NCBI RefSeq assembly: GCF_021545845.1
Contig: NZ_CP088924.1
Span: 62,001 to 126,000, forward strand
DNA from: Rhodanobacter thiooxydans
Lineage (GTDB): Bacteria > Pseudomonadota > Gammaproteobacteria > Xanthomonadales > Rhodanobacteraceae
DNA length: 64,000 nt
Reading direction: 5' to 3'
The notes beneath the pieces were generated by a model. That model did no database searches. It had not been told where the DNA came from and saw only the letters and a program-made list of their open reading frames with translations. Positions 1-64,000 of this stretch are shown here, in pieces (position 1 is the stretch's first letter; every line of letters starts with the position of its first letter). The translations under genes were made by a program, and so were the position numbers.

Positions 1-1
1 G

Positions 2-1387
2 GATCAACCCTTCTCCTATGAGGAGCCGCCCAGAGGGCTCCGCGTACCCCCTAACTCACGCGAAGCTGAGCAGGCGGTCATTGGCGGCCTGCTGCTGAGC
101 ACCGAGGCGCTGGATACGATCGCCGGCGTCGTGTCGGCCGACGACTTCTACAGCCGCGACCACCGCATCCTTTTCGAGGCCATCGTCGACCTCAACGAGC
201 AAGGCGCGCCGGCCGACGCGGTCACGCTCTCCGACTGGCTTGGTCGACACCAGCATGCTCGGGGCATCGAACCCAGCTACGTCATTCACCTGGCGAACAT
301 CACGCCCAGCGCCGCGAACATCGTCGCCTATGCGCAGATCGTGCGCGACAAGGCCACACTGCGGCGCCTGGCCGACGTGAGCACCAAGATCACCCAGGAC
401 GCTCTCGCGCCCTATGCCGCCGATGCCGAGGAGATCGTCCAGCAGGCCGAACAGGCCATTTTCAAGATCGCTGAAGGGAACGCCACAGGCAGGAAGGAGA
501 TCCACAGTTCCACGGATGTCTCGAGAGCTGCCTTCCAGGTCCTCGTGCACCGCTACGAAAACCGCGGCCAACTCACGGGCGTCGCCACCGGCTTTGCCGA
601 TCTGGACAAGCTGACGGCCGGCCTGCAACCCAGTGACCTCGTGATCGTCGCGGCGCGCCCCTCCATGGGCAAGACGGCCTTCGCGCTCAATGTCGCCGAG
701 TCCGCGGCCGTCACGAGCAAACGAGCCGTTGTGGTCTTCTCGATGGAGATGTCTGCGTCGCAGCTTGGCCTGCGCCTGATCTCATCCATGGGCCGGATCG
801 ATGCGCAGCACCTGCGTACGGGCGACTTGGCCGAGGAGGACTGGCCCCGCGTCACTGAGGCTGTGAACAAGCTCACCAGCGCCAAGATCTTCATCGACGA
901 CACGCCATCGCTATCGCCGGGCGAGCTGCGATCGCGCGCACGCCGGCTCCACCGCGAACAGGGCGGCTTGGCGCTCATCGTCATCGACTACCTGCAGCTG
1001 ATGCAGGTGCCCGGCAACTCGGAGAATCGCGCGACCGAGATTTCGGAGATCTCCCGCAGCCTCAAGGCGCTGGCCAAGGAACTGAACGTGCCCGTGGTGG
1101 CCCTGTCCCAGCTCAACCGCTCGCTGGAGCAGCGAGCCGATAAGCGGCCGGTCATGTCTGACCTGCGCGAGTCTGGTGCGATCGAGCAGGATGCGGACCT
1201 GATCATGTTCATCTACCGGGACGAGTACTACAACCGCGACTCCGAGGACAAAGGGTTTGCGGAAGTGATCGTAGGCAAGCAGCGCAACGGCCCGACGGAT
1301 ACGGTGAAACTCGCATTCCTGGGGAGATACACTCGCTTTGAGAATGCGCATCGCGGCGCTGAGGACACATTCACCGCCGGCTTCTGA
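2..1387 (+). CDS. dnaB: Replicative DNA helicase DnaB, 5' end outside window
   Basis: Hexameric replicative helicase that unwinds DNA ahead of the fork and binds primase. The frame is open to the left edge and its first residues contain PPNSREAEQAVIGGLLL, the usual DnaB amino-terminal signature, so the gene begins at or just before the window; a GTG at base 131 would cut into the N-terminal domain and is an unlikely start. About 461 codons are visible, close to the normal family length. The RecA-like C-terminal half carries Walker A (RPSMGKT, near codon 220), a Walker B-like IVIDYLQLM stretch and the SGAIEQDAD segment. The next genes are small and unrecognised rather than rpsR/rplI, so this may be an accessory copy on a plasmid or integrative element; that is inference. 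Confidence 0.93.
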   Translation, partial: DQPFSYEEPPRGLRVPPNSREAEQAVIGGLLLSTEALDTIAGVVSADDFYSRDHRILFEAIVDLNEQGAPADAVTLSDWLGRHQHARGIEPSYVIHLANITPSAANIVAYAQIVRDKATLRRLADVSTKITQDALAPYAADAEEIVQQAEQAIFKIAEGNATGRKEIHSSTDVSRAAFQVLVHRYENRGQLTGVATGFADLDKLTAGLQPSDLVIVAARPSMGKTAFALNVAESAAVTSKRAVVVFSMEMSASQLGLRLISSMGRIDAQHLRTGDLAEEDWPRVTEAVNKLTSAKIFIDDTPSLSPGELRSRARRLHREQGGLALIVIDYLQLMQVPGNSENRATEISEISRSLKALAKELNVPVVALSQLNRSLEQRADKRPVMSDLRESGAIEQDADLIMFIYRDEYYNRDSEDKGFAEVIVGKQRNGPTDTVKLAFLGRYTRFENAHRGAEDTFTAGF

Positions 1388-1428
1388 GCGAATCCCCGGC
1401 ATCGTCACGCCAATGGAGAACACATGAC

Positions 1429-1653
1429 ATGGACAAACGCACCGGCGTCCGCATGATTCGTACGCTCCTTGGGGTGTGCGTCGCAGGGCCCTTACTCGTC
1501 GGGGCCTTCGCCGCACCGCGTGTACGGGCCGGACAACAACTCGCAACCGAGGTCATCGGCCGCACACTCGCATGGAAGGTTGGTCCGGCCGGCTTTAACG
1601 TGTCGGTCACAGGTGCAGCGCAGGTCGACCATCGGAGGGGAACGACCGCATGA
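1429..1653 (+). CDS. Small exported hypothetical protein
   Basis: A 74-residue protein I do not recognise. The N-terminus looks like a signal peptide: basic start (MDKRTGVRMIR), hydrophobic stretch TLLGVCVAGPLLVGAFAA and small residues before RVRA. A purine-rich GGAGAA lies upstream of the ATG. Its TGA overlaps the ATG of the next gene (ATGA), suggesting translational coupling and that both are real genes. No function can be inferred. Confidence 0.45.
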   Translation: MDKRTGVRMIRTLLGVCVAGPLLVGAFAAPRVRAGQQLATEVIGRTLAWKVGPAGFNVSVTGAAQVDHRRGTTA

Positions 1654-2222
1654 AGACACCAATGACCTTCGAGGAGGTATACGAGCTTGTCGGCCTGTCG
1701 ATCGACCTCCGCTTGCGCGAAGCCGTTGGCAACGCCCCGCCGTTGAGCGACCACGACGCATGGTTGATTGACCGCACTTCCCACCCTTTCGTTGTCCTCA
1801 ATGATCAAGTTGCAGACGGCATGAGGCGTGCTGGGAGGCGTGGGCGTTCGACCGGGCAGGATCTGCGCGAGTCTCCGTTCTGGCCGCTCCTTGAGCACCG
1901 CTCCAGCTACGTTGAGGCCTACGAGCGGTTGCGCCCCATCGACGTAGACCAGATCTCGTGCGACGTGATTCACGAGCACCTGGTGAATCGCGGGAACACG
2001 GTTCGCTGGAGGGGATGGATCGCCCGAATCGGCTCCGCGTCATTGGTCGATGACGACTACGGGCATCCGACGATGGAGAGAAGTTATCGGGTCTATGACC
2101 CGGCCGGCGCGAAGCACGTTGTTCCCGCATCGACCGACGATCCCTCACAGGACATCTTCATGCTCATGACTGGGTGCGGTGAGCCCGACTGGGTGTCCCC
2201 GTTGGAGAGGGCAACTCTCTGA
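1650..2222 (+). CDS. Hypothetical protein coupled to upstream exported protein
   Basis: A 190-residue soluble protein of unknown function. A strong ribosome-binding site (GGAGGGG) sits 9-10 bases before the ATG, inside the end of the preceding small gene, and the two genes overlap by ATGA. No signal peptide, membrane segment or catalytic motif is evident. The composition is mixed, with acidic clusters (VDDDYGHP; STDDPSQD). A gap of about 130 bases with no obvious gene follows. Confidence 0.55.
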   Translation: MKTPMTFEEVYELVGLSIDLRLREAVGNAPPLSDHDAWLIDRTSHPFVVLNDQVADGMRRAGRRGRSTGQDLRESPFWPLLEHRSSYVEAYERLRPIDVDQISCDVIHEHLVNRGNTVRWRGWIARIGSASLVDDDYGHPTMERSYRVYDPAGAKHVVPASTDDPSQDIFMLMTGCGEPDWVSPLERATL

Positions 2223-2349
2223 CGAGTCCGGCCGCGCCGCACGCGACATGGCTACCTGCTGGCAGAGGCGAGACGGCTTGGGTCAGCCTATTCGGTACCG
2301 CAGAAAACACGCATGCGAGGCACTCGCATGACGGAGACAAGGAGCTGCA

Positions 2350-2673
2350 ATGGCAAATCGCGTAATACGTTTCAAAGCCGCCGCGTTTGGTGACCTGAAA
2401 GTGCTCGGCGCACTCGTCTATGAGGGTGTGGCCGCGAACCTCGTGGATCCCGAAGGCCTCGTCTTCGAGGCCGGCGACGGCACCGGCGAAGAGTTTCCCC
2501 TACTGGTCCCCGCGCTGCGCGCCGGTGGCTTCTCCTACGACCATCACGGTGATGGCGTGAAGTGGGGCGCGGATACCGGGCAGTGGAAGACGCACCGCGC
2601 GTCCACGGGAGAGGACCGCTATCACCACACGGGCATCGGCGATGTGCCGGCGCTGGCCAGCCAGCCGAAGTAG
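2350..2673 (+). CDS. Hypothetical protein, 107 aa
   Basis: Small soluble protein, not recognised. The start has a good ribosome-binding site (AAGGAG, six bases before the ATG). It is rich in Gly and acidic residues, with no signal peptide or membrane segment. It ends five bases before the next gene and is probably co-transcribed with it. The pair may form a small operon of the host-side element. Confidence 0.55.
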   Translation: MANRVIRFKAAAFGDLKVLGALVYEGVAANLVDPEGLVFEAGDGTGEEFPLLVPALRAGGFSYDHHGDGVKWGADTGQWKTHRASTGEDRYHHTGIGDVPALASQPK

Positions 2674-2678
2674 GGCGC

Positions 2679-2990
2679 ATGACGACAGCGATTGATAGCG
2701 AGCTGGCCACTGACATCGCCGAAGCTCTTGAGGTGACGGGCGTGCGTCTTACCGTCGATCAGGTGCGCGAACTGCTCCAAGGCGAGGACGAGCTGGTCGA
2801 CGACCTCGAGGAATCGGGCGTGGACGACACCGAGCTGCGCGGTCAGCTCTCCAACGTCCTGTCCCTGTATCTGCTCGGCGAGCCGTGGCCCACCTATGGC
2901 GACGTTGCGGCCGGGATGGACAACGACGCATTCCTTCGCAGGCTGGCGCAGGCCGCCGCCGAACGCGGATTCGAGATCGTCTCCGAGTAA
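2679..2990 (+). CDS. Hypothetical acidic protein, 103 aa
   Basis: Acidic, mostly helical small protein of unknown function. I chose the ATG five bases after the stop of the previous gene; the frame is open further upstream, but that stretch overlaps the preceding gene. The sequence has paired acidic motifs (GEDELVDDLEESGVDD) and no signal peptide or membrane segment. Confidence 0.5.
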   Translation: MTTAIDSELATDIAEALEVTGVRLTVDQVRELLQGEDELVDDLEESGVDDTELRGQLSNVLSLYLLGEPWPTYGDVAAGMDNDAFLRRLAQAAAERGFEIVSE

Positions 2991-3020
2991 CGACGCGGGC
3001 ATCGCTGCCAGGATCAAGGT

Positions 3021-3623
3021 ATGAAAGAGACAAGACCCAGCAGTGGAACGGGCTGGATATGGCTGGTCGGCATTGTCGTCGCAGTGGGTGTCTTCTGCGG
3101 CGTGGCGGCGATCGTGCCCGGCCCAAGATGCTCCGACGGCACCTCATCGGACGCCATCGGTCGCCGCGGGGCATGCTCCTATCACCGCGGCGTGACATCG
3201 GGGCAGGCGTTCCTCGGAGTCCCCGCGGGCCTGTTCGCCGGCATGGGGACGATTGCGCTGCTTGAGGCGATGCTGGCGCGCGCAGCCGCACGCCGCGAGA
3301 AAGAGGTGGAGCAGCTGTGGGATCAGGCGCGCGCCTCAAGCGCGACCACCAAGGTCGCCGCGCCGCGCCGCGCCGGTGAGGAGCTGGAAGGCTATCTCCG
3401 GCGTGCGATGCTGGCCGGTGGCCTGATCGCGTTCCTGCACCAGGAGGAGGACGGTACCGGCTGGCGCGAACGTACGGTGCGTCCAAGGTGGCTTCAGATG
3501 AGTGAGGTCGCCGGCGAGAGCACCTACTGCCTGGTCGGGGATTGCACCGTCGACGGCCGGCGAGTCTTCGCTCTCTCGCGGATCGATCAGGTGCGCAGCG
3601 TCAGTCCGGCGCCAGCTGGATGA
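3021..3623 (+). CDS. Membrane protein with WYL-like C-terminal domain
   Basis: A 200-residue protein with two predicted membrane segments (about residues 12-31, WIWLVGIVVAVGVFCGVAAI; and about 60-85, GQAFLGVPAGLFAGMGTIAL). A basic/acidic helical linker follows, then a C-terminal block (about 130-195) whose pattern resembles a WYL domain: ERTVRPRWLQ, then YCLVGDC, then RRVFALSRIDQV. WYL domains usually bind ligands or nucleic-acid ends in bacterial transcription regulators and phage-defence proteins; here the domain lacks a helix-turn-helix partner and is attached to membrane helices. The WYL assignment rests on pattern resemblance only. Confidence 0.5.
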   Translation: MKETRPSSGTGWIWLVGIVVAVGVFCGVAAIVPGPRCSDGTSSDAIGRRGACSYHRGVTSGQAFLGVPAGLFAGMGTIALLEAMLARAAARREKEVEQLWDQARASSATTKVAAPRRAGEELEGYLRRAMLAGGLIAFLHQEEDGTGWRERTVRPRWLQMSEVAGESTYCLVGDCTVDGRRVFALSRIDQVRSVSPAPAG

Positions 3624-3685
3624 TCACGCCGGTGGTGACGGCGTAGTATCGGCGCCAGCACAGGGACAGCACAGGGGCAGGGCAG

Positions 3686-4612
3686 ATGAACGTCAGAATG
3701 GTGGCGCTGATACTCGCAGCGCTGACCCTGGGCGGATGTGGCTCCCATTCGCTGTCGGGAACCTACACGGCGAGCGATGCCCACGCCGCCGTGATGCTGC
3801 AGCTGACCGAGGATGCGGATCATCGCCTGATGGGAACGCTGTCCGCCGTGCAGCTCACCCCGCCGGGCGACACCACGCGTGTCGACTTCAGCATCACCGA
3901 TGGAAGCGTGGACGGCCGGAGCAAGTCGATCGCGCTCACGCTCAAGTCCAACGCGATGTTCGGTCAGACGCGGAATGTCAGCGGCGAGGTGACGTCCAGC
4001 GGAATCAACCTGGCGATGCCAGAGGGCCTGCTCCGCCTCTCTTCCGGGACCATGGAGGGATTCGAGCAGTCCTCTCACGCGCTCGAGGTCGCTGGCGCGG
4101 ATCGGAAGCGGGATCTGGCTCAAGAGAGGCGCGCTGCGGATGCTCTGAAGCGGGTCGCCGAGCTGACGCAGGCACTGTCCAGTTACAACGGGCGGATAGC
4201 CGCTAACACCCGCGGTCCTGACGACGTGCGCAAGGAAGAGGAAGGTCTTGTCGCGACCGCGCGGCAGGCGTTGGCGGCCAAGCGCCGCCTCGCAGCAGCG
4301 AATCGAGAGTTCGACTCCTCGCAAGCGGGCTTTCGGGTCGGGCAGCTCGCGTTTCAGTTGAACCTCCTCCGGTTGCAGGTCGAGCAAGACGTGCAGATGG
4401 GACACGAGCACATTCAGGACCTGGACCGCCAGGTAGCGAACAACCCATGCACCACGCAGGCCTCGATCCCCGGCTGTGTCGCGCTCTCCGGCGAACTGGC
4501 CCGGTATCAGTCCACACGCAGCCGAGTGCGAGCGGAGCTGGGGCAGCTCGCGCAGGATTTGGCCACCAACCTACCGGCCATGGGTGCCATCAACAAGGCC
4601 GCTGGAAACTGA
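3686..4612 (+). CDS. Putative lipoprotein with long helical region
   Basis: A 308-residue protein with a lipoprotein signal peptide: the lipobox LGGC puts the lipidated Cys at residue 18. After a beta-rich N-terminal part (to about residue 125), the rest is rich in Ala, Gln, Glu and Arg, with predicted coiled-coil stretches (ALEVAGADRKRDLAQERRAA; the region around 215-245). Cys-Thr-Thr-Gln and Pro-Gly-Cys near residue 255 could form a disulfide. A purine-rich AGGGGCAGGG precedes the ATG. Function unknown; probably periplasm-facing. Confidence 0.55.
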   Translation: MNVRMVALILAALTLGGCGSHSLSGTYTASDAHAAVMLQLTEDADHRLMGTLSAVQLTPPGDTTRVDFSITDGSVDGRSKSIALTLKSNAMFGQTRNVSGEVTSSGINLAMPEGLLRLSSGTMEGFEQSSHALEVAGADRKRDLAQERRAADALKRVAELTQALSSYNGRIAANTRGPDDVRKEEEGLVATARQALAAKRRLAAANREFDSSQAGFRVGQLAFQLNLLRLQVEQDVQMGHEHIQDLDRQVANNPCTTQASIPGCVALSGELARYQSTRSRVRAELGQLAQDLATNLPAMGAINKAAGN

Positions 4613-4748
4613 TGGTGGAGGAGCGCTCCGCACGGACGCCGGGCTTCACGGCCCACTCGCCGGCCAAAGCACAGCCGACGTCGAGTCGTGATCGGACCAG
4701 CAACCGTCCTTCCAATAGACCGCCGATGCGGCCCCGACCGGAACCCTG

Positions 4749-5123
4749 ATGAACGATTCATACCGCATTGAATGGATCCACGGCGGCGGCCATTACGCTG
4801 CGACCTTGCACATCAGCGGCGACGCGCTCAAATCGCTCTCGATCGTCGCGTTCTCGGCGCCAGAAGGCGATTCCAGCGCCCAGTTGATCTTTGCATTTCA
4901 CAATCTTCAGGTGGATGGCGCATGCGTAGACCGGTCTGATAGCGGCGCTACCTTGGTTTGGAAGCCGCCGCTGAGCTGGTTGCAGGCGTGGCTGGTGAGG
5001 GTTGGCCTGCGTACGCGACAACCCGAGCTGGTCGTCTTTGCAGTCCCCATTCCAGCCCACCTGGCCGACCGCCTCATGCGCACCTACGACGTCCCAGCCG
5101 CGCCGCTGTCGCGGCGGAGTTGA
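4749..5123 (+). CDS. Hypothetical protein, 124 aa
   Basis: Unrecognised soluble protein located directly upstream of the rhs gene. There is no strong ribosome-binding site before the ATG and no signal peptide. It contains alternating hydrophobic stretches and a Trp-rich segment (WKPPLSWLQAWLV), suggesting a compact beta-rich fold. The gap between the lipoprotein gene and this ORF (about 135 bases), and that up to the rhs start (about 180 bases), contain nothing I can name. Confidence 0.4.
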   Translation: MNDSYRIEWIHGGGHYAATLHISGDALKSLSIVAFSAPEGDSSAQLIFAFHNLQVDGACVDRSDSGATLVWKPPLSWLQAWLVRVGLRTRQPELVVFAVPIPAHLADRLMRTYDVPAAPLSRRS

Positions 5124-5301
5124 GCGCGGAACACGGATAGGGCAGTCCGGCGAAGGGAAGCCGTCATGCACCTGGGTGCCAGCTCGTCTCGTGCCGAGAA
5201 AAGGGACCCCACCGACGCCCTCCTTTTGCGCGGTGATCAAGGTGGTTGCGCCTTACCGTCTGCGGTGCCGCGCAGTTCAGCGCCCCGCCGTTGGTCCACC
5301 T

Positions 5302-8300
5302 ATGCCGTGCTCCGCTCGCTATCACCGCCCTGTGCACCTTGGGCTTGTCCTTGCTGCATTCCTTGAAACCTGCGGCGCCTCCGCCACAGATCTCCGGTAC
5401 ACCTACGAGGGGCAGAACTTTGCGAGCCTCGGCGCCGCGCAGAGCGCCCTCAGGGAGGCAAATCCCTACTGGAATGACGCGCTCGCGTTATGCAGAGTCT
5501 CCCGCGAAAGCGCAGCCACCGCGCTAACCTACTGCACGTCGCAGCAGATTGGCACTCCGTGGACCAACGTCTACAGGACGCCCTCGTTTACCTCGCTTGC
5601 GTGCGACACCGATGACCCGGGTCTCGGGAGCTACTGCAGCAGCGAGGCAGCCCTTGTCCAGGCCATCACCAGCAGGGTGGTCGACGGCACCACGACGTGC
5701 CTCGTGTCCAGCTCGATCACGGGCACCGCGCCGGCGGCGCCCTACAGCTGGGGCGACAATCCTTATGTCGTCCGCGGCGTGACCCAGTTCCGATACGCCT
5801 CTGGGAGCATGTTCAACCCGGACTCTCCGCGCACGCTCGTGTTGGAGACTCGCACGTGCGGCTCGACCGGCTCGATCTCGAAGCGCTACTACCAGCTGCG
5901 CTGGACCGCGAACCTGACGTGCCCCGCCGGATTCACGCCAGCCACCGGCCCCAGCAGTGCGCAATGGCCCCGTGTATGCAATGGCGGCAGCGTGCTGCTA
6001 CGCAAGCAGTCCCTCGAAAACGTTACGTCGTGCCCGCACACGGACCACCCCTGCGCGCCGGCAACCGGCGAGAAGCTCCTGACTGAGGTGGACTTCACTT
6101 GGCGTGGCCACCCCTTCACGCGGATGTACGCGTCGGGCCACGAGACGCCGGCACAGAGCGGCCTCGGCCCGACGTGGTCGCACGCCTGGACGCTGCGGCT
6201 GACCCCGCCGACCTCGGTGAGCCCGTCCTCGCTCGGGGAGCTGCGCACCGCGCGGAACGACGTGGTGCAGTTCAAATACATCGCGGGCAGCACGTCGGTC
6301 ATGGCCGCCGTTGGAGCGCGCGACCAGGTGCTTCAGCGCGAAACCGACGGTGGGTGGCTGCTCACTACGAACGCCGGCGATGCCATCCGCTTCGACAGCA
6401 CCGGCGCGCTGCGCAGCATGGGGCCGGCCGACGATCCCTCCCAGCAGCTGACCTTCGACGTCGCTGGCGCCCAGATCCTCGCCGCCCACGACGCCACCGG
6501 CCGCTCCCTCACCTTCGTTTACGACCAGGGCATGCTCGCCGGCGTGCGCGACGATGCCGGGGTCGAGCTGGCCACCTACACCTACGACGCCGCGAAGCGC
6601 CTCACGGCGGTTACGTTCCCTGACGGGAAGAGTCGCCAGTACGCCTACGGCGAGGTCGACCACCTGTGCGTGGGGGCGTCCTCCAGCTGCTCTTCTTCCT
6701 TCTTTCAGACCCACCTGACCGGTGTGACCGACGCAGCCGGCCGGCGCGTCCTGGACGCGTCCTACGACGAGTCCGGTCGGGTGGTCGCCAGCATCCAGCC
6801 GGGCGCCAGCACCACGACGCTCACCTATGGCGCGGTGGCTCAGACCGAGGTCACCCAGTCCGGCGAGGGACGCGTCGCGTGGACGTTCTCCAACGACCTG
6901 ATGCGCCGCCCACTCGCGCGCAAGGTCTACGACGGGGCGACGCTCGTCAGCTCGGAGACCTGGACCTATGCGAGCGACAGCTCCTACACGCTCTACACGA
7001 ATCCCGATGGCGTGGTGACGCGCACCACCTACGACGCGCGTGGCCTCGAGCTGACGCGCGTTGAGGCCGAGAGCAAGAACGGCAACACATCCCTGCCGGA
7101 CAAGCGCACCACCGTGACGACCTGGAGCACCGGCACGACCCCCCGTCCGGCGACCGTGACCGTTCAGGACGCCGCCGGCACCGCCGTGCTTCGCTCCGAG
7201 GTCACCTACAACGGGCGCGGCCAGCCGGTGGCGATCACCGTCACCGATCCGCGTACCGCTCGCAGCCGCGAAGAGACGCGGGTCTACTGCGAATCGGGCG
7301 ATGTGGGAAGCGGAGGCTGCGCCGTGGTCGGCCAGCTGCTGGGCACCGAGGCGCCCGGCGGCGGAGTCACCAGCTACGCCTACCGTACGGCGCCGGCGCC
7401 GGGCTGTGCGGCCACCAGCTGCGACTACCGCGCCGGTGACCTGCACCAGATGACCGATGCCGTGGGACACACCCAGTCGATCGACCGCTACGACGCGGCC
7501 GGCCGTCCAATCGCGCTGACCGACGCCAACGGCGTCCAGACAACGCTGAGCTACGACGCGCGCGGGCGCATGCGGGCCACGAACGTTGGCGGCCGCGCCA
7601 CGGCGTTCACCTACGACGCCGGCGGGTTCCTGGCCAGCGTGACAGATGCCGACGGCGTGGTGCTGCACACCACCCACGACGCGCTGGGCCGGCTCACCGA
7701 CGTGCGCGATGGGCTGGGCAACACGATCCACTACACACTCGACGCGGCCGGCGGCCGGGTGAAGGAGGAGGTGCACGACAGCAGCGGCACGCTGAGCCGG
7801 AGCCTCTCCCGCGTGTTCGACGCGCTGGGACACGTCAAGGAGCTGCGCGACGCTCTGGGCCGCACGGTGCAGAGCTACGGCTACGACGCCTCGGGCCGGC
7901 CGACCTCGGCGGTCGACGGCCGCGGCGTGTCGCATCGCTGGAGCTACGATCCGCTGGGCCGTCTGGTGTCGTCCGTGGACGACGTGGGCGGCACCGACGC
8001 CGGCACTGCCAACGCGACCACCAGCATGGCCTACGACGCGCTGAACCAGCTCGTCGGCGTGAGCGACCCGGACGGCCTGCCGACCATCTATGACCGCGAC
8101 GGCCTGGGCAACCTCACCGGCCAGCACAGCCCCGACACCGCGGAATCGGGATTCACCTACGACGATGCGGGCAACCCGCTGACGGCCACCGACGCACGCG
8201 GAATCACCACGACCCGCACGTTCGACGCGCTGGGCCGCGTGCTGACCGAGAGCTACCCGAACGCCGCGGAGAACGCCGTCTACACCTACGACGAACCGGA

Positions 8301-8935
8301 CACGATCACCGGGTGCGCCGCGTCATTGCCGATCGGGCGCCTGACGCGCGTGGTCGAGGCGAGCGGGGTGTCCACGGTCTACTGCTACGACGGGCAGGGC
8401 CAGGTCACGCGCAAGACGCAGACCATCGCCGGCAAAGCCAGCGTCATCGGCTATGCCTACACCCCGGCCGGACGCCTCGCCTCGATCACCTACCCGAGCG
8501 GCGCGCGCGTGGCATACACGCACGACGCGGCGGGGCAGGTGGCCGCGGCGACGTTGCACCCGCCCGGCGGCGGCAATGCGCAGCCGATCGCGACCAACGT
8601 CCACTACGCACCCTTCGGGCCGGTGGCCAGCTACACGCTCGGCAATGGCCAGACCGTCGCCCGCACCTTCGATGCGAACGGCGAAATCGCCGCGGTGACC
8701 AGCGCCGCGGTGGATCTCCAGTTCACCCGCGACGTGCTGGGCAACATCACGGCGCTGTCCGGCGCGGAAACTCGGAAACCTACAGCTACGACGCCCTGCA
8801 GCGGCTGACCGGCGTGCGGGATGCCGCCGGCGCGGTGGTCGAGGCGTACACCTACAACAAGACGGGCGACCGGCTGAGCAAGGCGGGCGCAGGCCTCGCT
8901 GGCGGCACCTACGCCTACGCGCCGGGGACGCACCA
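5302..8935 (+). pseudogene. Rhs/YD-repeat protein, N-terminal fragment (interrupted by transposon, frameshifted)
   Basis: N-terminal three quarters of a large Rhs-family protein, the class that builds a YD-repeat shell around a C-terminal toxin. The ATG at 5302 gives a signal-peptide-like start (VHLGLVLAAFLETCGASA); the start is uncertain because no good ribosome-binding site is seen. From about codon 250 there are dozens of YD repeats (YDAAGRPIALTDANG, YDALNQLVGVSDPDG). Two lesions are visible. First, one base appears to be missing at about 8773-8776: the frame reads GAETR and then goes out of phase, while ETYSYDALQRLTGV continues in another frame. Second, the Tn3-family transposon begins at 8936. 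The downstream part resumes at 54278. Confidence 0.88.
8931..8935. repeat. Target-site duplication, left copy (CACCA)
   Basis: The five bases CACCA directly before the left inverted repeat recur directly after the right inverted repeat at 54273. A 5-bp duplication is typical of Tn3-family transposition. Removing the transposon with one copy gives the codons ACG-CAC-CAC-CTG-GTG, which rejoin the two rhs halves in frame. Confidence 0.93.
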
Positions 8936-8967
8936 GGCTAATTTTGCCCAACCCCCAAAAATGTAAA
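8936..8967 (+). repeat. Left terminal inverted repeat of outer transposon
   Basis: 32 bases, identical to the reverse complement of the right end (54241-54272). The outermost bases are GGCTAATTTTGCCC, not the GGGG start common in Tn3-family repeats, which together with the divergent TnpA suggests a distinct subgroup. Confidence 0.95.
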
Positions 8968-8984
8968 GCGCGTCTTTCGATGTT

Positions 8985-9971
8985 CTAATGTTGCCGGCGT
9001 TTTCGAGGCGGTGCGGGTGTCTGAGTTAACCGAGCTTCTGCGGCTTTCGCCCGGGCTTCGAGCGACTGCACCGCCGTGCCCATCCCTTCCAATTGCCCGC
9101 GAACTGCGGCCAACTCGATGACCATCCGATCCCGCTCTGCGACAGTAGTGGCCAGTGCTTCAAGGCGGATATCACGCTCAGCCAACTCGCGACGATGGCG
9201 CCCTGCATCCAAGCGTAGCTCCGCCAAGCTGGCCTGCTGCTGTTCCAGTCGCTCTCGCGCTTTGGTCAGCTGGTTTTCCGCGCGCCGCTGGCCTTCGCGT
9301 GCGGCGTCGATCTCCTGCAGCATGCGTGCTTGCGCGATCTCCAGTCGCTCATTCGCTTTATCGCGTTCGATCTGGAAAGCCGCATCTCGGCTCGCGATCG
9401 CGGCTTGGAATTCCTCGGCCTGTTCGGTTTGAGCTTGACGGATACGTTCGATCTGTTCAGCCGTCTCGGTCTGCAAGGTGATGAACCTTTGTTGCAGCGC
9501 CTGCCCATCCTGCAGAGCTTGGTTCTTCGCACCCATCTCGGTCTCCACGCGCGCTTGCTGCGCGGCAACTTCATGTCGAAGTGTTTCGCACTGTTCGGTC
9601 AGTGCTGTCGCCATCTCCATGGCATCGGCGCGCGTTTGCAGGGCTGCATTCCGCTGCTGCTCGGCCTCCGCCAAAGCGGTCTCCAAGGCGCCCCGCTGTT
9701 CGGCAAATACCGCTTCGCCCTGCTCGACAGCGGACACCCACAGGGTGCGCATCGCATCGGCCACAGCGGCCGGGAGATCGGCGCCGAGGGCGTCCGCTTT
9801 TGTACGTTCGTCCTTCCACAGCTTCAACTCGTCATTGATCGTCGTGCGGCTGCCCTGCTGGATGGCCGTATAGATCTGGTCGACCGTGATTTCGTGGGGT
9901 CGTTTGCCGCCGACAACGAGCTGGGCAGCGGCTTCGCGGGTACGTTGGCGGGTATCACTGACACGGCTCAT
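8985..9971 (-). CDS. tnpT: TnpT-like KfrA-type coiled-coil protein (outer element copy)
   Basis: A 328-residue protein with an N-terminal KfrA-like DNA-binding region (MSRVSDTRQRTREAAA at the start, then SRTTINDELKLWKDER near residue 45), followed by about 230 residues of uninterrupted coiled coil rich in Ala, Gln, Glu and Arg and a basic tail (RKRRQH). In Tn4651-type elements TnpT assists the TnpS recombinase at the resolution site. It is a clear paralogue of the gene at 10065: the first 90 residues are nearly the same and the coil diverges. I used the start that matches the paralogue; an in-frame ATG lies six bases further upstream. The left repeat of the inner transposon begins ten bases before this start, so its native promoter and any tnpS partner are gone. 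Confidence 0.75.
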   Translation of the reverse strand: MSRVSDTRQRTREAAAQLVVGGKRPHEITVDQIYTAIQQGSRTTINDELKLWKDERTKADALGADLPAAVADAMRTLWVSAVEQGEAVFAEQRGALETALAEAEQQRNAALQTRADAMEMATALTEQCETLRHEVAAQQARVETEMGAKNQALQDGQALQQRFITLQTETAEQIERIRQAQTEQAEEFQAAIASRDAAFQIERDKANERLEIAQARMLQEIDAAREGQRRAENQLTKARERLEQQQASLAELRLDAGRHRRELAERDIRLEALATTVAERDRMVIELAAVRGQLEGMGTAVQSLEARAKAAEARLTQTPAPPRKRRQH

Positions 9972-9980
9972 GGGCATTCT

Positions 9981-10018
9981 GGGGTTTGGGGAGCAACGGA
10001 ACGGAAAACCGGGATAAG
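9981..10018 (+). repeat. Left terminal inverted repeat of inner transposon (38 bp)
   Basis: Starts GGGGTTTGGGGAGCAACGG and ends CCGGGATAAG. It matches the reverse complement of 38457-38494 at 36 of 38 positions. The length and leading GGGG are typical for the Tn3 family. Confidence 0.92.
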
Positions 10019-10064
10019 CACGAAAAGTCTTTACAGATCATAGTATTTCGTATCAACGCAGCTC

Positions 10065-11048
10065 TCATTTTTGCTTGGATGGACGGCGTTTGTGAGCCAC
10101 GGTCATCTGGTTCTCTGCGGCCACTGCGCGGGCTTCCGCTGATTGAAGTGCAGCCGTCAAGCCACTGACCTGTCCCCGTGCGTCAGCCAGCGCCAAGGCA
10201 AGCTGGTCGCGCTCTCCCGTGATGGTGGCCATCGCTGCTAAGCGCGCTTCGCCCTCCGTCAATTCCCGACGAAGATGCGCCATGTCCAGGCGCAATTCGG
10301 TGAGATTGGCCTGCTGGTCTTCACTGCGTTGCCGCAGTTTGGCCAATTGCTGCTCGGCGTGCCGCTGTCCTTCACGCGCGGCATCGGTTTCCTGCAGCAT
10401 GCGCGCCTGGGCAGCCTCCATGCGTTCGTTGGCCTTGTCCCGCTCCGCCTGAAAGGCGGCATCGCGGGCGGCTATCGTTGCCTGGAAGTCGGTGGTCAAC
10501 CGGTCGTGAACCTGCCGCGCGGTGTCCAGTTGCTGGGCCATGTCGGCGCGAACGGTCGCCACCTCGTGCTGCAATGACTGAACCCGGGCAAGGGCGTCAC
10601 GCTTGGCCTCGATTTCTCGGGCGAGCTGCTGCTGGATCTCAATGCTCTGTTCGCGAAGTTGACTGACCTCGTGCTGCAGTTGGTGAACCGAGGCCTGCGC
10701 CGCATCTCGTTCGACGACAACGGCATCGTACGCACGCTTCTGTGCTTCCAGATCGGATTCCAGCGCTTGGCGGTGCTCGTTGAAGGCATGCTCCCCCTGT
10801 TCCACGGCTGCCACCCAGAGTGCGCGCATGGCATCGGCGATCGCCGGCGGTAGATCGGCGCCGAGGGCGTCGGCCTTGGCGCGCTCATCCTTCCACAATT
10901 TCAACTCATCGTTGATGGTGGTCCGGCTGCCTTGCTGGATGGTGGCATAGATCAGGTCGACAGTGAGCTCGTGGGGGCGTCTGCCGTCTGCGACCAGGGC
11001 AGCGGCGGCTTCGCGGGTACGTTGGCGGGTGTCACTGACACGGCTCAT
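10065..11048 (-). CDS. tnpT: TnpT, KfrA-type coiled-coil accessory protein for TnpS (inner element copy)
   Basis: A 327-residue protein with a KfrA_N-like DNA-binding start (MSRVSDTRQRTREAAA) and a long coiled coil, ending in a Lys/Arg-rich tail (HKRRPSKQK). It is transcribed divergently from the tyrosine recombinase gene tnpS, with an AT-rich, palindrome-containing gap between them. This is the layout of the tnpT-rst-tnpS module of Tn4651-type transposons, where TnpT stimulates TnpS-mediated cointegrate resolution. An upstream in-frame ATG would add 14 residues (MNFPKTTRRVTGAA) but reaches into the putative site, and the paralogue starts at MSRV. Confidence 0.82.
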   Translation of the reverse strand: MSRVSDTRQRTREAAAALVADGRRPHELTVDLIYATIQQGSRTTINDELKLWKDERAKADALGADLPPAIADAMRALWVAAVEQGEHAFNEHRQALESDLEAQKRAYDAVVVERDAAQASVHQLQHEVSQLREQSIEIQQQLAREIEAKRDALARVQSLQHEVATVRADMAQQLDTARQVHDRLTTDFQATIAARDAAFQAERDKANERMEAAQARMLQETDAAREGQRHAEQQLAKLRQRSEDQQANLTELRLDMAHLRRELTEGEARLAAMATITGERDQLALALADARGQVSGLTAALQSAEARAVAAENQMTVAHKRRPSKQK

Positions 11049-11093
11049 GGCGGCTCCAGTCACTCGGCGGGTCGTTTTTGGAAAATTCAAACA

Positions 11094-11133
11094 ATGTATA
11101 TCACAGTATTACGTTATATATATAACTATACAT
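11094..11133. promoter_or_regulatory. Candidate cointegrate resolution site (rst) between tnpT and tnpS
   Basis: Very AT-rich segment in GC-rich surroundings. Arms ATGTATA (11094-11100) and TATACAT (11127-11133) are inverted repeats, and between them lies a perfect 14-base palindrome, GTTATATATATAAC (11113-11126). Position and symmetry suit the TnpS recombination core and the divergent tnpT/tnpS promoters. The exact strand-exchange point cannot be read from sequence alone. Confidence 0.6.
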
Positions 11134-11215
11134 TCAGGAAATTTACGATAACTCCCATAATCGAAAGTCTTTTGGCAGTACGCTGCGTTTCCCGTGGTGT
11201 CGGACATCGGAAAGC

Positions 11216-12379
11216 ATGACTGAGCCCTTGTTGAGCCTTATGACGTGGCCCCTCACCTTGCCGCCCGCCCTGTCGGGAGGTAACGGAAGCAACCGAGCCC
11301 CGGCCAGCGTGGCGCGGCAGATCGCCGCCAACGACGACGTGGCCGCCATCGGCCTGTGGCTGGCGGAATATCACGACTCGCCGCATACCTTCCGCAGCTA
11401 CCGCAAAGAGGCCGAGCGGCTGCTGCTCTGGGCCACGCAAGTGCGTGGCAAACCGGTGTCCAGTCTCACCCGCGAGGATGTGATCGCGTATGAGGCGTTT
11501 CTCGCCCAGCCACCGGCGACCTGGTGCGATGCCGGTCTCGCCCGCCGGGGTGAGCATCGACGACTGTTCGTCGGGCCGTTGGCCGAGCGCAGTCGCCGCC
11601 AGGCGCTGGGCATCCTCGCCGGACTGTTCAACTACCTCGTGCGCGCCGGCTATCTCGCCGGCAGCCCGTTTGTGCTGCAGCGACGACGGGCGCGCCGCGG
11701 CACCCGACGCACGATCGAACGCTATCTGGACCGTGCTCTCTGGGAAGAGGTGCTGCGCGTCGTCGACGATTGGCCCCAGGACACAGCGCGGGAACGGCAA
11801 CGCCACGAACGCGCTCGCTGGGTGCTTCGTTTTCTCTATGAGACTGCGCTGCGGGCTGCCGAAGCGGCGGCCGCCGGCGAAGGTGATTTCCAACATCTTC
11901 GGGGACGGTGGTGGCTGCATACCGTGGGGAAAGGTGGCGTCGAAGGCACCATTCCCCTGGGCGATGGCCTCATGGACGACTTCGCACGCTATCGGCGCTT
12001 CCACGGACTGCCCGCGTTGCCTTCGGGCGACGGCAACATCCCGGCCATTCTGGGCATCGCCGGACGTCCGTCCCCGCTGACGCCCACGGCGGTCTATCAG
12101 GTCGTCAAGGACACCTTCCGACGCGTGGCCGAGACACTGCAGCGGCAGGATGAGGTCAAGGCCACACGAGTGCGCCGCGCATCGACGCATTGGTTGCGGC
12201 ATACGGCCGCCACGCACCAGGCCGAGGACGGCACACCCATCCATCACATTCAGCAGAACCTCCGCCACAGTTCCATTGGCACGACGTCGATCTACGTTCA
12301 TGCGGAAGAAGATGCGCGCCATGCCAGTACCACCAAACCACGCATCGCGACCTCGGTGCCTCACGGAGATGTGCCATGA
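11216..12379 (+). CDS. tnpS: TnpS-type tyrosine recombinase (cointegrate resolvase)
   Basis: A 387-residue phage-integrase-family recombinase that probably resolves the replicative cointegrates made by TnpA. The N-terminal half has a core-binding region (HTFRSYRKEAERLLLW near residue 57). The catalytic set is complete: Arg213 (LYETALRAAE), a Lys in VGKGG near 239, His325 and Arg328 (HWLRHT), His351 and nucleophile Tyr360 (LRHSSIGTTSIYVH). Divergent from tnpT across the candidate site and overlapping a small downstream gene by ATGA. It is the only recombinase of this type seen in either nested transposon. Confidence 0.88.
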   Translation: MTEPLLSLMTWPLTLPPALSGGNGSNRAPASVARQIAANDDVAAIGLWLAEYHDSPHTFRSYRKEAERLLLWATQVRGKPVSSLTREDVIAYEAFLAQPPATWCDAGLARRGEHRRLFVGPLAERSRRQALGILAGLFNYLVRAGYLAGSPFVLQRRRARRGTRRTIERYLDRALWEEVLRVVDDWPQDTARERQRHERARWVLRFLYETALRAAEAAAAGEGDFQHLRGRWWLHTVGKGGVEGTIPLGDGLMDDFARYRRFHGLPALPSGDGNIPAILGIAGRPSPLTPTAVYQVVKDTFRRVAETLQRQDEVKATRVRRASTHWLRHTAATHQAEDGTPIHHIQQNLRHSSIGTTSIYVHAEEDARHASTTKPRIATSVPHGDVP

Positions 12380-12684
12380 CTGACCCCGACGATCGCTTTG
12401 GCATGCCGGCGAGCGCATTCCAGGCTGCCCGGGAAAGCCATGGTTTGGATAGCCCGGTTTTTTGGATGGGTATGTACGTACCCACCCGCCAGGAGGTGGC
12501 GACATTGCCGGCCACCCAGCTCCTGCCGATCGTGATCGACTGGATGTGGGAAAGTCCGTCGGAGTTGATCCCGAATAACGATCAGATTGCGCAACTGTGC
12601 ACCATCCTTCGGGCACGACCTGACGCCACCGAGTCCGAGATACGCGAACTGATCGTGGCCTGCGAGGATTATTTGAAGGTGTAA
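12376..12684 (+). CDS. Small hypothetical protein translationally coupled to tnpS
   Basis: A 102-residue acidic protein, not recognised. Its ATG overlaps the tnpS stop (ATGA), which implies co-expression with the recombinase. No DNA-binding motif, signal peptide or membrane segment is visible; Trp- and Pro-containing segments (FWMGMYVPTRQE, IDWMWESPSELIP) suggest a compact fold. It could be a third component of the resolution module or cargo carried next to it. Confidence 0.6.
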   Translation: MTDPDDRFGMPASAFQAARESHGLDSPVFWMGMYVPTRQEVATLPATQLLPIVIDWMWESPSELIPNNDQIAQLCTILRARPDATESEIRELIVACEDYLKV

Positions 12685-12795
12685 CCCCATGGCCTGCAGC
12701 AAAGTGGATCATCGGCCAGAATTTCAACGTCCGTACACACGATTGGGCGCACGCTCCCACTGTTGCGTCTGGCAACGCATCGTTGGGACGGCTAT

Positions 12796-13125
12796 ATGAC
12801 CATTTCACGCAAATCATTACTTTCGATGCTTGGCGCCTTGGCGCTCGCATCGGCCCTCAGTGGTGTCGCCTTGGCCCAGGACAGCACGCCCACGAGCGGC
12901 ATGGACAAGATGGGTGCGATGCACTCGGACATGAAGGGTATGCACCACAACATGATGGGCATGCACATGATGCCGGCGACCGTGACGGCAGCGGATGCGA
13001 AGACCGGTGTGGTCGAGGTGACGACCGAAGGCATGACCCTGAAGGTGCATTTCCCACCGTCCGCCATGGCCGGCCTGAAAGCCGGCGACAAAATCACCTT
13101 GCATATGGGTTTCAGCAAGCCGTGA
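12796..13125 (+). CDS. Periplasmic Met/His-rich copper-binding protein
   Basis: A 109-residue exported protein: signal peptide MTISRKSLLSMLGALALASA, then a Met/His-rich stretch (MGAMHSDMKGMHHNMMGMHM) suited to Cu(I)/Cu(II), then a small beta domain (VVEVTTEGMTLKVHFPPSAM) reminiscent of CusF-like copper chaperones. I chose the ATG giving the clean signal peptide; another in-frame start lies 33 bases upstream. First cargo gene, ahead of copL-copA-copB, so a periplasmic copper-handling role is likely. Confidence 0.7.
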   Translation: MTISRKSLLSMLGALALASALSGVALAQDSTPTSGMDKMGAMHSDMKGMHHNMMGMHMMPATVTAADAKTGVVEVTTEGMTLKVHFPPSAMAGLKAGDKITLHMGFSKP

Positions 13126-13184
13126 ATCCCCTTGAACCCACCTCCAGAGTTGAGAGGGCCAGATCGCCCGAGTAAGCTCACTCT

Positions 13185-13595
13185 ATGAGATTCTCGTTGC
13201 GTCAGCTTGCGCGTTCTCGTCGCCTCCGGGCGATGAGCGTGTTGGCGTGGCTGATGCTCGTGATCCAATCCGTGGCAGCCGCTCCCATGAGCATGCCGAT
13301 GGCATCGCATGCTCAGGCCGAGCATACGATGGTCGCCGCGGCCGCAGCACACGGCATGCATTGCCATCACGCGGCCACGTCCACAGCCGCTGATTCCTGC
13401 TGCCATCACTCGGCGGACTGCTGCAACGGTGCGGTTGGCCAGTGCGCCTGTGCCGCGATGTGTGCCACGGCGCTTCTGTCGAGGGCGGCATTGATGCCGG
13501 CTTCGATGGCATTGACGGCAACCTACGCGATGCCCTCAGGCATAACGGCCCCTTCGGGGACGAACGCGCCACCGCTCCGACCGCCGGCGGTCTGA
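13185..13595 (+). CDS. copL: CopL-like His/Cys-rich protein
   Basis: A 136-residue exported protein with a signal peptide (LRAMSVLAWLMLVIQSVAAA) and a dense metal-ligand block (HGMHCHHAAT, CCHHSADCCNGAVGQCACAAMC). Position directly upstream of copA and the His/Cys-rich composition match CopL proteins of xanthomonads, which are needed for copper-responsive expression of copAB. Assignment is by context and composition, so the gene symbol is tentative. Confidence 0.6.
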   Translation: MRFSLRQLARSRRLRAMSVLAWLMLVIQSVAAAPMSMPMASHAQAEHTMVAAAAAHGMHCHHAATSTAADSCCHHSADCCNGAVGQCACAAMCATALLSRAALMPASMALTATYAMPSGITAPSGTNAPPLRPPAV

Positions 13596-13705
13596 CTCTC
13601 CCATCGTTTCGATGAGCATGGCTCACGACGGTCGCGTGTCGACCCTCGTAGCCATCGGCTGTGATCGGCATCGCCACGAGGATGCCGCCTGCCTTGGAGA
13701 GGCCC

Positions 13706-15475
13706 ATGAAAATCCTTCCCCCGTCCGCGATGGACTGGTCGCGGCGTCGTTTCGTCCAGGGTGTCGCCTTCGGCGGCACCGTCGCTGCCCTCGGTCTGCT
13801 GCGCCCGTCAAAAGCCTGGGCGCTGAACACTGCGGGGCAACCTGCCATCCTCAGCGGCACCGACTTTGCGCTCGACATCGCCGAAACGCCGGTGAACTAC
13901 ACCGGGCGCCCGCGCTTGGCCACCACCGTCAATGGCAGCGTCCCTGGGCCAACCCTGCGCTGGAAGGAAGGCACCACGGTCACGCTGCGCGTCACCAATC
14001 GTTTGCGCGTGCCCACGTCGATCCACTGGCACGGCATCATCTTGCCGTTCCAGGAGGATGGCGTGCCGGGCATCAGCTTCCCCGGCATCGCGCCGGGCGA
14101 AACCTTCACCTACCGTTTCCCGGTGCGCCAGAGCGGCACCTACTGGTACCACTCGCACTCGGGATTCCAGGAACAGACCGGACTGTACGGCTCGCTGGTG
14201 ATCGATCCGGCCGGGTCGGAGCGACACCCCACCGCGCGCGATTACGTGGTGATGCTCAACGACTGGACGGATCAGAACCCCGAGCACATCCTCGCCACGC
14301 TGAAACGCCAGAGCGATTACTACAACTTCGCGCAACCCACCGCGCCCGAGTTCTTCCGCGACGTGCGTGAACAGGGTCTGCGACAGGCGCTGGCCGAACG
14401 CAAGATGTGGAATCAGATGCGCATGAACTCCACCGATCTCAGCGACGTCTCAGGCTACACCTATACCTACCTGATGAACGGCGCCGCCCCGGCCGGCAAC
14501 TGGACCGGTCTGTTCAAGCCCGGCGAGAAGGTCCGGCTGCGCTTCATCAACGGTTCGTCGATGACGATCTTCGACGTGCGCATTCCGGGCCTGAAGCTGA
14601 CGGTGATCTCCGCCGACGGCCAAGATGTGGCACCGGTGCCGGTCGACGAGTTCCGCATTTCGGTGGCCGAAACCTACGACGTGATCGTCGAGCCGCAGGA
14701 AGACCGGGCGTTCACGATCTTCGCCCAGTCCATCGACCGCACCGGTTACGCGTGCGGCACGCTGGCGCCAAGGCCCGGCATGCAGGCGGTGGTGCCGGCG
14801 ATGGATCCGCGCATGCCTGTGAGCATGGTGGACATGATGGGGGCGATGGCCCAGGGCGGCGGACACGGCGGCATGTCCGGGATGGCGGGCATGGCCGGGA
14901 TGCAGGATATGCCCGGCATGGACATGAGCGGCATGGCAACAGCTGCCGCACCGGTGGTGCATCACGCCCGCACCGAATACCACAACCCGGGCGTCGACAT
15001 GCACGTGGACATGCCACGCACCAACCTCGATGACCCGGGTACCGGCCTGCGCGACAACGGCCGACGCGTGCTCACCTATGCCGACCTGCACACGATTGGC
15101 GGCTCCATCGACCCGCGCGAACCGAGCCGCGAGATCGAGCTGCACCTCACCGGCAACATGGAGCGCTACATGTGGTCGTTCGACGGCGTGAAGTTCTCCG
15201 ACGCCAAGCCGGTCCATTTCCGCAGCGGCGAGCGGCTACGCCTGGTGCTGGTCAACGACACCATGATGAACCACCCGATCCACTTGCACGGTATGTGGAG
15301 CGAGCTGGAGAACCCGGACGGGCAGTTCCAGGTGCGCAAGCACACCATCAACGTGCAGCCAGCTCAGCGCATCGCCTACGGCGTGAGCGCGGACAACCTG
15401 GGCCGCTGGGCCTACCACTGCCACATGCTGTATCACATGGAAGCGGGCATGTTCCGTGAGGTGGTGGTGTCATGA
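13706..15475 (+). CDS. copA: Copper resistance multicopper oxidase CopA
   Basis: Periplasmic multicopper oxidase that oxidises Cu(I) and sequesters copper. The ATG at 13706 has a GGAGAGG ribosome-binding site and starts a twin-arginine signal (SRRRFVQG). The copper centres are all present: HWHG (His107, His109), HSHS (His149, His151), HPIHLHG (from His523) and HCHMLYHMEAGM (His571-Cys572-His573). A Met-rich insert around residues 390-415 (GMSGMAGMAGMQDMPGMDMSG) is the usual CopA copper-binding loop. 589 residues, normal for the family. It overlaps copB by ATGA. Confidence 0.95.
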   Translation: MKILPPSAMDWSRRRFVQGVAFGGTVAALGLLRPSKAWALNTAGQPAILSGTDFALDIAETPVNYTGRPRLATTVNGSVPGPTLRWKEGTTVTLRVTNRLRVPTSIHWHGIILPFQEDGVPGISFPGIAPGETFTYRFPVRQSGTYWYHSHSGFQEQTGLYGSLVIDPAGSERHPTARDYVVMLNDWTDQNPEHILATLKRQSDYYNFAQPTAPEFFRDVREQGLRQALAERKMWNQMRMNSTDLSDVSGYTYTYLMNGAAPAGNWTGLFKPGEKVRLRFINGSSMTIFDVRIPGLKLTVISADGQDVAPVPVDEFRISVAETYDVIVEPQEDRAFTIFAQSIDRTGYACGTLAPRPGMQAVVPAMDPRMPVSMVDMMGAMAQGGGHGGMSGMAGMAGMQDMPGMDMSGMATAAAPVVHHARTEYHNPGVDMHVDMPRTNLDDPGTGLRDNGRRVLTYADLHTIGGSIDPREPSREIELHLTGNMERYMWSFDGVKFSDAKPVHFRSGERLRLVLVNDTMMNHPIHLHGMWSELENPDGQFQVRKHTINVQPAQRIAYGVSADNLGRWAYHCHMLYHMEAGMFREVVVS

Positions 15476-16731
15476 CGATCAACCGTTGCATCCGCCCATT
15501 GCGTGCACATCGGTCACTGTTACTGGCCGCTCTCCTGCTGGCGTTGCCATTGGTGGCCACCGCGCAGAGCGCACCAGCGTTCAGCAGCACGTCGCCGATG
15601 GATATGAGTTCCATGTCAGGCATGAATCACGGCAGCATGCCCGGCATGACCATGCCGGCTCCCGCGAGCAGCACGCTGAAACCCGCGACGAAAGCGCCCG
15701 CCAAGAAAGCCAAGAAGAAACTCCGCGCTGCACAGCCAACTCCAGCCTCCCACACCATGCAAGACATGAAGGGTATGGATCACGGTGCGATGCAGGGCAT
15801 GCCGATGCCCGCCAAGCCGGCTTCGTCGGCGGCACCCACCGGTGACATGTCGGGTATGGATCACGCCTCGATGCCCGGCATGAGTCCGGAGGGCATGAAG
15901 GGGATGGACCACGCTGGCATGGTCGGCATGGATCACGGCGCGATGCCCCCAAAGGCACAGGGTGGCATGGCCGGTATGGGCGCGATGCCCGGCATGACGA
16001 TGGGCCCGATGCAAGGCGGCAGTCCACCACCGAACGCGCGCAGCCCGGACTATTCCGACGGCGTCGGCTACGGCCCCATGCTGGGTATGCACATGCTCGA
16101 CGACGCATCGCAAGGCATGCTGCTGATCGACCAACTGGAAGTGTTCCACGGCCGTGACGCGAACGGCCAGGTCTGGGAGGCCGAAGGCTGGTACGGTAAC
16201 GACGAGAACAAGCTGTGGATCCGCACGGAAGGCGAACGCAGTCGCGGCAAGCTCGACGATGGTGATCTGGAAGCGTTCTGGAACCACGCCATCGCTACCT
16301 ACTGGAGCACCCAACTGGGTGCTCGCCAAGACATAGGCGCAGGTCCGAAGCGGACGTGGGCCGCGTTCGGCGTGCAAGGCCTGGCGCCGTACTGGTTCGA
16401 GCTGGAAGCGACCGGCTACGTCGGCACCAACGGCCGCACGGCCGCGCGCCTACGGGCCGAATACGAGCTGCTATTCACCCAGCGATTGATCCTGCAGCCC
16501 GAGGCCGAGGTCAATCTGTACGGCAAGGACGATCCGCAACGACGCATCGGCAGTGGCGTATCCGACGTGCAGTTCGGCCTGCGCCTGCGCTACGAGTTCC
16601 ATCGTCAATTCGCGCCGTACATTGGCGTGAACTGGGTTCGCCGCATCGGCACCACGGCCGACTATGCGCGGCAGGATCATCAACCCGTACTCGACCGGCA
16701 GATCGTGGCCGGCGTCCGCATCTGGTTCTGA
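15472..16731 (+). CDS. copB: Copper resistance outer-membrane protein CopB
   Basis: A 419-residue outer-membrane protein that works with CopA. Signal peptide (SLLLAALLLALPLVATAQ), then an expanded N-terminal half built of Met/His motifs (GMNHGSMPGM, GMDHGAMQGM, GMDHASMPGM) and a Lys-rich linker (KKAKKKLRA), then the CopB beta-barrel domain from about residue 200 (VGYGPMLGMHMLDDASQGML), ending in the C-terminal aromatic IVAGVRIWF expected for outer-membrane insertion. The start overlaps the copA stop. Confidence 0.93.
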   Translation: MTINRCIRPLRAHRSLLLAALLLALPLVATAQSAPAFSSTSPMDMSSMSGMNHGSMPGMTMPAPASSTLKPATKAPAKKAKKKLRAAQPTPASHTMQDMKGMDHGAMQGMPMPAKPASSAAPTGDMSGMDHASMPGMSPEGMKGMDHAGMVGMDHGAMPPKAQGGMAGMGAMPGMTMGPMQGGSPPPNARSPDYSDGVGYGPMLGMHMLDDASQGMLLIDQLEVFHGRDANGQVWEAEGWYGNDENKLWIRTEGERSRGKLDDGDLEAFWNHAIATYWSTQLGARQDIGAGPKRTWAAFGVQGLAPYWFELEATGYVGTNGRTAARLRAEYELLFTQRLILQPEAEVNLYGKDDPQRRIGSGVSDVQFGLRLRYEFHRQFAPYIGVNWVRRIGTTADYARQDHQPVLDRQIVAGVRIWF

Positions 16732-16740
16732 GGGACACCC

Positions 16741-17442
16741 ATGAAAAAACACACTGCGCACGTCATCACGGTCGCCGTCACCTTGGGCGTGTTGGCCATC
16801 GGCGCCGGCGCGTTCGTCTATTCCGGCCTGTACAACATCGGCGCGGACGACCATCACACCAAGCCTGTGTTCACCGTGCTGCAAACCCTACGCGACCGCT
16901 CGATCCACTTGCGTTCGGACGATCTGACCGTGCCGAACCTCGACGATCCGCAACTGATCCTGAAAGGTGCCGGCCAGTACGCGGCGATGTGCACCGGCTG
17001 CCACCTTTCGCCGGGGGTGAACGACTCCGAGTTGCGGACCGGCATGTACCCGCAGCCGCCCAATCTCTCCAAGGTGCACGTCGATCCGAAGGATGCCTTC
17101 TGGGTGATCAAGCACGGCATCAAGATGAGCGCGATGCCCGCCTGGGGCAAGGCGGGCCACGACGATCCGACGATCTGGAGCATGGTGGCCTTCCTTGAAA
17201 AACTGCCTGGCATGACGCCCGCCGAATACAAGGCGATTGTGGCCAAGGCGCCGCCGGACGAGGACATGGACATGGATGAAGGTGGCGCCCACAGTCACGA
17301 AGACGGCGACGCGCATGCCCACGGTGAGGCGGCCATGAAGGATATGGACATGTCCGGCCAGGATGCGACTTCCGCACCGACGCCTGCAACGGCCCGCTCG
17401 GTCGGTGCGAAGCCGACCGGCGACGGGCACGCGCATCCGTAA
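16741..17442 (+). CDS. Membrane-anchored cytochrome c with metal-binding tail
   Basis: A 233-residue protein with an N-terminal membrane anchor (residues 6-27), one c-type heme site (MCTGCH: Cys84, Cys87, His88) and a cytochrome-c-like fold (candidate Met ligand in KMSAMPAWG). The C-terminal 60 residues are rich in His, Asp and Met (GGAHSHEDGDAHAHGEAAMKDMDM), which looks like an added metal-binding tail. It lies nine bases after copB with a GAGGGAC ribosome-binding site, in the cop operon. It may feed electrons to or from the CopA oxidase; that role is inference. Confidence 0.8.
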   Translation: MKKHTAHVITVAVTLGVLAIGAGAFVYSGLYNIGADDHHTKPVFTVLQTLRDRSIHLRSDDLTVPNLDDPQLILKGAGQYAAMCTGCHLSPGVNDSELRTGMYPQPPNLSKVHVDPKDAFWVIKHGIKMSAMPAWGKAGHDDPTIWSMVAFLEKLPGMTPAEYKAIVAKAPPDEDMDMDEGGAHSHEDGDAHAHGEAAMKDMDMSGQDATSAPTPATARSVGAKPTGDGHAHP

Positions 17443-17452
17443 CGGACTTCGC

Positions 17453-17914
17453 ATGGCACGCACCCGATTCATGCCACGCAGACCGCGCCCATGGCGATTG
17501 CGTGAGCTTCGTCGCGCCCGCCTGACACGCGGGCTGCTGCTGGTCGGTGCGCTGTTCATGCTGGGTCTGCAGACGGCCTTGGCGGCGTACGCCTGCACGA
17601 TGCCGCCGACCCTGATGGGGCCGGTCATGGCGATGGGCATGGTTGCAGGAGATGCCGCCATGCGCGGCACCTGCCCGGAGATGCAACACGCGGCGAGCGA
17701 CCACGTTCTGTGCGCCCAGCACTGCGCGGCGCAGGCATCCGTACCCAGCGACACGCGGCCCATGACCGTGCCTCCCACTTTGTTTGCGATGTTGCCGCCC
17801 GCCTTGCCGCTCGTCGTTCCGCCAACGCCGGCGACCTCCGTTCCCGAGCGCTACTACCGGCTGCGTGCGCCGCCGCCACCGGTCACCCTGTTGTTCTGCT
17901 CCCTGTTGATCTAG
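17453..17914 (+). CDS. Exported Cys/Met-containing hypothetical protein
   Basis: A 153-residue protein of unknown function, ten bases after the cytochrome gene. The N-terminus is strongly basic (RTRFMPRRPRPWRLRELRRARLTR), followed by a membrane or signal segment (LLLVGALFMLGLQTALAAYA) and Cys-containing stretches (CTMPP, CPEMQHAASDHVLCAQHC). Small exported Cys-rich proteins often precede metal efflux operons; this one lies just upstream of the cus-type genes. Confidence 0.55.
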   Translation: MARTRFMPRRPRPWRLRELRRARLTRGLLLVGALFMLGLQTALAAYACTMPPTLMGPVMAMGMVAGDAAMRGTCPEMQHAASDHVLCAQHCAAQASVPSDTRPMTVPPTLFAMLPPALPLVVPPTPATSVPERYYRLRAPPPPVTLLFCSLLI

Positions 17915-17989
17915 CGCCTCCCGGCCATCGCCGAGGTGCCGTCGTGCCTGCGTGGCGCGACGCCTGATCGATTACGGGAGTGAACCCTC

Positions 17990-19282
17990 ATGCTATTTTC
18001 CTGTTTGGCCCGGCGCCGTTGCGCGTGGGCGCTGCTTATCATCCTGGGCGGATCGGTGACTGTTGCCGCGGCGCAAACCGCCAGTGCGCCACCCCTGACG
18101 CTCGACGCCGCCGTGCGGCAGGGCGTGATCCATACGCCACTGCTCACCGCGCGCAACGCCGATCTCGATGCGACGCGCGAGGAGTCCGTGCGCGCGGGCC
18201 GCTTGCCCGACCCGTCGCTGACCTTCGGCGTCTCCAATTTTCCGGTCACCGACCCGGGCGCCTTCAGCCTGCGCTCGGACACGATGACCATGCGCACGAT
18301 CGGCGTGATGCAAACGATCCCCTCGCGTGCAGCACGGACGGCCGAACGGTCGCTCGCGGCCGCGCAGGTCGACGCTGCCGAGGCCGAGCGCACCGCTACA
18401 ACACAAGATGTGCGTGAGCGCATCGCCGATGCCTGGATCGGCGTATGGGCGGCCACACAACAGCGCACGCTGCTGGATGCCTTGCGTGACGAAAGCACCC
18501 TCGCCGTACAGGTCGCCAAAGCGCGGCTGCGCGGCGGCACCGGCAGTGCCGCGGACGTGCTGGCGGCACAGGCCCAGGCGCTGACGCTGGCCAACCGGAT
18601 CGAGGCGGCCGACGCGGAGTTGCAGGCGGCGCGTGCCTCCTTGCAGCGCTGGCTGGGCGACGCGCCGACGGCGCTGGCGGACGCCCCGGACTTCGACCAG
18701 TTGCCGGTCGCGCCGGATCAACTCGAACAGCACACCGATCGGCAGGCGCCAATGCAGGCGTGGCAGGCGCGCGAGCAGGTGGCCGATGCCGCACTGGCGC
18801 AGGCGCGCGCCTCGAAGCATCCGGACTGGAGCGTGGACGTGACCTACGGCCGCCGCGCGCCGTATCTGTCGGACATGGTGATGGTGCAGATGGGTGTGAG
18901 CCTGCCGCTGTTCACCCGCAACCGGCAAGACCGCGCCATCAGCGCGAAGCAGGCGCAACGCGATGCGGTCGAGTCGGCGCACGAGGATGCCCGCCGTGCG
19001 CAACGCGAAACCGTCGCGCGCGACGTCGCCGCCTGGCAGGGCTGGGGGCGGCAGATCGCACGCGATCGCACGGCGCTGCTGCCGCTGGCCCGCGATCGCA
19101 GCCGGGTGGCGCTGGCCGCCTACCGCGGCGGCGGCACGCTGCAACCGTGGCTCGATGCGCGCCGCGACGAGATCGCGCTGCGCCTCGACTACGCCGATGC
19201 GCTGGCAGCTCGCGCCCGCGCCTGGGCCGCCTTGGCCTACCTGTTGCCCGAATCCACTTCGTCTTCGGAGAACCTGCCATGA
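17990..19282 (+). CDS. TolC-family outer-membrane channel of Cu/Ag efflux system (CusC role)
   Basis: A 430-residue outer-membrane efflux protein. Signal peptide (LLIILGGSVTVAAAQ) and two repeats of the TolC/OEP helical hairpin (start TLDAAVRQGVIHTPLLTARNA; second at about 235-330 with VSLPLFTRNRQDR). Shorter than E. coli CusC and closer to CzcC-type. It overlaps cusB by ATGA, so it should be the exit duct for the CusBA pump. No lipobox Cys is evident at the cleavage site. Confidence 0.88.
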   Translation: MLFSCLARRRCAWALLIILGGSVTVAAAQTASAPPLTLDAAVRQGVIHTPLLTARNADLDATREESVRAGRLPDPSLTFGVSNFPVTDPGAFSLRSDTMTMRTIGVMQTIPSRAARTAERSLAAAQVDAAEAERTATTQDVRERIADAWIGVWAATQQRTLLDALRDESTLAVQVAKARLRGGTGSAADVLAAQAQALTLANRIEAADAELQAARASLQRWLGDAPTALADAPDFDQLPVAPDQLEQHTDRQAPMQAWQAREQVADAALAQARASKHPDWSVDVTYGRRAPYLSDMVMVQMGVSLPLFTRNRQDRAISAKQAQRDAVESAHEDARRAQRETVARDVAAWQGWGRQIARDRTALLPLARDRSRVALAAYRGGGTLQPWLDARRDEIALRLDYADALAARARAWAALAYLLPESTSSSENLP

Positions 19283-20550
19283 AACGGATCGGTATCGTGA
19301 TCGGTGCGCTGGCGGGTGCCGCCGTGCTGCTGGCTTTGGGGTATGTCGGTGGGCGCCATGTCGGCGCCACGTCGACGCCGGCCAGCGCGTCCGCGGGCGC
19401 GCAACGCAAGGTGCTGTACTGGTACGACACGATGGTGCCCGAGCAGCACTTCGACCACCCCGGCGTGTCGCCGATGGGCATGCCAATGGTGCCCAAGTAC
19501 GCGGATGACAGCAGCATCGACAAGAACGTGGTGCACATCGACCCGGCCACCGTGCAGAACCTGGGCGTGCGCACCGCGCCCGTGGTGCGCCGGGTATTGG
19601 CAAACCAGCTCCAGGTGCCGGGTACTGTGAGTTGGAACCTGCGTGATGCCGTTACCGTGAGTGCGCGCGTCGACGCGACGGTGGAGCAGCTCGACGTGCG
19701 CGCGCCCTATACCACCGTCAAGGCCGGGCAACCGTTGGTTGAACTGCTGGCACCGCAATGGAGCAGTGCGATCTCGGAGTACCGAGCATTGCAGCATGCA
19801 CACTCGGCCGACGCGCAGGCGTTGCGCGCAGCCGCGCGGCAGCGACTGCAAGTGCTGGGCCTGACCGCGCAGGACATCGCTTCGGAACGGGGTGGCCACA
19901 TCACCCTGCACGCGCCGAAGGGCGGCGTGGTCACGACGCTGGACGTGCGCGAAGGCCAGCAAGTCGGCGCCGGGCAGACGCTGATGACGCTCAACGGCCT
20001 GTCCACGGTGTGGGTGGAGGCGGCGCTGCCGCAGGCCGCGGCGGGGACGGTGCGCACCGGCACGCCGGTGACCGTGCGTGCGACAGCGCTGCCCGGCCAG
20101 GTGTTTCGTGGACAGGTGGAAGCCCTGTTGCCCGACCTCGACCCGATGACCCGCACCCAGCGTGCGCGCATCGTGCTGCCCAATCCGGATCACGCGCTGA
20201 GTCCGGGTCAGTTCGTCACGGTGGAGCTGCAACCGCCACCGGCCCGGCCCGAGCTGGTGGTGCCCGATGGCGCCGTGATCGCCACCGGCAGCGACACACC
20301 ACGGGTGATCGTGGCCGAGGGCAACGGACAGTTCCGGCCGGTGGCGGTGCGCCTCGGCCGTTCGGCCGGTGGCGACACAGAGATTCTCGCGGGGCTTTCC
20401 AGCGATGAGCGCGTGGTGGTGTCTGGCCAGTTCCTGATCGACTCGGAGGCGAGCCTGTCTGGCGCGTTGCAACGCCTGCAGAGCAGCGAACCGGCGCATA
20501 CGGCGAGTAGCGCTATGCCGGGTATGCCCATGCCGGAGCAGCGGCCATGA
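19279..20550 (+). CDS. cusB: CusB-type periplasmic adaptor of Cu/Ag RND efflux
   Basis: Membrane-fusion protein, 423 residues, linking the CusA pump to the outer-membrane channel. N-terminal anchor ([22 protein letters not shown]), then a heavy-metal-binding module ([30 protein letters not shown] in two parts around residues 45-75) typical of CusB proteins with the YHS-like insertion, then lipoyl, helical-hairpin and beta-barrel domains, and a Met-rich C-terminus ([11 protein letters not shown]). The start overlaps the preceding gene and the stop overlaps cusA. Confidence 0.92.
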
Positions 20551-23500
20551 TCGCCGCGCTGATCCGCGTTTCGATCCGGTATCGCGTGTTCGTGCTGCTG
20601 GCCGCGCTGGCGCTGGCGGCGGTCGGTGTGTTCTCGGCGTGGCATACGTCCATCGACGCGCTACCCGATCTCTCCGACACCCAGGTCATCATCCGCACCA
20701 GCTACCCCGGCCAGTCGCCGCAAGTGGTGGAGGATCAGGTGACCTATCCGCTGGCCACCACCATGCTGTCGGTGCCCGGCGCGACCACGGTGCGCGCGTA
20801 TTCGTTCTTCGGCGACTCCTACGTGGATGTGTTGTTCAGCGACAGCACCGACCTCTACTGGGCACGCTCACGCGTGCTGGAATATTTGAGCCAGGCGCGC
20901 GATCGACTGCCGGCCGGCGTCAATCCCGCACTGGGTCCGGATGCCACCGGGCTGGGCTGGATCTACGAATACGCGCTGGTCGACCGCACCGGTCGACACG
21001 ACATCGGCCAGCTCACCGCGCTGCAAAACTGGAACCTGCGCTTCCAGCTGAAAACCGTGCCGGGTGTCGCCGAGGTGGCCACCCTGGGCGGCATGGACCG
21101 CGCCTGGCAGATCGTGCCCGATCCGCAGGCGCTGGCCGCGCGCGGCCTCACCGTGGCGCAGCTCGTTGATGCCGTGCGCGCCGCCAACGGCGCCAACGGC
21201 GGCTCGGTGATCGAGCAGGGTGAGGCCGAGCTGATGGTGCGCAGCGAGGGCTATCTCAAGACCCGCGCCGACTTCGAGAACGTGCCGATCGTCGCCAACG
21301 CGAACGGCGTGCCGGTGCGGCTGCGCGACGTGGCGACGGTGCGCCGCGGTCCGACCTTCCGGCGCGGCCTCGCCGAACTGGACGGCCAGGGCGAAGTGGT
21401 CGGCGGCATCATCGTGATGCGCTCGGGTCAGAACGCCAAGGCCACCATCGCGGCGGTGAAGGCGCGTCTGGCGCAGTTGCAACGCAGCCTGCCGCCGGGC
21501 GTCGAGATCGTGCCCACCTACGACCGCTCCCAGCTGATCGACGCCACCGTGGAGAACGTCTGGCGAAAGTTGCTGGAGGAGTTTCTCGTCGTCACGCTGG
21601 TCTGCGCGCTGTTCCTCGGTCACCTGCGCTCGGCGCTGGTCGCCGTGATCACGTTGCCATTGGGCGTGTTGACCGCCTTCATCGTGATGAACCTGCAGGG
21701 CGTCACCGCGAACCTGATGTCGCTGGGCGGCATCGCGATCGCGATCGGTGCAATGGTCGATGCGGCGATCGTGATGATCGAGAACACCCACAAGCACCTG
21801 GAGCATTGGCGCGACGCGCACGATGGGCAAGAACCACAGGGCGCCGCCCGCTGGGCGCTGATCGCCGAGGCCACCGTGGAAGTGGGTCCGGCGCTGTTCG
21901 TGAGCCTGCTGATCATCGCGCTGTCGTTCGTGCCGGTGTTCGCGCTGCAAGGCCAGGAGGGCAAGCTGTTCAAGCCGCTGGCGTTTACCAAGACCTACGC
22001 GATGGCGGCGGCCGCGGGGCTGGCGGTGACCCTGGTGCCGGTGCTGATGGGCTACCTGGTACGCGGACACCTGCGTGCCGAGCACGCCAATCCGATCAAT
22101 CGCGGCCTGATCGCGCTGTACCGGCCGATCCTCGACGTGGTGCTGCGTTTTCCGAAGGCCACGCTGGGGCTGGCCGCCTTGGTGCTGCTCACCGCACTGG
22201 TGCCGCTCAGCCAGCTCGGCAGCGAGTTCATGCCCGCGATGGACGAAGGCACGCTGCTGTACATGCCCACCGCACTGCCCGGGTTGTCAGCCGGCAAGGC
22301 CGCGCAGTTGCTGCAGCTGACCGACCGCATGCTCAAGACCGTGCCGGAAGTCGCGCACGTGTTCGGCAAGGCGGGACGCGCCGACACCGCCACCGATCCG
22401 GCGCCGCTGGAGATGTTCGAGACCACCATCACGTTCAAGCCGAAGAGCGAGTGGCGCCCCGGCATGACGATGGACAAGATCAAGGCCGCGCTGAACCAGG
22501 CCGTGCATGTGCCGGGTCTGACGAACCTGTTCGTGCCGCCGATCCGCAACCGCATCGACATGCTCTCCACCGGCATCAAGAGCCCGATCGGCATCAAGGT
22601 GCTGGGCACCGACCTGACCACGCTGCAGACGGTCGCCGATCGCATCGAAGCAGTCGCCAAGACCGTGCCCGGGGTCAGCTCGGCCGTGGCCGAGCGTCCG
22701 ACCAGCGGTCGCTATGTCGACGTGCATATCCGCCGCGACGAGGCGGCACGCTATGGACTCACGCAGGAAGCCGTGCAGCAGCTGATCGCCACGGTGGTCG
22801 GCGGCGATCCGGTTGGCCAGAGCATCGAAGGACGCGAGCGTTTTCCGATCGTGGTGCGCTACCCGCGGGTGGACCGCGATTCGGTGCAGGCACTGCGGCA
22901 GCTGCCGATCGTGGCTGCGAACGGCGCCCAGCTCACGTTGAGCCAGGTCGCCGACATCACCGTTGCGGCGGGGCCGTCGATGCTGAAGAGCGAGGACGGC
23001 CAGCTGGCGACCTACGTCTACATCGACACGGCCAGCAGCAACCTCGGCGGCGTGGTCGCCCGGCTGCAGCGCGCGGTGGCCCGGCAGGTCACGCTGCCGC
23101 CCGGCGTCACGCTGGACTGGTCGGGGCAGTTCCAGTACCTCGCCAGCGCGGCGCAACGACTCAAGCTGGTGGTGCCGGTGGCATTGCTGATCATCTTCGG
23201 GCTGATCTATGCGGTGTTCCGGCGGACCAGTGAGGCGGCGCTCATCATGGCCAACGTGCCGCTGGCGCTGGTCGGCGGCCTGTGGCTGATCTGGCTGCTC
23301 GGCCATTCGGTATCAGTAGCCACGGTGATCGGCTTCATCGCGCTGGCCGGCGTCGCCGCCGAGTTCGGCGTGGTGATGCTGCTGTACCTGCGTCACGCCT
23401 GGGATCGGCAGCTCGCGCTCGATCCGCAGGCCGGTGTCGACGCGCTCGACGAAGCGATCCGCCAAGGCGCCGCGCAGCGCGTGCGGCCGCTGGCGATGAC

Positions 23501-23726
23501 CGTGGCGGTGATCATCGCTGGCCTGCTGCCGATCTTGCTCGGCCACGGCGCCGGCTCGGAAGTCATGCAGCGCATCGCCGCACCGATGATCGGCGGCATG
23601 GTCACCGCGACGCTGCTGACCATGCTGGTGCTGCCGGCGGCGTTCCGTCTGCTGATGCGGTACCGACTTCGCAAAGCAGCGCAGTCCATCCCGACGTTTC
23701 ATCCACCCCAGGAGATTCAACCATGA
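20547..23726 (+). CDS. cusA: CusA-type Cu(I)/Ag(I) RND efflux pump
   Basis: A 1059-residue inner-membrane proton/metal antiporter of the HME-RND family. The three Met residues that bind metal in E. coli CusA are present at the same numbers here: Met573 ([10 protein letters not shown]), Met623 (PLEMFET) and Met672 (RIDMLSTG). The proton-relay Asp405 ([12 protein letters not shown]) is also conserved. This supports Cu(I)/Ag(I) rather than divalent-metal transport. It overlaps cusB upstream and cusF downstream by ATGA. Confidence 0.96.
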
Positions 23727-24073
23727 AGAAGTACGTTTTCACCCTCGCATGCGCCAGCGCGCTGGCCTTGGCCTCGACCGCCGCGTTCGCCCAACAGATG
23801 GACCCGAACATGCCCGGCATGGCCGACATGCAAGCGGCGAAGCCCACCCAGGCGCAGGGCGTAGGCATCGTCAAGGCCATCGACACCGCCAAAGGCACGA
23901 TCACCCTTCAGCACCAAGCCATTTCCGCCATCGGCTGGCCGGCGATGACCATGACCTTCAAGGTCGACCCGCCGGCGCTACTGCAAAAGGTGAAGGTGGG
24001 CGAGCAGGTGCGGTTCACCCTGCATCCGGGCGGCATGGCCAGCACGGTGACAGCGATCAGCCCGGCAGGTTGA
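23723..24073 (+). CDS. cusF: CusF-type periplasmic copper chaperone
   Basis: A 116-residue exported protein: signal peptide ([20 protein letters not shown]), a Met-rich linker ([14 protein letters not shown]) and a CusF beta-barrel with the metal site pattern H-x-x-I-x-x-x-GWPAMTM-x-F ([16 protein letters not shown]). In CusF the His, Trp and two Met of this motif bind Cu(I)/Ag(I) and hand it to CusB. Last gene of the coupled cus set. Confidence 0.93.
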
Positions 24074-24132
24074 TCGGGAACCGCCGCCAACCGGCGCTTG
24101 CCTCCGGCAGGGGCCGACCGGCGGGGGTGGCA

Positions 24133-24168
24133 GTGCGGCCACGTGCATCGTGAGGTTTGTGGCCGCAC
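24133..24168 (+). terminator. Hairpin after cusF
   Basis: Perfect 10-bp stem, GTGCGGCCAC (24133-24142) with GTGGCCGCAC (24159-24168), loop of 16 bases. No T-run follows, so it could be a Rho-assisted terminator, an mRNA-stabilising hairpin or an operator. It lies in the gap between cusF and the next gene. Confidence 0.4.
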
Positions 24169-24204
24169 CTGTCCACGGTAGTCCGATGATTTTGGAGTAC
24201 AACG

Positions 24205-24546
24205 ATGAAATCGCATGCTGCGTATCTCTCCACCGCCCTGCTATTCACGGGCTTGACCATCGGCACGATCGCGCACGCGACCAATACTTACGCCGACGGC
24301 TGGATTGGTCATGTTAACGGACGGCAGCTGGACATCTGCTACCGGGTTACGCCACTGTCCGCCGTCGGCACGCGGCTGCAGGTCATGCGGGTGGCTTACG
24401 TGATTCCCAGCAAAGGCGTGCCCATTGAACACTTCGCCTTGAGCGGGCAAGCCACCGTTACGTCGATCACGGACGCGCATTGCGTGCGGGCCGAACTGAT
24501 CCAGGGCACGGCGCAGTGGGCAGATCACGCGCGGCCCATGCCCTGA
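24205..24546 (+). CDS. Small exported hypothetical protein
   Basis: A 113-residue protein with a signal peptide (YLSTALLFTGLTIGTIAHA) and a good ribosome-binding site (TTGGAGTACAACG before the ATG). The mature part has two Cys (DICYR and AHCVR) that could form a disulfide, and a beta-rich pattern. It has no metal-ligand cluster like its neighbours. Function not recognised; it lies between the cus and czc gene sets. Confidence 0.6.
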   Translation: MKSHAAYLSTALLFTGLTIGTIAHATNTYADGWIGHVNGRQLDICYRVTPLSAVGTRLQVMRVAYVIPSKGVPIEHFALSGQATVTSITDAHCVRAELIQGTAQWADHARPMP

Positions 24547-24609
24547 ACGGGTGCGACGACGAGCCCGCCAAGGCGGCATGCTCCGCGACGGCCAGGCGGC
24601 CAAGTGAAA

Positions 24610-24639
24610 TTGTCTAACAGCGCGACTGTCGTTTAGGAT
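24610..24639 (+). promoter_or_regulatory. Candidate promoter for the czc gene set
   Basis: TTGTCT (24610-24615) and TAGGAT (24634-24639) separated by 18 bases. The expected transcription start would fall at or within a base or two of the ATG at 24646, so the message may be leaderless. Based on sequence resemblance only. Confidence 0.3.
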
Positions 24640-24645
24640 CGAAGC

Positions 24646-25035
24646 ATGCATCGGTCCGTGCCATCACTGCTGACTCGCCTGCGCCGCCACCGCGGTCTGT
24701 GGGTGTTGGCCGTGGCGGTGCTGCTGATCAAGCTGGTCAGCGGGTCGATCTGCGTGGCCGATGGGGCCGGGATGCGATTCGCTTCGGCGACCGCGGCTGC
24801 CCCGACCACCCTGGTGGCGGATACCGCCGTCAGCCCGACAGCGGCTGACGATGCAAACAGCTGTCTCCTGGGCGAAGGAAGCGGCTGTCATTGCGCTTGT
24901 GCGCATTCGGTGACGTTGCCGGCCAGTGCACCGCTTCCCATCGCCCGGATGGAGGCGCACTTCGCGCCGCTCACCTTCCATTCGGGGGTCACGCCGGCCA
25001 CCACCGGCTCACTGTTGCGACCTCCGATCGCCTGA
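24646..25035 (+). CDS. Exported Cys-rich protein at head of czc operon
   Basis: A 129-residue protein with an N-terminal membrane or signal segment (GLWVLAVAVLLIKLVSGSICVA) and a compact Cys/His motif (SCLLGEGSGCHCACAHS). Small Cys/His-rich exported proteins (CzcI-like) commonly precede czcCBA genes and affect their metal response. No clear family match; probably a periplasmic metal-binding factor. About 70 bases separate it from czcC. Confidence 0.5.
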   Translation: MHRSVPSLLTRLRRHRGLWVLAVAVLLIKLVSGSICVADGAGMRFASATAAAPTTLVADTAVSPTAADDANSCLLGEGSGCHCACAHSVTLPASAPLPIARMEAHFAPLTFHSGVTPATTGSLLRPPIA

Positions 25036-25106
25036 AACCGCTCCGTTACGCGACGCCACCGCCTGTGCGGTGCATCGCTTCGTGACCGTTTTCAGGAGAT
25101 CGCTTC

Positions 25107-26411
25107 ATGTCTGTTTTTCGTTCGGTGCCGATCGGCGCCGTGTGTCTGTTGTACGCGGCGATACTCAGTGCCGCACCCGTCACCCATCCGTCCTCACCGG
25201 TAGCTCCCCTGCCGACAGCGTTGGCGTCATCACCGTTGCAGGCGGCGGTGCGTCGTATCTGGCAAGCCAGCCCCGAGGTGCAGGCCGCGCGGGCCGATCT
25301 TGACGCGGCCCAAGCCCGTGCACGTGCCGCCGCGCAGCCGCTGTACAACCCCTCTCTGTCACTCGATGCGGAGAACGCCGACGTCAATCGGCGTACGGCT
25401 GGCATCAGTCTGCCATTGGACCTGTCCGGCAAGCGTCGTGCCCGGGCCAGTCAGGGCGAGGCCGACCTGCGCGCCGCCGAGGCGGCCTATAACCTGGTGC
25501 GGCGTGACGTCGCCGCCCGCTGGCTGAAAGCCTGGTCGACGGCCGCGCTCGCGGCCCGACAGAGTGAGCTGGGCCAGCATCGCCTCACGCTGATGCAGCG
25601 CTTCGATGACTTGGCCGCGCAGCGGCTGAAGGTCGGCGACATCAGTAGTCCCGAACGCGATCTGGCCGGCTTGGCCTTGGGCGAGGCGCAGGTGCAACAA
25701 GCCACGCTCGCGAGCAACGAAGCGGCGGCCCGTGCCGCGTTGCTGGCCATCAGTGGCGATCAAGGGGCCGCGCTTCCGCCGTTGCCCAAGGGTATGTCAC
25801 CGGCGGCGGGCAGTCTTACGCCGTTGCCCGTCGATGAACTGCCCGAACTGCGACAGGCCCGTGCCCAGCAAGCGAGTGCCGAGGCCGGAGTGCAGGTTGC
25901 CCGCCGGGCACGCATTCCCGATCCCACGCTCAGCCTGACCGGTGGGCAGGTACGCAGCGGGCCGCGCACCGATCAGGTGATTGGCCTGAGCGTGTCGATT
26001 CCCTTGCCGGTGCTCAATACCGGCCGTGCCGAAGTCGATGCCGCCCGCGCGGAAGCCGATGCAGCCGCGGCCGGCGTGCGTTCGCGTCAGTTTGTGCTGC
26101 GTGCCGGATTGCAGGAAGCACAAGCCCGCTACGCCGCCTTGCGCAGTGCGACCGAAGCCTTTCGCAGCGGCCGGGCCGCTGCCTTCGAGGATCGCACCGC
26201 GCTATTAGAGAAGCTCTGGCGTGCCGGCGAGATCAGCACCTCCGATTACCTCGTACAGCTCAAGCAGAGCCTGGACACCGCCTTGTCCGGCCAGGAACTG
26301 GAAAGCCAAACCTGGCAGACCTGGTTCGACTACCTCACCGCTGCGGGCCGTCTGACCGACTGGCTCGACGGCCGCACTCAGGACGGCCCCACTCAGGAAA
26401 TCTCCCGATGA
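25107..26411 (+). CDS. czcC: CzcC-type outer-membrane efflux protein
   Basis: A 434-residue TolC-family channel. Signal peptide (VGAVCLLYAAILSAA-like region), two OEP hairpin repeats (AVRRIWQASPEVQAARADLDAA near residue 45; LRQARAQQASAEAGVQVARR near residue 250) and conserved GLSVSIPLPVLNTGRAEVDAA. It overlaps czcB by ATGA. A good ribosome-binding site (AGGAG) lies eight bases before the ATG. Exit duct for the CzcBA pump. Confidence 0.9.
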   Translation: MSVFRSVPIGAVCLLYAAILSAAPVTHPSSPVAPLPTALASSPLQAAVRRIWQASPEVQAARADLDAAQARARAAAQPLYNPSLSLDAENADVNRRTAGISLPLDLSGKRRARASQGEADLRAAEAAYNLVRRDVAARWLKAWSTAALAARQSELGQHRLTLMQRFDDLAAQRLKVGDISSPERDLAGLALGEAQVQQATLASNEAAARAALLAISGDQGAALPPLPKGMSPAAGSLTPLPVDELPELRQARAQQASAEAGVQVARRARIPDPTLSLTGGQVRSGPRTDQVIGLSVSIPLPVLNTGRAEVDAARAEADAAAAGVRSRQFVLRAGLQEAQARYAALRSATEAFRSGRAAAFEDRTALLEKLWRAGEISTSDYLVQLKQSLDTALSGQELESQTWQTWFDYLTAAGRLTDWLDGRTQDGPTQEISR

Positions 26412-27505
26412 ATGTCTCTTTTTTGAAACGCAGCCTTTTCTGCATGGTGCTGCTGGCTGCGCTGGGCGGCCCCGTCATGGCGCAGGAACCCGCACCGGCC
26501 AATCCGCTGGCGCTCGACGCCAAGGCGATCAAGGACGCCGGGATTGTGCTCGACAAGGCCGCTCCGCGTGCCTTGACCGATGAACTGAAGGCCCCCGGCG
26601 AAGTGAAGGCCGATGCGTATTCCACCGTGCTGGTGTCGCCGCGCGTGGAATCGCAGGTGCTGGCCCGCAAGGCCAAGCTCGGCGACGTGGTGAAGGCCGG
26701 TGCGCCGCTGGTGGTGCTTTCCAGTGTGCAGGTGGCCGAGACACAAGGCGCGTTGATCGTGGCCGAGCAGGACTGGCAGCGGATCGCGTCGCTGGGGCCG
26801 CAGGCGGTCTCGGCACGGCGCTACAACGAAGCGAAGGTGCAGCGTGACCAGGCGCGTGCCAAGTTGCGCGCCTACGGGCTGTCCGACGGTCAGATCGGTG
26901 GCCTGCTGCGCAAGGGTTCGGCCGGTGCCGATGGCAGCTTCGAGCTGCTCGCGCCCGCCGCCGGTCGCGTCACCACCGACGAGTTTCTGGTCGGCGAGCG
27001 GGTGGAACCCGGCCGCACGCTGTTCACCCTGGTCAAGGAAGATTCGGTCTGGGTCGTCGCCCAGATGGCGCCGGCCGATGCCGAACGGGTCAAGCCGGAC
27101 GCCGACGCCCGCATCCTCGTGCATGACACCACGATCCCCGGCAAGGTCGTGCAGCGCTCGCATCAGACCGACGAGCGCACGCGCACGGTGCCGGTGCGCA
27201 TCGAAGTCGACAACCGTGAGGATCTGTTGCATCCGGGCGAACTGGTCGAAGCGCGCATCGCCGCCGGCAGCGCCGTGCCGAAGCTGGCCGTTCCCGCCGA
27301 AGCGATCGTGCTGCTGCAAAACCAGCCGACCGTGTTCCTCGCCAAAGGCAACGGTCAGTTCGAGCCGGCGCCGGTCATGGTCGGCGACACGCGGGATGGC
27401 TGGACGGTGATCACGCAAGGCCTCAAAGCCGGCGACACCTACGTGCGCAAGGGCGCCTTCGCCTTGAAGGCCCGCTTGTTGCGCTCGCAGCTGGGAGAAG
27501 AATGA
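26408..27505 (+). CDS. czcB: CzcB-type periplasmic adaptor
   Basis: A 365-residue membrane-fusion protein. Signal sequence (LFCMVLLAALGGPVMA), lipoyl-like segment (VSPRVESQVLARKAKLGDVVKAGAPLVVL, in two parts around 75-105), a shortened hairpin, and beta-barrel and membrane-proximal domains (AGRVTTDEFLVGERVEPGRTL). Unlike CusB above it has no Met-rich heavy-metal-binding module. It overlaps czcC and czcA by four bases each. Confidence 0.9.
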   Translation: MNVSFLKRSLFCMVLLAALGGPVMAQEPAPANPLALDAKAIKDAGIVLDKAAPRALTDELKAPGEVKADAYSTVLVSPRVESQVLARKAKLGDVVKAGAPLVVLSSVQVAETQGALIVAEQDWQRIASLGPQAVSARRYNEAKVQRDQARAKLRAYGLSDGQIGGLLRKGSAGADGSFELLAPAAGRVTTDEFLVGERVEPGRTLFTLVKEDSVWVVAQMAPADAERVKPDADARILVHDTTIPGKVVQRSHQTDERTRTVPVRIEVDNREDLLHPGELVEARIAAGSAVPKLAVPAEAIVLLQNQPTVFLAKGNGQFEPAPVMVGDTRDGWTVITQGLKAGDTYVRKGAFALKARLLRSQLGEE

Positions 27506-30500
27506 TGCTGGAACGTCTGGTTGAATTCTCCCTGCGCTACAAGGCGCTGGTGCTGATCGCCTTCGTGGTGATCGGCTTCCTCGGTTTCCAGGCGGTGCGT
27601 CAGCTGCCCATCGACGCGTTTCCCGATGTCACACCGGTGCAGGTCAATGTCTACACCGAGGCATCGGGGCTGGCGGCGGAGGATGTCGAACAACTCCTCA
27701 CCACGCCGGTGGAATCGGCGCTCGCCGGCCTGCCCAAAGTGGAGCAGATCCGCTCGGTGAGCTTGTTCGGGCTGTCCTATGTGTCGGTCTACTTCGACGA
27801 CAGCATGGACATCTACTTCGCTCGCCAGCTGGTCAACGAACGGTTGCAGCAGGTGGGCGATCGCTTGCCGGCCGGCTACGGCAAACCGGAGATGGGACCG
27901 AACACCTCCGGTCTCGGCCAGGTGTTCTGGTACACCGTCGAACGCGCCGACAGCACCTTGAAAGGCGCCACGGCCGGTACGGCACCGAACGACATGGATC
28001 TGCGCACACTGCAGGACTGGACCATCCGTTTGATCCTGCGCACCGCACCGGGTGTCGATGACGTCAGCTCATGGGGCGGCCAGGAAAAGCAGTTCCAGGT
28101 GCGCATCGACCCGATGAAACTGATCGCGCACAAGCTTGGCTTCAAAGAGGTGATCGAGGCGCTGCAGGCCAACAACGCGCAAGTCGGCGGCAACTTCGTC
28201 GATGTCGGCCGCGAGCAGTACCTGGTACGTGGACTGGGCCTGATCCAGAACGCGAAGGATCTGGGCAACATCGTGCTCAAGACCGAAGACGGCACGCCGG
28301 TCTACGTGCGTGACGTGGCCACCATCACCGAGGCGGGTGCGCCCCGCACCGGTGCCGTGACGCGCGATGGCAAGGAAGTGGTGATGGGCCAAGCGCTGGC
28401 TCGCATTGGCGAGAACGCCAAGAGCGTGGTCGATGCGGTCAAGGCCAAGCTCGACACAGTGAAGCAATCCTTGCCGCCGGGCGTGGTCGTAAAACCGGTG
28501 TACGAGCGCACTGAACTGGTCAACGCGGCGGTGGGCACCGCGGTGCGTGCGCTGGTGGAAGGTTCGATCCTGGTGGCACTGGTGCTGTTCCTGTTCCTGG
28601 GTGAGTTTCGCAGCGCGCTGGTGGTCGTCGTGGCGTTGCCGTTGGCGATGCTGATCGCCTTCATCTGCATGAATCAGGTCGGCCTGTCGGCCAACCTGAT
28701 GTCGCTGGCGGGCCTGGCGATCGGTATCGGCATGATGGTGGACGGCGCCGTGGTGATGGTGGAAAACGCCTACCGCATCATGGCCGAGCGCAAGGCGCAT
28801 GGCGGCCCAGTGGATCGCACGTCGGCTGTGCTGGCGGCCGCCCGCGAGGTGGCCAACCCGATGACGTTCGCGATCGGGATCATCATCGTGGTGTTCCTTC
28901 CGCTGTTCAGCCTGCAAGGGCTGGAAGGCAAGATGTTCAAGCCGATGGCGTTCAATATCAGCTTCGCGATGGCCGGTTCGCTGATTCTCGCCTTGACGCT
29001 GATCCCGGTGCTCGCCGCGCTGGTGTTGAAACCCAAGGAAGAAAAGGACACCTGGCTGGTGGCGTTCCTGAAACGCCACTACGCCACGGTGCTCGCCTGG
29101 GCGCTGGCGCGCCGCAAGCTAGTGCTGGGCATCGCCGCCGGAGCCTTGGTCGGCAGCCTCGCGCTGTTCCCGTTCCTCGGCAAGGAGTTCATGCCTAACC
29201 TGAAGGAAGGCGCCATCATGTGGCGCATTACCTCGATTCCGTCGGCATCGCTGGACGAATCGATCGCCATCTCCAAGCAAGTGTCGACACTGGTCAAACA
29301 AAAGTTTCCGGAAGTGGAAACCACGCTGGCGATGATCGGTCGCGCCGAAAAAGGCGAAACGGCGGATGTGAACTACATGGAGGTGTACACGCCGCTGAAA
29401 CCGAAGGATCAATGGCGCAAGGGCGAGACGCTGGAAAGCATCGAGGAAGCGATGCAGAAGGAACTGTCGGCGGCGCTGCCCACCGCGGTGGTGAGCTACA
29501 CGCAGCCGATCCAGATGCGCATCGAGGAACTGATCTCGGGTGTGCGCGCCACGCTGGCACTGAAGATCTATGGCGATGACCTGGGCGAACTTGATCGCTT
29601 GAGCAGTCGCATCAAGAACGTGTTGGCCGGGGTGCCTGGCGTCGCCGATCTCGCGCTGGAGGCGAACATCGGCAAGCCGCAGATCCGCATCAAGGTGGAT
29701 CGCGATGCGCTGGCCCGTTACGGCTTGAACGCCGACGACGTGCTCACCGTGGTGAAGAACGGCATCGGCGGCGAGCCGGTGACGACCTTACTCGACGGCG
29801 TGAAACGCTTCGACATCGCCGTGCGGCTGGACGATGCGGACAAGGCCTCGTTGCCGGCGATCAAGCGCATTCCGATCCGCACGCCCAGCGGCGCACTGGT
29901 GCAGCTGTCGCAGGTGGCTGAGGTCAGCGATGCGGAAGGCTACTCGTTCATTCGTCGAGAACAACTGCAGCGCTATGCGGTGATCCAGATGGATGTTCGC
30001 GGTCGTGACATCGACGGCTTCGTCAAGGAAGCCAATGCGGCCATCGCGCAACAGGTGAAGTTGCCGACTGGCTATTACAGCGAATGGGGCGGCGCGTTCG
30101 AGAACCAGCAGCGGGCGTTGAAGCGATTGTCGCTGATCGTGCCGGCGACGATTTTCTTCATCTTTGTCTTGCTCTACACCGCGTTCAACTCGGTGAAGCA
30201 CGCCACGCTGATCTTGGCCAACGTGCCGTTTGCCACCATCGGCGGCATCGTCGGCTTGGCGATCACCGGGCAATACCTGTCGGTACCCTCGGCCATCGGC
30301 TTCATCGCGGTGTTCGGCGTGGCGATGTTGAACGGCATCGTGCTGGTGAGTTTCTTGAACGAACAACGTGAGAAAGGCTTGCCTGTGCGCGAGGCAGTGA
30401 TCCGCGGTACGGCCCTGCGCATGCGCCCGGTGATGATGACCGCGAGCGTAGCGATCCTGGGCCTGGTGCCGATGCTGCTCTCCAGTGGCGTGGGTGCGGA

Positions 30501-30639
30501 AACCCAGCGCCCGCTCGCCACCGTGGTGGTCGGTGGTCTGATCACCTCGACCTTGCTGACGCTGGTGCTGCTGCCGGTGCTCTACGACTGGATCGAAGAA
30601 CGCGCCGCCCGGCGCCTCGCCAAGGAGAAGACCCCATGA
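27502..30639 (+). CDS. czcA: CzcA-type divalent-metal RND efflux pump
   Basis: A 1045-residue HME-RND antiporter. The fourth membrane helix has the HME signature MMVDGAVVMVENAYR. The positions that hold the metal-binding Met triad in CusA are not Met triads here: GAIMWRITSIP, NYMEVYTP and QMRIEELISG give mixed Arg/Glu/Met. This favours a divalent substrate (Zn, Cd, Co or Ni) over Cu(I)/Ag(I); which metal cannot be read from sequence. The start overlaps czcB and the stop overlaps the P-II-like gene. Confidence 0.92.
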   Translation: MMLERLVEFSLRYKALVLIAFVVIGFLGFQAVRQLPIDAFPDVTPVQVNVYTEASGLAAEDVEQLLTTPVESALAGLPKVEQIRSVSLFGLSYVSVYFDDSMDIYFARQLVNERLQQVGDRLPAGYGKPEMGPNTSGLGQVFWYTVERADSTLKGATAGTAPNDMDLRTLQDWTIRLILRTAPGVDDVSSWGGQEKQFQVRIDPMKLIAHKLGFKEVIEALQANNAQVGGNFVDVGREQYLVRGLGLIQNAKDLGNIVLKTEDGTPVYVRDVATITEAGAPRTGAVTRDGKEVVMGQALARIGENAKSVVDAVKAKLDTVKQSLPPGVVVKPVYERTELVNAAVGTAVRALVEGSILVALVLFLFLGEFRSALVVVVALPLAMLIAFICMNQVGLSANLMSLAGLAIGIGMMVDGAVVMVENAYRIMAERKAHGGPVDRTSAVLAAAREVANPMTFAIGIIIVVFLPLFSLQGLEGKMFKPMAFNISFAMAGSLILALTLIPVLAALVLKPKEEKDTWLVAFLKRHYATVLAWALARRKLVLGIAAGALVGSLALFPFLGKEFMPNLKEGAIMWRITSIPSASLDESIAISKQVSTLVKQKFPEVETTLAMIGRAEKGETADVNYMEVYTPLKPKDQWRKGETLESIEEAMQKELSAALPTAVVSYTQPIQMRIEELISGVRATLALKIYGDDLGELDRLSSRIKNVLAGVPGVADLALEANIGKPQIRIKVDRDALARYGLNADDVLTVVKNGIGGEPVTTLLDGVKRFDIAVRLDDADKASLPAIKRIPIRTPSGALVQLSQVAEVSDAEGYSFIRREQLQRYAVIQMDVRGRDIDGFVKEANAAIAQQVKLPTGYYSEWGGAFENQQRALKRLSLIVPATIFFIFVLLYTAFNSVKHATLILANVPFATIGGIVGLAITGQYLSVPSAIGFIAVFGVAMLNGIVLVSFLNEQREKGLPVREAVIRGTALRMRPVMMTASVAILGLVPMLLSSGVGAETQRPLATVVVGGLITSTLLTLVLLPVLYDWIEERAARRLAKEKTP

Positions 30640-30962
30640 AAGAAGTGAAGGCCTTCATCCATCGTGGCCGCGTGGTCGACGTCATCCATGCGCTGGAAGA
30701 AGCGGGGTTTCGTTACCTGTCGGTGAGCGACGTCAAAGGTCTGCTGACCGCGCTCAACGGCCAGGAACAGGTCTATTCGATGGAACTGGGCGAACGGGTG
30801 ACCCGGCAGATCAAGCTCGAAGTGTTCTGTGAGGACGATCAGGCCGAACGGGCGGTGCAGTTGATCCGCCTGCACGGGCGCACCGGTCAGAGTGTGGCCG
30901 GCTGGGTCTACCAGAGCACGGTGGATCGGGCGTGGCCCATCGACGGTCAAGGGGCTGAATGA
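30636..30962 (+). CDS. P-II-like protein of czc operon
   Basis: A 108-residue GlnB-fold protein (MKEVKAFIHRGRVVDVIHAL; VSDVKGLL; IKLEVFCEDDQAERAVQLIRLHGRTGQ). It lacks the T-loop Tyr that is uridylylated in GlnB. P-II-like proteins of this kind often close czcA or cusA operons and may sense metal or nucleotide and modulate the pump. The ATG overlaps the czcA stop, which supports co-translation. Confidence 0.82.
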   Translation: MKEVKAFIHRGRVVDVIHALEEAGFRYLSVSDVKGLLTALNGQEQVYSMELGERVTRQIKLEVFCEDDQAERAVQLIRLHGRTGQSVAGWVYQSTVDRAWPIDGQGAE

Positions 30963-30966
30963 AGAA

Positions 30967-30991
30967 GACGGGCGGGTCACTCCCGCCCGTC
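30967..30991 (+). terminator. Hairpin terminator after czc operon
   Basis: Perfect 10-bp GC stem, GACGGGCGGG (30967-30976) with CCCGCCCGTC (30982-30991), loop TCACT, followed by CTTCCC rather than a long T-run. It lies four bases after the P-II-like stop and before the czcD-type gene, so it should end or reduce transcription of the czc operon. Confidence 0.6.
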
Positions 30992-31056
30992 CTTCCCGAT
31001 GTCATGTCATAACACTTTGGCGCTCACGTAGAGTGGCCGCCGCACTGGAGACTCCT

Positions 31057-32013
31057 ATGGGCACAACCAAGCCCCACGAACATGACCATCATCACGACCA
31101 TAGCCATGGCGTGGCACCGGATGCGGACAAGAAGTACCTGACCATCGCGCTGTTGCTGCTGCTCGGCTTCATGGCGGTCGAGGTGGTGGTCGGCATCCTG
31201 GCCAAGTCGTTGGCCCTGATTTCCGATGCCGGGCACATGCTCACCGATGTGGGCTCGATCGGACTGGCGCTTGTCGCGATGCGTCTGGCCAGCCGCCCGG
31301 CCAGTGGCAGCTACACGTTCGGACTCAAGCGGGTCGAAATCCTGAGCGCCCAGGCGAACGGGCTGACGCTGTTGTTGCTGTCGGTCTGGTTCATCGTCGA
31401 GGCGATCCGCCGGCTGATCGACCCGCCGGTGGTGGAAGGTCTGCTGGTCACGGTGATCGCGGTGGTCGGTATTGGCGTCAACCTGCTCGCCGTGTGGGCG
31501 ATGAGCAAGGCCAACCGGCAAAGCCTCAACGTGGAAGGCAGCTTCCAGCACATCCTCACCGATCTCTACGCCTTCATCGCCACTGCCATTGCCGGTGCCA
31601 TCATCTGGTGGACGGGTTGGAATCGCGTGGACTCCCTTGCCGCACTGGTCGTCGCCGGATTGATGCTGAAAGCCGGTATCGGACTGGTGCGCGACTCGGG
31701 CCGCATCTTCCTGGAAGCGGCACCACGCGGTCTGGACCCAGTATCCATTGCCGAGGCGATCCGTGCCATGCCGGCGGTGACTCGGCTGGACGATCTGCAC
31801 GTGTGGGAAGTGACCTCGGGCATGCCGGCACTGTCGGGCCACATCTACGTGAATCACGACATCGACTGCCACGATGTGCGCCGAGAGATCGAAGCGATGC
31901 TGCATGATCGTTTCGCCATCACGCACACCACCTTGCAAACCGATCACGCGACCACGGACGAATCGGCCCGCGCGACAGGCTGCACGTTCACCTCACCCGG
32001 CGCAGCGCACTAG
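31057..32013 (+). CDS. czcD: CzcD-type cation diffusion facilitator
   Basis: A 318-residue CDF exporter that moves Zn, Cd or Co from cytoplasm to periplasm. His-rich N-terminus (HEHDHHHDHSHG), six membrane helices, metal-site pattern SDAGHMLTD in helix 2 and HILTD in helix 5 (GSFQHILTDLYAF), and the cytoplasmic C-terminal domain (LDDLHVWEVTSGMPALSGHIYV). I started at the ATG before the His-rich tail; the frame extends upstream without signal. It follows the hairpin and may have its own promoter. Confidence 0.92.
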   Translation: MGTTKPHEHDHHHDHSHGVAPDADKKYLTIALLLLLGFMAVEVVVGILAKSLALISDAGHMLTDVGSIGLALVAMRLASRPASGSYTFGLKRVEILSAQANGLTLLLLSVWFIVEAIRRLIDPPVVEGLLVTVIAVVGIGVNLLAVWAMSKANRQSLNVEGSFQHILTDLYAFIATAIAGAIIWWTGWNRVDSLAALVVAGLMLKAGIGLVRDSGRIFLEAAPRGLDPVSIAEAIRAMPAVTRLDDLHVWEVTSGMPALSGHIYVNHDIDCHDVRREIEAMLHDRFAITHTTLQTDHATTDESARATGCTFTSPGAAH

Positions 32014-32015
32014 AC

Positions 32016-32033
32016 CCTCGCTTCGCAGCGGGG
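32016..32033. terminator. Hairpin between convergent genes
   Basis: A stem of about seven base pairs (one G-T pair) with loop TCGC in the short gap between the czcD-type gene and the opposing PAP2 gene. The position suits a bidirectional terminator; no clear T-run. Confidence 0.4.
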
Positions 32034-32040
32034 CGAAACC

Positions 32041-32625
32041 TTATCCCTGAGATGGCAATGGCGCGATGGCTGATGTCACGGACCGGCGAAACCACAGCCA
32101 GCCACTGAGCATGGCCAGTCCGCCCATCCCGAGGGCTCCCAGCATATCGCCGGGGTAGTGCACGCCCAAGTAGATCCGTGCCCAGGCCATCGGCAGGCCG
32201 AGCAGTGCGATCCCGATGCCCCAAGGCCGGCTGCATTGATTCAGCAACAGTATGCCGGCCACCACCCATTGCACAGTCAGATGGTCGCTGGGAAAGCTGC
32301 CGGTCGCCGCATGAGACACCCATGCTTGACCGACTCCAGCGACAAAGGGACGTGCGCGATCCCAAACCAAGCCGATGATCAGGTTCGCGAGCAATGCTGC
32401 AGCGGCGGCACCCGATGCTTTCAGGGCGATCAAGCGCATCGACTGGCGAGGAACCATCAGCATCCACCCAAGAAGGAGAGCTGTCAGGATCAACGGTCCA
32501 TCGGCCAGGACGCGCGCCACATGAAGCATCGCTGGCGACGGTGGCACCGGCGAATGAATGGCGTTGAACAGTCGAAGGTCAACGGCGTAAACCATCGAGC
32601 CAAATCCCGAGATCGGCGACGTCAT
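32041..32625 (-). CDS. PAP2-family membrane phosphatase (PbrB/BcrC-like)
   Basis: A 194-residue membrane phosphatase, probably acting on undecaprenyl pyrophosphate. The three PAP2 motifs are present: DRARPF, SFPSDH and ARIYLGVHYPGD. In lead-resistance operons the PbrB/C phosphatase is thought to release periplasmic phosphate that precipitates Pb(II); its place behind an FTR1 permease and a CDF exporter suggests a similar use here. Last gene of a three-gene minus-strand operon, overlapping the CDF gene by ATGA. Confidence 0.85.
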   Translation of the reverse strand: MTSPISGFGSMVYAVDLRLFNAIHSPVPPSPAMLHVARVLADGPLILTALLLGWMLMVPRQSMRLIALKASGAAAAALLANLIIGLVWDRARPFVAGVGQAWVSHAATGSFPSDHLTVQWVVAGILLLNQCSRPWGIGIALLGLPMAWARIYLGVHYPGDMLGALGMGGLAMLSGWLWFRRSVTSAIAPLPSQG

Positions 32626-33245
32626 GGCTTGCCGTTCGGTGCAATGGCGGCGATCCGTGCGTCCTTCGCTTCGCGCAGAATGCCCAACGCCTCCTTCAGC
32701 ACGTAGCAGGCGATGGCCGTACCGATCACCAGATCAGGCACGGCGCTGTGCAGAAGAAGCACCAGCACACCGGACACGATCACCGCCAGATTGGCGATGA
32801 CGTCGGCCCGCGTGCATATCCAGATGGCGCGCAGATGCACTTCACCGTGACGAAATCGCGCCAAGAGCCTCAGCACCGTGGCATTCACGATCAAGGAAAC
32901 GAAGGCAACGCTCATCATCCATAGGCCTTCCGGGTGGCTACCGGTCACCAGACGCCAGAGCACCCCCACCAGTACGCCGACGCCAAGAACCACCAGCAAG
33001 GTTCCATTCCAGTGCGCGGCCGACGCCTTGAAATAGGCGCTGCGTGTCCACGCCAGCAAGGCGATGCCGTAGGCGCAGGCATCGCCCAGCATATCCAGCG
33101 AATCAGCGACCAGGCCCATCGATTGGGCGATCAGGCCGGCCACGACACCGACCACGAACATGGTGGCATTGAGACCGAGCGCGATGCGCAGGATGCGGCG
33201 TTCCGCCTCGCTGGCGGCTTCGGCGTGGCAACCGCAGTCGCTCAT
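32622..33245 (-). CDS. Cation transporter, CDF family (second copy, divergent)
   Basis: A 207-residue membrane protein of the cation diffusion facilitator superfamily, shorter than CzcD because it lacks the C-terminal cytoplasmic domain. Cys/His-rich start (MSDCGCHAEA), helix 2 pattern LVADSLDMLGDACAY and helix 5 ICTRADVIANLAVI, where the usual His/Asp ligands are partly altered. It overlaps both neighbours by four bases. In Pb-type loci a CDF-like protein of this type accompanies PbrT; the substrate here is not certain. Confidence 0.78.
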   Translation of the reverse strand: MSDCGCHAEAASEAERRILRIALGLNATMFVVGVVAGLIAQSMGLVADSLDMLGDACAYGIALLAWTRSAYFKASAAHWNGTLLVVLGVGVLVGVLWRLVTGSHPEGLWMMSVAFVSLIVNATVLRLLARFRHGEVHLRAIWICTRADVIANLAVIVSGVLVLLLHSAVPDLVIGTAIACYVLKEALGILREAKDARIAAIAPNGKP

Positions 33246-35230
33246 GCGCGATCCTCTTCCGGGCGTGTAGTGGTGGATGCGGGCAATGCGTCGGGAGCGC
33301 TACGGCCACGAAGCATATTGAACATGAAACCCGCACTCAGCATCAGGACCACGGCGATTTGTGCGAGCAGCGTCTGCCAGGTCGGATAGATGCCGAGCAG
33401 TTCAATGTGCGGCACCGGGGCGACCGTCACCGACACCCAGCCAGCTTCCTGCAACGCGGCGATGCCCTTACCCGCGAGAACGACGGCCAGCACGGCGATC
33501 AGGATCGAACTCGCCGCGAAGAACTTGCCGATGGGCAGACGCCGACTGGTGCGCAGCAGGAGCCAGGCGATCAGTCCCAAGGTCACCGCGCCGGCCGCAA
33601 TGCCGCCCAGCAGCCAGACTTCCTGGCCGTCGTTCCAGAGCGCGGCGTAGAACAGGATCGTCTCGAACACTTCCCGATACACCGAAATGAAGGCGAGGCC
33701 GAACAGGAACCACGCCGAACGTCGGTCGAGTGCCGCGGCCATCTTTTCCTTCAGGTAGGCCTGCCAGCGTCCACCAATACTCTTTTGGTGCATCCACAAG
33801 CCGACACTGAGCAGCACCACGGCGGCGAACAGCGAAGACAGGCCCTCGGTTAGTTCGCGACCGGCGCCACTGATCGAGATGGCATAGCTGGCCAGTGCCC
33901 AGGTGATCCCGCCGGCCACCAAGGCAAGAATCCAGCCGGCATGCACGTAACGCACTTCCACGCGTCGATCTGCCTTGCGCAGGAAGGCCAGCAAGGCGAC
34001 GACCACCAGCAAGGCTTCCAGACCCTCGCGAACCAGAATCGTGAAGGCGCCGAGGAACGTGGCGGCCGGATCGCCCGCCGCATCCGCCGTGACCTCCTGC
34101 GCCTGCGCAAGCAGGACATCCACGGCGTGGGCCTGCTGGGTCACCGCCGGCAGCGCGGCCTTGCCCGACACCGCTGTGCGATAGGCGCCCATGGCCGTTT
34201 CGATGCGGGCGCGTAGCGCGCCATCGCGTGCGTTGAGCTGGGGTTCGATGGGTTCGACGCCATCGAGATAGGCCGACAATGCCAGTTGTGTGGCTTCCTT
34301 GGCGTCGCCGGCACGATAGGCCGCCAGGCTTGCAGCAAGTCGCCCCCGCGCAAGCGGAAGCCCCGTCAACGCCTGTTGCATCGCCTGCGGATGCGCACGC
34401 AGGTAACCGATGATCGCGCGGGCATGTTCGGCACCCAGTGCAGGAGCCAGTTGCGACACGCGTGCTTGCGACAACTCCTTCAGGTCCGCGATCTGCGCAC
34501 GCGCGGCCGTATCGTGCTGCCAGAGGGTCGCACCGGTCGTGGCTTCGCGGGTATAGGCTAGCGACCCCACGTAGTACGCGAGTGCCCATCGCTCGTCCGA
34601 CGACAGCCGGGACGAGTAACTGGCCATCGGCGTTCCCTCGACACCGTGGCTGATCACTTCGTACAGGGACAGCGGGCTGCGCTGGTCCGCACGCGCCTGG
34701 TCAGTGAAGTCCACCGGTCGCGGATTGAGCTGCAGCCCCACGGGACCATCGCCATGCCCGGTGGCGCCGTGACACATGGCGCACTGGTTCTGGTACAGCG
34801 TTGCGCCCTGCGTCAGATCGGGCGCTTGGGCCGGCGCGGTGGGTATCGGGTACGCCTTCAGCAAGGCATCGGCCAGGGCATGTGCCTCGATCGCCACCTG
34901 CGCTGGCGAGGCCTTCGCATCCACTGAAGCGATGAGCTGGTCGGCCTGGGACAACAACGCGGGTGTACCGGGCGTCGGCGGCAACGCCTGAAGGCGGCGA
35001 TGCACGGTGGCTGTGAACTCCCGCATCTCGGCGTATTCAGACGCGCTGAGCACCGCTCCGTTCTTGACCGCGCCGGCGTAATCCGTGGCCAGATAGTCGA
35101 TCATCTGCCATGTCTGCGGCACGGTTGAACTGACGTCTTGAGCATGCGCCCGCGGGAGTGGGAGTGCCCAAAGCAGAAGGGCGGCCACGGAGAGGTTGCG
35201 CAATATGCTGCGAATACGAGTCGTTATCAT
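33242..35230 (-). CDS. Cytochrome c-FTR1 fusion permease (PbrT-like)
   Basis: A 662-residue fusion: signal peptide (to about residue 30), periplasmic region with one c-type heme site (CAMCH, Cys150-Cys153-His154) and a C-terminal FTR1-type permease of about seven membrane helices. Both REXXE metal motifs are present: VREGLEALLV and VYREVFETILF. Family members move Fe, and in Cupriavidus the PbrT homologue takes up Pb(II). With a CDF exporter and a PAP2 phosphatase in the same coupled operon, a Pb-type function is likely. The MerR-type regulator PbrR that usually sits divergently upstream is missing; the inner transposase gene is there instead. Confidence 0.87.
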   Translation of the reverse strand: MITTRIRSILRNLSVAALLLWALPLPRAHAQDVSSTVPQTWQMIDYLATDYAGAVKNGAVLSASEYAEMREFTATVHRRLQALPPTPGTPALLSQADQLIASVDAKASPAQVAIEAHALADALLKAYPIPTAPAQAPDLTQGATLYQNQCAMCHGATGHGDGPVGLQLNPRPVDFTDQARADQRSPLSLYEVISHGVEGTPMASYSSRLSSDERWALAYYVGSLAYTREATTGATLWQHDTAARAQIADLKELSQARVSQLAPALGAEHARAIIGYLRAHPQAMQQALTGLPLARGRLAASLAAYRAGDAKEATQLALSAYLDGVEPIEPQLNARDGALRARIETAMGAYRTAVSGKAALPAVTQQAHAVDVLLAQAQEVTADAAGDPAATFLGAFTILVREGLEALLVVVALLAFLRKADRRVEVRYVHAGWILALVAGGITWALASYAISISGAGRELTEGLSSLFAAVVLLSVGLWMHQKSIGGRWQAYLKEKMAAALDRRSAWFLFGLAFISVYREVFETILFYAALWNDGQEVWLLGGIAAGAVTLGLIAWLLLRTSRRLPIGKFFAASSILIAVLAVVLAGKGIAALQEAGWVSVTVAPVPHIELLGIYPTWQTLLAQIAVVLMLSAGFMFNMLRGRSAPDALPASTTTRPEEDRA

Positions 35231-35249
35231 TCATGTATCGTACTCGACC

Positions 35250-35265
35250 TTGGCGAAACCGCCAA
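35250..35265. promoter_or_regulatory. Inverted repeat upstream of the FTR1 operon
   Basis: TTGGCG (35250-35255) and CGCCAA (35260-35265) around AAAC, about 20 bases upstream of the FTR1 ATG and in the divergent gap with tnpA. It could be an operator for the operon or part of the tnpA leader; nothing else in the 170-base gap is recognised. Confidence 0.3.
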
Positions 35266-35401
35266 TGCAATGCCTCCCGGCAGAACCCAAGAAACATGGT
35301 TGAAGGCGATCCCACCTCGCCAGCTCCAAGGCGTGATGGGCGAAAGGCTTGATTTTCAGTGATGGAACCTTCTACCCAACTCTCCGCAGAAGGAAACCTT
35401 G

Positions 35402-38395
35402 ATGCCGGTCAGCTACGTTACCGAGGGACAACGCGACAATTACGGCCGGTACAACGGCAACCCGTCCAGCGACGAACTGGCACGCTACTTCCATCTCGAC
35501 GATGCAGATCGCACCTACATCGCGCGCAAGCGCGGTCATGCGAATCGTTTGGGCATCGCATTGCAGCTGACGACGCTGCGCTACTTGGGAACATTTCTGG
35601 ACGATCCGCTGGATCTCCCTGCGCTGGTGTTATCCACCGTTGCCAGGCAGCTGGATATTACGGACACGGATCCCTCCCTCGACGACTACCGGACAGGTGA
35701 ACTCCGGTGGGATCATCAGCGCGATATCTGTCGTCAATACGGCTTCGTCGAAATCACCGAACCGCCTATCGGCTTTCGATTGGGTCGCTGGCTGTACGCA
35801 CTCTGCTGGACGGGAACGGAGCGGCCCAGCGTCCTGTTCGAGCGAGCCATGACATGGCTGTTGACGCACAAGGTACTGCTTCCCGGGCGCAGCACACTCG
35901 AACGATTTGTCGCTCGCGTGAAAGCCCGCGTCGAAGAGCATCTTTGGCGGCGTCTGGGAACCCGTCTCTTGGACAGGCAGCGCGAACGCCTCGAACAGTT
36001 GTTGATCGTGCCAGCCGGCAGCCGCTACTCGCTGCTGGATCAGCTGCGATCGGGCCCCACGCGCGTCAGCGGACCGGCACTCATTCAAACGCTGATGCGA
36101 CTACGGGAGGTTCGTGAGCTCGGCATCGACCTGCCCAGGGTGTCACACCTTCCGGCCAGTCGCGTCATGGCACTGGCTCGCTTTGCGGGAGCCGCCAAAG
36201 CCAGCGCCGTGAGCCGCTTGCCCGACGTTCGCCGCCTTGCCACTCTCGTAGCGTTTGTGCATTGCCTGGAAGCCACCGCGCATGATGACGCCGTCGAAGT
36301 TCTTGAAATGCTGCTGCGGGATGTTTTTTCCACAGCGCGCAAGGAGGATCGGAAAACACGCTTGCGCACGCTGAAAGACCTGGATCGTGCGGCCACGCTG
36401 CTGGCCGATGCTTGCCAAGTGGTGCTGGACAGCACGCTCCCGGACAAGAAACTACGCAAAGCCTTGTTCGCCAAGGTGCCGCGCGACGTCCTCGCCCAGG
36501 CGCTCCAGGAAGTGAGCAACCTGGTACGACCGCCCGACGACGTGTTTTACAGCGAGCTGAGCGAACGCTATCGGCGCATCCGGCGCTTTCTCCCCTTTGT
36601 GCTGGAGAATCTGCGTTTCGGCGCGAGTCCCGCAGGCGAGGCTGTGGTCGCCGCCTATGAATGGCTTCGCTCGCATCCCGGGCGATTCAAGGCCGACGAC
36701 GACGTCCCGCGTGATGTCATTCGCAAACGCTGGCAGCGCTACGCGATTCGCGACGACGACAGCATCGATCATCGGGCCTACACTTTCTGCGTGCTCGACG
36801 AATTGCATACGTCGTTACGCCGGCGCGACGTGTTCGTCGCCCCCAGTTGGAAGTATGCCGACCCGCGCGCAGGGCTGTTGAGCGGCAACGAATGGGAGAC
36901 TGCGCGCCCCATCATCTGCCGCACGCTCAGCTTGTCTCCAACGCCCTCGTCGGCACTCGTCGCGATCACCAAAGAACTCGATGAGACCTACCGCGCGGTA
37001 GCGTCCCGACTTCCGGACAATCCTGCGGTGCGGTTCGAAGGCGAGAACGACCTGGTCGTCAGCTCCCTCGACAAGCTCGAAGAACCAGCGTCTTTGCTGG
37101 CCTTGCGCGCTGCGGTTAATGAGCGTTTGCCACGCGTGGACATTGAAGAGGTATTGCTGGAGATTGCGGCCCGTACCGGTTTCACCGATGCCTTCACCCA
37201 TCTCACCGAGCGGTCTGCTCGTGCTGCGGAGCTTCCGATCAGCCTCTGTGCCGTATTGCTGGCTGAGGCGAGCAACACGGGCTTCGAACCCCTCGTTCGT
37301 GCCGACATCGCTGCACTGAAACGATCGCGTCTGTCGTGGGTCGACCAGAATTACCTCCGCAACGACACCCTGGTTGCGGCCAATGCCATCCTGGTGGCGG
37401 CTCAGAACCGGTCGATTCTGGCCCATCAGTGGGGTGGTGGCGACGTGGCGTCAGCCGACGGGATGCGTTTCGTCGTGCCCGTGCGCACTGTGCATGCGGC
37501 CGCCAATCCGAAGTATTTCGGTCGGGAACGCGGCGTGACCTGGTACAACCTGATCTCCGACCAGTTCAGCGGTCTCAACCACATCACCGTGCCGGGCACG
37601 CTGCGCGACAGCTTGATCTTGCTGGGCGTGGTGCTCGAACAGCCCACCGAATTGCAGCCGACGCAGATCATGACCGACACCGGCGCATACAGCGACGTGG
37701 TGTTCGGGTTGTTCAGGCTGCTGGGGTACCGGTTCTGTCCCCGATTGGCGGACGTCGGCGGCACGCGATTCTGGCGCATCGATCCCGAGGCCGACTACGG
37801 CGACCTCAATGCCGTTGCCCGCCAGCGGGTGAAACTGCCATTGATCGAGGAGCAGTGGGACGACATCCTGCGGCTGGTGGGCTCGCTGAAACTGGGTCGT
37901 GTACCAGCCAACGGCATCATGCGAACCTTGCAGATCGGCGACCGTCCAACCCGTCTGGCCCAGGCCTTGGCTGAGTTCGGACGGATTGAAAAAACCCTGC
38001 ACACACTGACCTATATTGACGATGAGGCGAAGCGGCGTAGCACGTTGACCCAACTCAACCGTGGCGAGGGGCGTCACAGTGTGGCGCGCGCCATTTTTCA
38101 CGGAAAACGCGGCGAACTCCGGCAACGCTATCAGGAGGGTCAGGAGGACCAGCTGGGCGCGCTGGGCCTGGTGCTCAACATCGTCGTCTTGTGGAACACC
38201 ATCTACATGGAGGCGGCACTGGATCAGTTGCGTCAAGACGGTTTTCCCGTACGGGATGAGGACGTCGCACGGCTGTCGCCGCTCAGCCATGACCACATCA
38301 ACATGCACGGCCGATATTCCTTTGCCGTGCCCGAGGCAGTGGCCCGCGGAGAACTACGCCCGCTACGAGATCCCAACGATAGGGAAGGCGATTGA
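35402..38395 (+). CDS. tnpA: Tn3-family transposase TnpA of inner transposon
   Basis: A 997-residue DDE transposase for replicative transposition. N-terminal DNA-binding region (SYVTEGQRDNYGRYNGNPSSDELARYF in parts; RKRGHANRLGIALQLTTLR), and the catalytic region with Asp in ASADGMRFVVP, Asp in IMTDTGAYSDVVF and Glu in the NRGEGRH segment. I use the ATG (a TTG directly precedes it) with AAGGAAACC upstream. The stop is 61 bases from the right 38-bp repeat, as expected for this family. It is only distantly similar to the outer TnpA. Confidence 0.94.
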   Translation: MPVSYVTEGQRDNYGRYNGNPSSDELARYFHLDDADRTYIARKRGHANRLGIALQLTTLRYLGTFLDDPLDLPALVLSTVARQLDITDTDPSLDDYRTGELRWDHQRDICRQYGFVEITEPPIGFRLGRWLYALCWTGTERPSVLFERAMTWLLTHKVLLPGRSTLERFVARVKARVEEHLWRRLGTRLLDRQRERLEQLLIVPAGSRYSLLDQLRSGPTRVSGPALIQTLMRLREVRELGIDLPRVSHLPASRVMALARFAGAAKASAVSRLPDVRRLATLVAFVHCLEATAHDDAVEVLEMLLRDVFSTARKEDRKTRLRTLKDLDRAATLLADACQVVLDSTLPDKKLRKALFAKVPRDVLAQALQEVSNLVRPPDDVFYSELSERYRRIRRFLPFVLENLRFGASPAGEAVVAAYEWLRSHPGRFKADDDVPRDVIRKRWQRYAIRDDDSIDHRAYTFCVLDELHTSLRRRDVFVAPSWKYADPRAGLLSGNEWETARPIICRTLSLSPTPSSALVAITKELDETYRAVASRLPDNPAVRFEGENDLVVSSLDKLEEPASLLALRAAVNERLPRVDIEEVLLEIAARTGFTDAFTHLTERSARAAELPISLCAVLLAEASNTGFEPLVRADIAALKRSRLSWVDQNYLRNDTLVAANAILVAAQNRSILAHQWGGGDVASADGMRFVVPVRTVHAAANPKYFGRERGVTWYNLISDQFSGLNHITVPGTLRDSLILLGVVLEQPTELQPTQIMTDTGAYSDVVFGLFRLLGYRFCPRLADVGGTRFWRIDPEADYGDLNAVARQRVKLPLIEEQWDDILRLVGSLKLGRVPANGIMRTLQIGDRPTRLAQALAEFGRIEKTLHTLTYIDDEAKRRSTLTQLNRGEGRHSVARAIFHGKRGELRQRYQEGQEDQLGALGLVLNIVVLWNTIYMEAALDQLRQDGFPVRDEDVARLSPLSHDHINMHGRYSFAVPEAVARGELRPLRDPNDREGD

Positions 38396-38456
38396 GAGGA
38401 TGAGTGCCCCCGGAGGGGTGTTTGGCTATCTATATGGTTTCTATGGATAAATAGAC

Positions 38457-38494
38457 CTTATCCCGGTTTTTCGTTCCATTGCTCCCCAAACCCC
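38457..38494 (-). repeat. Right terminal inverted repeat of inner transposon (38 bp)
   Basis: Reads GGGGTTTGGGGAGCAATGG from the outside on the minus strand; two mismatches against the left copy. The 61 bases between the tnpA stop and this repeat hold no gene. Confidence 0.92.
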
Positions 38495-38626
38495 GATACC
38501 GCGAGTTGGCAGCTGGCCCGGCTCGCAAAGTCGGCTTCCGACGGCGCCAAAAAGGCGGCCAAAACATTGCGCAACGACGCGATGGCGCAAAGCCTCCCAG
38601 CGCCGAGAAGTGGAACCTGTTGGTGA
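38495..38626 (+). pseudogene. ORF remnant abutting inner transposon end
   Basis: Directly outside the inner right repeat, an open frame of 43 codons with no start reads DTASWQLARLAKSASDGAKK followed by AAKTLRNDAMAQSLP, a Lys/Ala-rich helical composition that looks like real coding sequence cut by the insertion. The original gene is not recognised; it does not match TnpS or TnpT. The following 126 bases up to the GtrA gene hold only a short GC palindrome (CGCTGCAGCG). Confidence 0.35.
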
Positions 38627-38752
38627 GTGGGATATCTGGGATGGTGCGTCGCTATTTTTCATCGAAATTTTATCAATACTGTCAAAAGTGGGGCTGTCGC
38701 TGCAGCGGCCCTTGCTTAGCCTCCGCTTAAAATCACAAGAGGCTTCTTGAAT

Positions 38753-39169
38753 TTAGTTTTCGTGAAACACCAGCTTTGACTGTACGACATAGGAAATCAA
38801 AGCGCCTGTGACTCCCGCGATGAGGAATATCAGGCCCCCCGACAGTCCCATTTTTGTTCCCAATGCGGTGAGCCCCGAGACGACTGCCGCATTGCCCAGC
38901 TGGAGCACCGCATAGCGCGGAAGCGCCTGTCTCTTTGGCGTATCACTTTGGAACGTGAGCCGGCGCTGCATCCAGAATGTCGGCGGGATCGGCAGTAAAG
39001 TTCCAAAGATCGCCGAAACGACCTCGCCGACGCGAAACCCATAATGCAAAACCATCGAAATGCAAAAATAGAGTAGGAATCCCGTACCACCTGCTAGAAG
39101 AAAGAAGAAGGTTCGGCGGACGCCATCATTCAAGGTGATCGATCGGAGGAACATGCTTGAATAGCTCAT
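38753..39169 (-). CDS. GtrA-family membrane protein (lipid-linked sugar flippase)
   Basis: A 138-residue protein with four predicted membrane helices and the GtrA pattern (RRTFFFLLAGGTGFLLYFCIS; PTFWMQRRLTFQS; YVVQSKLVFHEN in parts). GtrA proteins are thought to flip undecaprenyl-phosphate-linked sugars across the inner membrane. Last gene of a nine-gene minus-strand series; partners with matching function (GT2 and GT39 transferases) are at the far end of the same series. Confidence 0.82.
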   Translation of the reverse strand: MSYSSMFLRSITLNDGVRRTFFFLLAGGTGFLLYFCISMVLHYGFRVGEVVSAIFGTLLPIPPTFWMQRRLTFQSDTPKRQALPRYAVLQLGNAAVVSGLTALGTKMGLSGGLIFLIAGVTGALISYVVQSKLVFHEN

Positions 39170-39243
39170 TGAATGTTGACGCGGAGAGGGAGCACTTGCT
39201 TTTCGCTGGCGATAGCCGATTGAATAAGCACGCTATCCATCCT

Positions 39244-40425
39244 TCAGATAGTTGCCGCACGCTGTGTCGGCAAGATCACCCACAACAGTACCCCGCTCAC
39301 GATGGCCAGGACGCCGAACACCCCGAACGCGATGCCTGCGGTGGACTGCTGCCAAATGACGCCGAACATCAACCCGGCAGGGATGGCTCCTAACCCCGAA
39401 ATCATCGTGAACCATCCGAAGGCGGTGCCGCGGTCCGCTTCCGTCGCCAATGTGCTGACCAGCGTTTTTTCCGCGCCTTCGCCGATGCCGCTGAGCAAGG
39501 CATAGACGACCACGACGATCCACAGGCCCAGGATATTTTCCACGAACGCGAACAGCAGCAAGCCCACGCCGTAGGCCAACCAGGTGGAGGCCACGACCGT
39601 GACTTTGTTGAAACGGTCGGAAACCTTCCCGGCACGCCAGGCGACCCCGGCTTGCACGGCGCACAACACGGCCCAAAGCAGGAGCACCTGGACGTTACCC
39701 ATACCGATTTCGTGAGCACGTAACAGAATGAAACTCTCCGACGCACTGGCGAAGGCAAAAAGCAGGAAGACGGTCAGGAAGCGCCGCGACGGAACAGTCA
39801 ACGCACGCCAACGCAAAGGCGCTGGCGTCGTTCCGGGCTTGATCGTTTTCGCCGGCACATCCTTGACGAGAGTCATCAAAACCACCAGCGCGAGGGCCGC
39901 GGGAATGGCCGACAGCATGATGACCACGCTGATGCGATGGCTGATCCACAGCAATGCCGCTGCAGCGATCAGGCTGCCGCCGACCGCACCGGCGTAATCC
40001 AGGGCGCGATTGATGCCGTACGCATGCCCTCGCAATGCCGCCGGCGTGGCATCGGCCACCAACGCATCGCGGGGGGCACCACGCACCCCCTTGCCGACGC
40101 GGTCGAGACTGCGCAGCAACATCACGACCGGCCAGTTGAGCGCGAGTCCCACGAGCGGTCGCGCGATGCTCGACAGACCATAGCCCATGACGACGAAGAT
40201 CTTGCGCCGGCGCCCACGCACATCCGAGCGACGACCGGCCCAAAGACGAACTCCGCTGGCGACCGCGTCCGCCACGCCGTCGACCAGGCCCATCGCCACC
40301 GGACCCGCACCCAACGTCGTGACCAGCAACAGCGGAATCAGCGGCGCAACGATCTGCGATGACAGTTCGTTGAGGAAGCTCACGAAGCCGAGCACGATGA
40401 TGGTCTTGGAAACGGTTGACCTCAT
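39244..40425 (-). CDS. MFS transporter
   Basis: A 393-residue major facilitator with 11-12 membrane helices and the loop 2-3 motif in the form GRRSDVRGRRRK. It resembles drug/metabolite proton antiporters; the substrate is unknown. Preceded by an 84-base gap with a small hairpin after the histidine kinase gene, followed by GtrA after 74 bases, so it may be read from the same transcript or from its own promoter. Confidence 0.85.
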   Translation of the reverse strand: MRSTVSKTIIVLGFVSFLNELSSQIVAPLIPLLLVTTLGAGPVAMGLVDGVADAVASGVRLWAGRRSDVRGRRRKIFVVMGYGLSSIARPLVGLALNWPVVMLLRSLDRVGKGVRGAPRDALVADATPAALRGHAYGINRALDYAGAVGGSLIAAAALLWISHRISVVIMLSAIPAALALVVLMTLVKDVPAKTIKPGTTPAPLRWRALTVPSRRFLTVFLLFAFASASESFILLRAHEIGMGNVQVLLLWAVLCAVQAGVAWRAGKVSDRFNKVTVVASTWLAYGVGLLLFAFVENILGLWIVVVVYALLSGIGEGAEKTLVSTLATEADRGTAFGWFTMISGLGAIPAGLMFGVIWQQSTAGIAFGVFGVLAIVSGVLLWVILPTQRAATI

Positions 40426-40439
40426 CGGTCGTCTTCAGC

Positions 40440-40455
40440 GAACCGGATGCGGTTC
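40440..40455. promoter_or_regulatory. Small hairpin between histidine kinase and MFS genes
   Basis: GAACCG (40440-40445) and CGGTTC (40450-40455) around GATG, in the only sizeable gap of the middle part of the operon. Possible weak attenuator or operator; no T-run. Confidence 0.3.
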
Positions 40456-40509
40456 CGTACGTCCCCATCTTCCGGGTTAGAAGCAGTCCGTGGCTTATCG
40501 GGTCGGCCG

Positions 40510-41760
40510 TCATGCATGGTTGGAGTCCGCAAGGGTGAGCGTTAGCGGCTCACCGGACTGCTGTGGCCATCGCACCGTCCATCCCAACCGTTCGCAAAGA
40601 CGACTGATCAAGCTCAACCCAAAGCCATTGTCGGACCGCCGTTGGTCAATCCTCGCGTTCGTCATCTCACCAACCTGCGGCCATGGGCTCAGCTCGATGC
40701 CCGTGGATGCGATGACTATGGACACCACGGCCCCGTCCGAGAGCTCGCCCGCTCGGCGTAGCAATTGCCCAAACACCAACGTCACAGCACGTTGGGGCGC
40801 CAACACGGTGATGCTTGCATCGCCGTGCAGTTGCACGGGTGTCGATGGAGGCATCGTCTGTGCGTCGACGAGGCGCTGCCATGTGGCACGCACAGGAATG
40901 GGTTCGGCAACGATCGCCACCTCCGTCTCGTGACGGGCCAGGTAAAGCAGCGTATCGAGCAGATCCGTCAATTCGGCGGTACGTCGACGCACGCGCTGGA
41001 TGGCGCGCTGACCGGAAGGACCTACCGTGGCGTCTTCTGCGAGCAGATCGACGCTGGCCTGGATCACCGACAGCGGTGAACGCAATTCATGGCTGGTGTC
41101 GGCGGTAAACTCCCGTTCGCGCGTCAGGAACGCATCCAGGCGTGCCTGGTAGTGCTCGAAGGCGACCGCCAGCGCACCGACCTCGTCATTGGCGAAGTGG
41201 GTGCGAAGGCGATCGTCGCGGCGGGGCGGCGCCGATGCTTCGACCCATTGCGCCAGTCGCTGAACCGGTGCAATCAACCGCCCGGCCAAGAGCAGGCCCA
41301 GCGCGCCGGAGACCAGCGTACCTATGAGGATGACACCGGCCATCAACCAACGCAGAAACGTTTCGCGCTGGGCGATGTCGCTCAGATCGATGACGAAGTA
41401 CAACCGCTGGGTGCCGTCGTCGGAGACGGCGACATACGTCTCCCGATCCCCTTCGCGATCCAGTATGTGTGTCCCCGGTGGCAGGGCGGCCATTTCCGCG
41501 GGCACATCATGGCGGTCGCTCGCCCGACTCACATACGCATAGATCCGCTGGGAGGCTGGCAGGGGTGTACTTGGTTGAGTGTGGAGGTGCGCGATGAGGT
41601 TGCTGGTTTCGACCTGCAGCAACTCCGTCATCAGGATGCGTTCGAAGTCGGCCATGGAGGTCAACGCCACAGCGGCGAACAAGCTCGACAGCACCACCCC
41701 GAAGGCGAGGAACGCCAAGACAATCCGGGTGCGGAGCGTGAATCTAAGGCGCATCGTCAT
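40510..41760 (-). CDS. Two-component sensor histidine kinase (degenerate ATPase domain)
   Basis: A 416-residue sensor: membrane helix near 12-32, periplasmic loop of about 100 residues, second helix near 138-160, HAMP-like linker, and HisKA phospho-acceptor His224 in FTADTSHELRSPLSVIQ. The ATPase domain is unusual: where the N-box should have Asn the sequence is QLLRRAGELSDG, and no clear DxGxG box is seen; only the NGFGLSL glycine segment remains. I start at the ATG that overlaps the response-regulator stop. Probably pairs with the regulator at 41744 to control this block, but kinase activity is uncertain. Confidence 0.85.
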   Translation of the reverse strand: MTMRLRFTLRTRIVLAFLAFGVVLSSLFAAVALTSMADFERILMTELLQVETSNLIAHLHTQPSTPLPASQRIYAYVSRASDRHDVPAEMAALPPGTHILDREGDRETYVAVSDDGTQRLYFVIDLSDIAQRETFLRWLMAGVILIGTLVSGALGLLLAGRLIAPVQRLAQWVEASAPPRRDDRLRTHFANDEVGALAVAFEHYQARLDAFLTREREFTADTSHELRSPLSVIQASVDLLAEDATVGPSGQRAIQRVRRRTAELTDLLDTLLYLARHETEVAIVAEPIPVRATWQRLVDAQTMPPSTPVQLHGDASITVLAPQRAVTLVFGQLLRRAGELSDGAVVSIVIASTGIELSPWPQVGEMTNARIDQRRSDNGFGLSLISRLCERLGWTVRWPQQSGEPLTLTLADSNHA

Positions 41761-42424
41761 CCGCCAAACGGTAGCCGATCCCGTGCACGCTATGCAGCAG
41801 CGGCTTGTCGAACGGCTTGTCGATGGCCTGGCGCAGGGCATGCAGGTGTGTGCGCATGGCATTGGCGTCGCCCACTGCCTCGCCCCATAGTGCCCGGGCC
41901 AGGTCGGCGTGGCTGACCACGAGCGGCGAACGACGCATCAAAACCTCCAGCAAGCGCAGGCCTGCACGGGATACCGAGACGGAAACACCTTGGCGCCTGA
42001 CCCGAAAACGGGCGGCATCGTATTCGAGATCGGCGACCCGCAAGGGCGCGCCAAGGGGGGGCTGCACGCGCCGATGCAGAGCATGCAGCCGCGCCACCAG
42101 TTCCTTCATGGCGAACGGTTTGACCAGATAATCGTCCGCACCCTCGGCGAAACCGCGCAGCTTGTCGTCCAGCGTCTCGCGAGCGGTCAGCATCAACACC
42201 GGCACATCGTGCTGGGCGGCGCGAAGCTGGCGGCAGACCTCCAGACCATCCAGCCGCGGTAGCCCCAGATCCAGCACGATCAGATCGTGCGTGCCCGTCA
42301 ACGCCAAGCGCAGCCCGGTCATACCGTCGAAAGCATGATCCACCGCGAAGCCATGCAGCTCCAGGTAATCCCACAGAGTGGTTGCCAAGTCACGGTTATC
42401 TTCGACAAGCAGCACACGCAACAT
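41744..42424 (-). CDS. OmpR/PhoB-family response regulator
   Basis: A 226-residue regulator: receiver domain with acidic pocket Glu8-Asp9 (VEDN), phospho-acceptor Asp52 (IVLDLGLPRLDG) and Lys near 102 (YLVKPF), then a winged-helix DNA-binding domain (SHADLARALWGEAVGDANAMRTHLHALRQ in parts). It begins five bases after the RND pump gene and overlaps the kinase by about 17 bases. It is the only transcription regulator found among the transposon cargo. Confidence 0.92.
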   Translation of the reverse strand: MLRVLLVEDNRDLATTLWDYLELHGFAVDHAFDGMTGLRLALTGTHDLIVLDLGLPRLDGLEVCRQLRAAQHDVPVLMLTARETLDDKLRGFAEGADDYLVKPFAMKELVARLHALHRRVQPPLGAPLRVADLEYDAARFRVRRQGVSVSVSRAGLRLLEVLMRRSPLVVSHADLARALWGEAVGDANAMRTHLHALRQAIDKPFDKPLLHSVHGIGYRLADDDAP

Positions 42425-42429
42425 GGCCG

Positions 42430-45400
42430 CTAAGCCTCCGCGGGGTGGGTGTCGCCCGGCGTATCGCGCTGGAAACGACCGTAACGCAGGGCCAGCGTGG
42501 GCAGCACCAGCAGATTGAGCGCGGTGCTGGTGACCAATCCGCCGAGAATGACCAGCGCCATCGGCCCCTCGATCTCGCGACCCGGAGCGCCACTGCCGAT
42601 CGCCAGCGGCAACAGCCCCAAGGCCGTGACCAGCGCGGTCATCAAGATGGGCGACAGGCGTTCTTGCGCACCGCGCAGGGCAGCCTCCGGTCCCCATGTC
42701 ATGCCTTCGACATTGACCAGATGATCGTAGTGCGACAAGAGCATGATCGAGTTGCGCAGGGTAATGCCAAACAAGGTGACGAAACCCACCATCGAGCCGA
42801 TGGAAAGGCCGCCGCCGGTGGCGAACACCGCCAGTACCCCACCGACCAGCGCGAACGGCAGATTGACCAGCACCAGCAACAAACTGCGCGTGCTGCCGAG
42901 CACCATGAACAACAACAAGATGATGGCAACACCGGCGATCAGCGAATTGATCAGCAGATCATGCGTGGACTGGCTCTGCGCCGCAGCCGCACCGCCAAAC
43001 TCCACGTAGCTGCCGGGCGGCAGCGCGACCTTGGCGGCAATCTGCTGTTGGGCGGCGGCGACAAAAGCCGAGACGTTGCCCCCGCTCACGTTGGCGGTCA
43101 CGGTCTGCACGCGCCGGGCACCATCATGCAAGACGACGTAGCGCCCCGCATCCTCATAGACGTCGGCCAGTTCTTTCAGTGGGACATACGTGCCGGCGGC
43201 GTTGCGAATCGGCAAGGCACCCACTTCGGCCACCTTGCCACGTTGTTGGGGCGCGAGGATGACCGAGACATTGAACACGCGGTTCCCGTCGTAGACCTGG
43301 CCGACCTGATCGCCTTGGTAGGCGGTGCGGATGGCGTCGAGCACCGTCACCGCATCGAATCCCCAATGCGCCAGCGCTTGCTTGCGCAAGCGTACGACCA
43401 ACTGCGGCGTACCCGGCGGTGACTGCACTTGGACATCCGCCGCGCCGGGCAGCTGCGCCAGAATCTTCGCGACGTCCGCCGCCTTGGCGTCGAGCGTGTC
43501 CAGATCGTTGCCGTAGATATTGACCGCCACGGCGGCGGTAAAGCCCGACAGGGTTTCTTCGACACGCTCGGTCAGGAAGGTCTTGACCGCGAAGTTGACG
43601 CCGGGAAATGGTGCCAGCGCCTTGCGAATATCCGAGACAGCCGCTTCTGCCGCATCACCGCTGAGAGGTTTGAGATCGACGTTGAACTCGCTGTATTGCG
43701 TGCCCCACGTGTCGTCGGCCTTTTCGGCACGCCCGGCATTTTGCGACACCGAACGGACGAAGGGCAGCTTCAGCAGTGCGGCGGTCACATGGTTGCCGAT
43801 GCGTATCGACTCCTGCAGCGAGGTCCCCGGCACCGCCGACATGTGCACGATGAAATGGCCTTCGCGCAATTCCGGCAGAAAGCTGCCTCCGAAGAACGGC
43901 AGCGCCGCCACCGCCATCAACGTCACCACTACGACCACCGTCATGACCACGCGATAGCTGGTCTCCACACGCAACAGCATGCCGCGATAACGATCCTTGG
44001 TCCAACGCACCAACGGCGCTTCGCTTTCCGGCAAGGGGCGGTTGGCCAGCAGCAAGTAGCACAAGGCGGGGGTGACCGTCATGGCGACCAGGAGCGAGGC
44101 CAGCGTCGCCAATACATAGGCAATGCCCAAGGGCGCGAACAGGCGCCCTGCGATGCCTGACATGGTCAGCACGGGAATGAACACCAACGCGATCGCCAGC
44201 GTCGCGTAGACCACCGCGCTGCGCACTTCCAGCGAAGCGTCCAGCAGCACCGTGAAGACGGCGCGGGGTACCTCGGCATGCCGATTCTCGCGCAGCCGGC
44301 GGTAGATGTTCTCCACCACGATCACCGCATCGTCCACCAGCAAACCGATGGCGATGGCCAGGCCGCCCAAGGTCATGGTGTTGAGGCTGAAGCCGAAATA
44401 TTCCAATACCGTCACGGCGGCGAGCAACGACAACGGGATCGCCACCAGCGAGATCGCGGCCGTACGCAGGTTGTACAGGAACAGCATCAGCACGATCACG
44501 ACGAGCACGCCGCCGATCATCAGCGAAGATTTGATGTTGCCTGTCGCCGTCGTGATGAAGTTGGCGGGACGAAATAGATCGGCATGCAAGGTGATGCCCT
44601 GCGCGGTCAGGCCCGGCTTCATACTGGCCAGCGCTTTTTCGACGCTCTGAGTGACCTCAAGTGTATTGGCACCGTACTGCTCGGAAATCACCAACTGGAC
44701 GGCCGGATGGCCCATGATCGAGGACGCCCCGATGGGCGGCTCCGGGGCAACGACCACCTGCGCGACGTCACCCAAGGTGACATTTCCACCCGCCTGATGC
44801 CGCACGATGGTACCGGCGATTTCCTGCACGGTGAGCGCTTGCCCGGCGCTCTGCAGGACGATGCGCTGATTGGATGTGTCGATGAACCCGGCACCACGCA
44901 CACCCGTGGCCCGACGCGCCGCCGTCAGGACGTCGTCGACCGCGAGATTGTATTTGAGCAATTGCTCCGGGTGGATCTGGACCTGGTATTCCTTGGTATC
45001 GCCCCCGAACACCGCAACCTTTGCGACGCCCGGTACCGCCAGCAACGCCGGTTTCAGCGTCCAGTCGGAGAGCGTGCGCAGCTCCATCAGCGATCGCTTG
45101 TCGGAAGTCAGGCCGATATCCAGCACCACACTGGTGGAGGAGGTCAGCGGCGACATCACCGGCACCTGCACGCCTTGCGGCAACTGGGTGGCAAGCGCAC
45201 CGAGACGCTCCCCGAGATTCTGCCGATCCCGATAGATGTCGCTGCCCGGATTGAAGGTGATGGTGATCACCGACAAGCCCTGGATCGATTGCGATCGCAG
45301 CGCCTGCAGCCCCGGCAGGCCGTTGATCGCGTTCTCGATCGGTTGGGTCGCCAACACCTCCACCTGTTCGGGCGCCAACCCTGGCGCTTCGGTCTGAATC

Positions 45401-45564
45401 GACACCTGCGGCGGGGCGAATTCCGGAAACACGTCGTATTTGCTACGCGACAGTGTGAGCGTGCCATAGACAATCAGGATGCCCGCCAGCACCAGCACCA
45501 CACCACGAAACCGCAACGAGAAGCGGACGATCGCCGCCAGCAGCCCCGGCGCGTCCTGCCTCAT
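42430..45564 (-). CDS. RND efflux pump, HME-like with AcrB-style Asp pair
   Basis: A 1044-residue RND antiporter related to CzcA/CusA (PPQVSIQTEAPGLAPEQVEV; NPGSDIYRDRQNLGERL). Two features set it apart from the other two pumps. The fourth helix reads LLVDDAVIVVENIYRR with adjacent Asp411-Asp412, as in drug-type RND pumps. The CusA Met-triad positions are His (FIVHMSAVPG), a Ser/Glu stretch (QYSEFNVD) and Glu (RVEETLSG). The substrate cannot be assigned; Cu(I)/Ag(I) by the CusA route is unlikely. It overlaps the adaptor gene by ATGA. Confidence 0.9.
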   Translation of the reverse strand: MRQDAPGLLAAIVRFSLRFRGVVLVLAGILIVYGTLTLSRSKYDVFPEFAPPQVSIQTEAPGLAPEQVEVLATQPIENAINGLPGLQALRSQSIQGLSVITITFNPGSDIYRDRQNLGERLGALATQLPQGVQVPVMSPLTSSTSVVLDIGLTSDKRSLMELRTLSDWTLKPALLAVPGVAKVAVFGGDTKEYQVQIHPEQLLKYNLAVDDVLTAARRATGVRGAGFIDTSNQRIVLQSAGQALTVQEIAGTIVRHQAGGNVTLGDVAQVVVAPEPPIGASSIMGHPAVQLVISEQYGANTLEVTQSVEKALASMKPGLTAQGITLHADLFRPANFITTATGNIKSSLMIGGVLVVIVLMLFLYNLRTAAISLVAIPLSLLAAVTVLEYFGFSLNTMTLGGLAIAIGLLVDDAVIVVENIYRRLRENRHAEVPRAVFTVLLDASLEVRSAVVYATLAIALVFIPVLTMSGIAGRLFAPLGIAYVLATLASLLVAMTVTPALCYLLLANRPLPESEAPLVRWTKDRYRGMLLRVETSYRVVMTVVVVVTLMAVAALPFFGGSFLPELREGHFIVHMSAVPGTSLQESIRIGNHVTAALLKLPFVRSVSQNAGRAEKADDTWGTQYSEFNVDLKPLSGDAAEAAVSDIRKALAPFPGVNFAVKTFLTERVEETLSGFTAAVAVNIYGNDLDTLDAKAADVAKILAQLPGAADVQVQSPPGTPQLVVRLRKQALAHWGFDAVTVLDAIRTAYQGDQVGQVYDGNRVFNVSVILAPQQRGKVAEVGALPIRNAAGTYVPLKELADVYEDAGRYVVLHDGARRVQTVTANVSGGNVSAFVAAAQQQIAAKVALPPGSYVEFGGAAAAQSQSTHDLLINSLIAGVAIILLLFMVLGSTRSLLLVLVNLPFALVGGVLAVFATGGGLSIGSMVGFVTLFGITLRNSIMLLSHYDHLVNVEGMTWGPEAALRGAQERLSPILMTALVTALGLLPLAIGSGAPGREIEGPMALVILGGLVTSTALNLLVLPTLALRYGRFQRDTPGDTHPAEA

Positions 45565-46613
45565 TGCTTGTCTCCGTCTTCACCTACGGCAATGCGTGAC
45601 CGCTGCTCTTCCGAGAGCAACAATTGCGCGCCCGTTGCCACAATCGGTTCGCCCCGAGCAAACCCCTGGGCCACGAACCAGCCGCCGTCCACCGGGTTGT
45701 CGACCGGTAACGCATGGCGCACGAAACGGTCAGGCTGGTTGCGGCTATAAATCCACGATCGACCCTGCCACCACACAACCGCCGAGCCGGGAATCATCGT
45801 GCCTTGTAACGACGTGCCCGAGGGCAGATACGCGGTGACCGCCATGCCCGGCAAGAGACCTTCGGCCGACACGGCATAGAAGAAACTGGCCCCCTGCAGA
45901 CGGGGATCGGTGCGTGGCGCGGGCGAGATCAAGGTGGCGGCGTGAAAGTCACCATTGACGCTCTGCACGCGCGCTTGGGCAGGGGGCTGGGCGAGTGCGG
46001 TGGTCGCCGGCAACACCACCTGGACCAGGACTTGCTGGCGAGTGACCAGACGCGTGAACAGCGGCATATTCGCATCCGCCGCCTTGGCCAAGACGTCGCC
46101 CCATTGCTGGCTTGCGGTCTGCTGCGCGGCGGTCAGCGCGGCTTGCGCCGCCCGCCAAGCGGCTTGGTCGGCATGCCATACCGCGGCGGCCGCCTGCAAG
46201 ACCTTGTCGGAAATATTGCGTTCGTCGCGATGCAACGATTGCAGTCGCTGGTATTCGGCGTGGGAAGCCTGCAGCGCCGCCTCGGCCTTGTCCACCTGGG
46301 TTTGGGCGGCGACGTTGGCGTTGCGCAACGCGATCAGATCCGCTACATCCAGCACCGTTCCGAACGTTTGCAGCATCGGACGATGGGCCATGGCCTGTTG
46401 CGCGACCACGACGATCCCGCTCTGCTTCTGATCCGCCGTATCCAGCGTGACCGCCGTTTGATCCTGCACCTGCGACACGCGCGACGGCGCCTTCACCGGA
46501 GCCTCGCGCTGGGCCTCCGTGGCGCGCTCCTTCTGGCCAGCCAGGAATCCCCAGACCGCCAGAGCCAGCACGATGGCGCCCAGGATGGCCGCGAGAATGG
46601 ATTTCTTGTTCAT
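45561..46613 (-). CDS. Periplasmic adaptor of third RND pump
   Basis: A 350-residue membrane-fusion protein with an N-terminal anchor (SILAAILGAIVLALAVWGFLAG), a coiled-coil hairpin rich in Ala and Gln (about residues 100-165) and beta-barrel segments (LLPGMAVTAYLPSGTSLQG; IPGSAVVWWQGRSWIY). It lacks the heavy-metal-binding module of CusB. Four-base overlaps with both neighbours show a coupled tripartite set. Confidence 0.85.
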   Translation of the reverse strand: MNKKSILAAILGAIVLALAVWGFLAGQKERATEAQREAPVKAPSRVSQVQDQTAVTLDTADQKQSGIVVVAQQAMAHRPMLQTFGTVLDVADLIALRNANVAAQTQVDKAEAALQASHAEYQRLQSLHRDERNISDKVLQAAAAVWHADQAAWRAAQAALTAAQQTASQQWGDVLAKAADANMPLFTRLVTRQQVLVQVVLPATTALAQPPAQARVQSVNGDFHAATLISPAPRTDPRLQGASFFYAVSAEGLLPGMAVTAYLPSGTSLQGTMIPGSAVVWWQGRSWIYSRNQPDRFVRHALPVDNPVDGGWFVAQGFARGEPIVATGAQLLLSEEQRSRIAVGEDGDKQ

Positions 46614-48025
46614 GGCTGGGAATCCTGCATGCGGGGCGCGTTTTCAAGGGTGTGAATGTCGGTCGCAAGTGCACCCAAGGGGTGCCGCATGGCATCTTCG
46701 AGCGCGCCCAGCGATTGCTGGGCCTGCAGGAGGGTATCGAGACGGGCCAGTTCGGCCGCGGCCAATTCCACCTGGGCGCCGATCAGACTCAACCGATCCG
46801 TTTCGCCCGCCTGATACAGCGCCTCGGCTGAGCGCGCCGCTTTGCGTTGGGCCGCCAGCAAGGTATCGGCGGTACCAAGTTTGCCGACAACCTGGCGATA
46901 GCCGGCCAGCGCTTGGTCGACTTCGCCGATCGCCTGCGCTTGCACGGCAAGAAAATTGGCGGCCGCCTGCTGGCGATGCGCCTGGGCTTCGGCGATCGGC
47001 CCCTGATTGTGGTTGAACAACGGCAGCACCAGCGATAGCCCCAACGACCACTTGGCCTGTGCGGCATCCCACAGAAAACCCGGACCGAGCGTGATGTCGG
47101 GATATTGCTTGGCCACTTCGCCTTGCAACGCGGCCTGACTGGCTTCGTAGTCGGCCAGCGCAGCGCGGACATCGGGGCGATCCCGCAGCGCTTGACGTTG
47201 CACGTCATGCGACGGCAACGCGCTCAGGGGTGGCATATGCTCGAACGTCGTCATCGACAGCGTGACGCCATGGAGCGCACTCACCGGCAGACCCAACGCC
47301 GACGCCAACTGCACCCGGTTTTCAGCAAGACGCTTCTGCGCTTCCTGCAGATTCAAGCTGAGCTGGTTGAGCGTGATGTGCGCCTGGATGAGCTCCGGCT
47401 GCGACGCTTCCCCCGTTGCAGTCCGCCGTTCGATCAACCTGACCAGCTCCGCTTGTCGCTCCTGTTGTCGACGCAGCAAGGGCACGGTGGGATACACGCC
47501 AAGCAAGCTGCTGCGCACGCGACGGCGGACTTGCCACGCGGTCTCCGCGATATTCAAGCGTGCCGCTTCGGCCAGTTGCTGCGCCTGTCGAATCCGGTCG
47601 CCGCGTTTGCCTGCCGTCTCGATCGGTACATTGATTGTTGGGCCCACCGTCCAGGGCGACACGCCAGCAGGGGCATCGACGTTGTATTGATTGGTGAAAT
47701 CCAACGTCGGATTCGGACGGGCGCCGGCCGTGATCACTGCTGCCTCGGCGGCGCGCCATTTGGCGCGTGCCACATCGAGATCCGGCTGATAGTACAGAGC
47801 CACCCAAGTGAGGGAGCGCAGATCCCACGAGGATGGCCCCGTGGTCGGGTGGTACGCGGAGTCGTTTCGCTGCAGAAACGCCTGCAGACTCGGATCGTGC
47901 AACGAGCGGTGCTCGAACGCAGTGACGGTGGCGGCCGGTTCAATCGGCCGTGGCCGATAGCTTGCGCAGGCTGTCAAACCGAGTGCCAGGCCGACGACCA
48001 CGATGCGTGTAACGTGCTTGTTCAT
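46610..48025 (-). CDS. Outer-membrane lipoprotein channel of third RND pump
   Basis: A 471-residue TolC/NodT-type channel. The ATG at 48025 starts a lipoprotein signal (MNKHVTRIVVVGLALGLTACAS) with lipobox LTAC at Cys20; the frame is open upstream but that part is not signal-like. Two OEP repeats follow (ALYYQPDLDVARAKWRAAEAA; ALADYEASQAALQGEVAKQ) and a PLFNHNQGPIAEA segment typical of the family. It overlaps the adaptor gene by ATGA and follows the GT39 gene after about 100 bases. Confidence 0.87.
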   Translation of the reverse strand: MNKHVTRIVVVGLALGLTACASYRPRPIEPAATVTAFEHRSLHDPSLQAFLQRNDSAYHPTTGPSSWDLRSLTWVALYYQPDLDVARAKWRAAEAAVITAGARPNPTLDFTNQYNVDAPAGVSPWTVGPTINVPIETAGKRGDRIRQAQQLAEAARLNIAETAWQVRRRVRSSLLGVYPTVPLLRRQQERQAELVRLIERRTATGEASQPELIQAHITLNQLSLNLQEAQKRLAENRVQLASALGLPVSALHGVTLSMTTFEHMPPLSALPSHDVQRQALRDRPDVRAALADYEASQAALQGEVAKQYPDITLGPGFLWDAAQAKWSLGLSLVLPLFNHNQGPIAEAQAHRQQAAANFLAVQAQAIGEVDQALAGYRQVVGKLGTADTLLAAQRKAARSAEALYQAGETDRLSLIGAQVELAAAELARLDTLLQAQQSLGALEDAMRHPLGALATDIHTLENAPRMQDSQP

Positions 48026-48124
48026 GAATCTTCCGCGCAGGAGATCAATCGGTTCTTCACGGGAACGTGCCTGGTGCGACATACGCCTTCGGGCAACTGC
48101 CATCACGCATCATCGGTGTCCCCC

Positions 48125-49840
48125 TCATGGCATCGCCCGTGGGGGTGGTGCCGTTTCGTGTCGGCTGATAATGACACCGGTCGCTTCGCGGCCCAGCTCA
48201 CGAAACGGCAGCCCCTCGCTCCGCAGTTGTCCCACCAGGTTGTCCGCGACCAGGGCGATCGCATCATTGCTGGAGCGCCAGCGCTGTTCGAACGTGGCGA
48301 GGTCGGCGATGTAGCCGTCCGGCCGCGACGCCAAGCCGGGCGTCAGATCATCGGAATTTTGGTCGACCACGGTGATGGGGCGCCCAAGGTAAAACGGCAA
48401 CCCTCGTAAATACGCATTCACCGTGAATACCTCGGTGTGCGGCCCGAGCTCGGGCTGGATGAGACGAGCGACGGGTGCGGCGGAGCGCATGTCGACGAAG
48501 GGCTGCGATGCCACCAGCGAAAGCTGCCATCCGATCAGGGTGGCCAAGGCAAGCCCATGAATGGCGGTGCGGCGACGGTCACGATGCAAGGCCCACGTAC
48601 CCACCATCGCGGCGACCGCCATCAGCAACAAGGCCAACGACACCCCGCTCAACACGTCCTCCAATACCTGTTTCGGAATCGCCGTGCGTGCAGCGAGCAT
48701 GACCACGATGGCTATCGCAGCGCTGAGGGTCGCCAGAGTGGCGATCAACCAAAAACGGCGCGCCAGGGCCTGCAGCGGCAGAACCGTGGCCGCGCGTCCC
48801 AGCAACAGCGCCAAGGCAGGAAACACCGGCAGAATGTAGAACGGTAGCTGGGAATGCGAGGCCGAAAAGAACACGAAGACCACGCTCACCCAGACCAACA
48901 GGAAGCGTTGTGCGGGTTGGCTGGCACCGATAGCACGCCACCCGGTCCTGTTCCATGGCAACAGCAACGTCCAGGGAAACATGCCGAGGATCACGACGGG
49001 GAGAAAGAACCCAAAGACCTTGGAGCGACCGTCGGCCGAGGTCAAGAACCGCGTGAAATGCTCCCGGATGAAGAAATAGTCGAAGAAATCCGGATGCAGG
49101 CGGCATATCAAAATGAACCACGGCGCGCACAGCACCAGCAGCACCAGTACACCGGGCACGAGGGACACGCGCCGCAGTACCCCCCAGTCACGCTGCCACA
49201 GCATGAAGATGCCCAGGATCATGCCGGGAAACACCACGCCGATCAGTCCTTTGGAAAGCACCGCCAGGGCCAGCGCTGCCCACATCAGCAGGTTCAGTCG
49301 TGTGCGCAGATGCCGCGCGGTCGGATCGAACTGCGCCACCAGAAAACACGCCATGCCCACCGCGAGAAACGCCGTGACCCCCATATCCAGCGTGTTGATA
49401 TGCGCGGCGAAAGCGAACAGTAACGAACTTCCGAGTATGGCGGCCGCGTAACCGCCTGCTTCACGACCGAATAGCCGCGCACCGGCCCAGCCGATCGCCA
49501 CGATCGCCAGCAATCCGGTGAGCGCGCACCACAGGCGTGCGCTCCACGGATGCGCCCCGAAGAGCGCATAGGCGGTCGCGCTGGCCCAGTAATGCAAGGG
49601 CGGCTTATCGAAGAAGTTGAAACCATCCAGGCGGGGCGTGATCCAGTCGCCGCGGGTCAACATCTCGTAGGCGACTTCTGCATACCGCCCTTCATCCGGT
49701 TCGCCAAGCGAGCGGCCTGCCAGTCCGTAAAACCAGGCCGCGAGCCACCCGATCCCCAGCAACAAGGCGGCCCCGCTGAATCGCGCGTACCAGGCACCCG
49801 CGGTGCGAGCGTCATTTTGAACCGTGTGCTTGACGCTCAT
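48125..49840 (-). CDS. ArnT-like glycosyltransferase (GT39/PMT family)
   Basis: A 571-residue integral-membrane transferase with about 12 helices that moves a sugar from an undecaprenyl-phosphate carrier to an acceptor on the periplasmic side, such as lipid A, O-antigen or protein. Family motifs: DEGRYAEVAYEM (Asp-Glu of the first periplasmic loop), GDWITPRLDGFNFFDKPPLHYW and the FFIREHFTRF segment. The ATG has AAGGATCC upstream and overlaps the GT2 stop. Acceptor and sugar are unknown. Confidence 0.88.
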   Translation of the reverse strand: MSVKHTVQNDARTAGAWYARFSGAALLLGIGWLAAWFYGLAGRSLGEPDEGRYAEVAYEMLTRGDWITPRLDGFNFFDKPPLHYWASATAYALFGAHPWSARLWCALTGLLAIVAIGWAGARLFGREAGGYAAAILGSSLLFAFAAHINTLDMGVTAFLAVGMACFLVAQFDPTARHLRTRLNLLMWAALALAVLSKGLIGVVFPGMILGIFMLWQRDWGVLRRVSLVPGVLVLLVLCAPWFILICRLHPDFFDYFFIREHFTRFLTSADGRSKVFGFFLPVVILGMFPWTLLLPWNRTGWRAIGASQPAQRFLLVWVSVVFVFFSASHSQLPFYILPVFPALALLLGRAATVLPLQALARRFWLIATLATLSAAIAIVVMLAARTAIPKQVLEDVLSGVSLALLLMAVAAMVGTWALHRDRRRTAIHGLALATLIGWQLSLVASQPFVDMRSAAPVARLIQPELGPHTEVFTVNAYLRGLPFYLGRPITVVDQNSDDLTPGLASRPDGYIADLATFEQRWRSSNDAIALVADNLVGQLRSEGLPFRELGREATGVIISRHETAPPPRAMP

Positions 49841-50856
49841 CGAGGATCCTTGATGGGGAGCGATGCGGCGACCACCGATGGCGGTGTGTCGGTGCCGCGT
49901 GGCGAGGGCATCGCCAGCACCTGACACGCCGCCTCGATCAGATAGATCGGCCGCTGTTTGACTTCCGCGTATACACGGCCGAGATATTCGCCGAGCACGC
50001 CCAATGCCAGCAGTTGCAGACCGCCCAGCACCAGAACCACCACCATCAGTGAGGGATAACCCTTGACCGGATCACCCCACAGCACCGCCTTGATAAAGAC
50101 CCCTGCGCCATAGCTGAAGGCGCACACCGACGTCGCAACACCCACGGCCGTGGCCAGTCGCAGCGGCAGAATGGAAAACGACGTGATGCCTTCCACCGCC
50201 AGATTGAACAGCCGCCAGTAGTTCCATTTGGTGCGACCTGCTTGGCGAGGGCTGCGCTGGTACATCACCGCCGTATGGGGATAGCCGATCCAGCCGAACA
50301 GGCCCTTCATGAAACGTTGGCGCTCACGCAACTGGCGCAGCGCGGCCACCGCACGCGCCGACATCAGGCGGAAATCACCAGTATCGTGCGGCACGTTGAA
50401 CGCCGCCATGCGCGCCATCAAACGGTAGAAGAGATGTGCCGTCGCTCGCTTGAACCAGCTCTCGCCTTCACGGTGTTCGCGAGTGGCGTAAACCACGTCG
50501 TAGCCAGCGCGCCAGCGCGCCAGCAGTTCAGGAATAAGTTCGGGCGGATCTTGCAGATCGGCATCAATGATGACGATGGCATCGGCCTCATCCGTCACGG
50601 CGTCGAGACCCGCGGTCAGTGCGGCTTCCTTGCCGAAGTTGCGGCTCAAGCGCAGCGCGCCGATGCGCGGGTCTTGGCCCATCAGCCGGTTGAGTACGAG
50701 CCATGTGCCATCGCGACTTCCGTCATCGACATAGATCACCCGCGCATCGAGCGCCATCCCATCGAGCACGCCGACAAGACGCGCATGAAACAGGGGGAGC
50801 ACTTCCGCTTCGTTGTACGCGGGCACCACAACGGTGAGACGGACGGATGGGGCCAC
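49837..50856 (-). CDS. GT2 polyprenyl-phosphate sugar transferase (GtrB/ArnC/DPM1-like)
   Basis: A 339-residue transferase that probably loads a sugar from an NDP-sugar onto undecaprenyl phosphate. GT-A domain (LTVVVPAYNEAEVLPLF; VDDGSRDGT; IDADLQDPPEL; RQAGRTKWNYWRLFNLAVEG in parts) followed by two C-terminal membrane helices (about 230-260 and 270-295). The start is GTG. First gene of the nine-gene minus-strand series; with ArnT-like GT39 next and GtrA at the end it completes a lipid-linked sugar pathway. Confidence 0.9.
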   Translation of the reverse strand: MAPSVRLTVVVPAYNEAEVLPLFHARLVGVLDGMALDARVIYVDDGSRDGTWLVLNRLMGQDPRIGALRLSRNFGKEAALTAGLDAVTDEADAIVIIDADLQDPPELIPELLARWRAGYDVVYATREHREGESWFKRATAHLFYRLMARMAAFNVPHDTGDFRLMSARAVAALRQLRERQRFMKGLFGWIGYPHTAVMYQRSPRQAGRTKWNYWRLFNLAVEGITSFSILPLRLATAVGVATSVCAFSYGAGVFIKAVLWGDPVKGYPSLMVVVLVLGGLQLLALGVLGEYLGRVYAEVKQRPIYLIEAACQVLAMPSPRGTDTPPSVVAASLPIKDPR

Positions 50857-51134
50857 GAATATCCCTGCGCGCTATGACATCGTCGGCACAGTAATGAGCA
50901 ACCCGCGCGTCCCCACTCAACGACTTCTCAATTATTCGTTAAGCGTGCTCTGGACAATTGAATCTGAAACGACCGGCCAGCGGGTCGTGTGGACGACGAC
51001 GATTGACTGATCGCCTGGCACATTCACACCGGGTATCGTCACCACCTCGTTCTTGACTCTATGCTGGCACTGACGAAGCAGCGATAACGAAGCTCCTGGT
51101 CGCTGCAAAAGAACAAACTCTCCGGGCAATTTGA
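50857..51134. other. Divergent intergenic region between GT2 operon and outer tnpA
   Basis: 278 bases without a convincing gene. It must hold the promoters for the long minus-strand operon and for tnpA in the other direction. AT-rich stretches occur near 50930-50975, but I see no clear -35/-10 pair, no response-regulator direct repeat that I would defend, and no resolution-site-like palindrome comparable to that at 11094. Confidence 0.4.
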
Positions 51135-54100
51135 ATGACGTCGGCCTCTGATTCTCACCGTCTGAACATCCTCACTTCTGAAGAGGTTGAAGACCTGTAT
51201 GGACTGCCCAAATTTACCGACGACGACCGGAACCTTTACTTCGACCTAAGCCCAGCGGAAAAGGCCGCTGTCGACGCACGCACTCCTGCCGTCGGCCTGT
51301 ATTTGGCATTGGAGTTGGGCTACTTCAAGGCCAAGCGACAGTTCTTCACCTTCGAGCAGGGCGCCGTGGCCAATGACCTGTGCTACCTGCTCGGGCAGTA
51401 TTTTCCGGGCCAGACCGTCGAATCGATCAAGGCGCCATCCAGGCCCACGCGCGGTGCCATCCAGCAAACCGTTCTCGACCTATTTGGGTACCGCGTGTGC
51501 GACAACGTCGCCAAGACGGAGCTGGAGCAAAAAGCCCAGCGAATCGCAACACTGTCGACCCAACCGCTGTACATCCGGCGTGAGTCACTGCAGCACCTGA
51601 GCAACGAACGGATCGTGGCGCTGCAGTACACGACGATGCAGGACATGGTGGGACGGGTGGTGACGCACGAACGCCATCGCGTCACCCGCCTACTCGAACA
51701 GGCGATGACCCCAGCGGTCGAGCGAAGTCTCGACGACTTGCTGCGGGCCGACGAACAGATGTATCGGATCAGTGCGCTCAAGCGTGAACCGAAGGACTTC
51801 AGCTACAAGGAGCTCAAGCGCGAAGTCGAACGGCGAAAATTCTTCCAGCCGCTGCACGAGTTCGCCCAGAGCTTTCTCGTCGCGGCCGGCTTGTCCAACG
51901 AGAGCGGCAAGTACTATGCGTCGCTGGTCAAGTTCTACACGGTCTACAAACTGCAGCGCATGCCCAAGGGCACGACGCGCCTGTACCTGCTCTGTTTCGC
52001 TTTCCATCGCTTCCGACAGATCAACGACAACCTCATCGAGGCGTTCATTCATCTGGTCGACCAGTATGAAAAGCAGTCCAAACACGCCGCCGAGGCGGCG
52101 ATGCAGCAGACGCTGGTGGACGCCAGCGAACACTTGCAGGCGGCGGGCGAGGTGCTTCGCCTGTTCATCGACAAGTCCATCGCCGTCGACAGCCCGTTCG
52201 CCACCGTCCAGAAGAAAGCCTTTGAACTGCTGAAGCCGGAGCGCTTTGCGGCAGTGGCCGACTACCTGCGCAATGTCGCTTTCGACAAGACTGCCTTCCA
52301 GTGGTCCTACTACACCACAACGCTGTCGCACCGATTCAAGCGCAACCTTCGGCACATGTTCTGCGAACTGGACTTCGCCGGCCGGGTGGAGGATGCGCCG
52401 CTACTGGATGCGGTCACGTTCCTGCAGGAGCTGTTGCGCGCGGGCAAGTCGCCGCGACAGACCCAACCGTCACTATTTCCCACGGCGATGATTCCGAAGA
52501 GCCTGCAGCGCCACCTCTTTGCCGAGACTGACGAGGCAGGCGATGCGAAGGATCAGGGCAAGCGGTTGGAAGTCGATCGTTATGAGTTCCTCGTCTATCG
52601 GCTGTTACGGAACGCGCTGGAAGCCGGAGACCTGTTCGTCAAGGACAGCAACGAATTTCGTCGCTTCGAAGATGACCTGATTAGCGACATGCGCTGGGAG
52701 CAGCGCGAAACAGTCCTACAGGAGATTGGTGTACCGCTCCTGATGGCCCCCATCGAGGACACGTTGAGCACGTTCCGTGAGGCGCTGGAAACCCGGTTTG
52801 CGCAAGTGAACCAGCGTATTATCGACTCCGCCAACAAACACATCAAAGTCACCGGCCGTGCCGAGAAACGACGGTGGAAGCTGATCTACCCGACGCCTGA
52901 AGAACCCGTCAGCGGCTCGTTCTATAGCCAGTTACCCGGCACCGGCATAGCCGACCTGTTGAGATTCGTTGCGGGAGCGACGGGCTTCCTGGGGGCCTTT
53001 ACCCATGTGCTCGATCGCTATGTCAAGCATGCCCCCGATGCCCGCGAAATCCTGGCTTGCGTGGTCGCGCTTGGTACCAACATGGGCTTGTGGAAGATGG
53101 CGGAAGTTTCGGGCCTGAGCTTTTCGTCATTACAGGGCACCGCACGCAACTATCTGCGGCTGGAAACCCTACGGGCCGCCAACGATGCCATCACGAATGC
53201 CATTGCGACCTTGCCGGCGTTCCATCTGTACGACATCCGCGACGAGATGCATTCCAGCAGTGACGGGCAGCGCATCGAAACTCAGATCGATACCATCAAT
53301 GCCCGATACTCGCCGAAGTATTTCGGGTTGCAGAAAGGCGTGAGCGCGTACACGCTGGTGGCCAACCACGTACCGATCAACGCCCGTATCATCGGCACGC
53401 ACGAGCACGAGAGTCACTACGTTTTCGACCTGCTGTACAACAACACGTCCGATATCAAGCCGGAACGACATTCGACCGATACGCACGGTACCAACCAAGT
53501 CAATTTCTGGATCTTGCGCACCTTCGGATATGGCTTCGCGCCGCGGTACCGCGATCTGCACAAGAAGATGCAAACTCTGGTCGCCTTCGAGCATCCCAGT
53601 CATTACGCCGACATGTTTATCAAGCCGGCACGCAAGGTCTACGACGAACTCATCGTGAAGGAGTGGCCCAACATCCAGCGCATCATGGCCTCACTGGCGC
53701 AGAAGGATGTGACTCAGGCCACCATCGTCCGCAAGTTGAGCAGCTACGCCCGCCAGAACCAGACCAAGAAGGCCCTGTGGGAACTCGACAACATCTGCCG
53801 CACGCTGTACATCCTCGACTTCATCGACGACGTGGATTTGCGGCAAAGCGTGCAAAAAGCGCTGAACCGAGGGGAGGCGTATCACCGGTTCCGCAAAGCG
53901 GTCGCCTACGTCAACGGCGGCAAGTTCCGAGTTCACACCGAAGCCGAACAGCAAATCTGGAACGAGTGCTCGCGCCTGATTGCCAATGCGATCATCTTCT
54001 ACAACACGGCACTACTGTCTAAGGTATATGCACAGAAGGTGGCCGCTGGCGACCAGGAGGCTATCGCCATCTTACGAGGAATCTCCCCGGTAGCTTGGCA

Positions 54101-54239
54101 ACATATCAACTTGTTTGGCACGTTCGAATTCAACGAAACTACCACCAAGGTCGACATTGATGCGCTTGCCGCCAGATACGCCGATCCAGACTACTGGAGC
54201 AAGGCCTTGAAGGAGATGCAAGAAGTGCCTCTCGGCTGA
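51135..54239 (+). CDS. tnpA: Tn3-family transposase TnpA of outer transposon
   Basis: A 1034-residue DDE transposase of a divergent Tn3 subgroup. N-terminal region NILTSEEVEDLYGLPKF and YFDLSPAEKAAVDAR; catalytic Asp in SSDGQRIETQ, Asp in STDTHGTNQVNF, Glu in the NRGEAYHRFRKAV segment, and the downstream NECSRLIANAIIFYNTALL segment. The stop codon is one base from the right terminal repeat, showing that this transposase belongs to the outer element. The long N-terminal region and unusual repeat ends separate it from the inner TnpA. Confidence 0.95.
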   Translation: MTSASDSHRLNILTSEEVEDLYGLPKFTDDDRNLYFDLSPAEKAAVDARTPAVGLYLALELGYFKAKRQFFTFEQGAVANDLCYLLGQYFPGQTVESIKAPSRPTRGAIQQTVLDLFGYRVCDNVAKTELEQKAQRIATLSTQPLYIRRESLQHLSNERIVALQYTTMQDMVGRVVTHERHRVTRLLEQAMTPAVERSLDDLLRADEQMYRISALKREPKDFSYKELKREVERRKFFQPLHEFAQSFLVAAGLSNESGKYYASLVKFYTVYKLQRMPKGTTRLYLLCFAFHRFRQINDNLIEAFIHLVDQYEKQSKHAAEAAMQQTLVDASEHLQAAGEVLRLFIDKSIAVDSPFATVQKKAFELLKPERFAAVADYLRNVAFDKTAFQWSYYTTTLSHRFKRNLRHMFCELDFAGRVEDAPLLDAVTFLQELLRAGKSPRQTQPSLFPTAMIPKSLQRHLFAETDEAGDAKDQGKRLEVDRYEFLVYRLLRNALEAGDLFVKDSNEFRRFEDDLISDMRWEQRETVLQEIGVPLLMAPIEDTLSTFREALETRFAQVNQRIIDSANKHIKVTGRAEKRRWKLIYPTPEEPVSGSFYSQLPGTGIADLLRFVAGATGFLGAFTHVLDRYVKHAPDAREILACVVALGTNMGLWKMAEVSGLSFSSLQGTARNYLRLETLRAANDAITNAIATLPAFHLYDIRDEMHSSSDGQRIETQIDTINARYSPKYFGLQKGVSAYTLVANHVPINARIIGTHEHESHYVFDLLYNNTSDIKPERHSTDTHGTNQVNFWILRTFGYGFAPRYRDLHKKMQTLVAFEHPSHYADMFIKPARKVYDELIVKEWPNIQRIMASLAQKDVTQATIVRKLSSYARQNQTKKALWELDNICRTLYILDFIDDVDLRQSVQKALNRGEAYHRFRKAVAYVNGGKFRVHTEAEQQIWNECSRLIANAIIFYNTALLSKVYAQKVAAGDQEAIAILRGISPVAWQHINLFGTFEFNETTTKVDIDALAARYADPDYWSKALKEMQEVPLG

Positions 54240-54240
54240 T

Positions 54241-54272
54241 TTTACATTTTTGGGGGTTGGGCAAAATTAGCC
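54241..54272 (-). repeat. Right terminal inverted repeat of outer transposon
   Basis: 32 bases, identical in reverse complement to 8936-8967. It is followed directly by the second copy of the CACCA target duplication. Confidence 0.95.
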
Positions 54273-54277
54273 CACCA
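54273..54277. repeat. Target-site duplication, right copy (CACCA)
   Basis: Matches 8931-8935. The rhs reading frame continues directly from here. Confidence 0.93.
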
Positions 54278-55406
54278 CCTGGTGACCACGGGCGCGTATC
54301 CGCGCGCCTACGACGCGGCCGGGAACACCACGGGCAGCGTGGTCGGCGGGGAGACGTTCGGGTTCGCGTACAACAACCGCGGCCGGCTGGGGCTGGCGCA
54401 GCGGAATGGTGTCACTGCGGGCACCTACGTCTATAACGTGCTCGGCGAGCGTGTGGCGAAGGATGCGGGGAGCGCGACCACGCAGTTTGCCTACGACGAA
54501 GCCAGCCAGCTCGCCAGCGAGGCCACAGACGGCGGCTTCCGCGACTACGTGCGGCTCGGTGATCTGCCAGTGGCGGTCGTGGACACACCGGCTGGCGCGG
54601 CACCGGCGGAGGTGCGCTACATCCACGCCGATGGGCTGGGCTCGACGCGCGTGGTCACCGACCAGACGACGGCGCCTGTGTGGCGGTGGGCGTACGCGCG
54701 CAATCCGTTCGGCGAGCAACGCCCGGGCGGCACCTTCGATTTCGCGCTCCAGTTCCCGGGCCACTACGCCGACGCCGAGACCGGGCTGAAATACAACGTG
54801 CAGCGTTACTACGAGGCAACGCTGGGGCGGTACGGGCGGCCGGATCCGCTGGGGCTGGCCGCGGGGCCGAGCGTGTATGGCTACGTCGGCAGCGACCCAC
54901 TCGCCCTCATTGACCCGCTTGGCTTGGACTATATGGATACCCTGTGGGCGACGATCTACCGTGCGACGGGTGGTTGGTCTCCGCCGCAGCACACCGTAGA
55001 TTTCTGGGCCGGACTTGGCGATGGTGCATCGCTGGGGATCACCAGGTTGATCCGAAAAGCCGCAGGCACGGACGAGATGGTAGACCGATGCTCGTCGGCG
55101 TACTCCGTCGGCTCGTGGTCGTCGTTCGCGCTTGGTGCGGGCCGTCTAGCTTATGCCGGCCTCGCAAAGGCTGGGTCGCGCTTAGCCTCTTCAGGCCTTC
55201 AGGCGAGCGCATTTCGATCCGGCCTTCGCCGAGCATTTGGCGGCGGCCACTCTTTCCGCCCGCCGAACCTCGCCAAATACGGTACAGACGAGGCGCTGAG
55301 GGCCGCCGCAGGCAGAACGAACACAATCGGCAACGCATGGGGCGCTGCCGCGAGTATCAGCGGCTACTACGGCGCCACGGCTACTTCCTGCGACTGCACT
55401 CCCTAA
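54278..55406 (+). pseudogene. Rhs/YD-repeat protein, C-terminal fragment with variable tip
   Basis: Continuation of the gene at 5302. After one CACCA is removed the join reads GTHHLVTTGAYPRAYDAAGN, a normal YD repeat. It contains the end of the repeat shell and the core-terminal signature (YYEATLGRYGRPDPLGLAAG; then DPLALIDPLGLD). The final 165 residues after DPLGL form the variable C-terminal domain (Ala/Gly/Ser-rich, ending SGYYGATATSCDCTP), the place of the toxin in polymorphic Rhs systems; its activity is not recognised. A GTG at 54282 could allow internal translation, but the fragment is headless and is best treated as disrupted. Confidence 0.88.
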
Positions 55407-55427
55407 CCTCACCGCGAGAGCACAACA

Positions 55428-55796
55428 ATGCACACCTACCCATTGCGCAACGACTCTGGCCAAGTCGTCGCTTTTGAGATCGACAACATCTACGCCTCGC
55501 GGCGGACGATTTGCAAGCTCCTTCAGGCCGTCGACGGGGTAACCGACGTCGCTCTCGCTAGTGCGTTCGGTGGGAGCGATGACGTTCGCGTCCGCTTCGA
55601 CTTCCATAACCGCCAATACGTTGTCGTCGAACCGTTTGGCGATAACAGCAGGTACTGGGTCGGCCCAGCGAACAACGATTCCCCCTCCGAATCCGTCGCG
55701 CCACTGGAACGCGCCTTTAGCGTTTACCGTCCACCAGCCGCCCGGAAGATAATCGGCGACCTCCTGACACTTCGTTTCTTGAGCCGATGGAGATAA
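55428..55796 (+). CDS. Candidate immunity protein for Rhs C-terminal domain
   Basis: A 122-residue soluble protein 21 bases after the rhs stop. In Rhs loci the gene right after the variable tip usually encodes the cognate immunity protein, so this role is inferred from position. The sequence (VRVRFDFHNRQYVVVEPFGDNSRYW) suggests a small alpha/beta fold; no known immunity family is recognised. No signal peptide, consistent with protecting the cytoplasm. Confidence 0.5.
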   Translation: MHTYPLRNDSGQVVAFEIDNIYASRRTICKLLQAVDGVTDVALASAFGGSDDVRVRFDFHNRQYVVVEPFGDNSRYWVGPANNDSPSESVAPLERAFSVYRPPAARKIIGDLLTLRFLSRWR

Positions 55797-55844
55797 TCTG
55801 CGGATTCCGGTGACCACTGACCAGCATTCCGATGAAGCCTGAAC

Positions 55845-56156
55845 ATGCTGCTGCTACTGCCACTTGACGAAATCGACATTCCTAAGCGGCTCCGGGATGC
55901 ACCGGAGCCTACGGCAGCCCAAGTCAGGCGCTATATCGCAGCACAGGGCGGCAGTGTTGGCAGAAAGCGCAAGTCTCTAATGGTGCCGATCACGGTGCGC
56001 CGCGAATCCACAGGCCGATACACTGTCGTGGCGGGCGCCTTCAGGGTAAGGCTCGCTCGTTTGGCTAAGTCGGAAACTATCGCAGCGACACTCTGCGGCC
56101 TAGACGAAAGTCCCCAACCCACTTTTCCTTACGAGGATGATGTATGGGGGCCATGA
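55845..56156 (+). CDS. ParB-like-domain protein
   Basis: A 103-residue protein with a ParB/Srx-like pattern: LDEIDIPKRLRDAPEPTAAQ, then MVPITVRRESTGRYTVVAGA and FRVRLARLAKSETIAATL. The usual ERR-type box is altered (AFRVRLA). Such stand-alone domains occur on plasmids and integrative elements and can bind DNA or CTP; whether this one does is unknown. Its stop overlaps the next start (ATGA). Confidence 0.55.
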   Translation: MLLLLPLDEIDIPKRLRDAPEPTAAQVRRYIAAQGGSVGRKRKSLMVPITVRRESTGRYTVVAGAFRVRLARLAKSETIAATLCGLDESPQPTFPYEDDVWGP

Positions 56157-56494
56157 CCGAAGCCGAATGGCAGAATCTCTACGAGAACTTCGAGACCACG
56201 CGCATTCTTGCTGCGGTGGATTCAGTTGACAGCCTTCGGGACGAGTTGAACGACCGCGATCACGGCGCGCCACCCGTGATCCGCGATGACCTGCTCAAGC
56301 TTCATCAGCTCGCGATGGCCGTAGTCAACAACGGCGCACGACGCCAGGCCGGTGAGTTCTTCGACCTTGCCGGCGCATTGGGCGATCAGGTCAACGGCAT
56401 GATGGAGGCGTTGGAGCAGATTCGCGACACCTTGTCGGATCTCATGGGGCTGTATCCGGAAAGCCTGGATTACGCGGACGGAAGCGACGACTGA
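56153..56494 (+). CDS. Small acidic helical hypothetical protein
   Basis: A 113-residue acidic, predicted all-helical protein (MTEAEWQNLYENFETTRILA; RRQAGEFFDLAGALGDQVNG). The ATG that overlaps the stop of the ParB-like gene is preferred over one nine bases upstream. Function unknown; probably co-translated with the ParB-like protein. It converges with mqsA after an 11-base gap. Confidence 0.55.
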   Translation: MTEAEWQNLYENFETTRILAAVDSVDSLRDELNDRDHGAPPVIRDDLLKLHQLAMAVVNNGARRQAGEFFDLAGALGDQVNGMMEALEQIRDTLSDLMGLYPESLDYADGSDD

Positions 56495-56505
56495 TTCCGC
56501 GCCGG

Positions 56506-56907
56506 TCAGGCCGCCCTCACTTCATTCAACAGGTCAGGATGACGATCAAGCACCTTGAGCAACTTCACTAGCGCCAGCGGGGGCTTGGTCTTGCCGGTTT
56601 CGTACCGCGAGAACGCATTGACGCCACCGCCGAAGATCTCGGCCGCTTCGCGTTGGTCGAGTGCCAGCTTCTTTCGGACGCTGGCGATGAAACTGGGATC
56701 GACGATTGAGGCATTCACCTGTTTGTTGAAATCCAGCATCACCGCACTGGTTCGTACCGACTCGGCAACATCTAGGATCATTTCCCCGCAGATCGGGCAG
56801 AAGTCACCCGTGACGCTCGGAATGAGGGTCGATTCGCCCTTGTAGGTATAGGGCAGGTCGCGGGTGTCTCGCACCAGTTCCGCGCCTGCACACGATGGAC
56901 ATTTCAT
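56506..56907 (-). CDS. mqsA: MqsA antitoxin
   Basis: Antitoxin and repressor of the mqsRA pair. The N-terminal zinc domain has Cys3, Cys6, Cys37 and Cys40, the same numbers as E. coli MqsA, and the C-terminal Xre-type helix-turn-helix has GGGVNAFSRYETG with Asn97 and Arg101, the operator-contacting residues. 133 residues. I use the ATG giving MKCPSC; a TTG six bases upstream is possible. It starts two bases after the mqsR stop, with toxin first and antitoxin second, which is the reversed order characteristic of mqsRA. Confidence 0.96.
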   Translation of the reverse strand: MKCPSCAGAELVRDTRDLPYTYKGESTLIPSVTGDFCPICGEMILDVAESVRTSAVMLDFNKQVNASIVDPSFIASVRKKLALDQREAAEIFGGGVNAFSRYETGKTKPPLALVKLLKVLDRHPDLLNEVRAA

Positions 56908-56909
56908 GG

Positions 56910-57206
56910 TCAAAGCTCCTTGAAGGACACGATGAGCACGTCATCGATGACCGTCAGTTTCAGGTAGACCTCGCCAGCGGACGTGCTGGGCCGGTACACG
57001 TCTTGCCACACCCGATGATCCGCATGCGTAGTCATGCTCTTGTAGAAATCCTTCGGGGTCAGCGAGGCAACCACGCTGACGATGCCGTCAAAGTCGAAGC
57101 CCAAGGCAGCACCGCCAGTCAGGGCCGAGAACGTAGATCGCACCTTGCCGTCGGCAATCAAGGTCTTCACGACGGCCAGCTGGCAATGAGGCGTGCGTTT
57201 CTCCAT
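56910..57206 (-). CDS. mqsR: MqsR toxin, GCU-specific mRNA interferase
   Basis: RelE-fold ribonuclease that cleaves mRNA mainly at GCU and halts growth. 98 residues, the same length as E. coli MqsR, with the active-site residues Lys56, Gln68, Tyr81 and Lys96 conserved at identical positions (DFYKSMTTHADHRVWQDVYR; EVYLKLTVIDDVLIVSFKEL). The pair looks intact and functional. It is probably repressed by MqsA through the palindrome directly upstream. Confidence 0.96.
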   Translation of the reverse strand: MEKRTPHCQLAVVKTLIADGKVRSTFSALTGGAALGFDFDGIVSVVASLTPKDFYKSMTTHADHRVWQDVYRPSTSAGEVYLKLTVIDDVLIVSFKEL

Positions 57207-57217
57207 GCGGCAAGACT

Positions 57218-57230
57218 AACCTAATAGGTT
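57218..57230 (-). promoter_or_regulatory. MqsA operator and mqsRA promoter
   Basis: AACCTAATAGGTT is a perfect palindrome of the MqsA type (AACCT-N3-AGGTT), 12 bases upstream of the mqsR ATG. A further AGGTTAA half-site lies at 57244-57250. On the minus strand TTGCCA and TAGTCT spaced by 17 bases form a candidate promoter that the operator overlaps, fitting autorepression. Confidence 0.8.
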
Positions 57231-57446
57231 TAATTTGGCAAGTAGGTTAATTGTGCTGGTGCGCGCCGTCGCCATACCGACGCGAACACATCAATCGGCT
57301 AGGCCATTACTCTCTGGACGTGGATCGGTACCAGAGTGCCATGGCTAAAGACATCAAATTTGCCTTGTAGCCTCAATGGCTTAGGGTCCGTTTTGCGAAA
57401 ATTTCCGGAATCCCGGCCGAACCTCTACTGGCAGCACAGCATCCAT

Positions 57447-57491
57447 TTGGCAGTCCTGAGCGGACGGAGTAGGCTTGAACGCAAGTTCAAG
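57447..57491 (+). promoter_or_regulatory. SOS-type promoter and operator of the lexA-imuA-imuB cassette
   Basis: TTGGCA (57447-57452) and TAGGCT (57470-57475), 17 bases apart, form a candidate promoter. Overlapping its end is the palindrome CTTGAAC-GCAA-GTTCAAG (57474-57491), with the GAAC-N4-GTTC core known from LexA boxes of Gram-positive bacteria and some proteobacterial LexA2-type repressors. Position and symmetry suggest autoregulation by the LexA-like protein downstream. Confidence 0.7.
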
Positions 57492-57504
57492 ATATCCGCC
57501 CGCC

Positions 57505-58146
57505 ATGCCCCCCGCGCGCCGCTCCATCCCATTCGCGATGTCCGCCCCGATGGTGGAGGAGGCGCTGCGCTCCTACTACCGCAGGAACGGGATCTTCCCG
57601 AGCCTGGGCGAGCTGCTCGAGACGCTGCGCAGCAAGGGAATTACCAGCAAGGGCACGCTGGCCTGGATCATCGACCGGCTCGCGGACGCCGGCGTGGTGA
57701 CCCGAGGCCATGGTGGGCGCCTCAAGCCGGGCCACAACTTCGCAGGGTTCCCGGTCGGGCGGCCGGTACCCGCCGGCACGCCAGATACCGGCGACGCCGG
57801 CCCGCCCGAGCGCCTGTCGATCGACGCGTGGCTGGCCCCCAACCCGCACAAGACCGGCCTCGTGCCGATCAGCGGCCATTCCATGGTCGACGTGGGACTG
57901 CTGGACGGCGACACCGCCGTTTATGAGGCGCGAGAGGACGCGAAAGTCGGTGACATCGTGTACGCGCTGATCGATGGGGCAGAGACGCTCAAGCTGCTCG
58001 CGCGCGACGCGGCCGGTCGTTACCTCCTGCCGGCCAACAGCGATCCCCGGTACGGCCCCCAACGACCGAAGGAGTCGCTGCAGATCCTCGGCGTGGTGGT
58101 CGGCTCGTTCGGGCGCCGTCGAGGGCGCCGATCCGGGCTCGGGTGA
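57505..58146 (+). CDS. lexA2: LexA-like SOS repressor (LexA2 type)
   Basis: A 213-residue repressor with an N-terminal winged helix (MVEEALRSYYRRNGIFPSLG; SKGTLAWIIDRLADAGVV) and a C-terminal S24 peptidase domain. Catalytic Ser126 (SGHSMVDVGLLDGD) and Lys163 (ETLKLLARD) are present, and an Ala80-Gly81 bond (HNFAGFPVG) suits RecA-stimulated self-cleavage. A TTG start upstream would lie within the operator, so the ATG at 57505 is preferred; a third option is the Met 11 codons later. First gene of the imuA-imuB mutagenesis cassette. Confidence 0.87.
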   Translation: MPPARRSIPFAMSAPMVEEALRSYYRRNGIFPSLGELLETLRSKGITSKGTLAWIIDRLADAGVVTRGHGGRLKPGHNFAGFPVGRPVPAGTPDTGDAGPPERLSIDAWLAPNPHKTGLVPISGHSMVDVGLLDGDTAVYEAREDAKVGDIVYALIDGAETLKLLARDAAGRYLLPANSDPRYGPQRPKESLQILGVVVGSFGRRRGRRSGLG

Positions 58147-58155
58147 CGCGAGTCC

Positions 58156-58818
58156 ATGTCAGCGGTCCTCCACATGCCTTCGGAAGGCGACTTCCGCGTC
58201 GCCGGCGTCCGCCGCGCCGGCGAGGTTGCCGCGCAGCCTCACGGCACCGTCCCCAGTGGCCACCCTGAGCTGGATGCTGTGCTGCCGGGCGGGGGCTGGC
58301 CACGCGGCGCGCTAGTAGAGCTGCAGCTGGCCAACGCCGGCGTCGGCGAGCTTCAGTTGCTCACCGGTGCGCTGGCATGGCGTGGCCACGGGGCGCGAGT
58401 CGCCTTCCTCGATCCACCGGCCGAGCCGGGCTTGGCCGCCCTGAGTGCCGCGGGCTTGACCCCGAGCGCGATCACCGTCGCCCGCACACGAGATGACCGT
58501 GACCGCCGATGGGCCGCCGAACAGATCCTGCGCAGCGGTGGTTTCACCGCGACGCTGCTGTGGTGGGGCGCGCCACTGGATGATCGCGTGGCGCGCCGAC
58601 TCAGCCTGGCGATCGCGGCCAGCGGTGACCTGGCGTTTGTCTTTTGCCCGCCTTCGAGGGTGGCCAACGGCGTGCCTCTGCGGCTGTGCCTGCGCGCCGC
58701 GAGCACCGGCGCGCTGCAGGTCGACGTATTGAAGCGGCGCGGCCCACCAGTCGCCCCGGTGCGAATGGAGCGATCGAATGCTCTGGCTCGCCTGCCAATT
58801 TCCCTCGCTCGCCCTTGA
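58156..58818 (+). CDS. imuA: ImuA, translesion-synthesis accessory protein
   Basis: A 220-residue RecA/SulA-related protein of the ImuA-ImuB-DnaE2 damage-induced mutagenesis system. Typical start (VPSGHPELDAVLPGGGWPRG) and a degraded RecA-like core (GALVELQLANAGVGELQLLT; GARVAFLDPP) without a complete Walker A. Nine bases after the LexA-like gene and overlapping imuB by about 40 bases. It probably helps load the mutasome. Confidence 0.9.
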   Translation: MSAVLHMPSEGDFRVAGVRRAGEVAAQPHGTVPSGHPELDAVLPGGGWPRGALVELQLANAGVGELQLLTGALAWRGHGARVAFLDPPAEPGLAALSAAGLTPSAITVARTRDDRDRRWAAEQILRSGGFTATLLWWGAPLDDRVARRLSLAIAASGDLAFVFCPPSRVANGVPLRLCLRAASTGALQVDVLKRRGPPVAPVRMERSNALARLPISLARP

Positions 58819-60163
58819 GGTGCCGGCCGGGCCGGCCGACGTTGCCCGCGTTGCTGTCGACGGCACGGTTCGCCAAGCCTGTCCGCTGGCGACCGCCGCC
58901 GGCGTTCGACCCGGCATGCGCGTGACCACTGCCCGCGCGCTGGTCACGCCCCTCGACGTGCGCGTGACGGATGCCTCGCTGCGGAGCGGGGCGCTGGCAG
59001 ACCTTGCGCCCCGGCTGGCCACGATCACGTCGCAGGTCGTCCTGGTGCCGGAAGGCGACACCCTCCTTGGCGAGGTCGGCGCCAGCCAGCGCATGCTCGG
59101 AGGCCTGGCCGGGGTGCGCCGCGCGGCGCGGGCGGCGTTTGCCGACACCGGCGTGACCTGGCGCGCGGCGATCGCGCCGACGCCGGCGGCGGCGGCCGTC
59201 CTGGCCATGCACCGCCCGGGAACCACCGTCGTCGGCATGCCCGATCTCCGGTCGGCTCTTTCAGACCTGCCTGCCACCGCTCTCCCATTGCCGGCGGCGG
59301 CGCACCAGCTGCTGCGCCGTATCGGCGTGCATGACGTGGGCGAGGTGCTGGCGCTGCCCCGCGCCGGCTTGGCGCGCCGCCTGGGAGTGCCGGCGGTGAG
59401 CATGCTCGAGCGCCTGCTCGGCGAGCGGCCCGATCCACGGGAGAGCTGGGTGCCACCGGCCCGGTTTGTACGCGAGGCCGAGTGGGATGACCCGCTGGCG
59501 AGCGTGGAGGCCCTCCAATTCCCCTTGCGCCGCCTGCTGGGTGACCTGGCGGCGTACGTGGCATGCCGCGGCGAACGTGCCACGGCCTGGTCGCTCGTGC
59601 TGCGCACGGACGATCGCCGCGAGGCGGTGCTCACCGTGGCCGCGGCCGCCGGTACCGCCGATCCCCACCAGCTTCAGGTGCTGACCGTCGAGCGCGCGGC
59701 CGGGACGCCATGGCCTGGGCCGGTGGTCGGCCTGCAACTGCGTCTGGAGGCGACCCGAGAAGCGCCAGGTCCAGCGATGCTCTTCGCGCAAGATGGCGAC
59801 GAGCAACTGGTCGCGCTACTCGATCGCCTGCGCGCGCGCCTCGGCCATGACGCGGTCTACGGCCTTGCTCCGGTCGCTGATCCACGACCGGAGCGGACAC
59901 AGCGCCGTGTCCTGATCGGCGACGATGGCGCTGCTGTCGTCTCGCCGCGGCGCCGGCCTGCCTGGCTGCTACCGTCGCCGCAGCCGTGGCGGTGCGATCC
60001 GGCGCGGCTGATCGCCGGGCCAGAGCGCATGGAATCGGGCTGGTGGGACGGCGCCGACAGCCGACGCGACTACTGGGTGGCGCGCGGCGACGCCGGCGCC
60101 ACCTGGTGGGTTTACCAAGACCTGCGCACGAGCAACTGGTTCGTGCACGGTTGGTTCGGGTAG
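58778..60163 (+). CDS. imuB: ImuB, non-catalytic Y-family polymerase homologue
   Basis: A 461-residue ImuB (MLWLACQFPSLALEVPAGPA; YFAM-less palm). The acidic residues needed for polymerase catalysis in Y-family enzymes are absent, as in all ImuB; its role is as a hub that binds the beta clamp, ImuA and DnaE2. Helix-hairpin-helix region HQLLRRIGVHDVGEVLALPR near residue 175 and the C-terminal RDYWVARGDAGATWWVYQD and WFVHGWFG motifs are visible. Co-transcribed with imuA. Confidence 0.92.
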   Translation: MLWLACQFPSLALEVPAGPADVARVAVDGTVRQACPLATAAGVRPGMRVTTARALVTPLDVRVTDASLRSGALADLAPRLATITSQVVLVPEGDTLLGEVGASQRMLGGLAGVRRAARAAFADTGVTWRAAIAPTPAAAAVLAMHRPGTTVVGMPDLRSALSDLPATALPLPAAAHQLLRRIGVHDVGEVLALPRAGLARRLGVPAVSMLERLLGERPDPRESWVPPARFVREAEWDDPLASVEALQFPLRRLLGDLAAYVACRGERATAWSLVLRTDDRREAVLTVAAAAGTADPHQLQVLTVERAAGTPWPGPVVGLQLRLEATREAPGPAMLFAQDGDEQLVALLDRLRARLGHDAVYGLAPVADPRPERTQRRVLIGDDGAAVVSPRRRPAWLLPSPQPWRCDPARLIAGPERMESGWWDGADSRRDYWVARGDAGATWWVYQDLRTSNWFVHGWFG

Positions 60164-60179
60164 CCCTGTGGGCGCGGCG

Positions 60180-60911
60180 TCACTCCGGCTCACGCATTGG
60201 CGGGAAGAGCACCGTGTTCCGCACTGGCGAGTACTGCGCGCCCTGGCGCGCTGCCGTGGCGAGCTGCTGGGGCTGCCAGCCTTCGCCTACCAGGCGCCGG
60301 ATGACGTCCGGCGTGAGGGGCACAGCATCCTCCTGACCGAACACCTGGGCGATGGTCTCCTCGGTTGGCTGCACCGGCAACAGAAACTCCCGCAGTGCAT
60401 CGACCGGGTAGCCGGCAATCGCGCGGCGGCCGATGAGAGGATGATCAAGATCGACCTCGAAGAAGGCGCCGCGCAGCTCGTAGGTTCCCTCCCAGAGGAT
60501 CTGCAGCTGGTCGGGAAGGTCGCGGATCAAGGGCGACTGCCGCTGGCCCTGCCACATGAGACAGCACGCCTGGCGCCCGATGGGATCCAGCAGCCAGGCG
60601 TCTCCCTGACCGGTCGAGAAAACCAGGAAGGGCTGGGTGGCGGACGTTTCCGGTCCGGTGCCGACGATAGCCGCCTCGCCGCGTGCCTCCAGGGAGAGGA
60701 CGTGCTCGATGGTGGACTGGAGCGATCGCTCGTTCGCGACGCCTTCGGTCTCGCGCATGCAGAGCGTGACGTGATGCCAATGCTCATATCCCGCGGTGCG
60801 CGCAACGCGGTTCAACAGATCCGCATGCTTGCCGCCGCCGTTGCGCTGCAGGCGCTTAGCTTGCTTCTTGAGGGCTTCGACCTTCGCGGTCGTGGTGGGG
60901 ATAAAACGCAT
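60180..60911 (-). CDS. Hypothetical protein inserted between imuB and dnaE2
   Basis: A 243-residue soluble protein on the opposite strand to the mutagenesis cassette. The first 50 residues (VEALKKQAKRLQRNGGGKHA; LLNRVARTAGYEHWHHVTL) resemble a small helical domain found at the N-terminus of many plasmid- and ICE-encoded proteins; the rest (DAWLLDPIGRQACCLMWQGQ; FFEVDLDHPLIGRRAIAGYP) is not recognised. The stop lies 16 bases from the imuB stop. Its presence means dnaE2 needs its own promoter or read-through across an antisense gene. Confidence 0.65.
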   Translation of the reverse strand: MRFIPTTTAKVEALKKQAKRLQRNGGGKHADLLNRVARTAGYEHWHHVTLCMRETEGVANERSLQSTIEHVLSLEARGEAAIVGTGPETSATQPFLVFSTGQGDAWLLDPIGRQACCLMWQGQRQSPLIRDLPDQLQILWEGTYELRGAFFEVDLDHPLIGRRAIAGYPVDALREFLLPVQPTEETIAQVFGQEDAVPLTPDVIRRLVGEGWQPQQLATAARQGAQYSPVRNTVLFPPMREPE

Positions 60912-61099
60912 GACGCTGACTCCTCGCTGGAGGCGAACGCCCGGTGCTCACTGCCAAGATTCGCCTGCAGAGGGGAATCAGGAATTAGAGGGTGGAAGCC
61001 ATCCCGTAAGGGTCTGCCAACGGTGAGCAGCGGGCGCTGGCCGGCGCCAGATCAAATCCTAGCACGCGTCTGGACCGTTCGCGGGCGGCGGGCGTCGTG

Positions 61100-64000
61100 A
61101 TGTACGCCGAACTCCACTGCCTCTCGAACCTGTCGTTCCTGCGCGGTGTGGCTAGCGCACGCGCGCTGTTCGAGCGCGCCGCGGCGCTCGGCTATGCGGC
61201 ATTGGCAATCACCGACGAGTGCAGCCTGGCCGGGATCGTCCGGGGGCTTGAGGCCTCCCGGGCGACCGGCGTGCCGCTGATCGTCGGTACGGAGCTGGTA
61301 CTGGAGGACGGCGCCCGTTTGGTGCTCCTCGCCGAGGACCGTGCGGGTTACGCAACCCTGTCTCGGCTGATCACCGTGGCACGGGCGCGCGCGGCAAAGG
61401 GGGCGTACCAGGCGCGCTGGAAGGATCTGGAGGGGGACCACCAAGGGCTGCTAGCGATCCTGTGCACGATCGACAGGCACGGGACCGTTCCGGCGGATGC
61501 CGAGGGCAGGGCGAAGCGGCTGGCCACGGTCCTGCCTCAGCGCGCGTGGATCGGCGTGGAGCTGCACCGCGGTGACCGGGACGCCGAGGCCATCATCGCC
61601 TGCGCGGCCGTGGGCGCCGCCGCCGGCCTGCCGTTGGTCGCCGCCGGCGACGTGCACATGGCCACACGCGGCCAGCGCGCTCTGCAGGACACCGTGACGG
61701 CGATCCGGCTGGGCATGCCCGTGGCCGCTGCCGCCGGCGAACTATTCCCCAACGGCGAGCGACACCTGCGCACGCCGGCCGAGCTGCAGGAGCTATACGC
61801 CCCCGAGCTGCTCGCTGAGACCCTGCGCATCGCGGCGCACTGCCATCTGGATCTGGGCACACTCGGCTACCGCCATCCAGTCGATGTGGTTCCGCTGGCG
61901 CAGGCGCCCGCCACGTGGCTGCGCCACCTGGTTGAAGAGGGCGCGGCGACGCGCTGGCCGGCCGGCACGCCACCTGCCCTCGGTGCGCAGATCGAGCGCG
62001 AGCTGGCCCTGATCACGGAGCTGGGCTACGAGGCATTCTTCCTCACCGTCCACGACATCGTCCGGTACGCGCGCTCCCGCGGCATTCTCTGCCAAGGACG
62101 CGGCTCGGCCGCCAACTCGGTGGTCTGCTACGCCCTGGGCATCACCGAGGTCGACCCCGAGCGCGGGCACTTGCTGTTCGAGCGCTTCCTCTCCCGAGAG
62201 CGCGCCGAGCCGCCGGACATCGACGTCGACTTCGAGCACGAGCGGCGCGAGGAGGTCATCCAGTACATCTACGGGCGATACGGTCGCGACCGCGCTGCCC
62301 TGGCAGCTGCCATCACCACCTACCGACCGCGCAGTGCCGTGCGCGATGTGGGCCGTGCCCTCGATCTCGATCCTGTCCTGGTCGACCGCGTGGCCCAGCT
62401 GCTCGGCCACTGGGGTGGCATGGAGGACGTGACCGCTCGCCTGGCTGAGTCCGGTATCGACACCGACACGCCCAGCATGCAGCGCTGGCTGACCCTCGCT
62501 GCCCAGCTGGTCGGCACGCCTCGCCACCTTTCCCAGCACGTGGGCGGCTTCGTCATAAGCGCTGCGCCGCTCACAGAGCTGGTCCCGGTCGAGCCGGCCA
62601 CGATGCCCGGACGCACGGTGATCCAATGGGACAAGAGCGACCTGGAGACGATGGGGTTGCTCAAGGTGGACATCCTGGCGCTCGGCATGCTGTCGGTCCT
62701 TCGTCGCGCCTTCGAACACGTCGAGCGTCACCACGGCACCACCCTGTCGATCGCCACCATCCCAGCCGAAGACCCCGCGACCTACGCCATGCTCCGCCGC
62801 GCCGACACCGTTGGGGTGTTCCAGGTGGAAAGCCGGGCACAGATGGCGATGCTGCCGCGACTGCGGCCGACGTGCTTCTACGACCTAGTTGTCCAGACCG
62901 CGATCATTCGGCCCGGCCCGATCCAGGGCGGCATGGTTCACCCGTACCTGCGCCGCCGGCAAGGCCGGGAGGTGGCCAGCTACCCATCGGACGAGGTTCG
63001 CGGCGTGCTCGAGCGAACACTGGGCGTGCCGATCTTCCAGGAGCAAGTGATGCAGCTGGCCGTGGTCGCCGCGGGCTTTACTGCCGGCGAAGCCGACCAG
63101 CTGCGGCGATCGATGGGTGCGTGGGAGCGCCACGGCACCCTTGAACATTTCAGGGCGCGACTTCTGTCGGGCATGACCGGCCGAGGCTACGCCCCAGCCT
63201 TCGCAGATCAGGTCTTCGAGATGATTCGTGGCTTTGGTGCCTACGGATTCCCTGAATCGCACGCGGCCAGCTTCGCGCTGCTCGCGTACGCATCGGCCTA
63301 CCTGAAGGCCCACTACCCAAGCGCCTTCCTCGCCGCGCTCCTCAACTCGCAGCCCATGGGGTTCTACACCACCGACCAGCTCGCACAGGACGCGCGTCGT
63401 CACGGGATCGAGATCCGTCCACCAGACGTCCGGGTGAGTGGCTGGGAGTCACACCTAGAGGGGGAAGGCGCGCGGGCACCGATACGCCTGGGTTTGCGCG
63501 AGATCTCCGGGCTACGAGCAGAGAGCGCCGCACGGCTGCTGCAGGCGCGCCGTGAGGCGCCCTTCAAGGATTTGTCCGACGTCGCGCGCCGGGCGGCACT
63601 GGACCAGCGAGACCTGCCACTGTTGGCCGATGCCGGAGCGCTCCAGAGCCTTGCAGGGCATCGCCACGTTGCCCGCTGGGTGGCAAGCGGCGTCGAAGCG
63701 ACGCTCCCGCTGTTCGGCGGAACCGCTGAGGCAACCGTGGCGCTGCGCGCGCCGACCGCAGGTGAAGAGATGGCCGCTGACTACGCGTCGATGGGCCTCT
63801 CGACCGGGAGCCATCCGATGGCGCTGCTTCGGTCATCGCTGCTCGGCAGCTCGTATGCGACGCTCGCTGAGGCCGCGCGTGCAGGCCACCGCAAGCGGAT
63901 CCGGGTAGCGGGCCTCATCGGCATGCGCCAGAGCCCGCCAGCAGCCGGCGGCGTCACGTTCCTGACGCTCGAGGACGAGACGGGCTGGCTCAACGTCGTG
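61100..64000 (+). CDS. dnaE2: Error-prone DNA polymerase DnaE2, 3' end outside window
   Basis: C-family polymerase that carries out error-prone bypass with ImuA/ImuB. 967 codons are visible and the frame is open at the right edge; full length is usually about 1040-1080. PHP domain at the start (YAELHCLSNLSFLRGVASAR; LAITDECSLAGIV), polymerase active-site segment PPDIDVDFEHER with the catalytic Asp pair, DnaE2-typical RGSAANSVVCYALGITEVDP, IFQEQVMQLAVVAAGF and YGFPESHAASFALLAYASAY, and the beginning of the OB-fold (RIRVAGLIGMRQSP). An adjacent GTG precedes the ATG I use. Confidence 0.96.
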   Translation, partial: MYAELHCLSNLSFLRGVASARALFERAAALGYAALAITDECSLAGIVRGLEASRATGVPLIVGTELVLEDGARLVLLAEDRAGYATLSRLITVARARAAKGAYQARWKDLEGDHQGLLAILCTIDRHGTVPADAEGRAKRLATVLPQRAWIGVELHRGDRDAEAIIACAAVGAAAGLPLVAAGDVHMATRGQRALQDTVTAIRLGMPVAAAAGELFPNGERHLRTPAELQELYAPELLAETLRIAAHCHLDLGTLGYRHPVDVVPLAQAPATWLRHLVEEGAATRWPAGTPPALGAQIERELALITELGYEAFFLTVHDIVRYARSRGILCQGRGSAANSVVCYALGITEVDPERGHLLFERFLSRERAEPPDIDVDFEHERREEVIQYIYGRYGRDRAALAAAITTYRPRSAVRDVGRALDLDPVLVDRVAQLLGHWGGMEDVTARLAESGIDTDTPSMQRWLTLAAQLVGTPRHLSQHVGGFVISAAPLTELVPVEPATMPGRTVIQWDKSDLETMGLLKVDILALGMLSVLRRAFEHVERHHGTTLSIATIPAEDPATYAMLRRADTVGVFQVESRAQMAMLPRLRPTCFYDLVVQTAIIRPGPIQGGMVHPYLRRRQGREVASYPSDEVRGVLERTLGVPIFQEQVMQLAVVAAGFTAGEADQLRRSMGAWERHGTLEHFRARLLSGMTGRGYAPAFADQVFEMIRGFGAYGFPESHAASFALLAYASAYLKAHYPSAFLAALLNSQPMGFYTTDQLAQDARRHGIEIRPPDVRVSGWESHLEGEGARAPIRLGLREISGLRAESAARLLQARREAPFKDLSDVARRAALDQRDLPLLADAGALQSLAGHRHVARWVASGVEATLPLFGGTAEATVALRAPTAGEEMAADYASMGLSTGSHPMALLRSSLLGSSYATLAEAARAGHRKRIRVAGLIGMRQSPPAAGGVTFLTLEDETGWLNVV

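Follow-up and report, generated by a model that had tools for sequence, protein, structure and literature searches.

A Tn3-family transposon of Rhodanobacter carries a TolC-adaptor-RND efflux block between the genes of a putative gtr-type glycosylation path

Nine open reading frames lie on the minus strand between positions 38753 and 50856 of the window, which is the whole stretch of 64,000 nucleotides analysed here (Rhodanobacter thiooxydans GCF_021545845.1, NZ_CP088924.1, 62,001 to 126,000, forward strand). In transcription order they encode GT2, GT39, TolC, adaptor, RND, response regulator (RR), histidine kinase (HK), MFS and GtrA proteins. These genes, a candidate site upstream and a gene remnant downstream are as follows:

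50916..50942, minus strand, candidate regulator-binding repeats 5' of GT2 (TTRAS-N6-TTRAS-N6-TTRAS)
49837..50856, minus strand, GT2, GtrB-like polyprenyl-phosphate sugar transferase, 339 aa (PF00535)
48125..49840, minus strand, GT39, ArnT-like GT-C transferase, 571 aa (Arnt_C PF18583, PMT_2)
46610..48025, minus strand, TolC-type outer-membrane channel, 471 aa (OEP PF02321; annotated start used)
45561..46613, minus strand, divergent periplasmic adaptor, 350 aa (TIGR01730 at 43 bits, below the cut-off of 94.9)
42430..45564, minus strand, RND permease, 1044 aa (PF00873; TIGR00914)
41744..42421, minus strand, OmpR-family response regulator, 225 aa (PF00072 and PF00486)
40510..41718, minus strand, sensor histidine kinase with HAMP domain and H-box, 402 aa (HisKA 49.4 bits)
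39244..40425, minus strand, MFS transporter, 393 aa (PF07690)
38753..39169, minus strand, GtrA-family presumed flippase, 138 aa (PF04138)
38495..38662, minus strand, 5' remnant of a GT9 gene (the match to locus L005 starts at 38495, inside GT9)

With RefSeq-annotated starts, GT2 and GT39, TolC and adaptor, and adaptor and RND overlap by 4 bp each. The gaps are 99 bp (GT39-TolC), 8 bp (RND-RR), 25 bp (RR-HK), 84 bp (HK-MFS) and 74 bp (MFS-GtrA). A first-pass annotation had described nine genes in this order on one strand, with gaps of about 100 bases at most and with a GT2/GtrA/GT39 path split by efflux and signalling genes; the open reading frames, family profiles and RefSeq annotation agree on the gene order, the widest gap is within the figure given, and the split is borne out by the family assignments. 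The plasmid NZ_CP088926.1 contains a 100% identical stretch, with the same nine genes in its RefSeq annotation. The unit exists in two versions, which are 90.4% identical in DNA.

All nine genes travel as cargo of a Tn3-family transposon of metal-site Rhodanobacter, called Tn-B here (window 8936-54272), in which a second transposon, Tn-A, is nested:

8936..8973, plus strand, Tn-B left terminal inverted repeat, 5-bp flank CACCA
8985-9977, KfrA_N-domain gene, used in the comparison with the tnpS/tnpT subgroup
9981..38494, no strand, Tn-A, nested 28.5-kb Tn3-family transposon with 36/38 inverted repeats
35399-38395, Tn-A transposase, Tn3 family
51135..54239, plus strand, Tn-B Tn3-family transposase (NF033527 764 bits, cut-off 500)
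54235..54272, minus strand, Tn-B right terminal inverted repeat, 33/38 identical to the left end, flank CACCA

In the window, the 5-bp target duplication of Tn-B reads CACCA. The same ends are found in NZ_CP088926.1, a Rhodanobacter denitrificans plasmid, at another site and with the duplication AACCA. The isolates are environmental strains from contaminated wells in Tennessee. Tn-A carries copA/copB, two CusA/CzcA-family RND operons, two cation-efflux genes, PAP2 and FTR1, and a 100% identical copy of it lies on contig C1, a chromosomal duplicate.

Two more glycosyltransferases, an intact GT9 and a second GT39, follow GtrA in the R. denitrificans plasmid copy. The nested Tn-A occupies their place in the window, thus the nine genes are a truncated set. 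A further copy, in R5, has an IS5-family gene at the expected GT9 position; together with the loss of GT9 and the second GT39 in the window, this points to possible decay of the sugar part, or to its being dispensable in part. Both the status of the genes as transposon cargo and the loss 3' of GtrA relative to the sibling plasmid lay out of reach of the first-pass annotation.

Tn-B shares a Tn3 transposase, inverted repeats and metal-efflux-type passengers with the tnpA-tnpS-tnpT elements that carry czc cargo (TnXocp1 and relatives), described in the portions available of PMC4619425 and PMC7157771. In the MT042 copy of Tn-B a tyrosine-recombinase gene is divergent from a DNA-binding gene, which may correspond to the tnpS/tnpT pair; the recombinase gene (L005, 7736-8899) is missing from Tn-B of the window. 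The ends of Tn-B start with GGCT, whereas TnXocp1-type ends start with GGGG, and its cargo includes glycosyltransferases, unlike the czc cargo of TnXocp1-type elements; by these gene comparisons it is a candidate member of the subgroup.

The best solved relative of GT2 is the GtrB protein sll0501 (342 bits, vs 160 bits for ArnC), and the sole convincing PDB relative of GT39 is the ArnT-like transferase 5ezm/5f15 (288 bits). GtrB-type, GtrA-type and GT-C proteins are all present in the unit, the same three component types as in three-component gtr glycosylation (GtrB, GtrA and a GT-C transferase, as modelled in the part of PMC11127046 available). From these family assignments the sugar path appears to resemble GtrB-GtrA-GT-C periplasmic glycosylation, not 4-amino-arabinose (Ara4N) addition. 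The unit differs from three-component gtr systems in that the path is split by the efflux and two-component block, and in that its GT-C protein is ArnT-like, not a serotype-specific Gtr. The Arnt_C domain of GT39 and its ArnT-like structural relative would also fit an Arn-type system that modifies lipid A with Ara4N and confers polymyxin resistance. This reading is very improbable, as GT2 is far closer to GtrB than to ArnC, and a single ArnD query matched nothing in the strain's own genome (its sole positive control being the query's own record) and nothing, at a threshold of E 1e-20, in the 121 genomes searched across the order. We have rejected the Ara4N pathway on these two grounds, which also weaken the resistance to cationic peptides of the polymyxin type proposed in the first-pass annotation.

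The efflux genes encode a pump of known kind with unusual parts. The adaptor has no Pfam match, and 116 homologues of it are among the matches listed. The RND permease lies just above the curated cut-off for the CusA/CzcA family (711.3 vs 701.45 bits for TIGR00914, a borderline score), whereas the two RND proteins of Tn-A reach 1280 and 1129 bits; its relatives include ZneA (438 bits), CusA (411 bits) and AcrB-type entries (about 250 bits). The residues aligned with what we take to be the methionine triad of CusA, using an assumed numbering offset, are H574, Y624 and E670, which is not the Cu/Ag-type pattern. Because the score is barely over the heavy-metal cut-off and these three residues stand at the triad, the substrate is not fixed by the sequence. 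The MFS transporter has weak matches only, to MdtH (32 bits) and NorA (26 bits); MFS proteins 35-37% identical to it are encoded directly behind an RND gene in three other loci (L046, L086, L092). The TolC-adaptor-RND order and the two-component pair are shared with CzcCBA/CusCBA-type pumps with CzcRS-type regulators, from which the unit stands apart as a subfamily of its own whose adaptor has diverged strongly.

The response regulator has both its receiver and its DNA-binding domain, and its best NCBIfam match is the heavy-metal CztR/SilR/CopR family (175 bits, below the cut-off of 279). The kinase reaches only 13.8 bits for HATPase_c (cut-off 26.4) and in both alleles is without the N-box Asn and the G1 DxGxG, its ATP-binding motifs being degenerate. 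No conclusion rests on a structure prediction for the kinase, which was made from a three-row alignment and has a mean pLDDT of 55.6. Upstream of GT2, a triple TTRAS repeat with an 11-bp period lies in a stretch conserved in both alleles, and it presumably resembles an OmpR-family site. The pattern is unique in the genome, which carries little weight since it was drawn from that very site. An unbiased repeat test of the region 5' of GT2 was not significant (759/3000 and 366/3000 shuffles were as good), and 1216 of 2556 tiles of the window match or beat the window allele. We therefore retain the repeat as a lead only, not as an OmpR-family operator. A promoter and terminator pattern scan of the unit gave no signal above chance and carries no weight either way.

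It is possible, if unlikely, that a promoter ahead of GT2 drives the whole unit as a single transcript under the unit's own two-component pair, efflux and surface glycosylation being induced together as one defence. The overlaps and short gaps, the retention of the order by both alleles and by a second genus, and the repeat in both alleles are consistent with this. The outcome of the unbiased test, the gaps of 74-99 bp that could house more promoters and the missing N-box Asn and G1 motif of the kinase argue against it.

Comparison of the two alleles indicates purifying selection on all nine genes (dN/dS 0.04-0.22). Their dS is uneven, running from 0.12 for MFS and 0.18 for GT2 up to 0.52 for RR, so the alleles may be mosaics. 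When the adaptor was used as the probe, the unit was found in four of 233 genomes of the family, the strain's own included, and the full order was read in the other three, in one of them across the ends of its contig. The joined order occurs in two plasmid records, on one MAG contig as far as the contig reaches, and also in another genus. The first-pass annotation had named conservation of the order as a check; two diverged versions and the second genus support it, but among the loci read the joined order was not met outside one lineage.

The two parts of the unit occur apart elsewhere. Among 69 adaptor loci an RND of at least 50% identity is present in 68 and TolC as well in 62. An MFS gene is just downstream in three, and a regulator lies just upstream of the pump in eight, whereas in the unit the regulator genes are downstream of RND. 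Sugar genes were matched only in L041 and L042, which are of Rhodanobacter type, apart from a weak partial GT2 in L085; many of these contigs are short, just 34/69 having 3 kb or more on each side. None of the 29 other neighbourhoods of ArnT-like GT39 genes in the family (19 of which extend 3 kb or more to each side) contains a TolC, adaptor, RND, MFS or GtrA match. GT2 is beside GT39 in 11 of them, and in nine a second GT39 adjoins the first on the same strand (eight within 300 bp, L159 at 334 bp).

The separate occurrence of the modules and the fact that, in the loci read, the joined form is limited to a single lineage would suit two unrelated passenger modules that share a transposon, are expressed apart and serve unrelated needs, as would the varied passengers noted for such transposons in the available part of PMC4619425. 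We give this explanation a real chance, though it is less likely than not. Against it, purifying selection acts on all the genes, and their order has outlasted about 10% DNA divergence; 4-bp overlaps occur at three junctions, none of which, however, links a sugar gene to an efflux gene.

A related arrangement is on Cupriavidus metallidurans pMOL30, a metal plasmid on which GT39-GtrA-GT2 genes have a metal P-type ATPase and czc genes as neighbours. From their names and order these are probably gtr1 (gtrM3, gtrM1, gtrA1, gtrB1), located near czc; the GT39 is ~36% identical to that of the unit. They adjoin RND genes, not being wrapped round them, and no TolC-adaptor-RND set lies between the glycosyl genes. 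In the text available of PMC11647585, gtr1 is listed as one of the regions in which a metal mix raised both sense and antisense signals, and that of PMC7019866 suggests that ArnT takes part in outer-membrane changes under metal stress in C. metallidurans. The first-pass annotation did not recognise the combination as a described system. In the literature covered this holds for the joined, mobile package, but a link between metals and gtr genes had already been suggested for C. metallidurans (PMC7019866, as far as available). The open-licence literature yielded no paper on an RND and glycosyltransferase combination from a Rhodanobacter plasmid, an earlier mention elsewhere being possible; a term search found neither 'RND' nor 'glycosyl' in the main texts of PMC8809349 and PMC11128244.

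We consider it probable that the passenger region of Tn-B is a gtr-type locus into which an efflux block was inserted, so that it combines pump and surface glycosylation functions. The older modules would be a glycosylation locus of GT2, GT39 and GtrA (the fuller copy also has GT9 and a second GT39) and a block of TolC-adaptor-RND pump, two-component pair and MFS exporter placed within it. This direction of assembly is suggested by gene adjacency, without a tree. The RND pump would most likely clear the periplasm of a toxic cation or cationic compound, and the MFS protein would move that substrate, or a related one, across the inner membrane. The GtrB-like GT2 would load undecaprenyl phosphate with a hexose, GtrA would turn the loaded lipid over the inner membrane, and GT39 would put the sugar on lipid A, the core or another surface glycan, which could alter the charge or permeability of the envelope. 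A stronger proposal, that the transposon moves a complete module in which RND efflux and a re-coating of the envelope by periplasmic glycosylation are under joint control of the two-component system, with selection keeping the pairing, is doubtful; under it the kinase, being without its ATP-binding motifs, may act as a phosphatase or a pure sensor.

Both halves of the unit belong to known types; what is new is their union in a mobile package. ArnT- and GtrA/GtrB-like genes are also found on other metal-resistance plasmids, where a role has been proposed, not demonstrated, in the literature covered. In the unit the sugar genes flank those of the pump, the whole is mobile, and its hosts are environmental isolates of contaminated wells, which makes a possible part of envelope glycosylation in metal or acid tolerance open to a simple genetic test. 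The unit also shows Tn3-family elements building and shuffling large efflux cargos.

The first-pass annotation had placed nine minus-strand genes at 38753-50856; ORF and family calls find all of them there in the order it gave (GT2, GT39, TolC channel, adaptor, RND, regulator (RR), kinase (HK), MFS and GtrA). Its maximum gap of about 100 bases agrees with a widest gap of 99 bp, between GT39 and TolC. RefSeq makes the same nine gene calls on the identical stretch of NZ_CP088926.1, a plasmid of Rhodanobacter denitrificans FW104-MT042 (MT042), with a kinase of 402 aa, a channel of 471 aa and a GT39 of 571 aa, each below the longest-ORF size. The window's contig is 218,064 bp long, in a 4.2 Mb genome of two contigs.

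The unit is cargo of a Tn3-family transposon, Tn-B (window 8936-54272), which contains a second, nested transposon, Tn-A:

9981-38494: Tn-A, Tn3-family, 28,514 bp, inverted ends 36/38
51135-54239: Tn-B transposase

Tn-B is flanked by CACCA in the window and by AACCA in MT042, where its ends lie at 6533 and 27773 of the plasmid locus (L005); it has therefore inserted at least twice separately. The right end in the family genome G149 has an AACCA flank too, on the opposite strand, and thus the G149 insertion is probably that of MT042. The diverged allele on a plasmid of FW104-R5 (R5) retains the Tn-B left end; a different Tn3 transposase adjoins its GT2, and no Tn-B-type right end was found in the stretch read. 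Both Tn-B (window 8985-9977) and Tn-A (10065-11090) start with a gene for a KfrA_N-domain DNA-binding protein. A divergent tyrosine recombinase gene comes next in Tn-A (11216-12379) and in the MT042 copy of Tn-B, and the two genes are a possible TnpT/TnpS pair. Tn3-family tnpA-tnpS-tnpT elements with czc cargo occur in Xanthomonas and its relatives, according to passages of PMC4619425. An RHS-repeat-like ORF (54282-55406) lies immediately beyond the Tn-B right end, an ORF at 58778-60163 has a weak IMS (Y-family polymerase) match, and the MT042 plasmid annotation has a CBASS phospholipase near Tn-B (L005 761-1711).

Tn-A carries copA, copB, two CusA/CzcA-family RND operons, two cation-efflux genes, PAP2 and FTR1. 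Each of the two contigs of the genome holds a copy, the second (C1, 2417302-2445815) being 100% identical; this reflects either recent transposition or an assembly duplication, and a direct duplication is absent from both sites. In the window Tn-A occupies the place of L005 7578-11995, which in MT042 contains a tyrosine recombinase, a small gene, a second GT39 (GT39b) and most of a GT9; in R5 an IS5-family gene is at the GT9 position. The unit stops at GtrA in the window because these genes are gone, with Tn-A in their place.

The pump was traced by its adaptor, which is its most specific marker. One peptide pattern, applied to 84,980 species genomes, gave 69 adaptor loci; 68 of these have an RND with 50% identity or more, and 62 have TolC as well. 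A regulator is just upstream in eight of the 69 and an MFS just downstream in three. Matches to the glycosyl genes occur in L041 and L042, with a weak and partial one in L085, among 69 loci of which only 34 have at least 3 kb on each side, and short contigs could conceal some. Outside the lineage, the nearest pump is that of L044 (adaptor 58%; RND 80%, over part of the stretch), whose contig of 3,350 bp shows no readable neighbouring genes. The nearest one whose regulator pair could be read, L051 from Rhodocyclaceae, has the order RR-HK-TolC-adaptor-RND and is 48% (RR), 30% (HK) and 74% (RND) identical to the unit.

GT39 is found at E 1e-40 in 33 of 233 family genomes. All 29 GT39 neighbourhoods outside the unit were examined, 19 of them with over 3 kb of sequence on each side, and matches to TolC, adaptor, RND, MFS and GtrA are absent from every one. 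GT2 is beside GT39 on the same strand in 11 of the 29. GT39b is present in ten and is the same-strand neighbour of GT39 in nine of those, at a spacing of 334 bp in L159 and within 300 bp in the rest. In MT042 the efflux block separates the two, with one on each side. The simplest history would be insertion of an efflux, two-component and MFS block into a glycan locus. The genome also has a chromosomal GT2 (C1, 1056487-1057401), 70% identical to that of the unit, which adjoins genes for a transglycosylase and a GGDEF/EAL protein; the 18 kb read there contain no GT39 or GtrA match.

The RND falls barely within the heavy-metal family by curated profile, and its nearest solved structures are ZneA and CusA. 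Alignment to CusA shows that the CusA triad is absent. The sequence includes GLLVDDAVIVVE, with an Asp-Asp pair of the kind seen in drug-type RNDs. The kinship and setting of the RND make a metal substrate likely. The kinase (40510-41718), which is under purifying selection, keeps the HELRSP H-box; neither the Asn of the N-box nor the DxGxG motif of G1 is present, and the HATPase_c match is 13.8 bits. The L051 kinase, the nearest of ten aligned from other loci, keeps the N-box and likewise lacks G1.

GT2 is GtrB-like (sll0501 342 bits versus ArnC 160 bits) and GT39 is ArnT-like by comparison with solved structures. With GtrA also present, the proposed glycosylation path would have its full set of genes; the relevant part of PMC11127046 describes periplasmic glycosylation from undecaprenyl phosphate as having three parts, which match the GT2, GT39 and GtrA types. 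A search for ArnD relatives was negative in the genome itself, with the query's own record as a weak control, and likewise in 121 genomes of the order. When both strands were scanned for patterns, they gave one promoter-like site versus 2.3 expected and 13 terminator-like sites versus 9.9 expected (sd 3.3). A repeat at 50916-50942 is common to both alleles and was not significant in an unbiased test. With scans near chance, a single transcript across the nine genes is therefore only possible.

Megablast of 38500-51200 against 72,556 records gave two matches, MT042 (100.0%) and FW104-R5 (90.4%), both from wells in Tennessee. The adaptor is present at 93-100% identity in four of 233 family genomes (the window's own, G149, G158 and G207, the last from another genus), and the remaining matches listed reach at most 41%. 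The full stretch is present in G149, G158 and G207, so the nine-gene order recurs in other genomes. The G149 copy lies within a 4,225,490-bp contig; in G207, on a contig of 59,143 bp, the copy runs off the end and continues at the beginning, as in a circle. G158 and L042 (FW104-R8) are probably one genome. L041, an FW021 MAG contig labelled Castellaniella, has an identical copy of the Rhodanobacter unit as far as the contig reaches; the label may be a binning error, and the copy represents either between-class transfer or a mis-binned contig. Proteins P0003, P0118 and P0243 are 69% identical to the adaptor, 88% to the RND and 71% to GT39, respectively; the longest contig given for each of the three is 17,229 bp, and this shared value suggests that a more distant copy is also joined.

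The searches of open-licence literature yielded no description of the interleaved efflux-glycan order, of a single transposon that carries it at two insertion sites, or of its conserved atypical kinase. The nearest precedent is C. metallidurans pMOL30, in which GT39-GtrA-GT2 adjoin a metal P-type ATPase and czc; from names and order we infer that these genes are the gtr1 region. Sense and antisense signals of gtr1 are up-regulated after a metal mix in the section of PMC11647585 that covers it, and PMC7019866 suggests that ArnT has a role when the outer membrane changes under metal stress.

Window and R5 alleles were compared by the Nei-Gojobori method. dN/dS is 0.143 for GtrA, 0.151 for GT39 and 0.144 for GT2; 0.219 for MFS, 0.044 for RND, 0.115 for adaptor and 0.171 for TolC; and 0.160 for HK and 0.055 for RR. 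dS ranges from 0.12 to 0.52 across genes, and parts may therefore have recombined between the alleles. All nine genes are retained at the protein level, and this holds for the sugar genes and the atypical kinase too.
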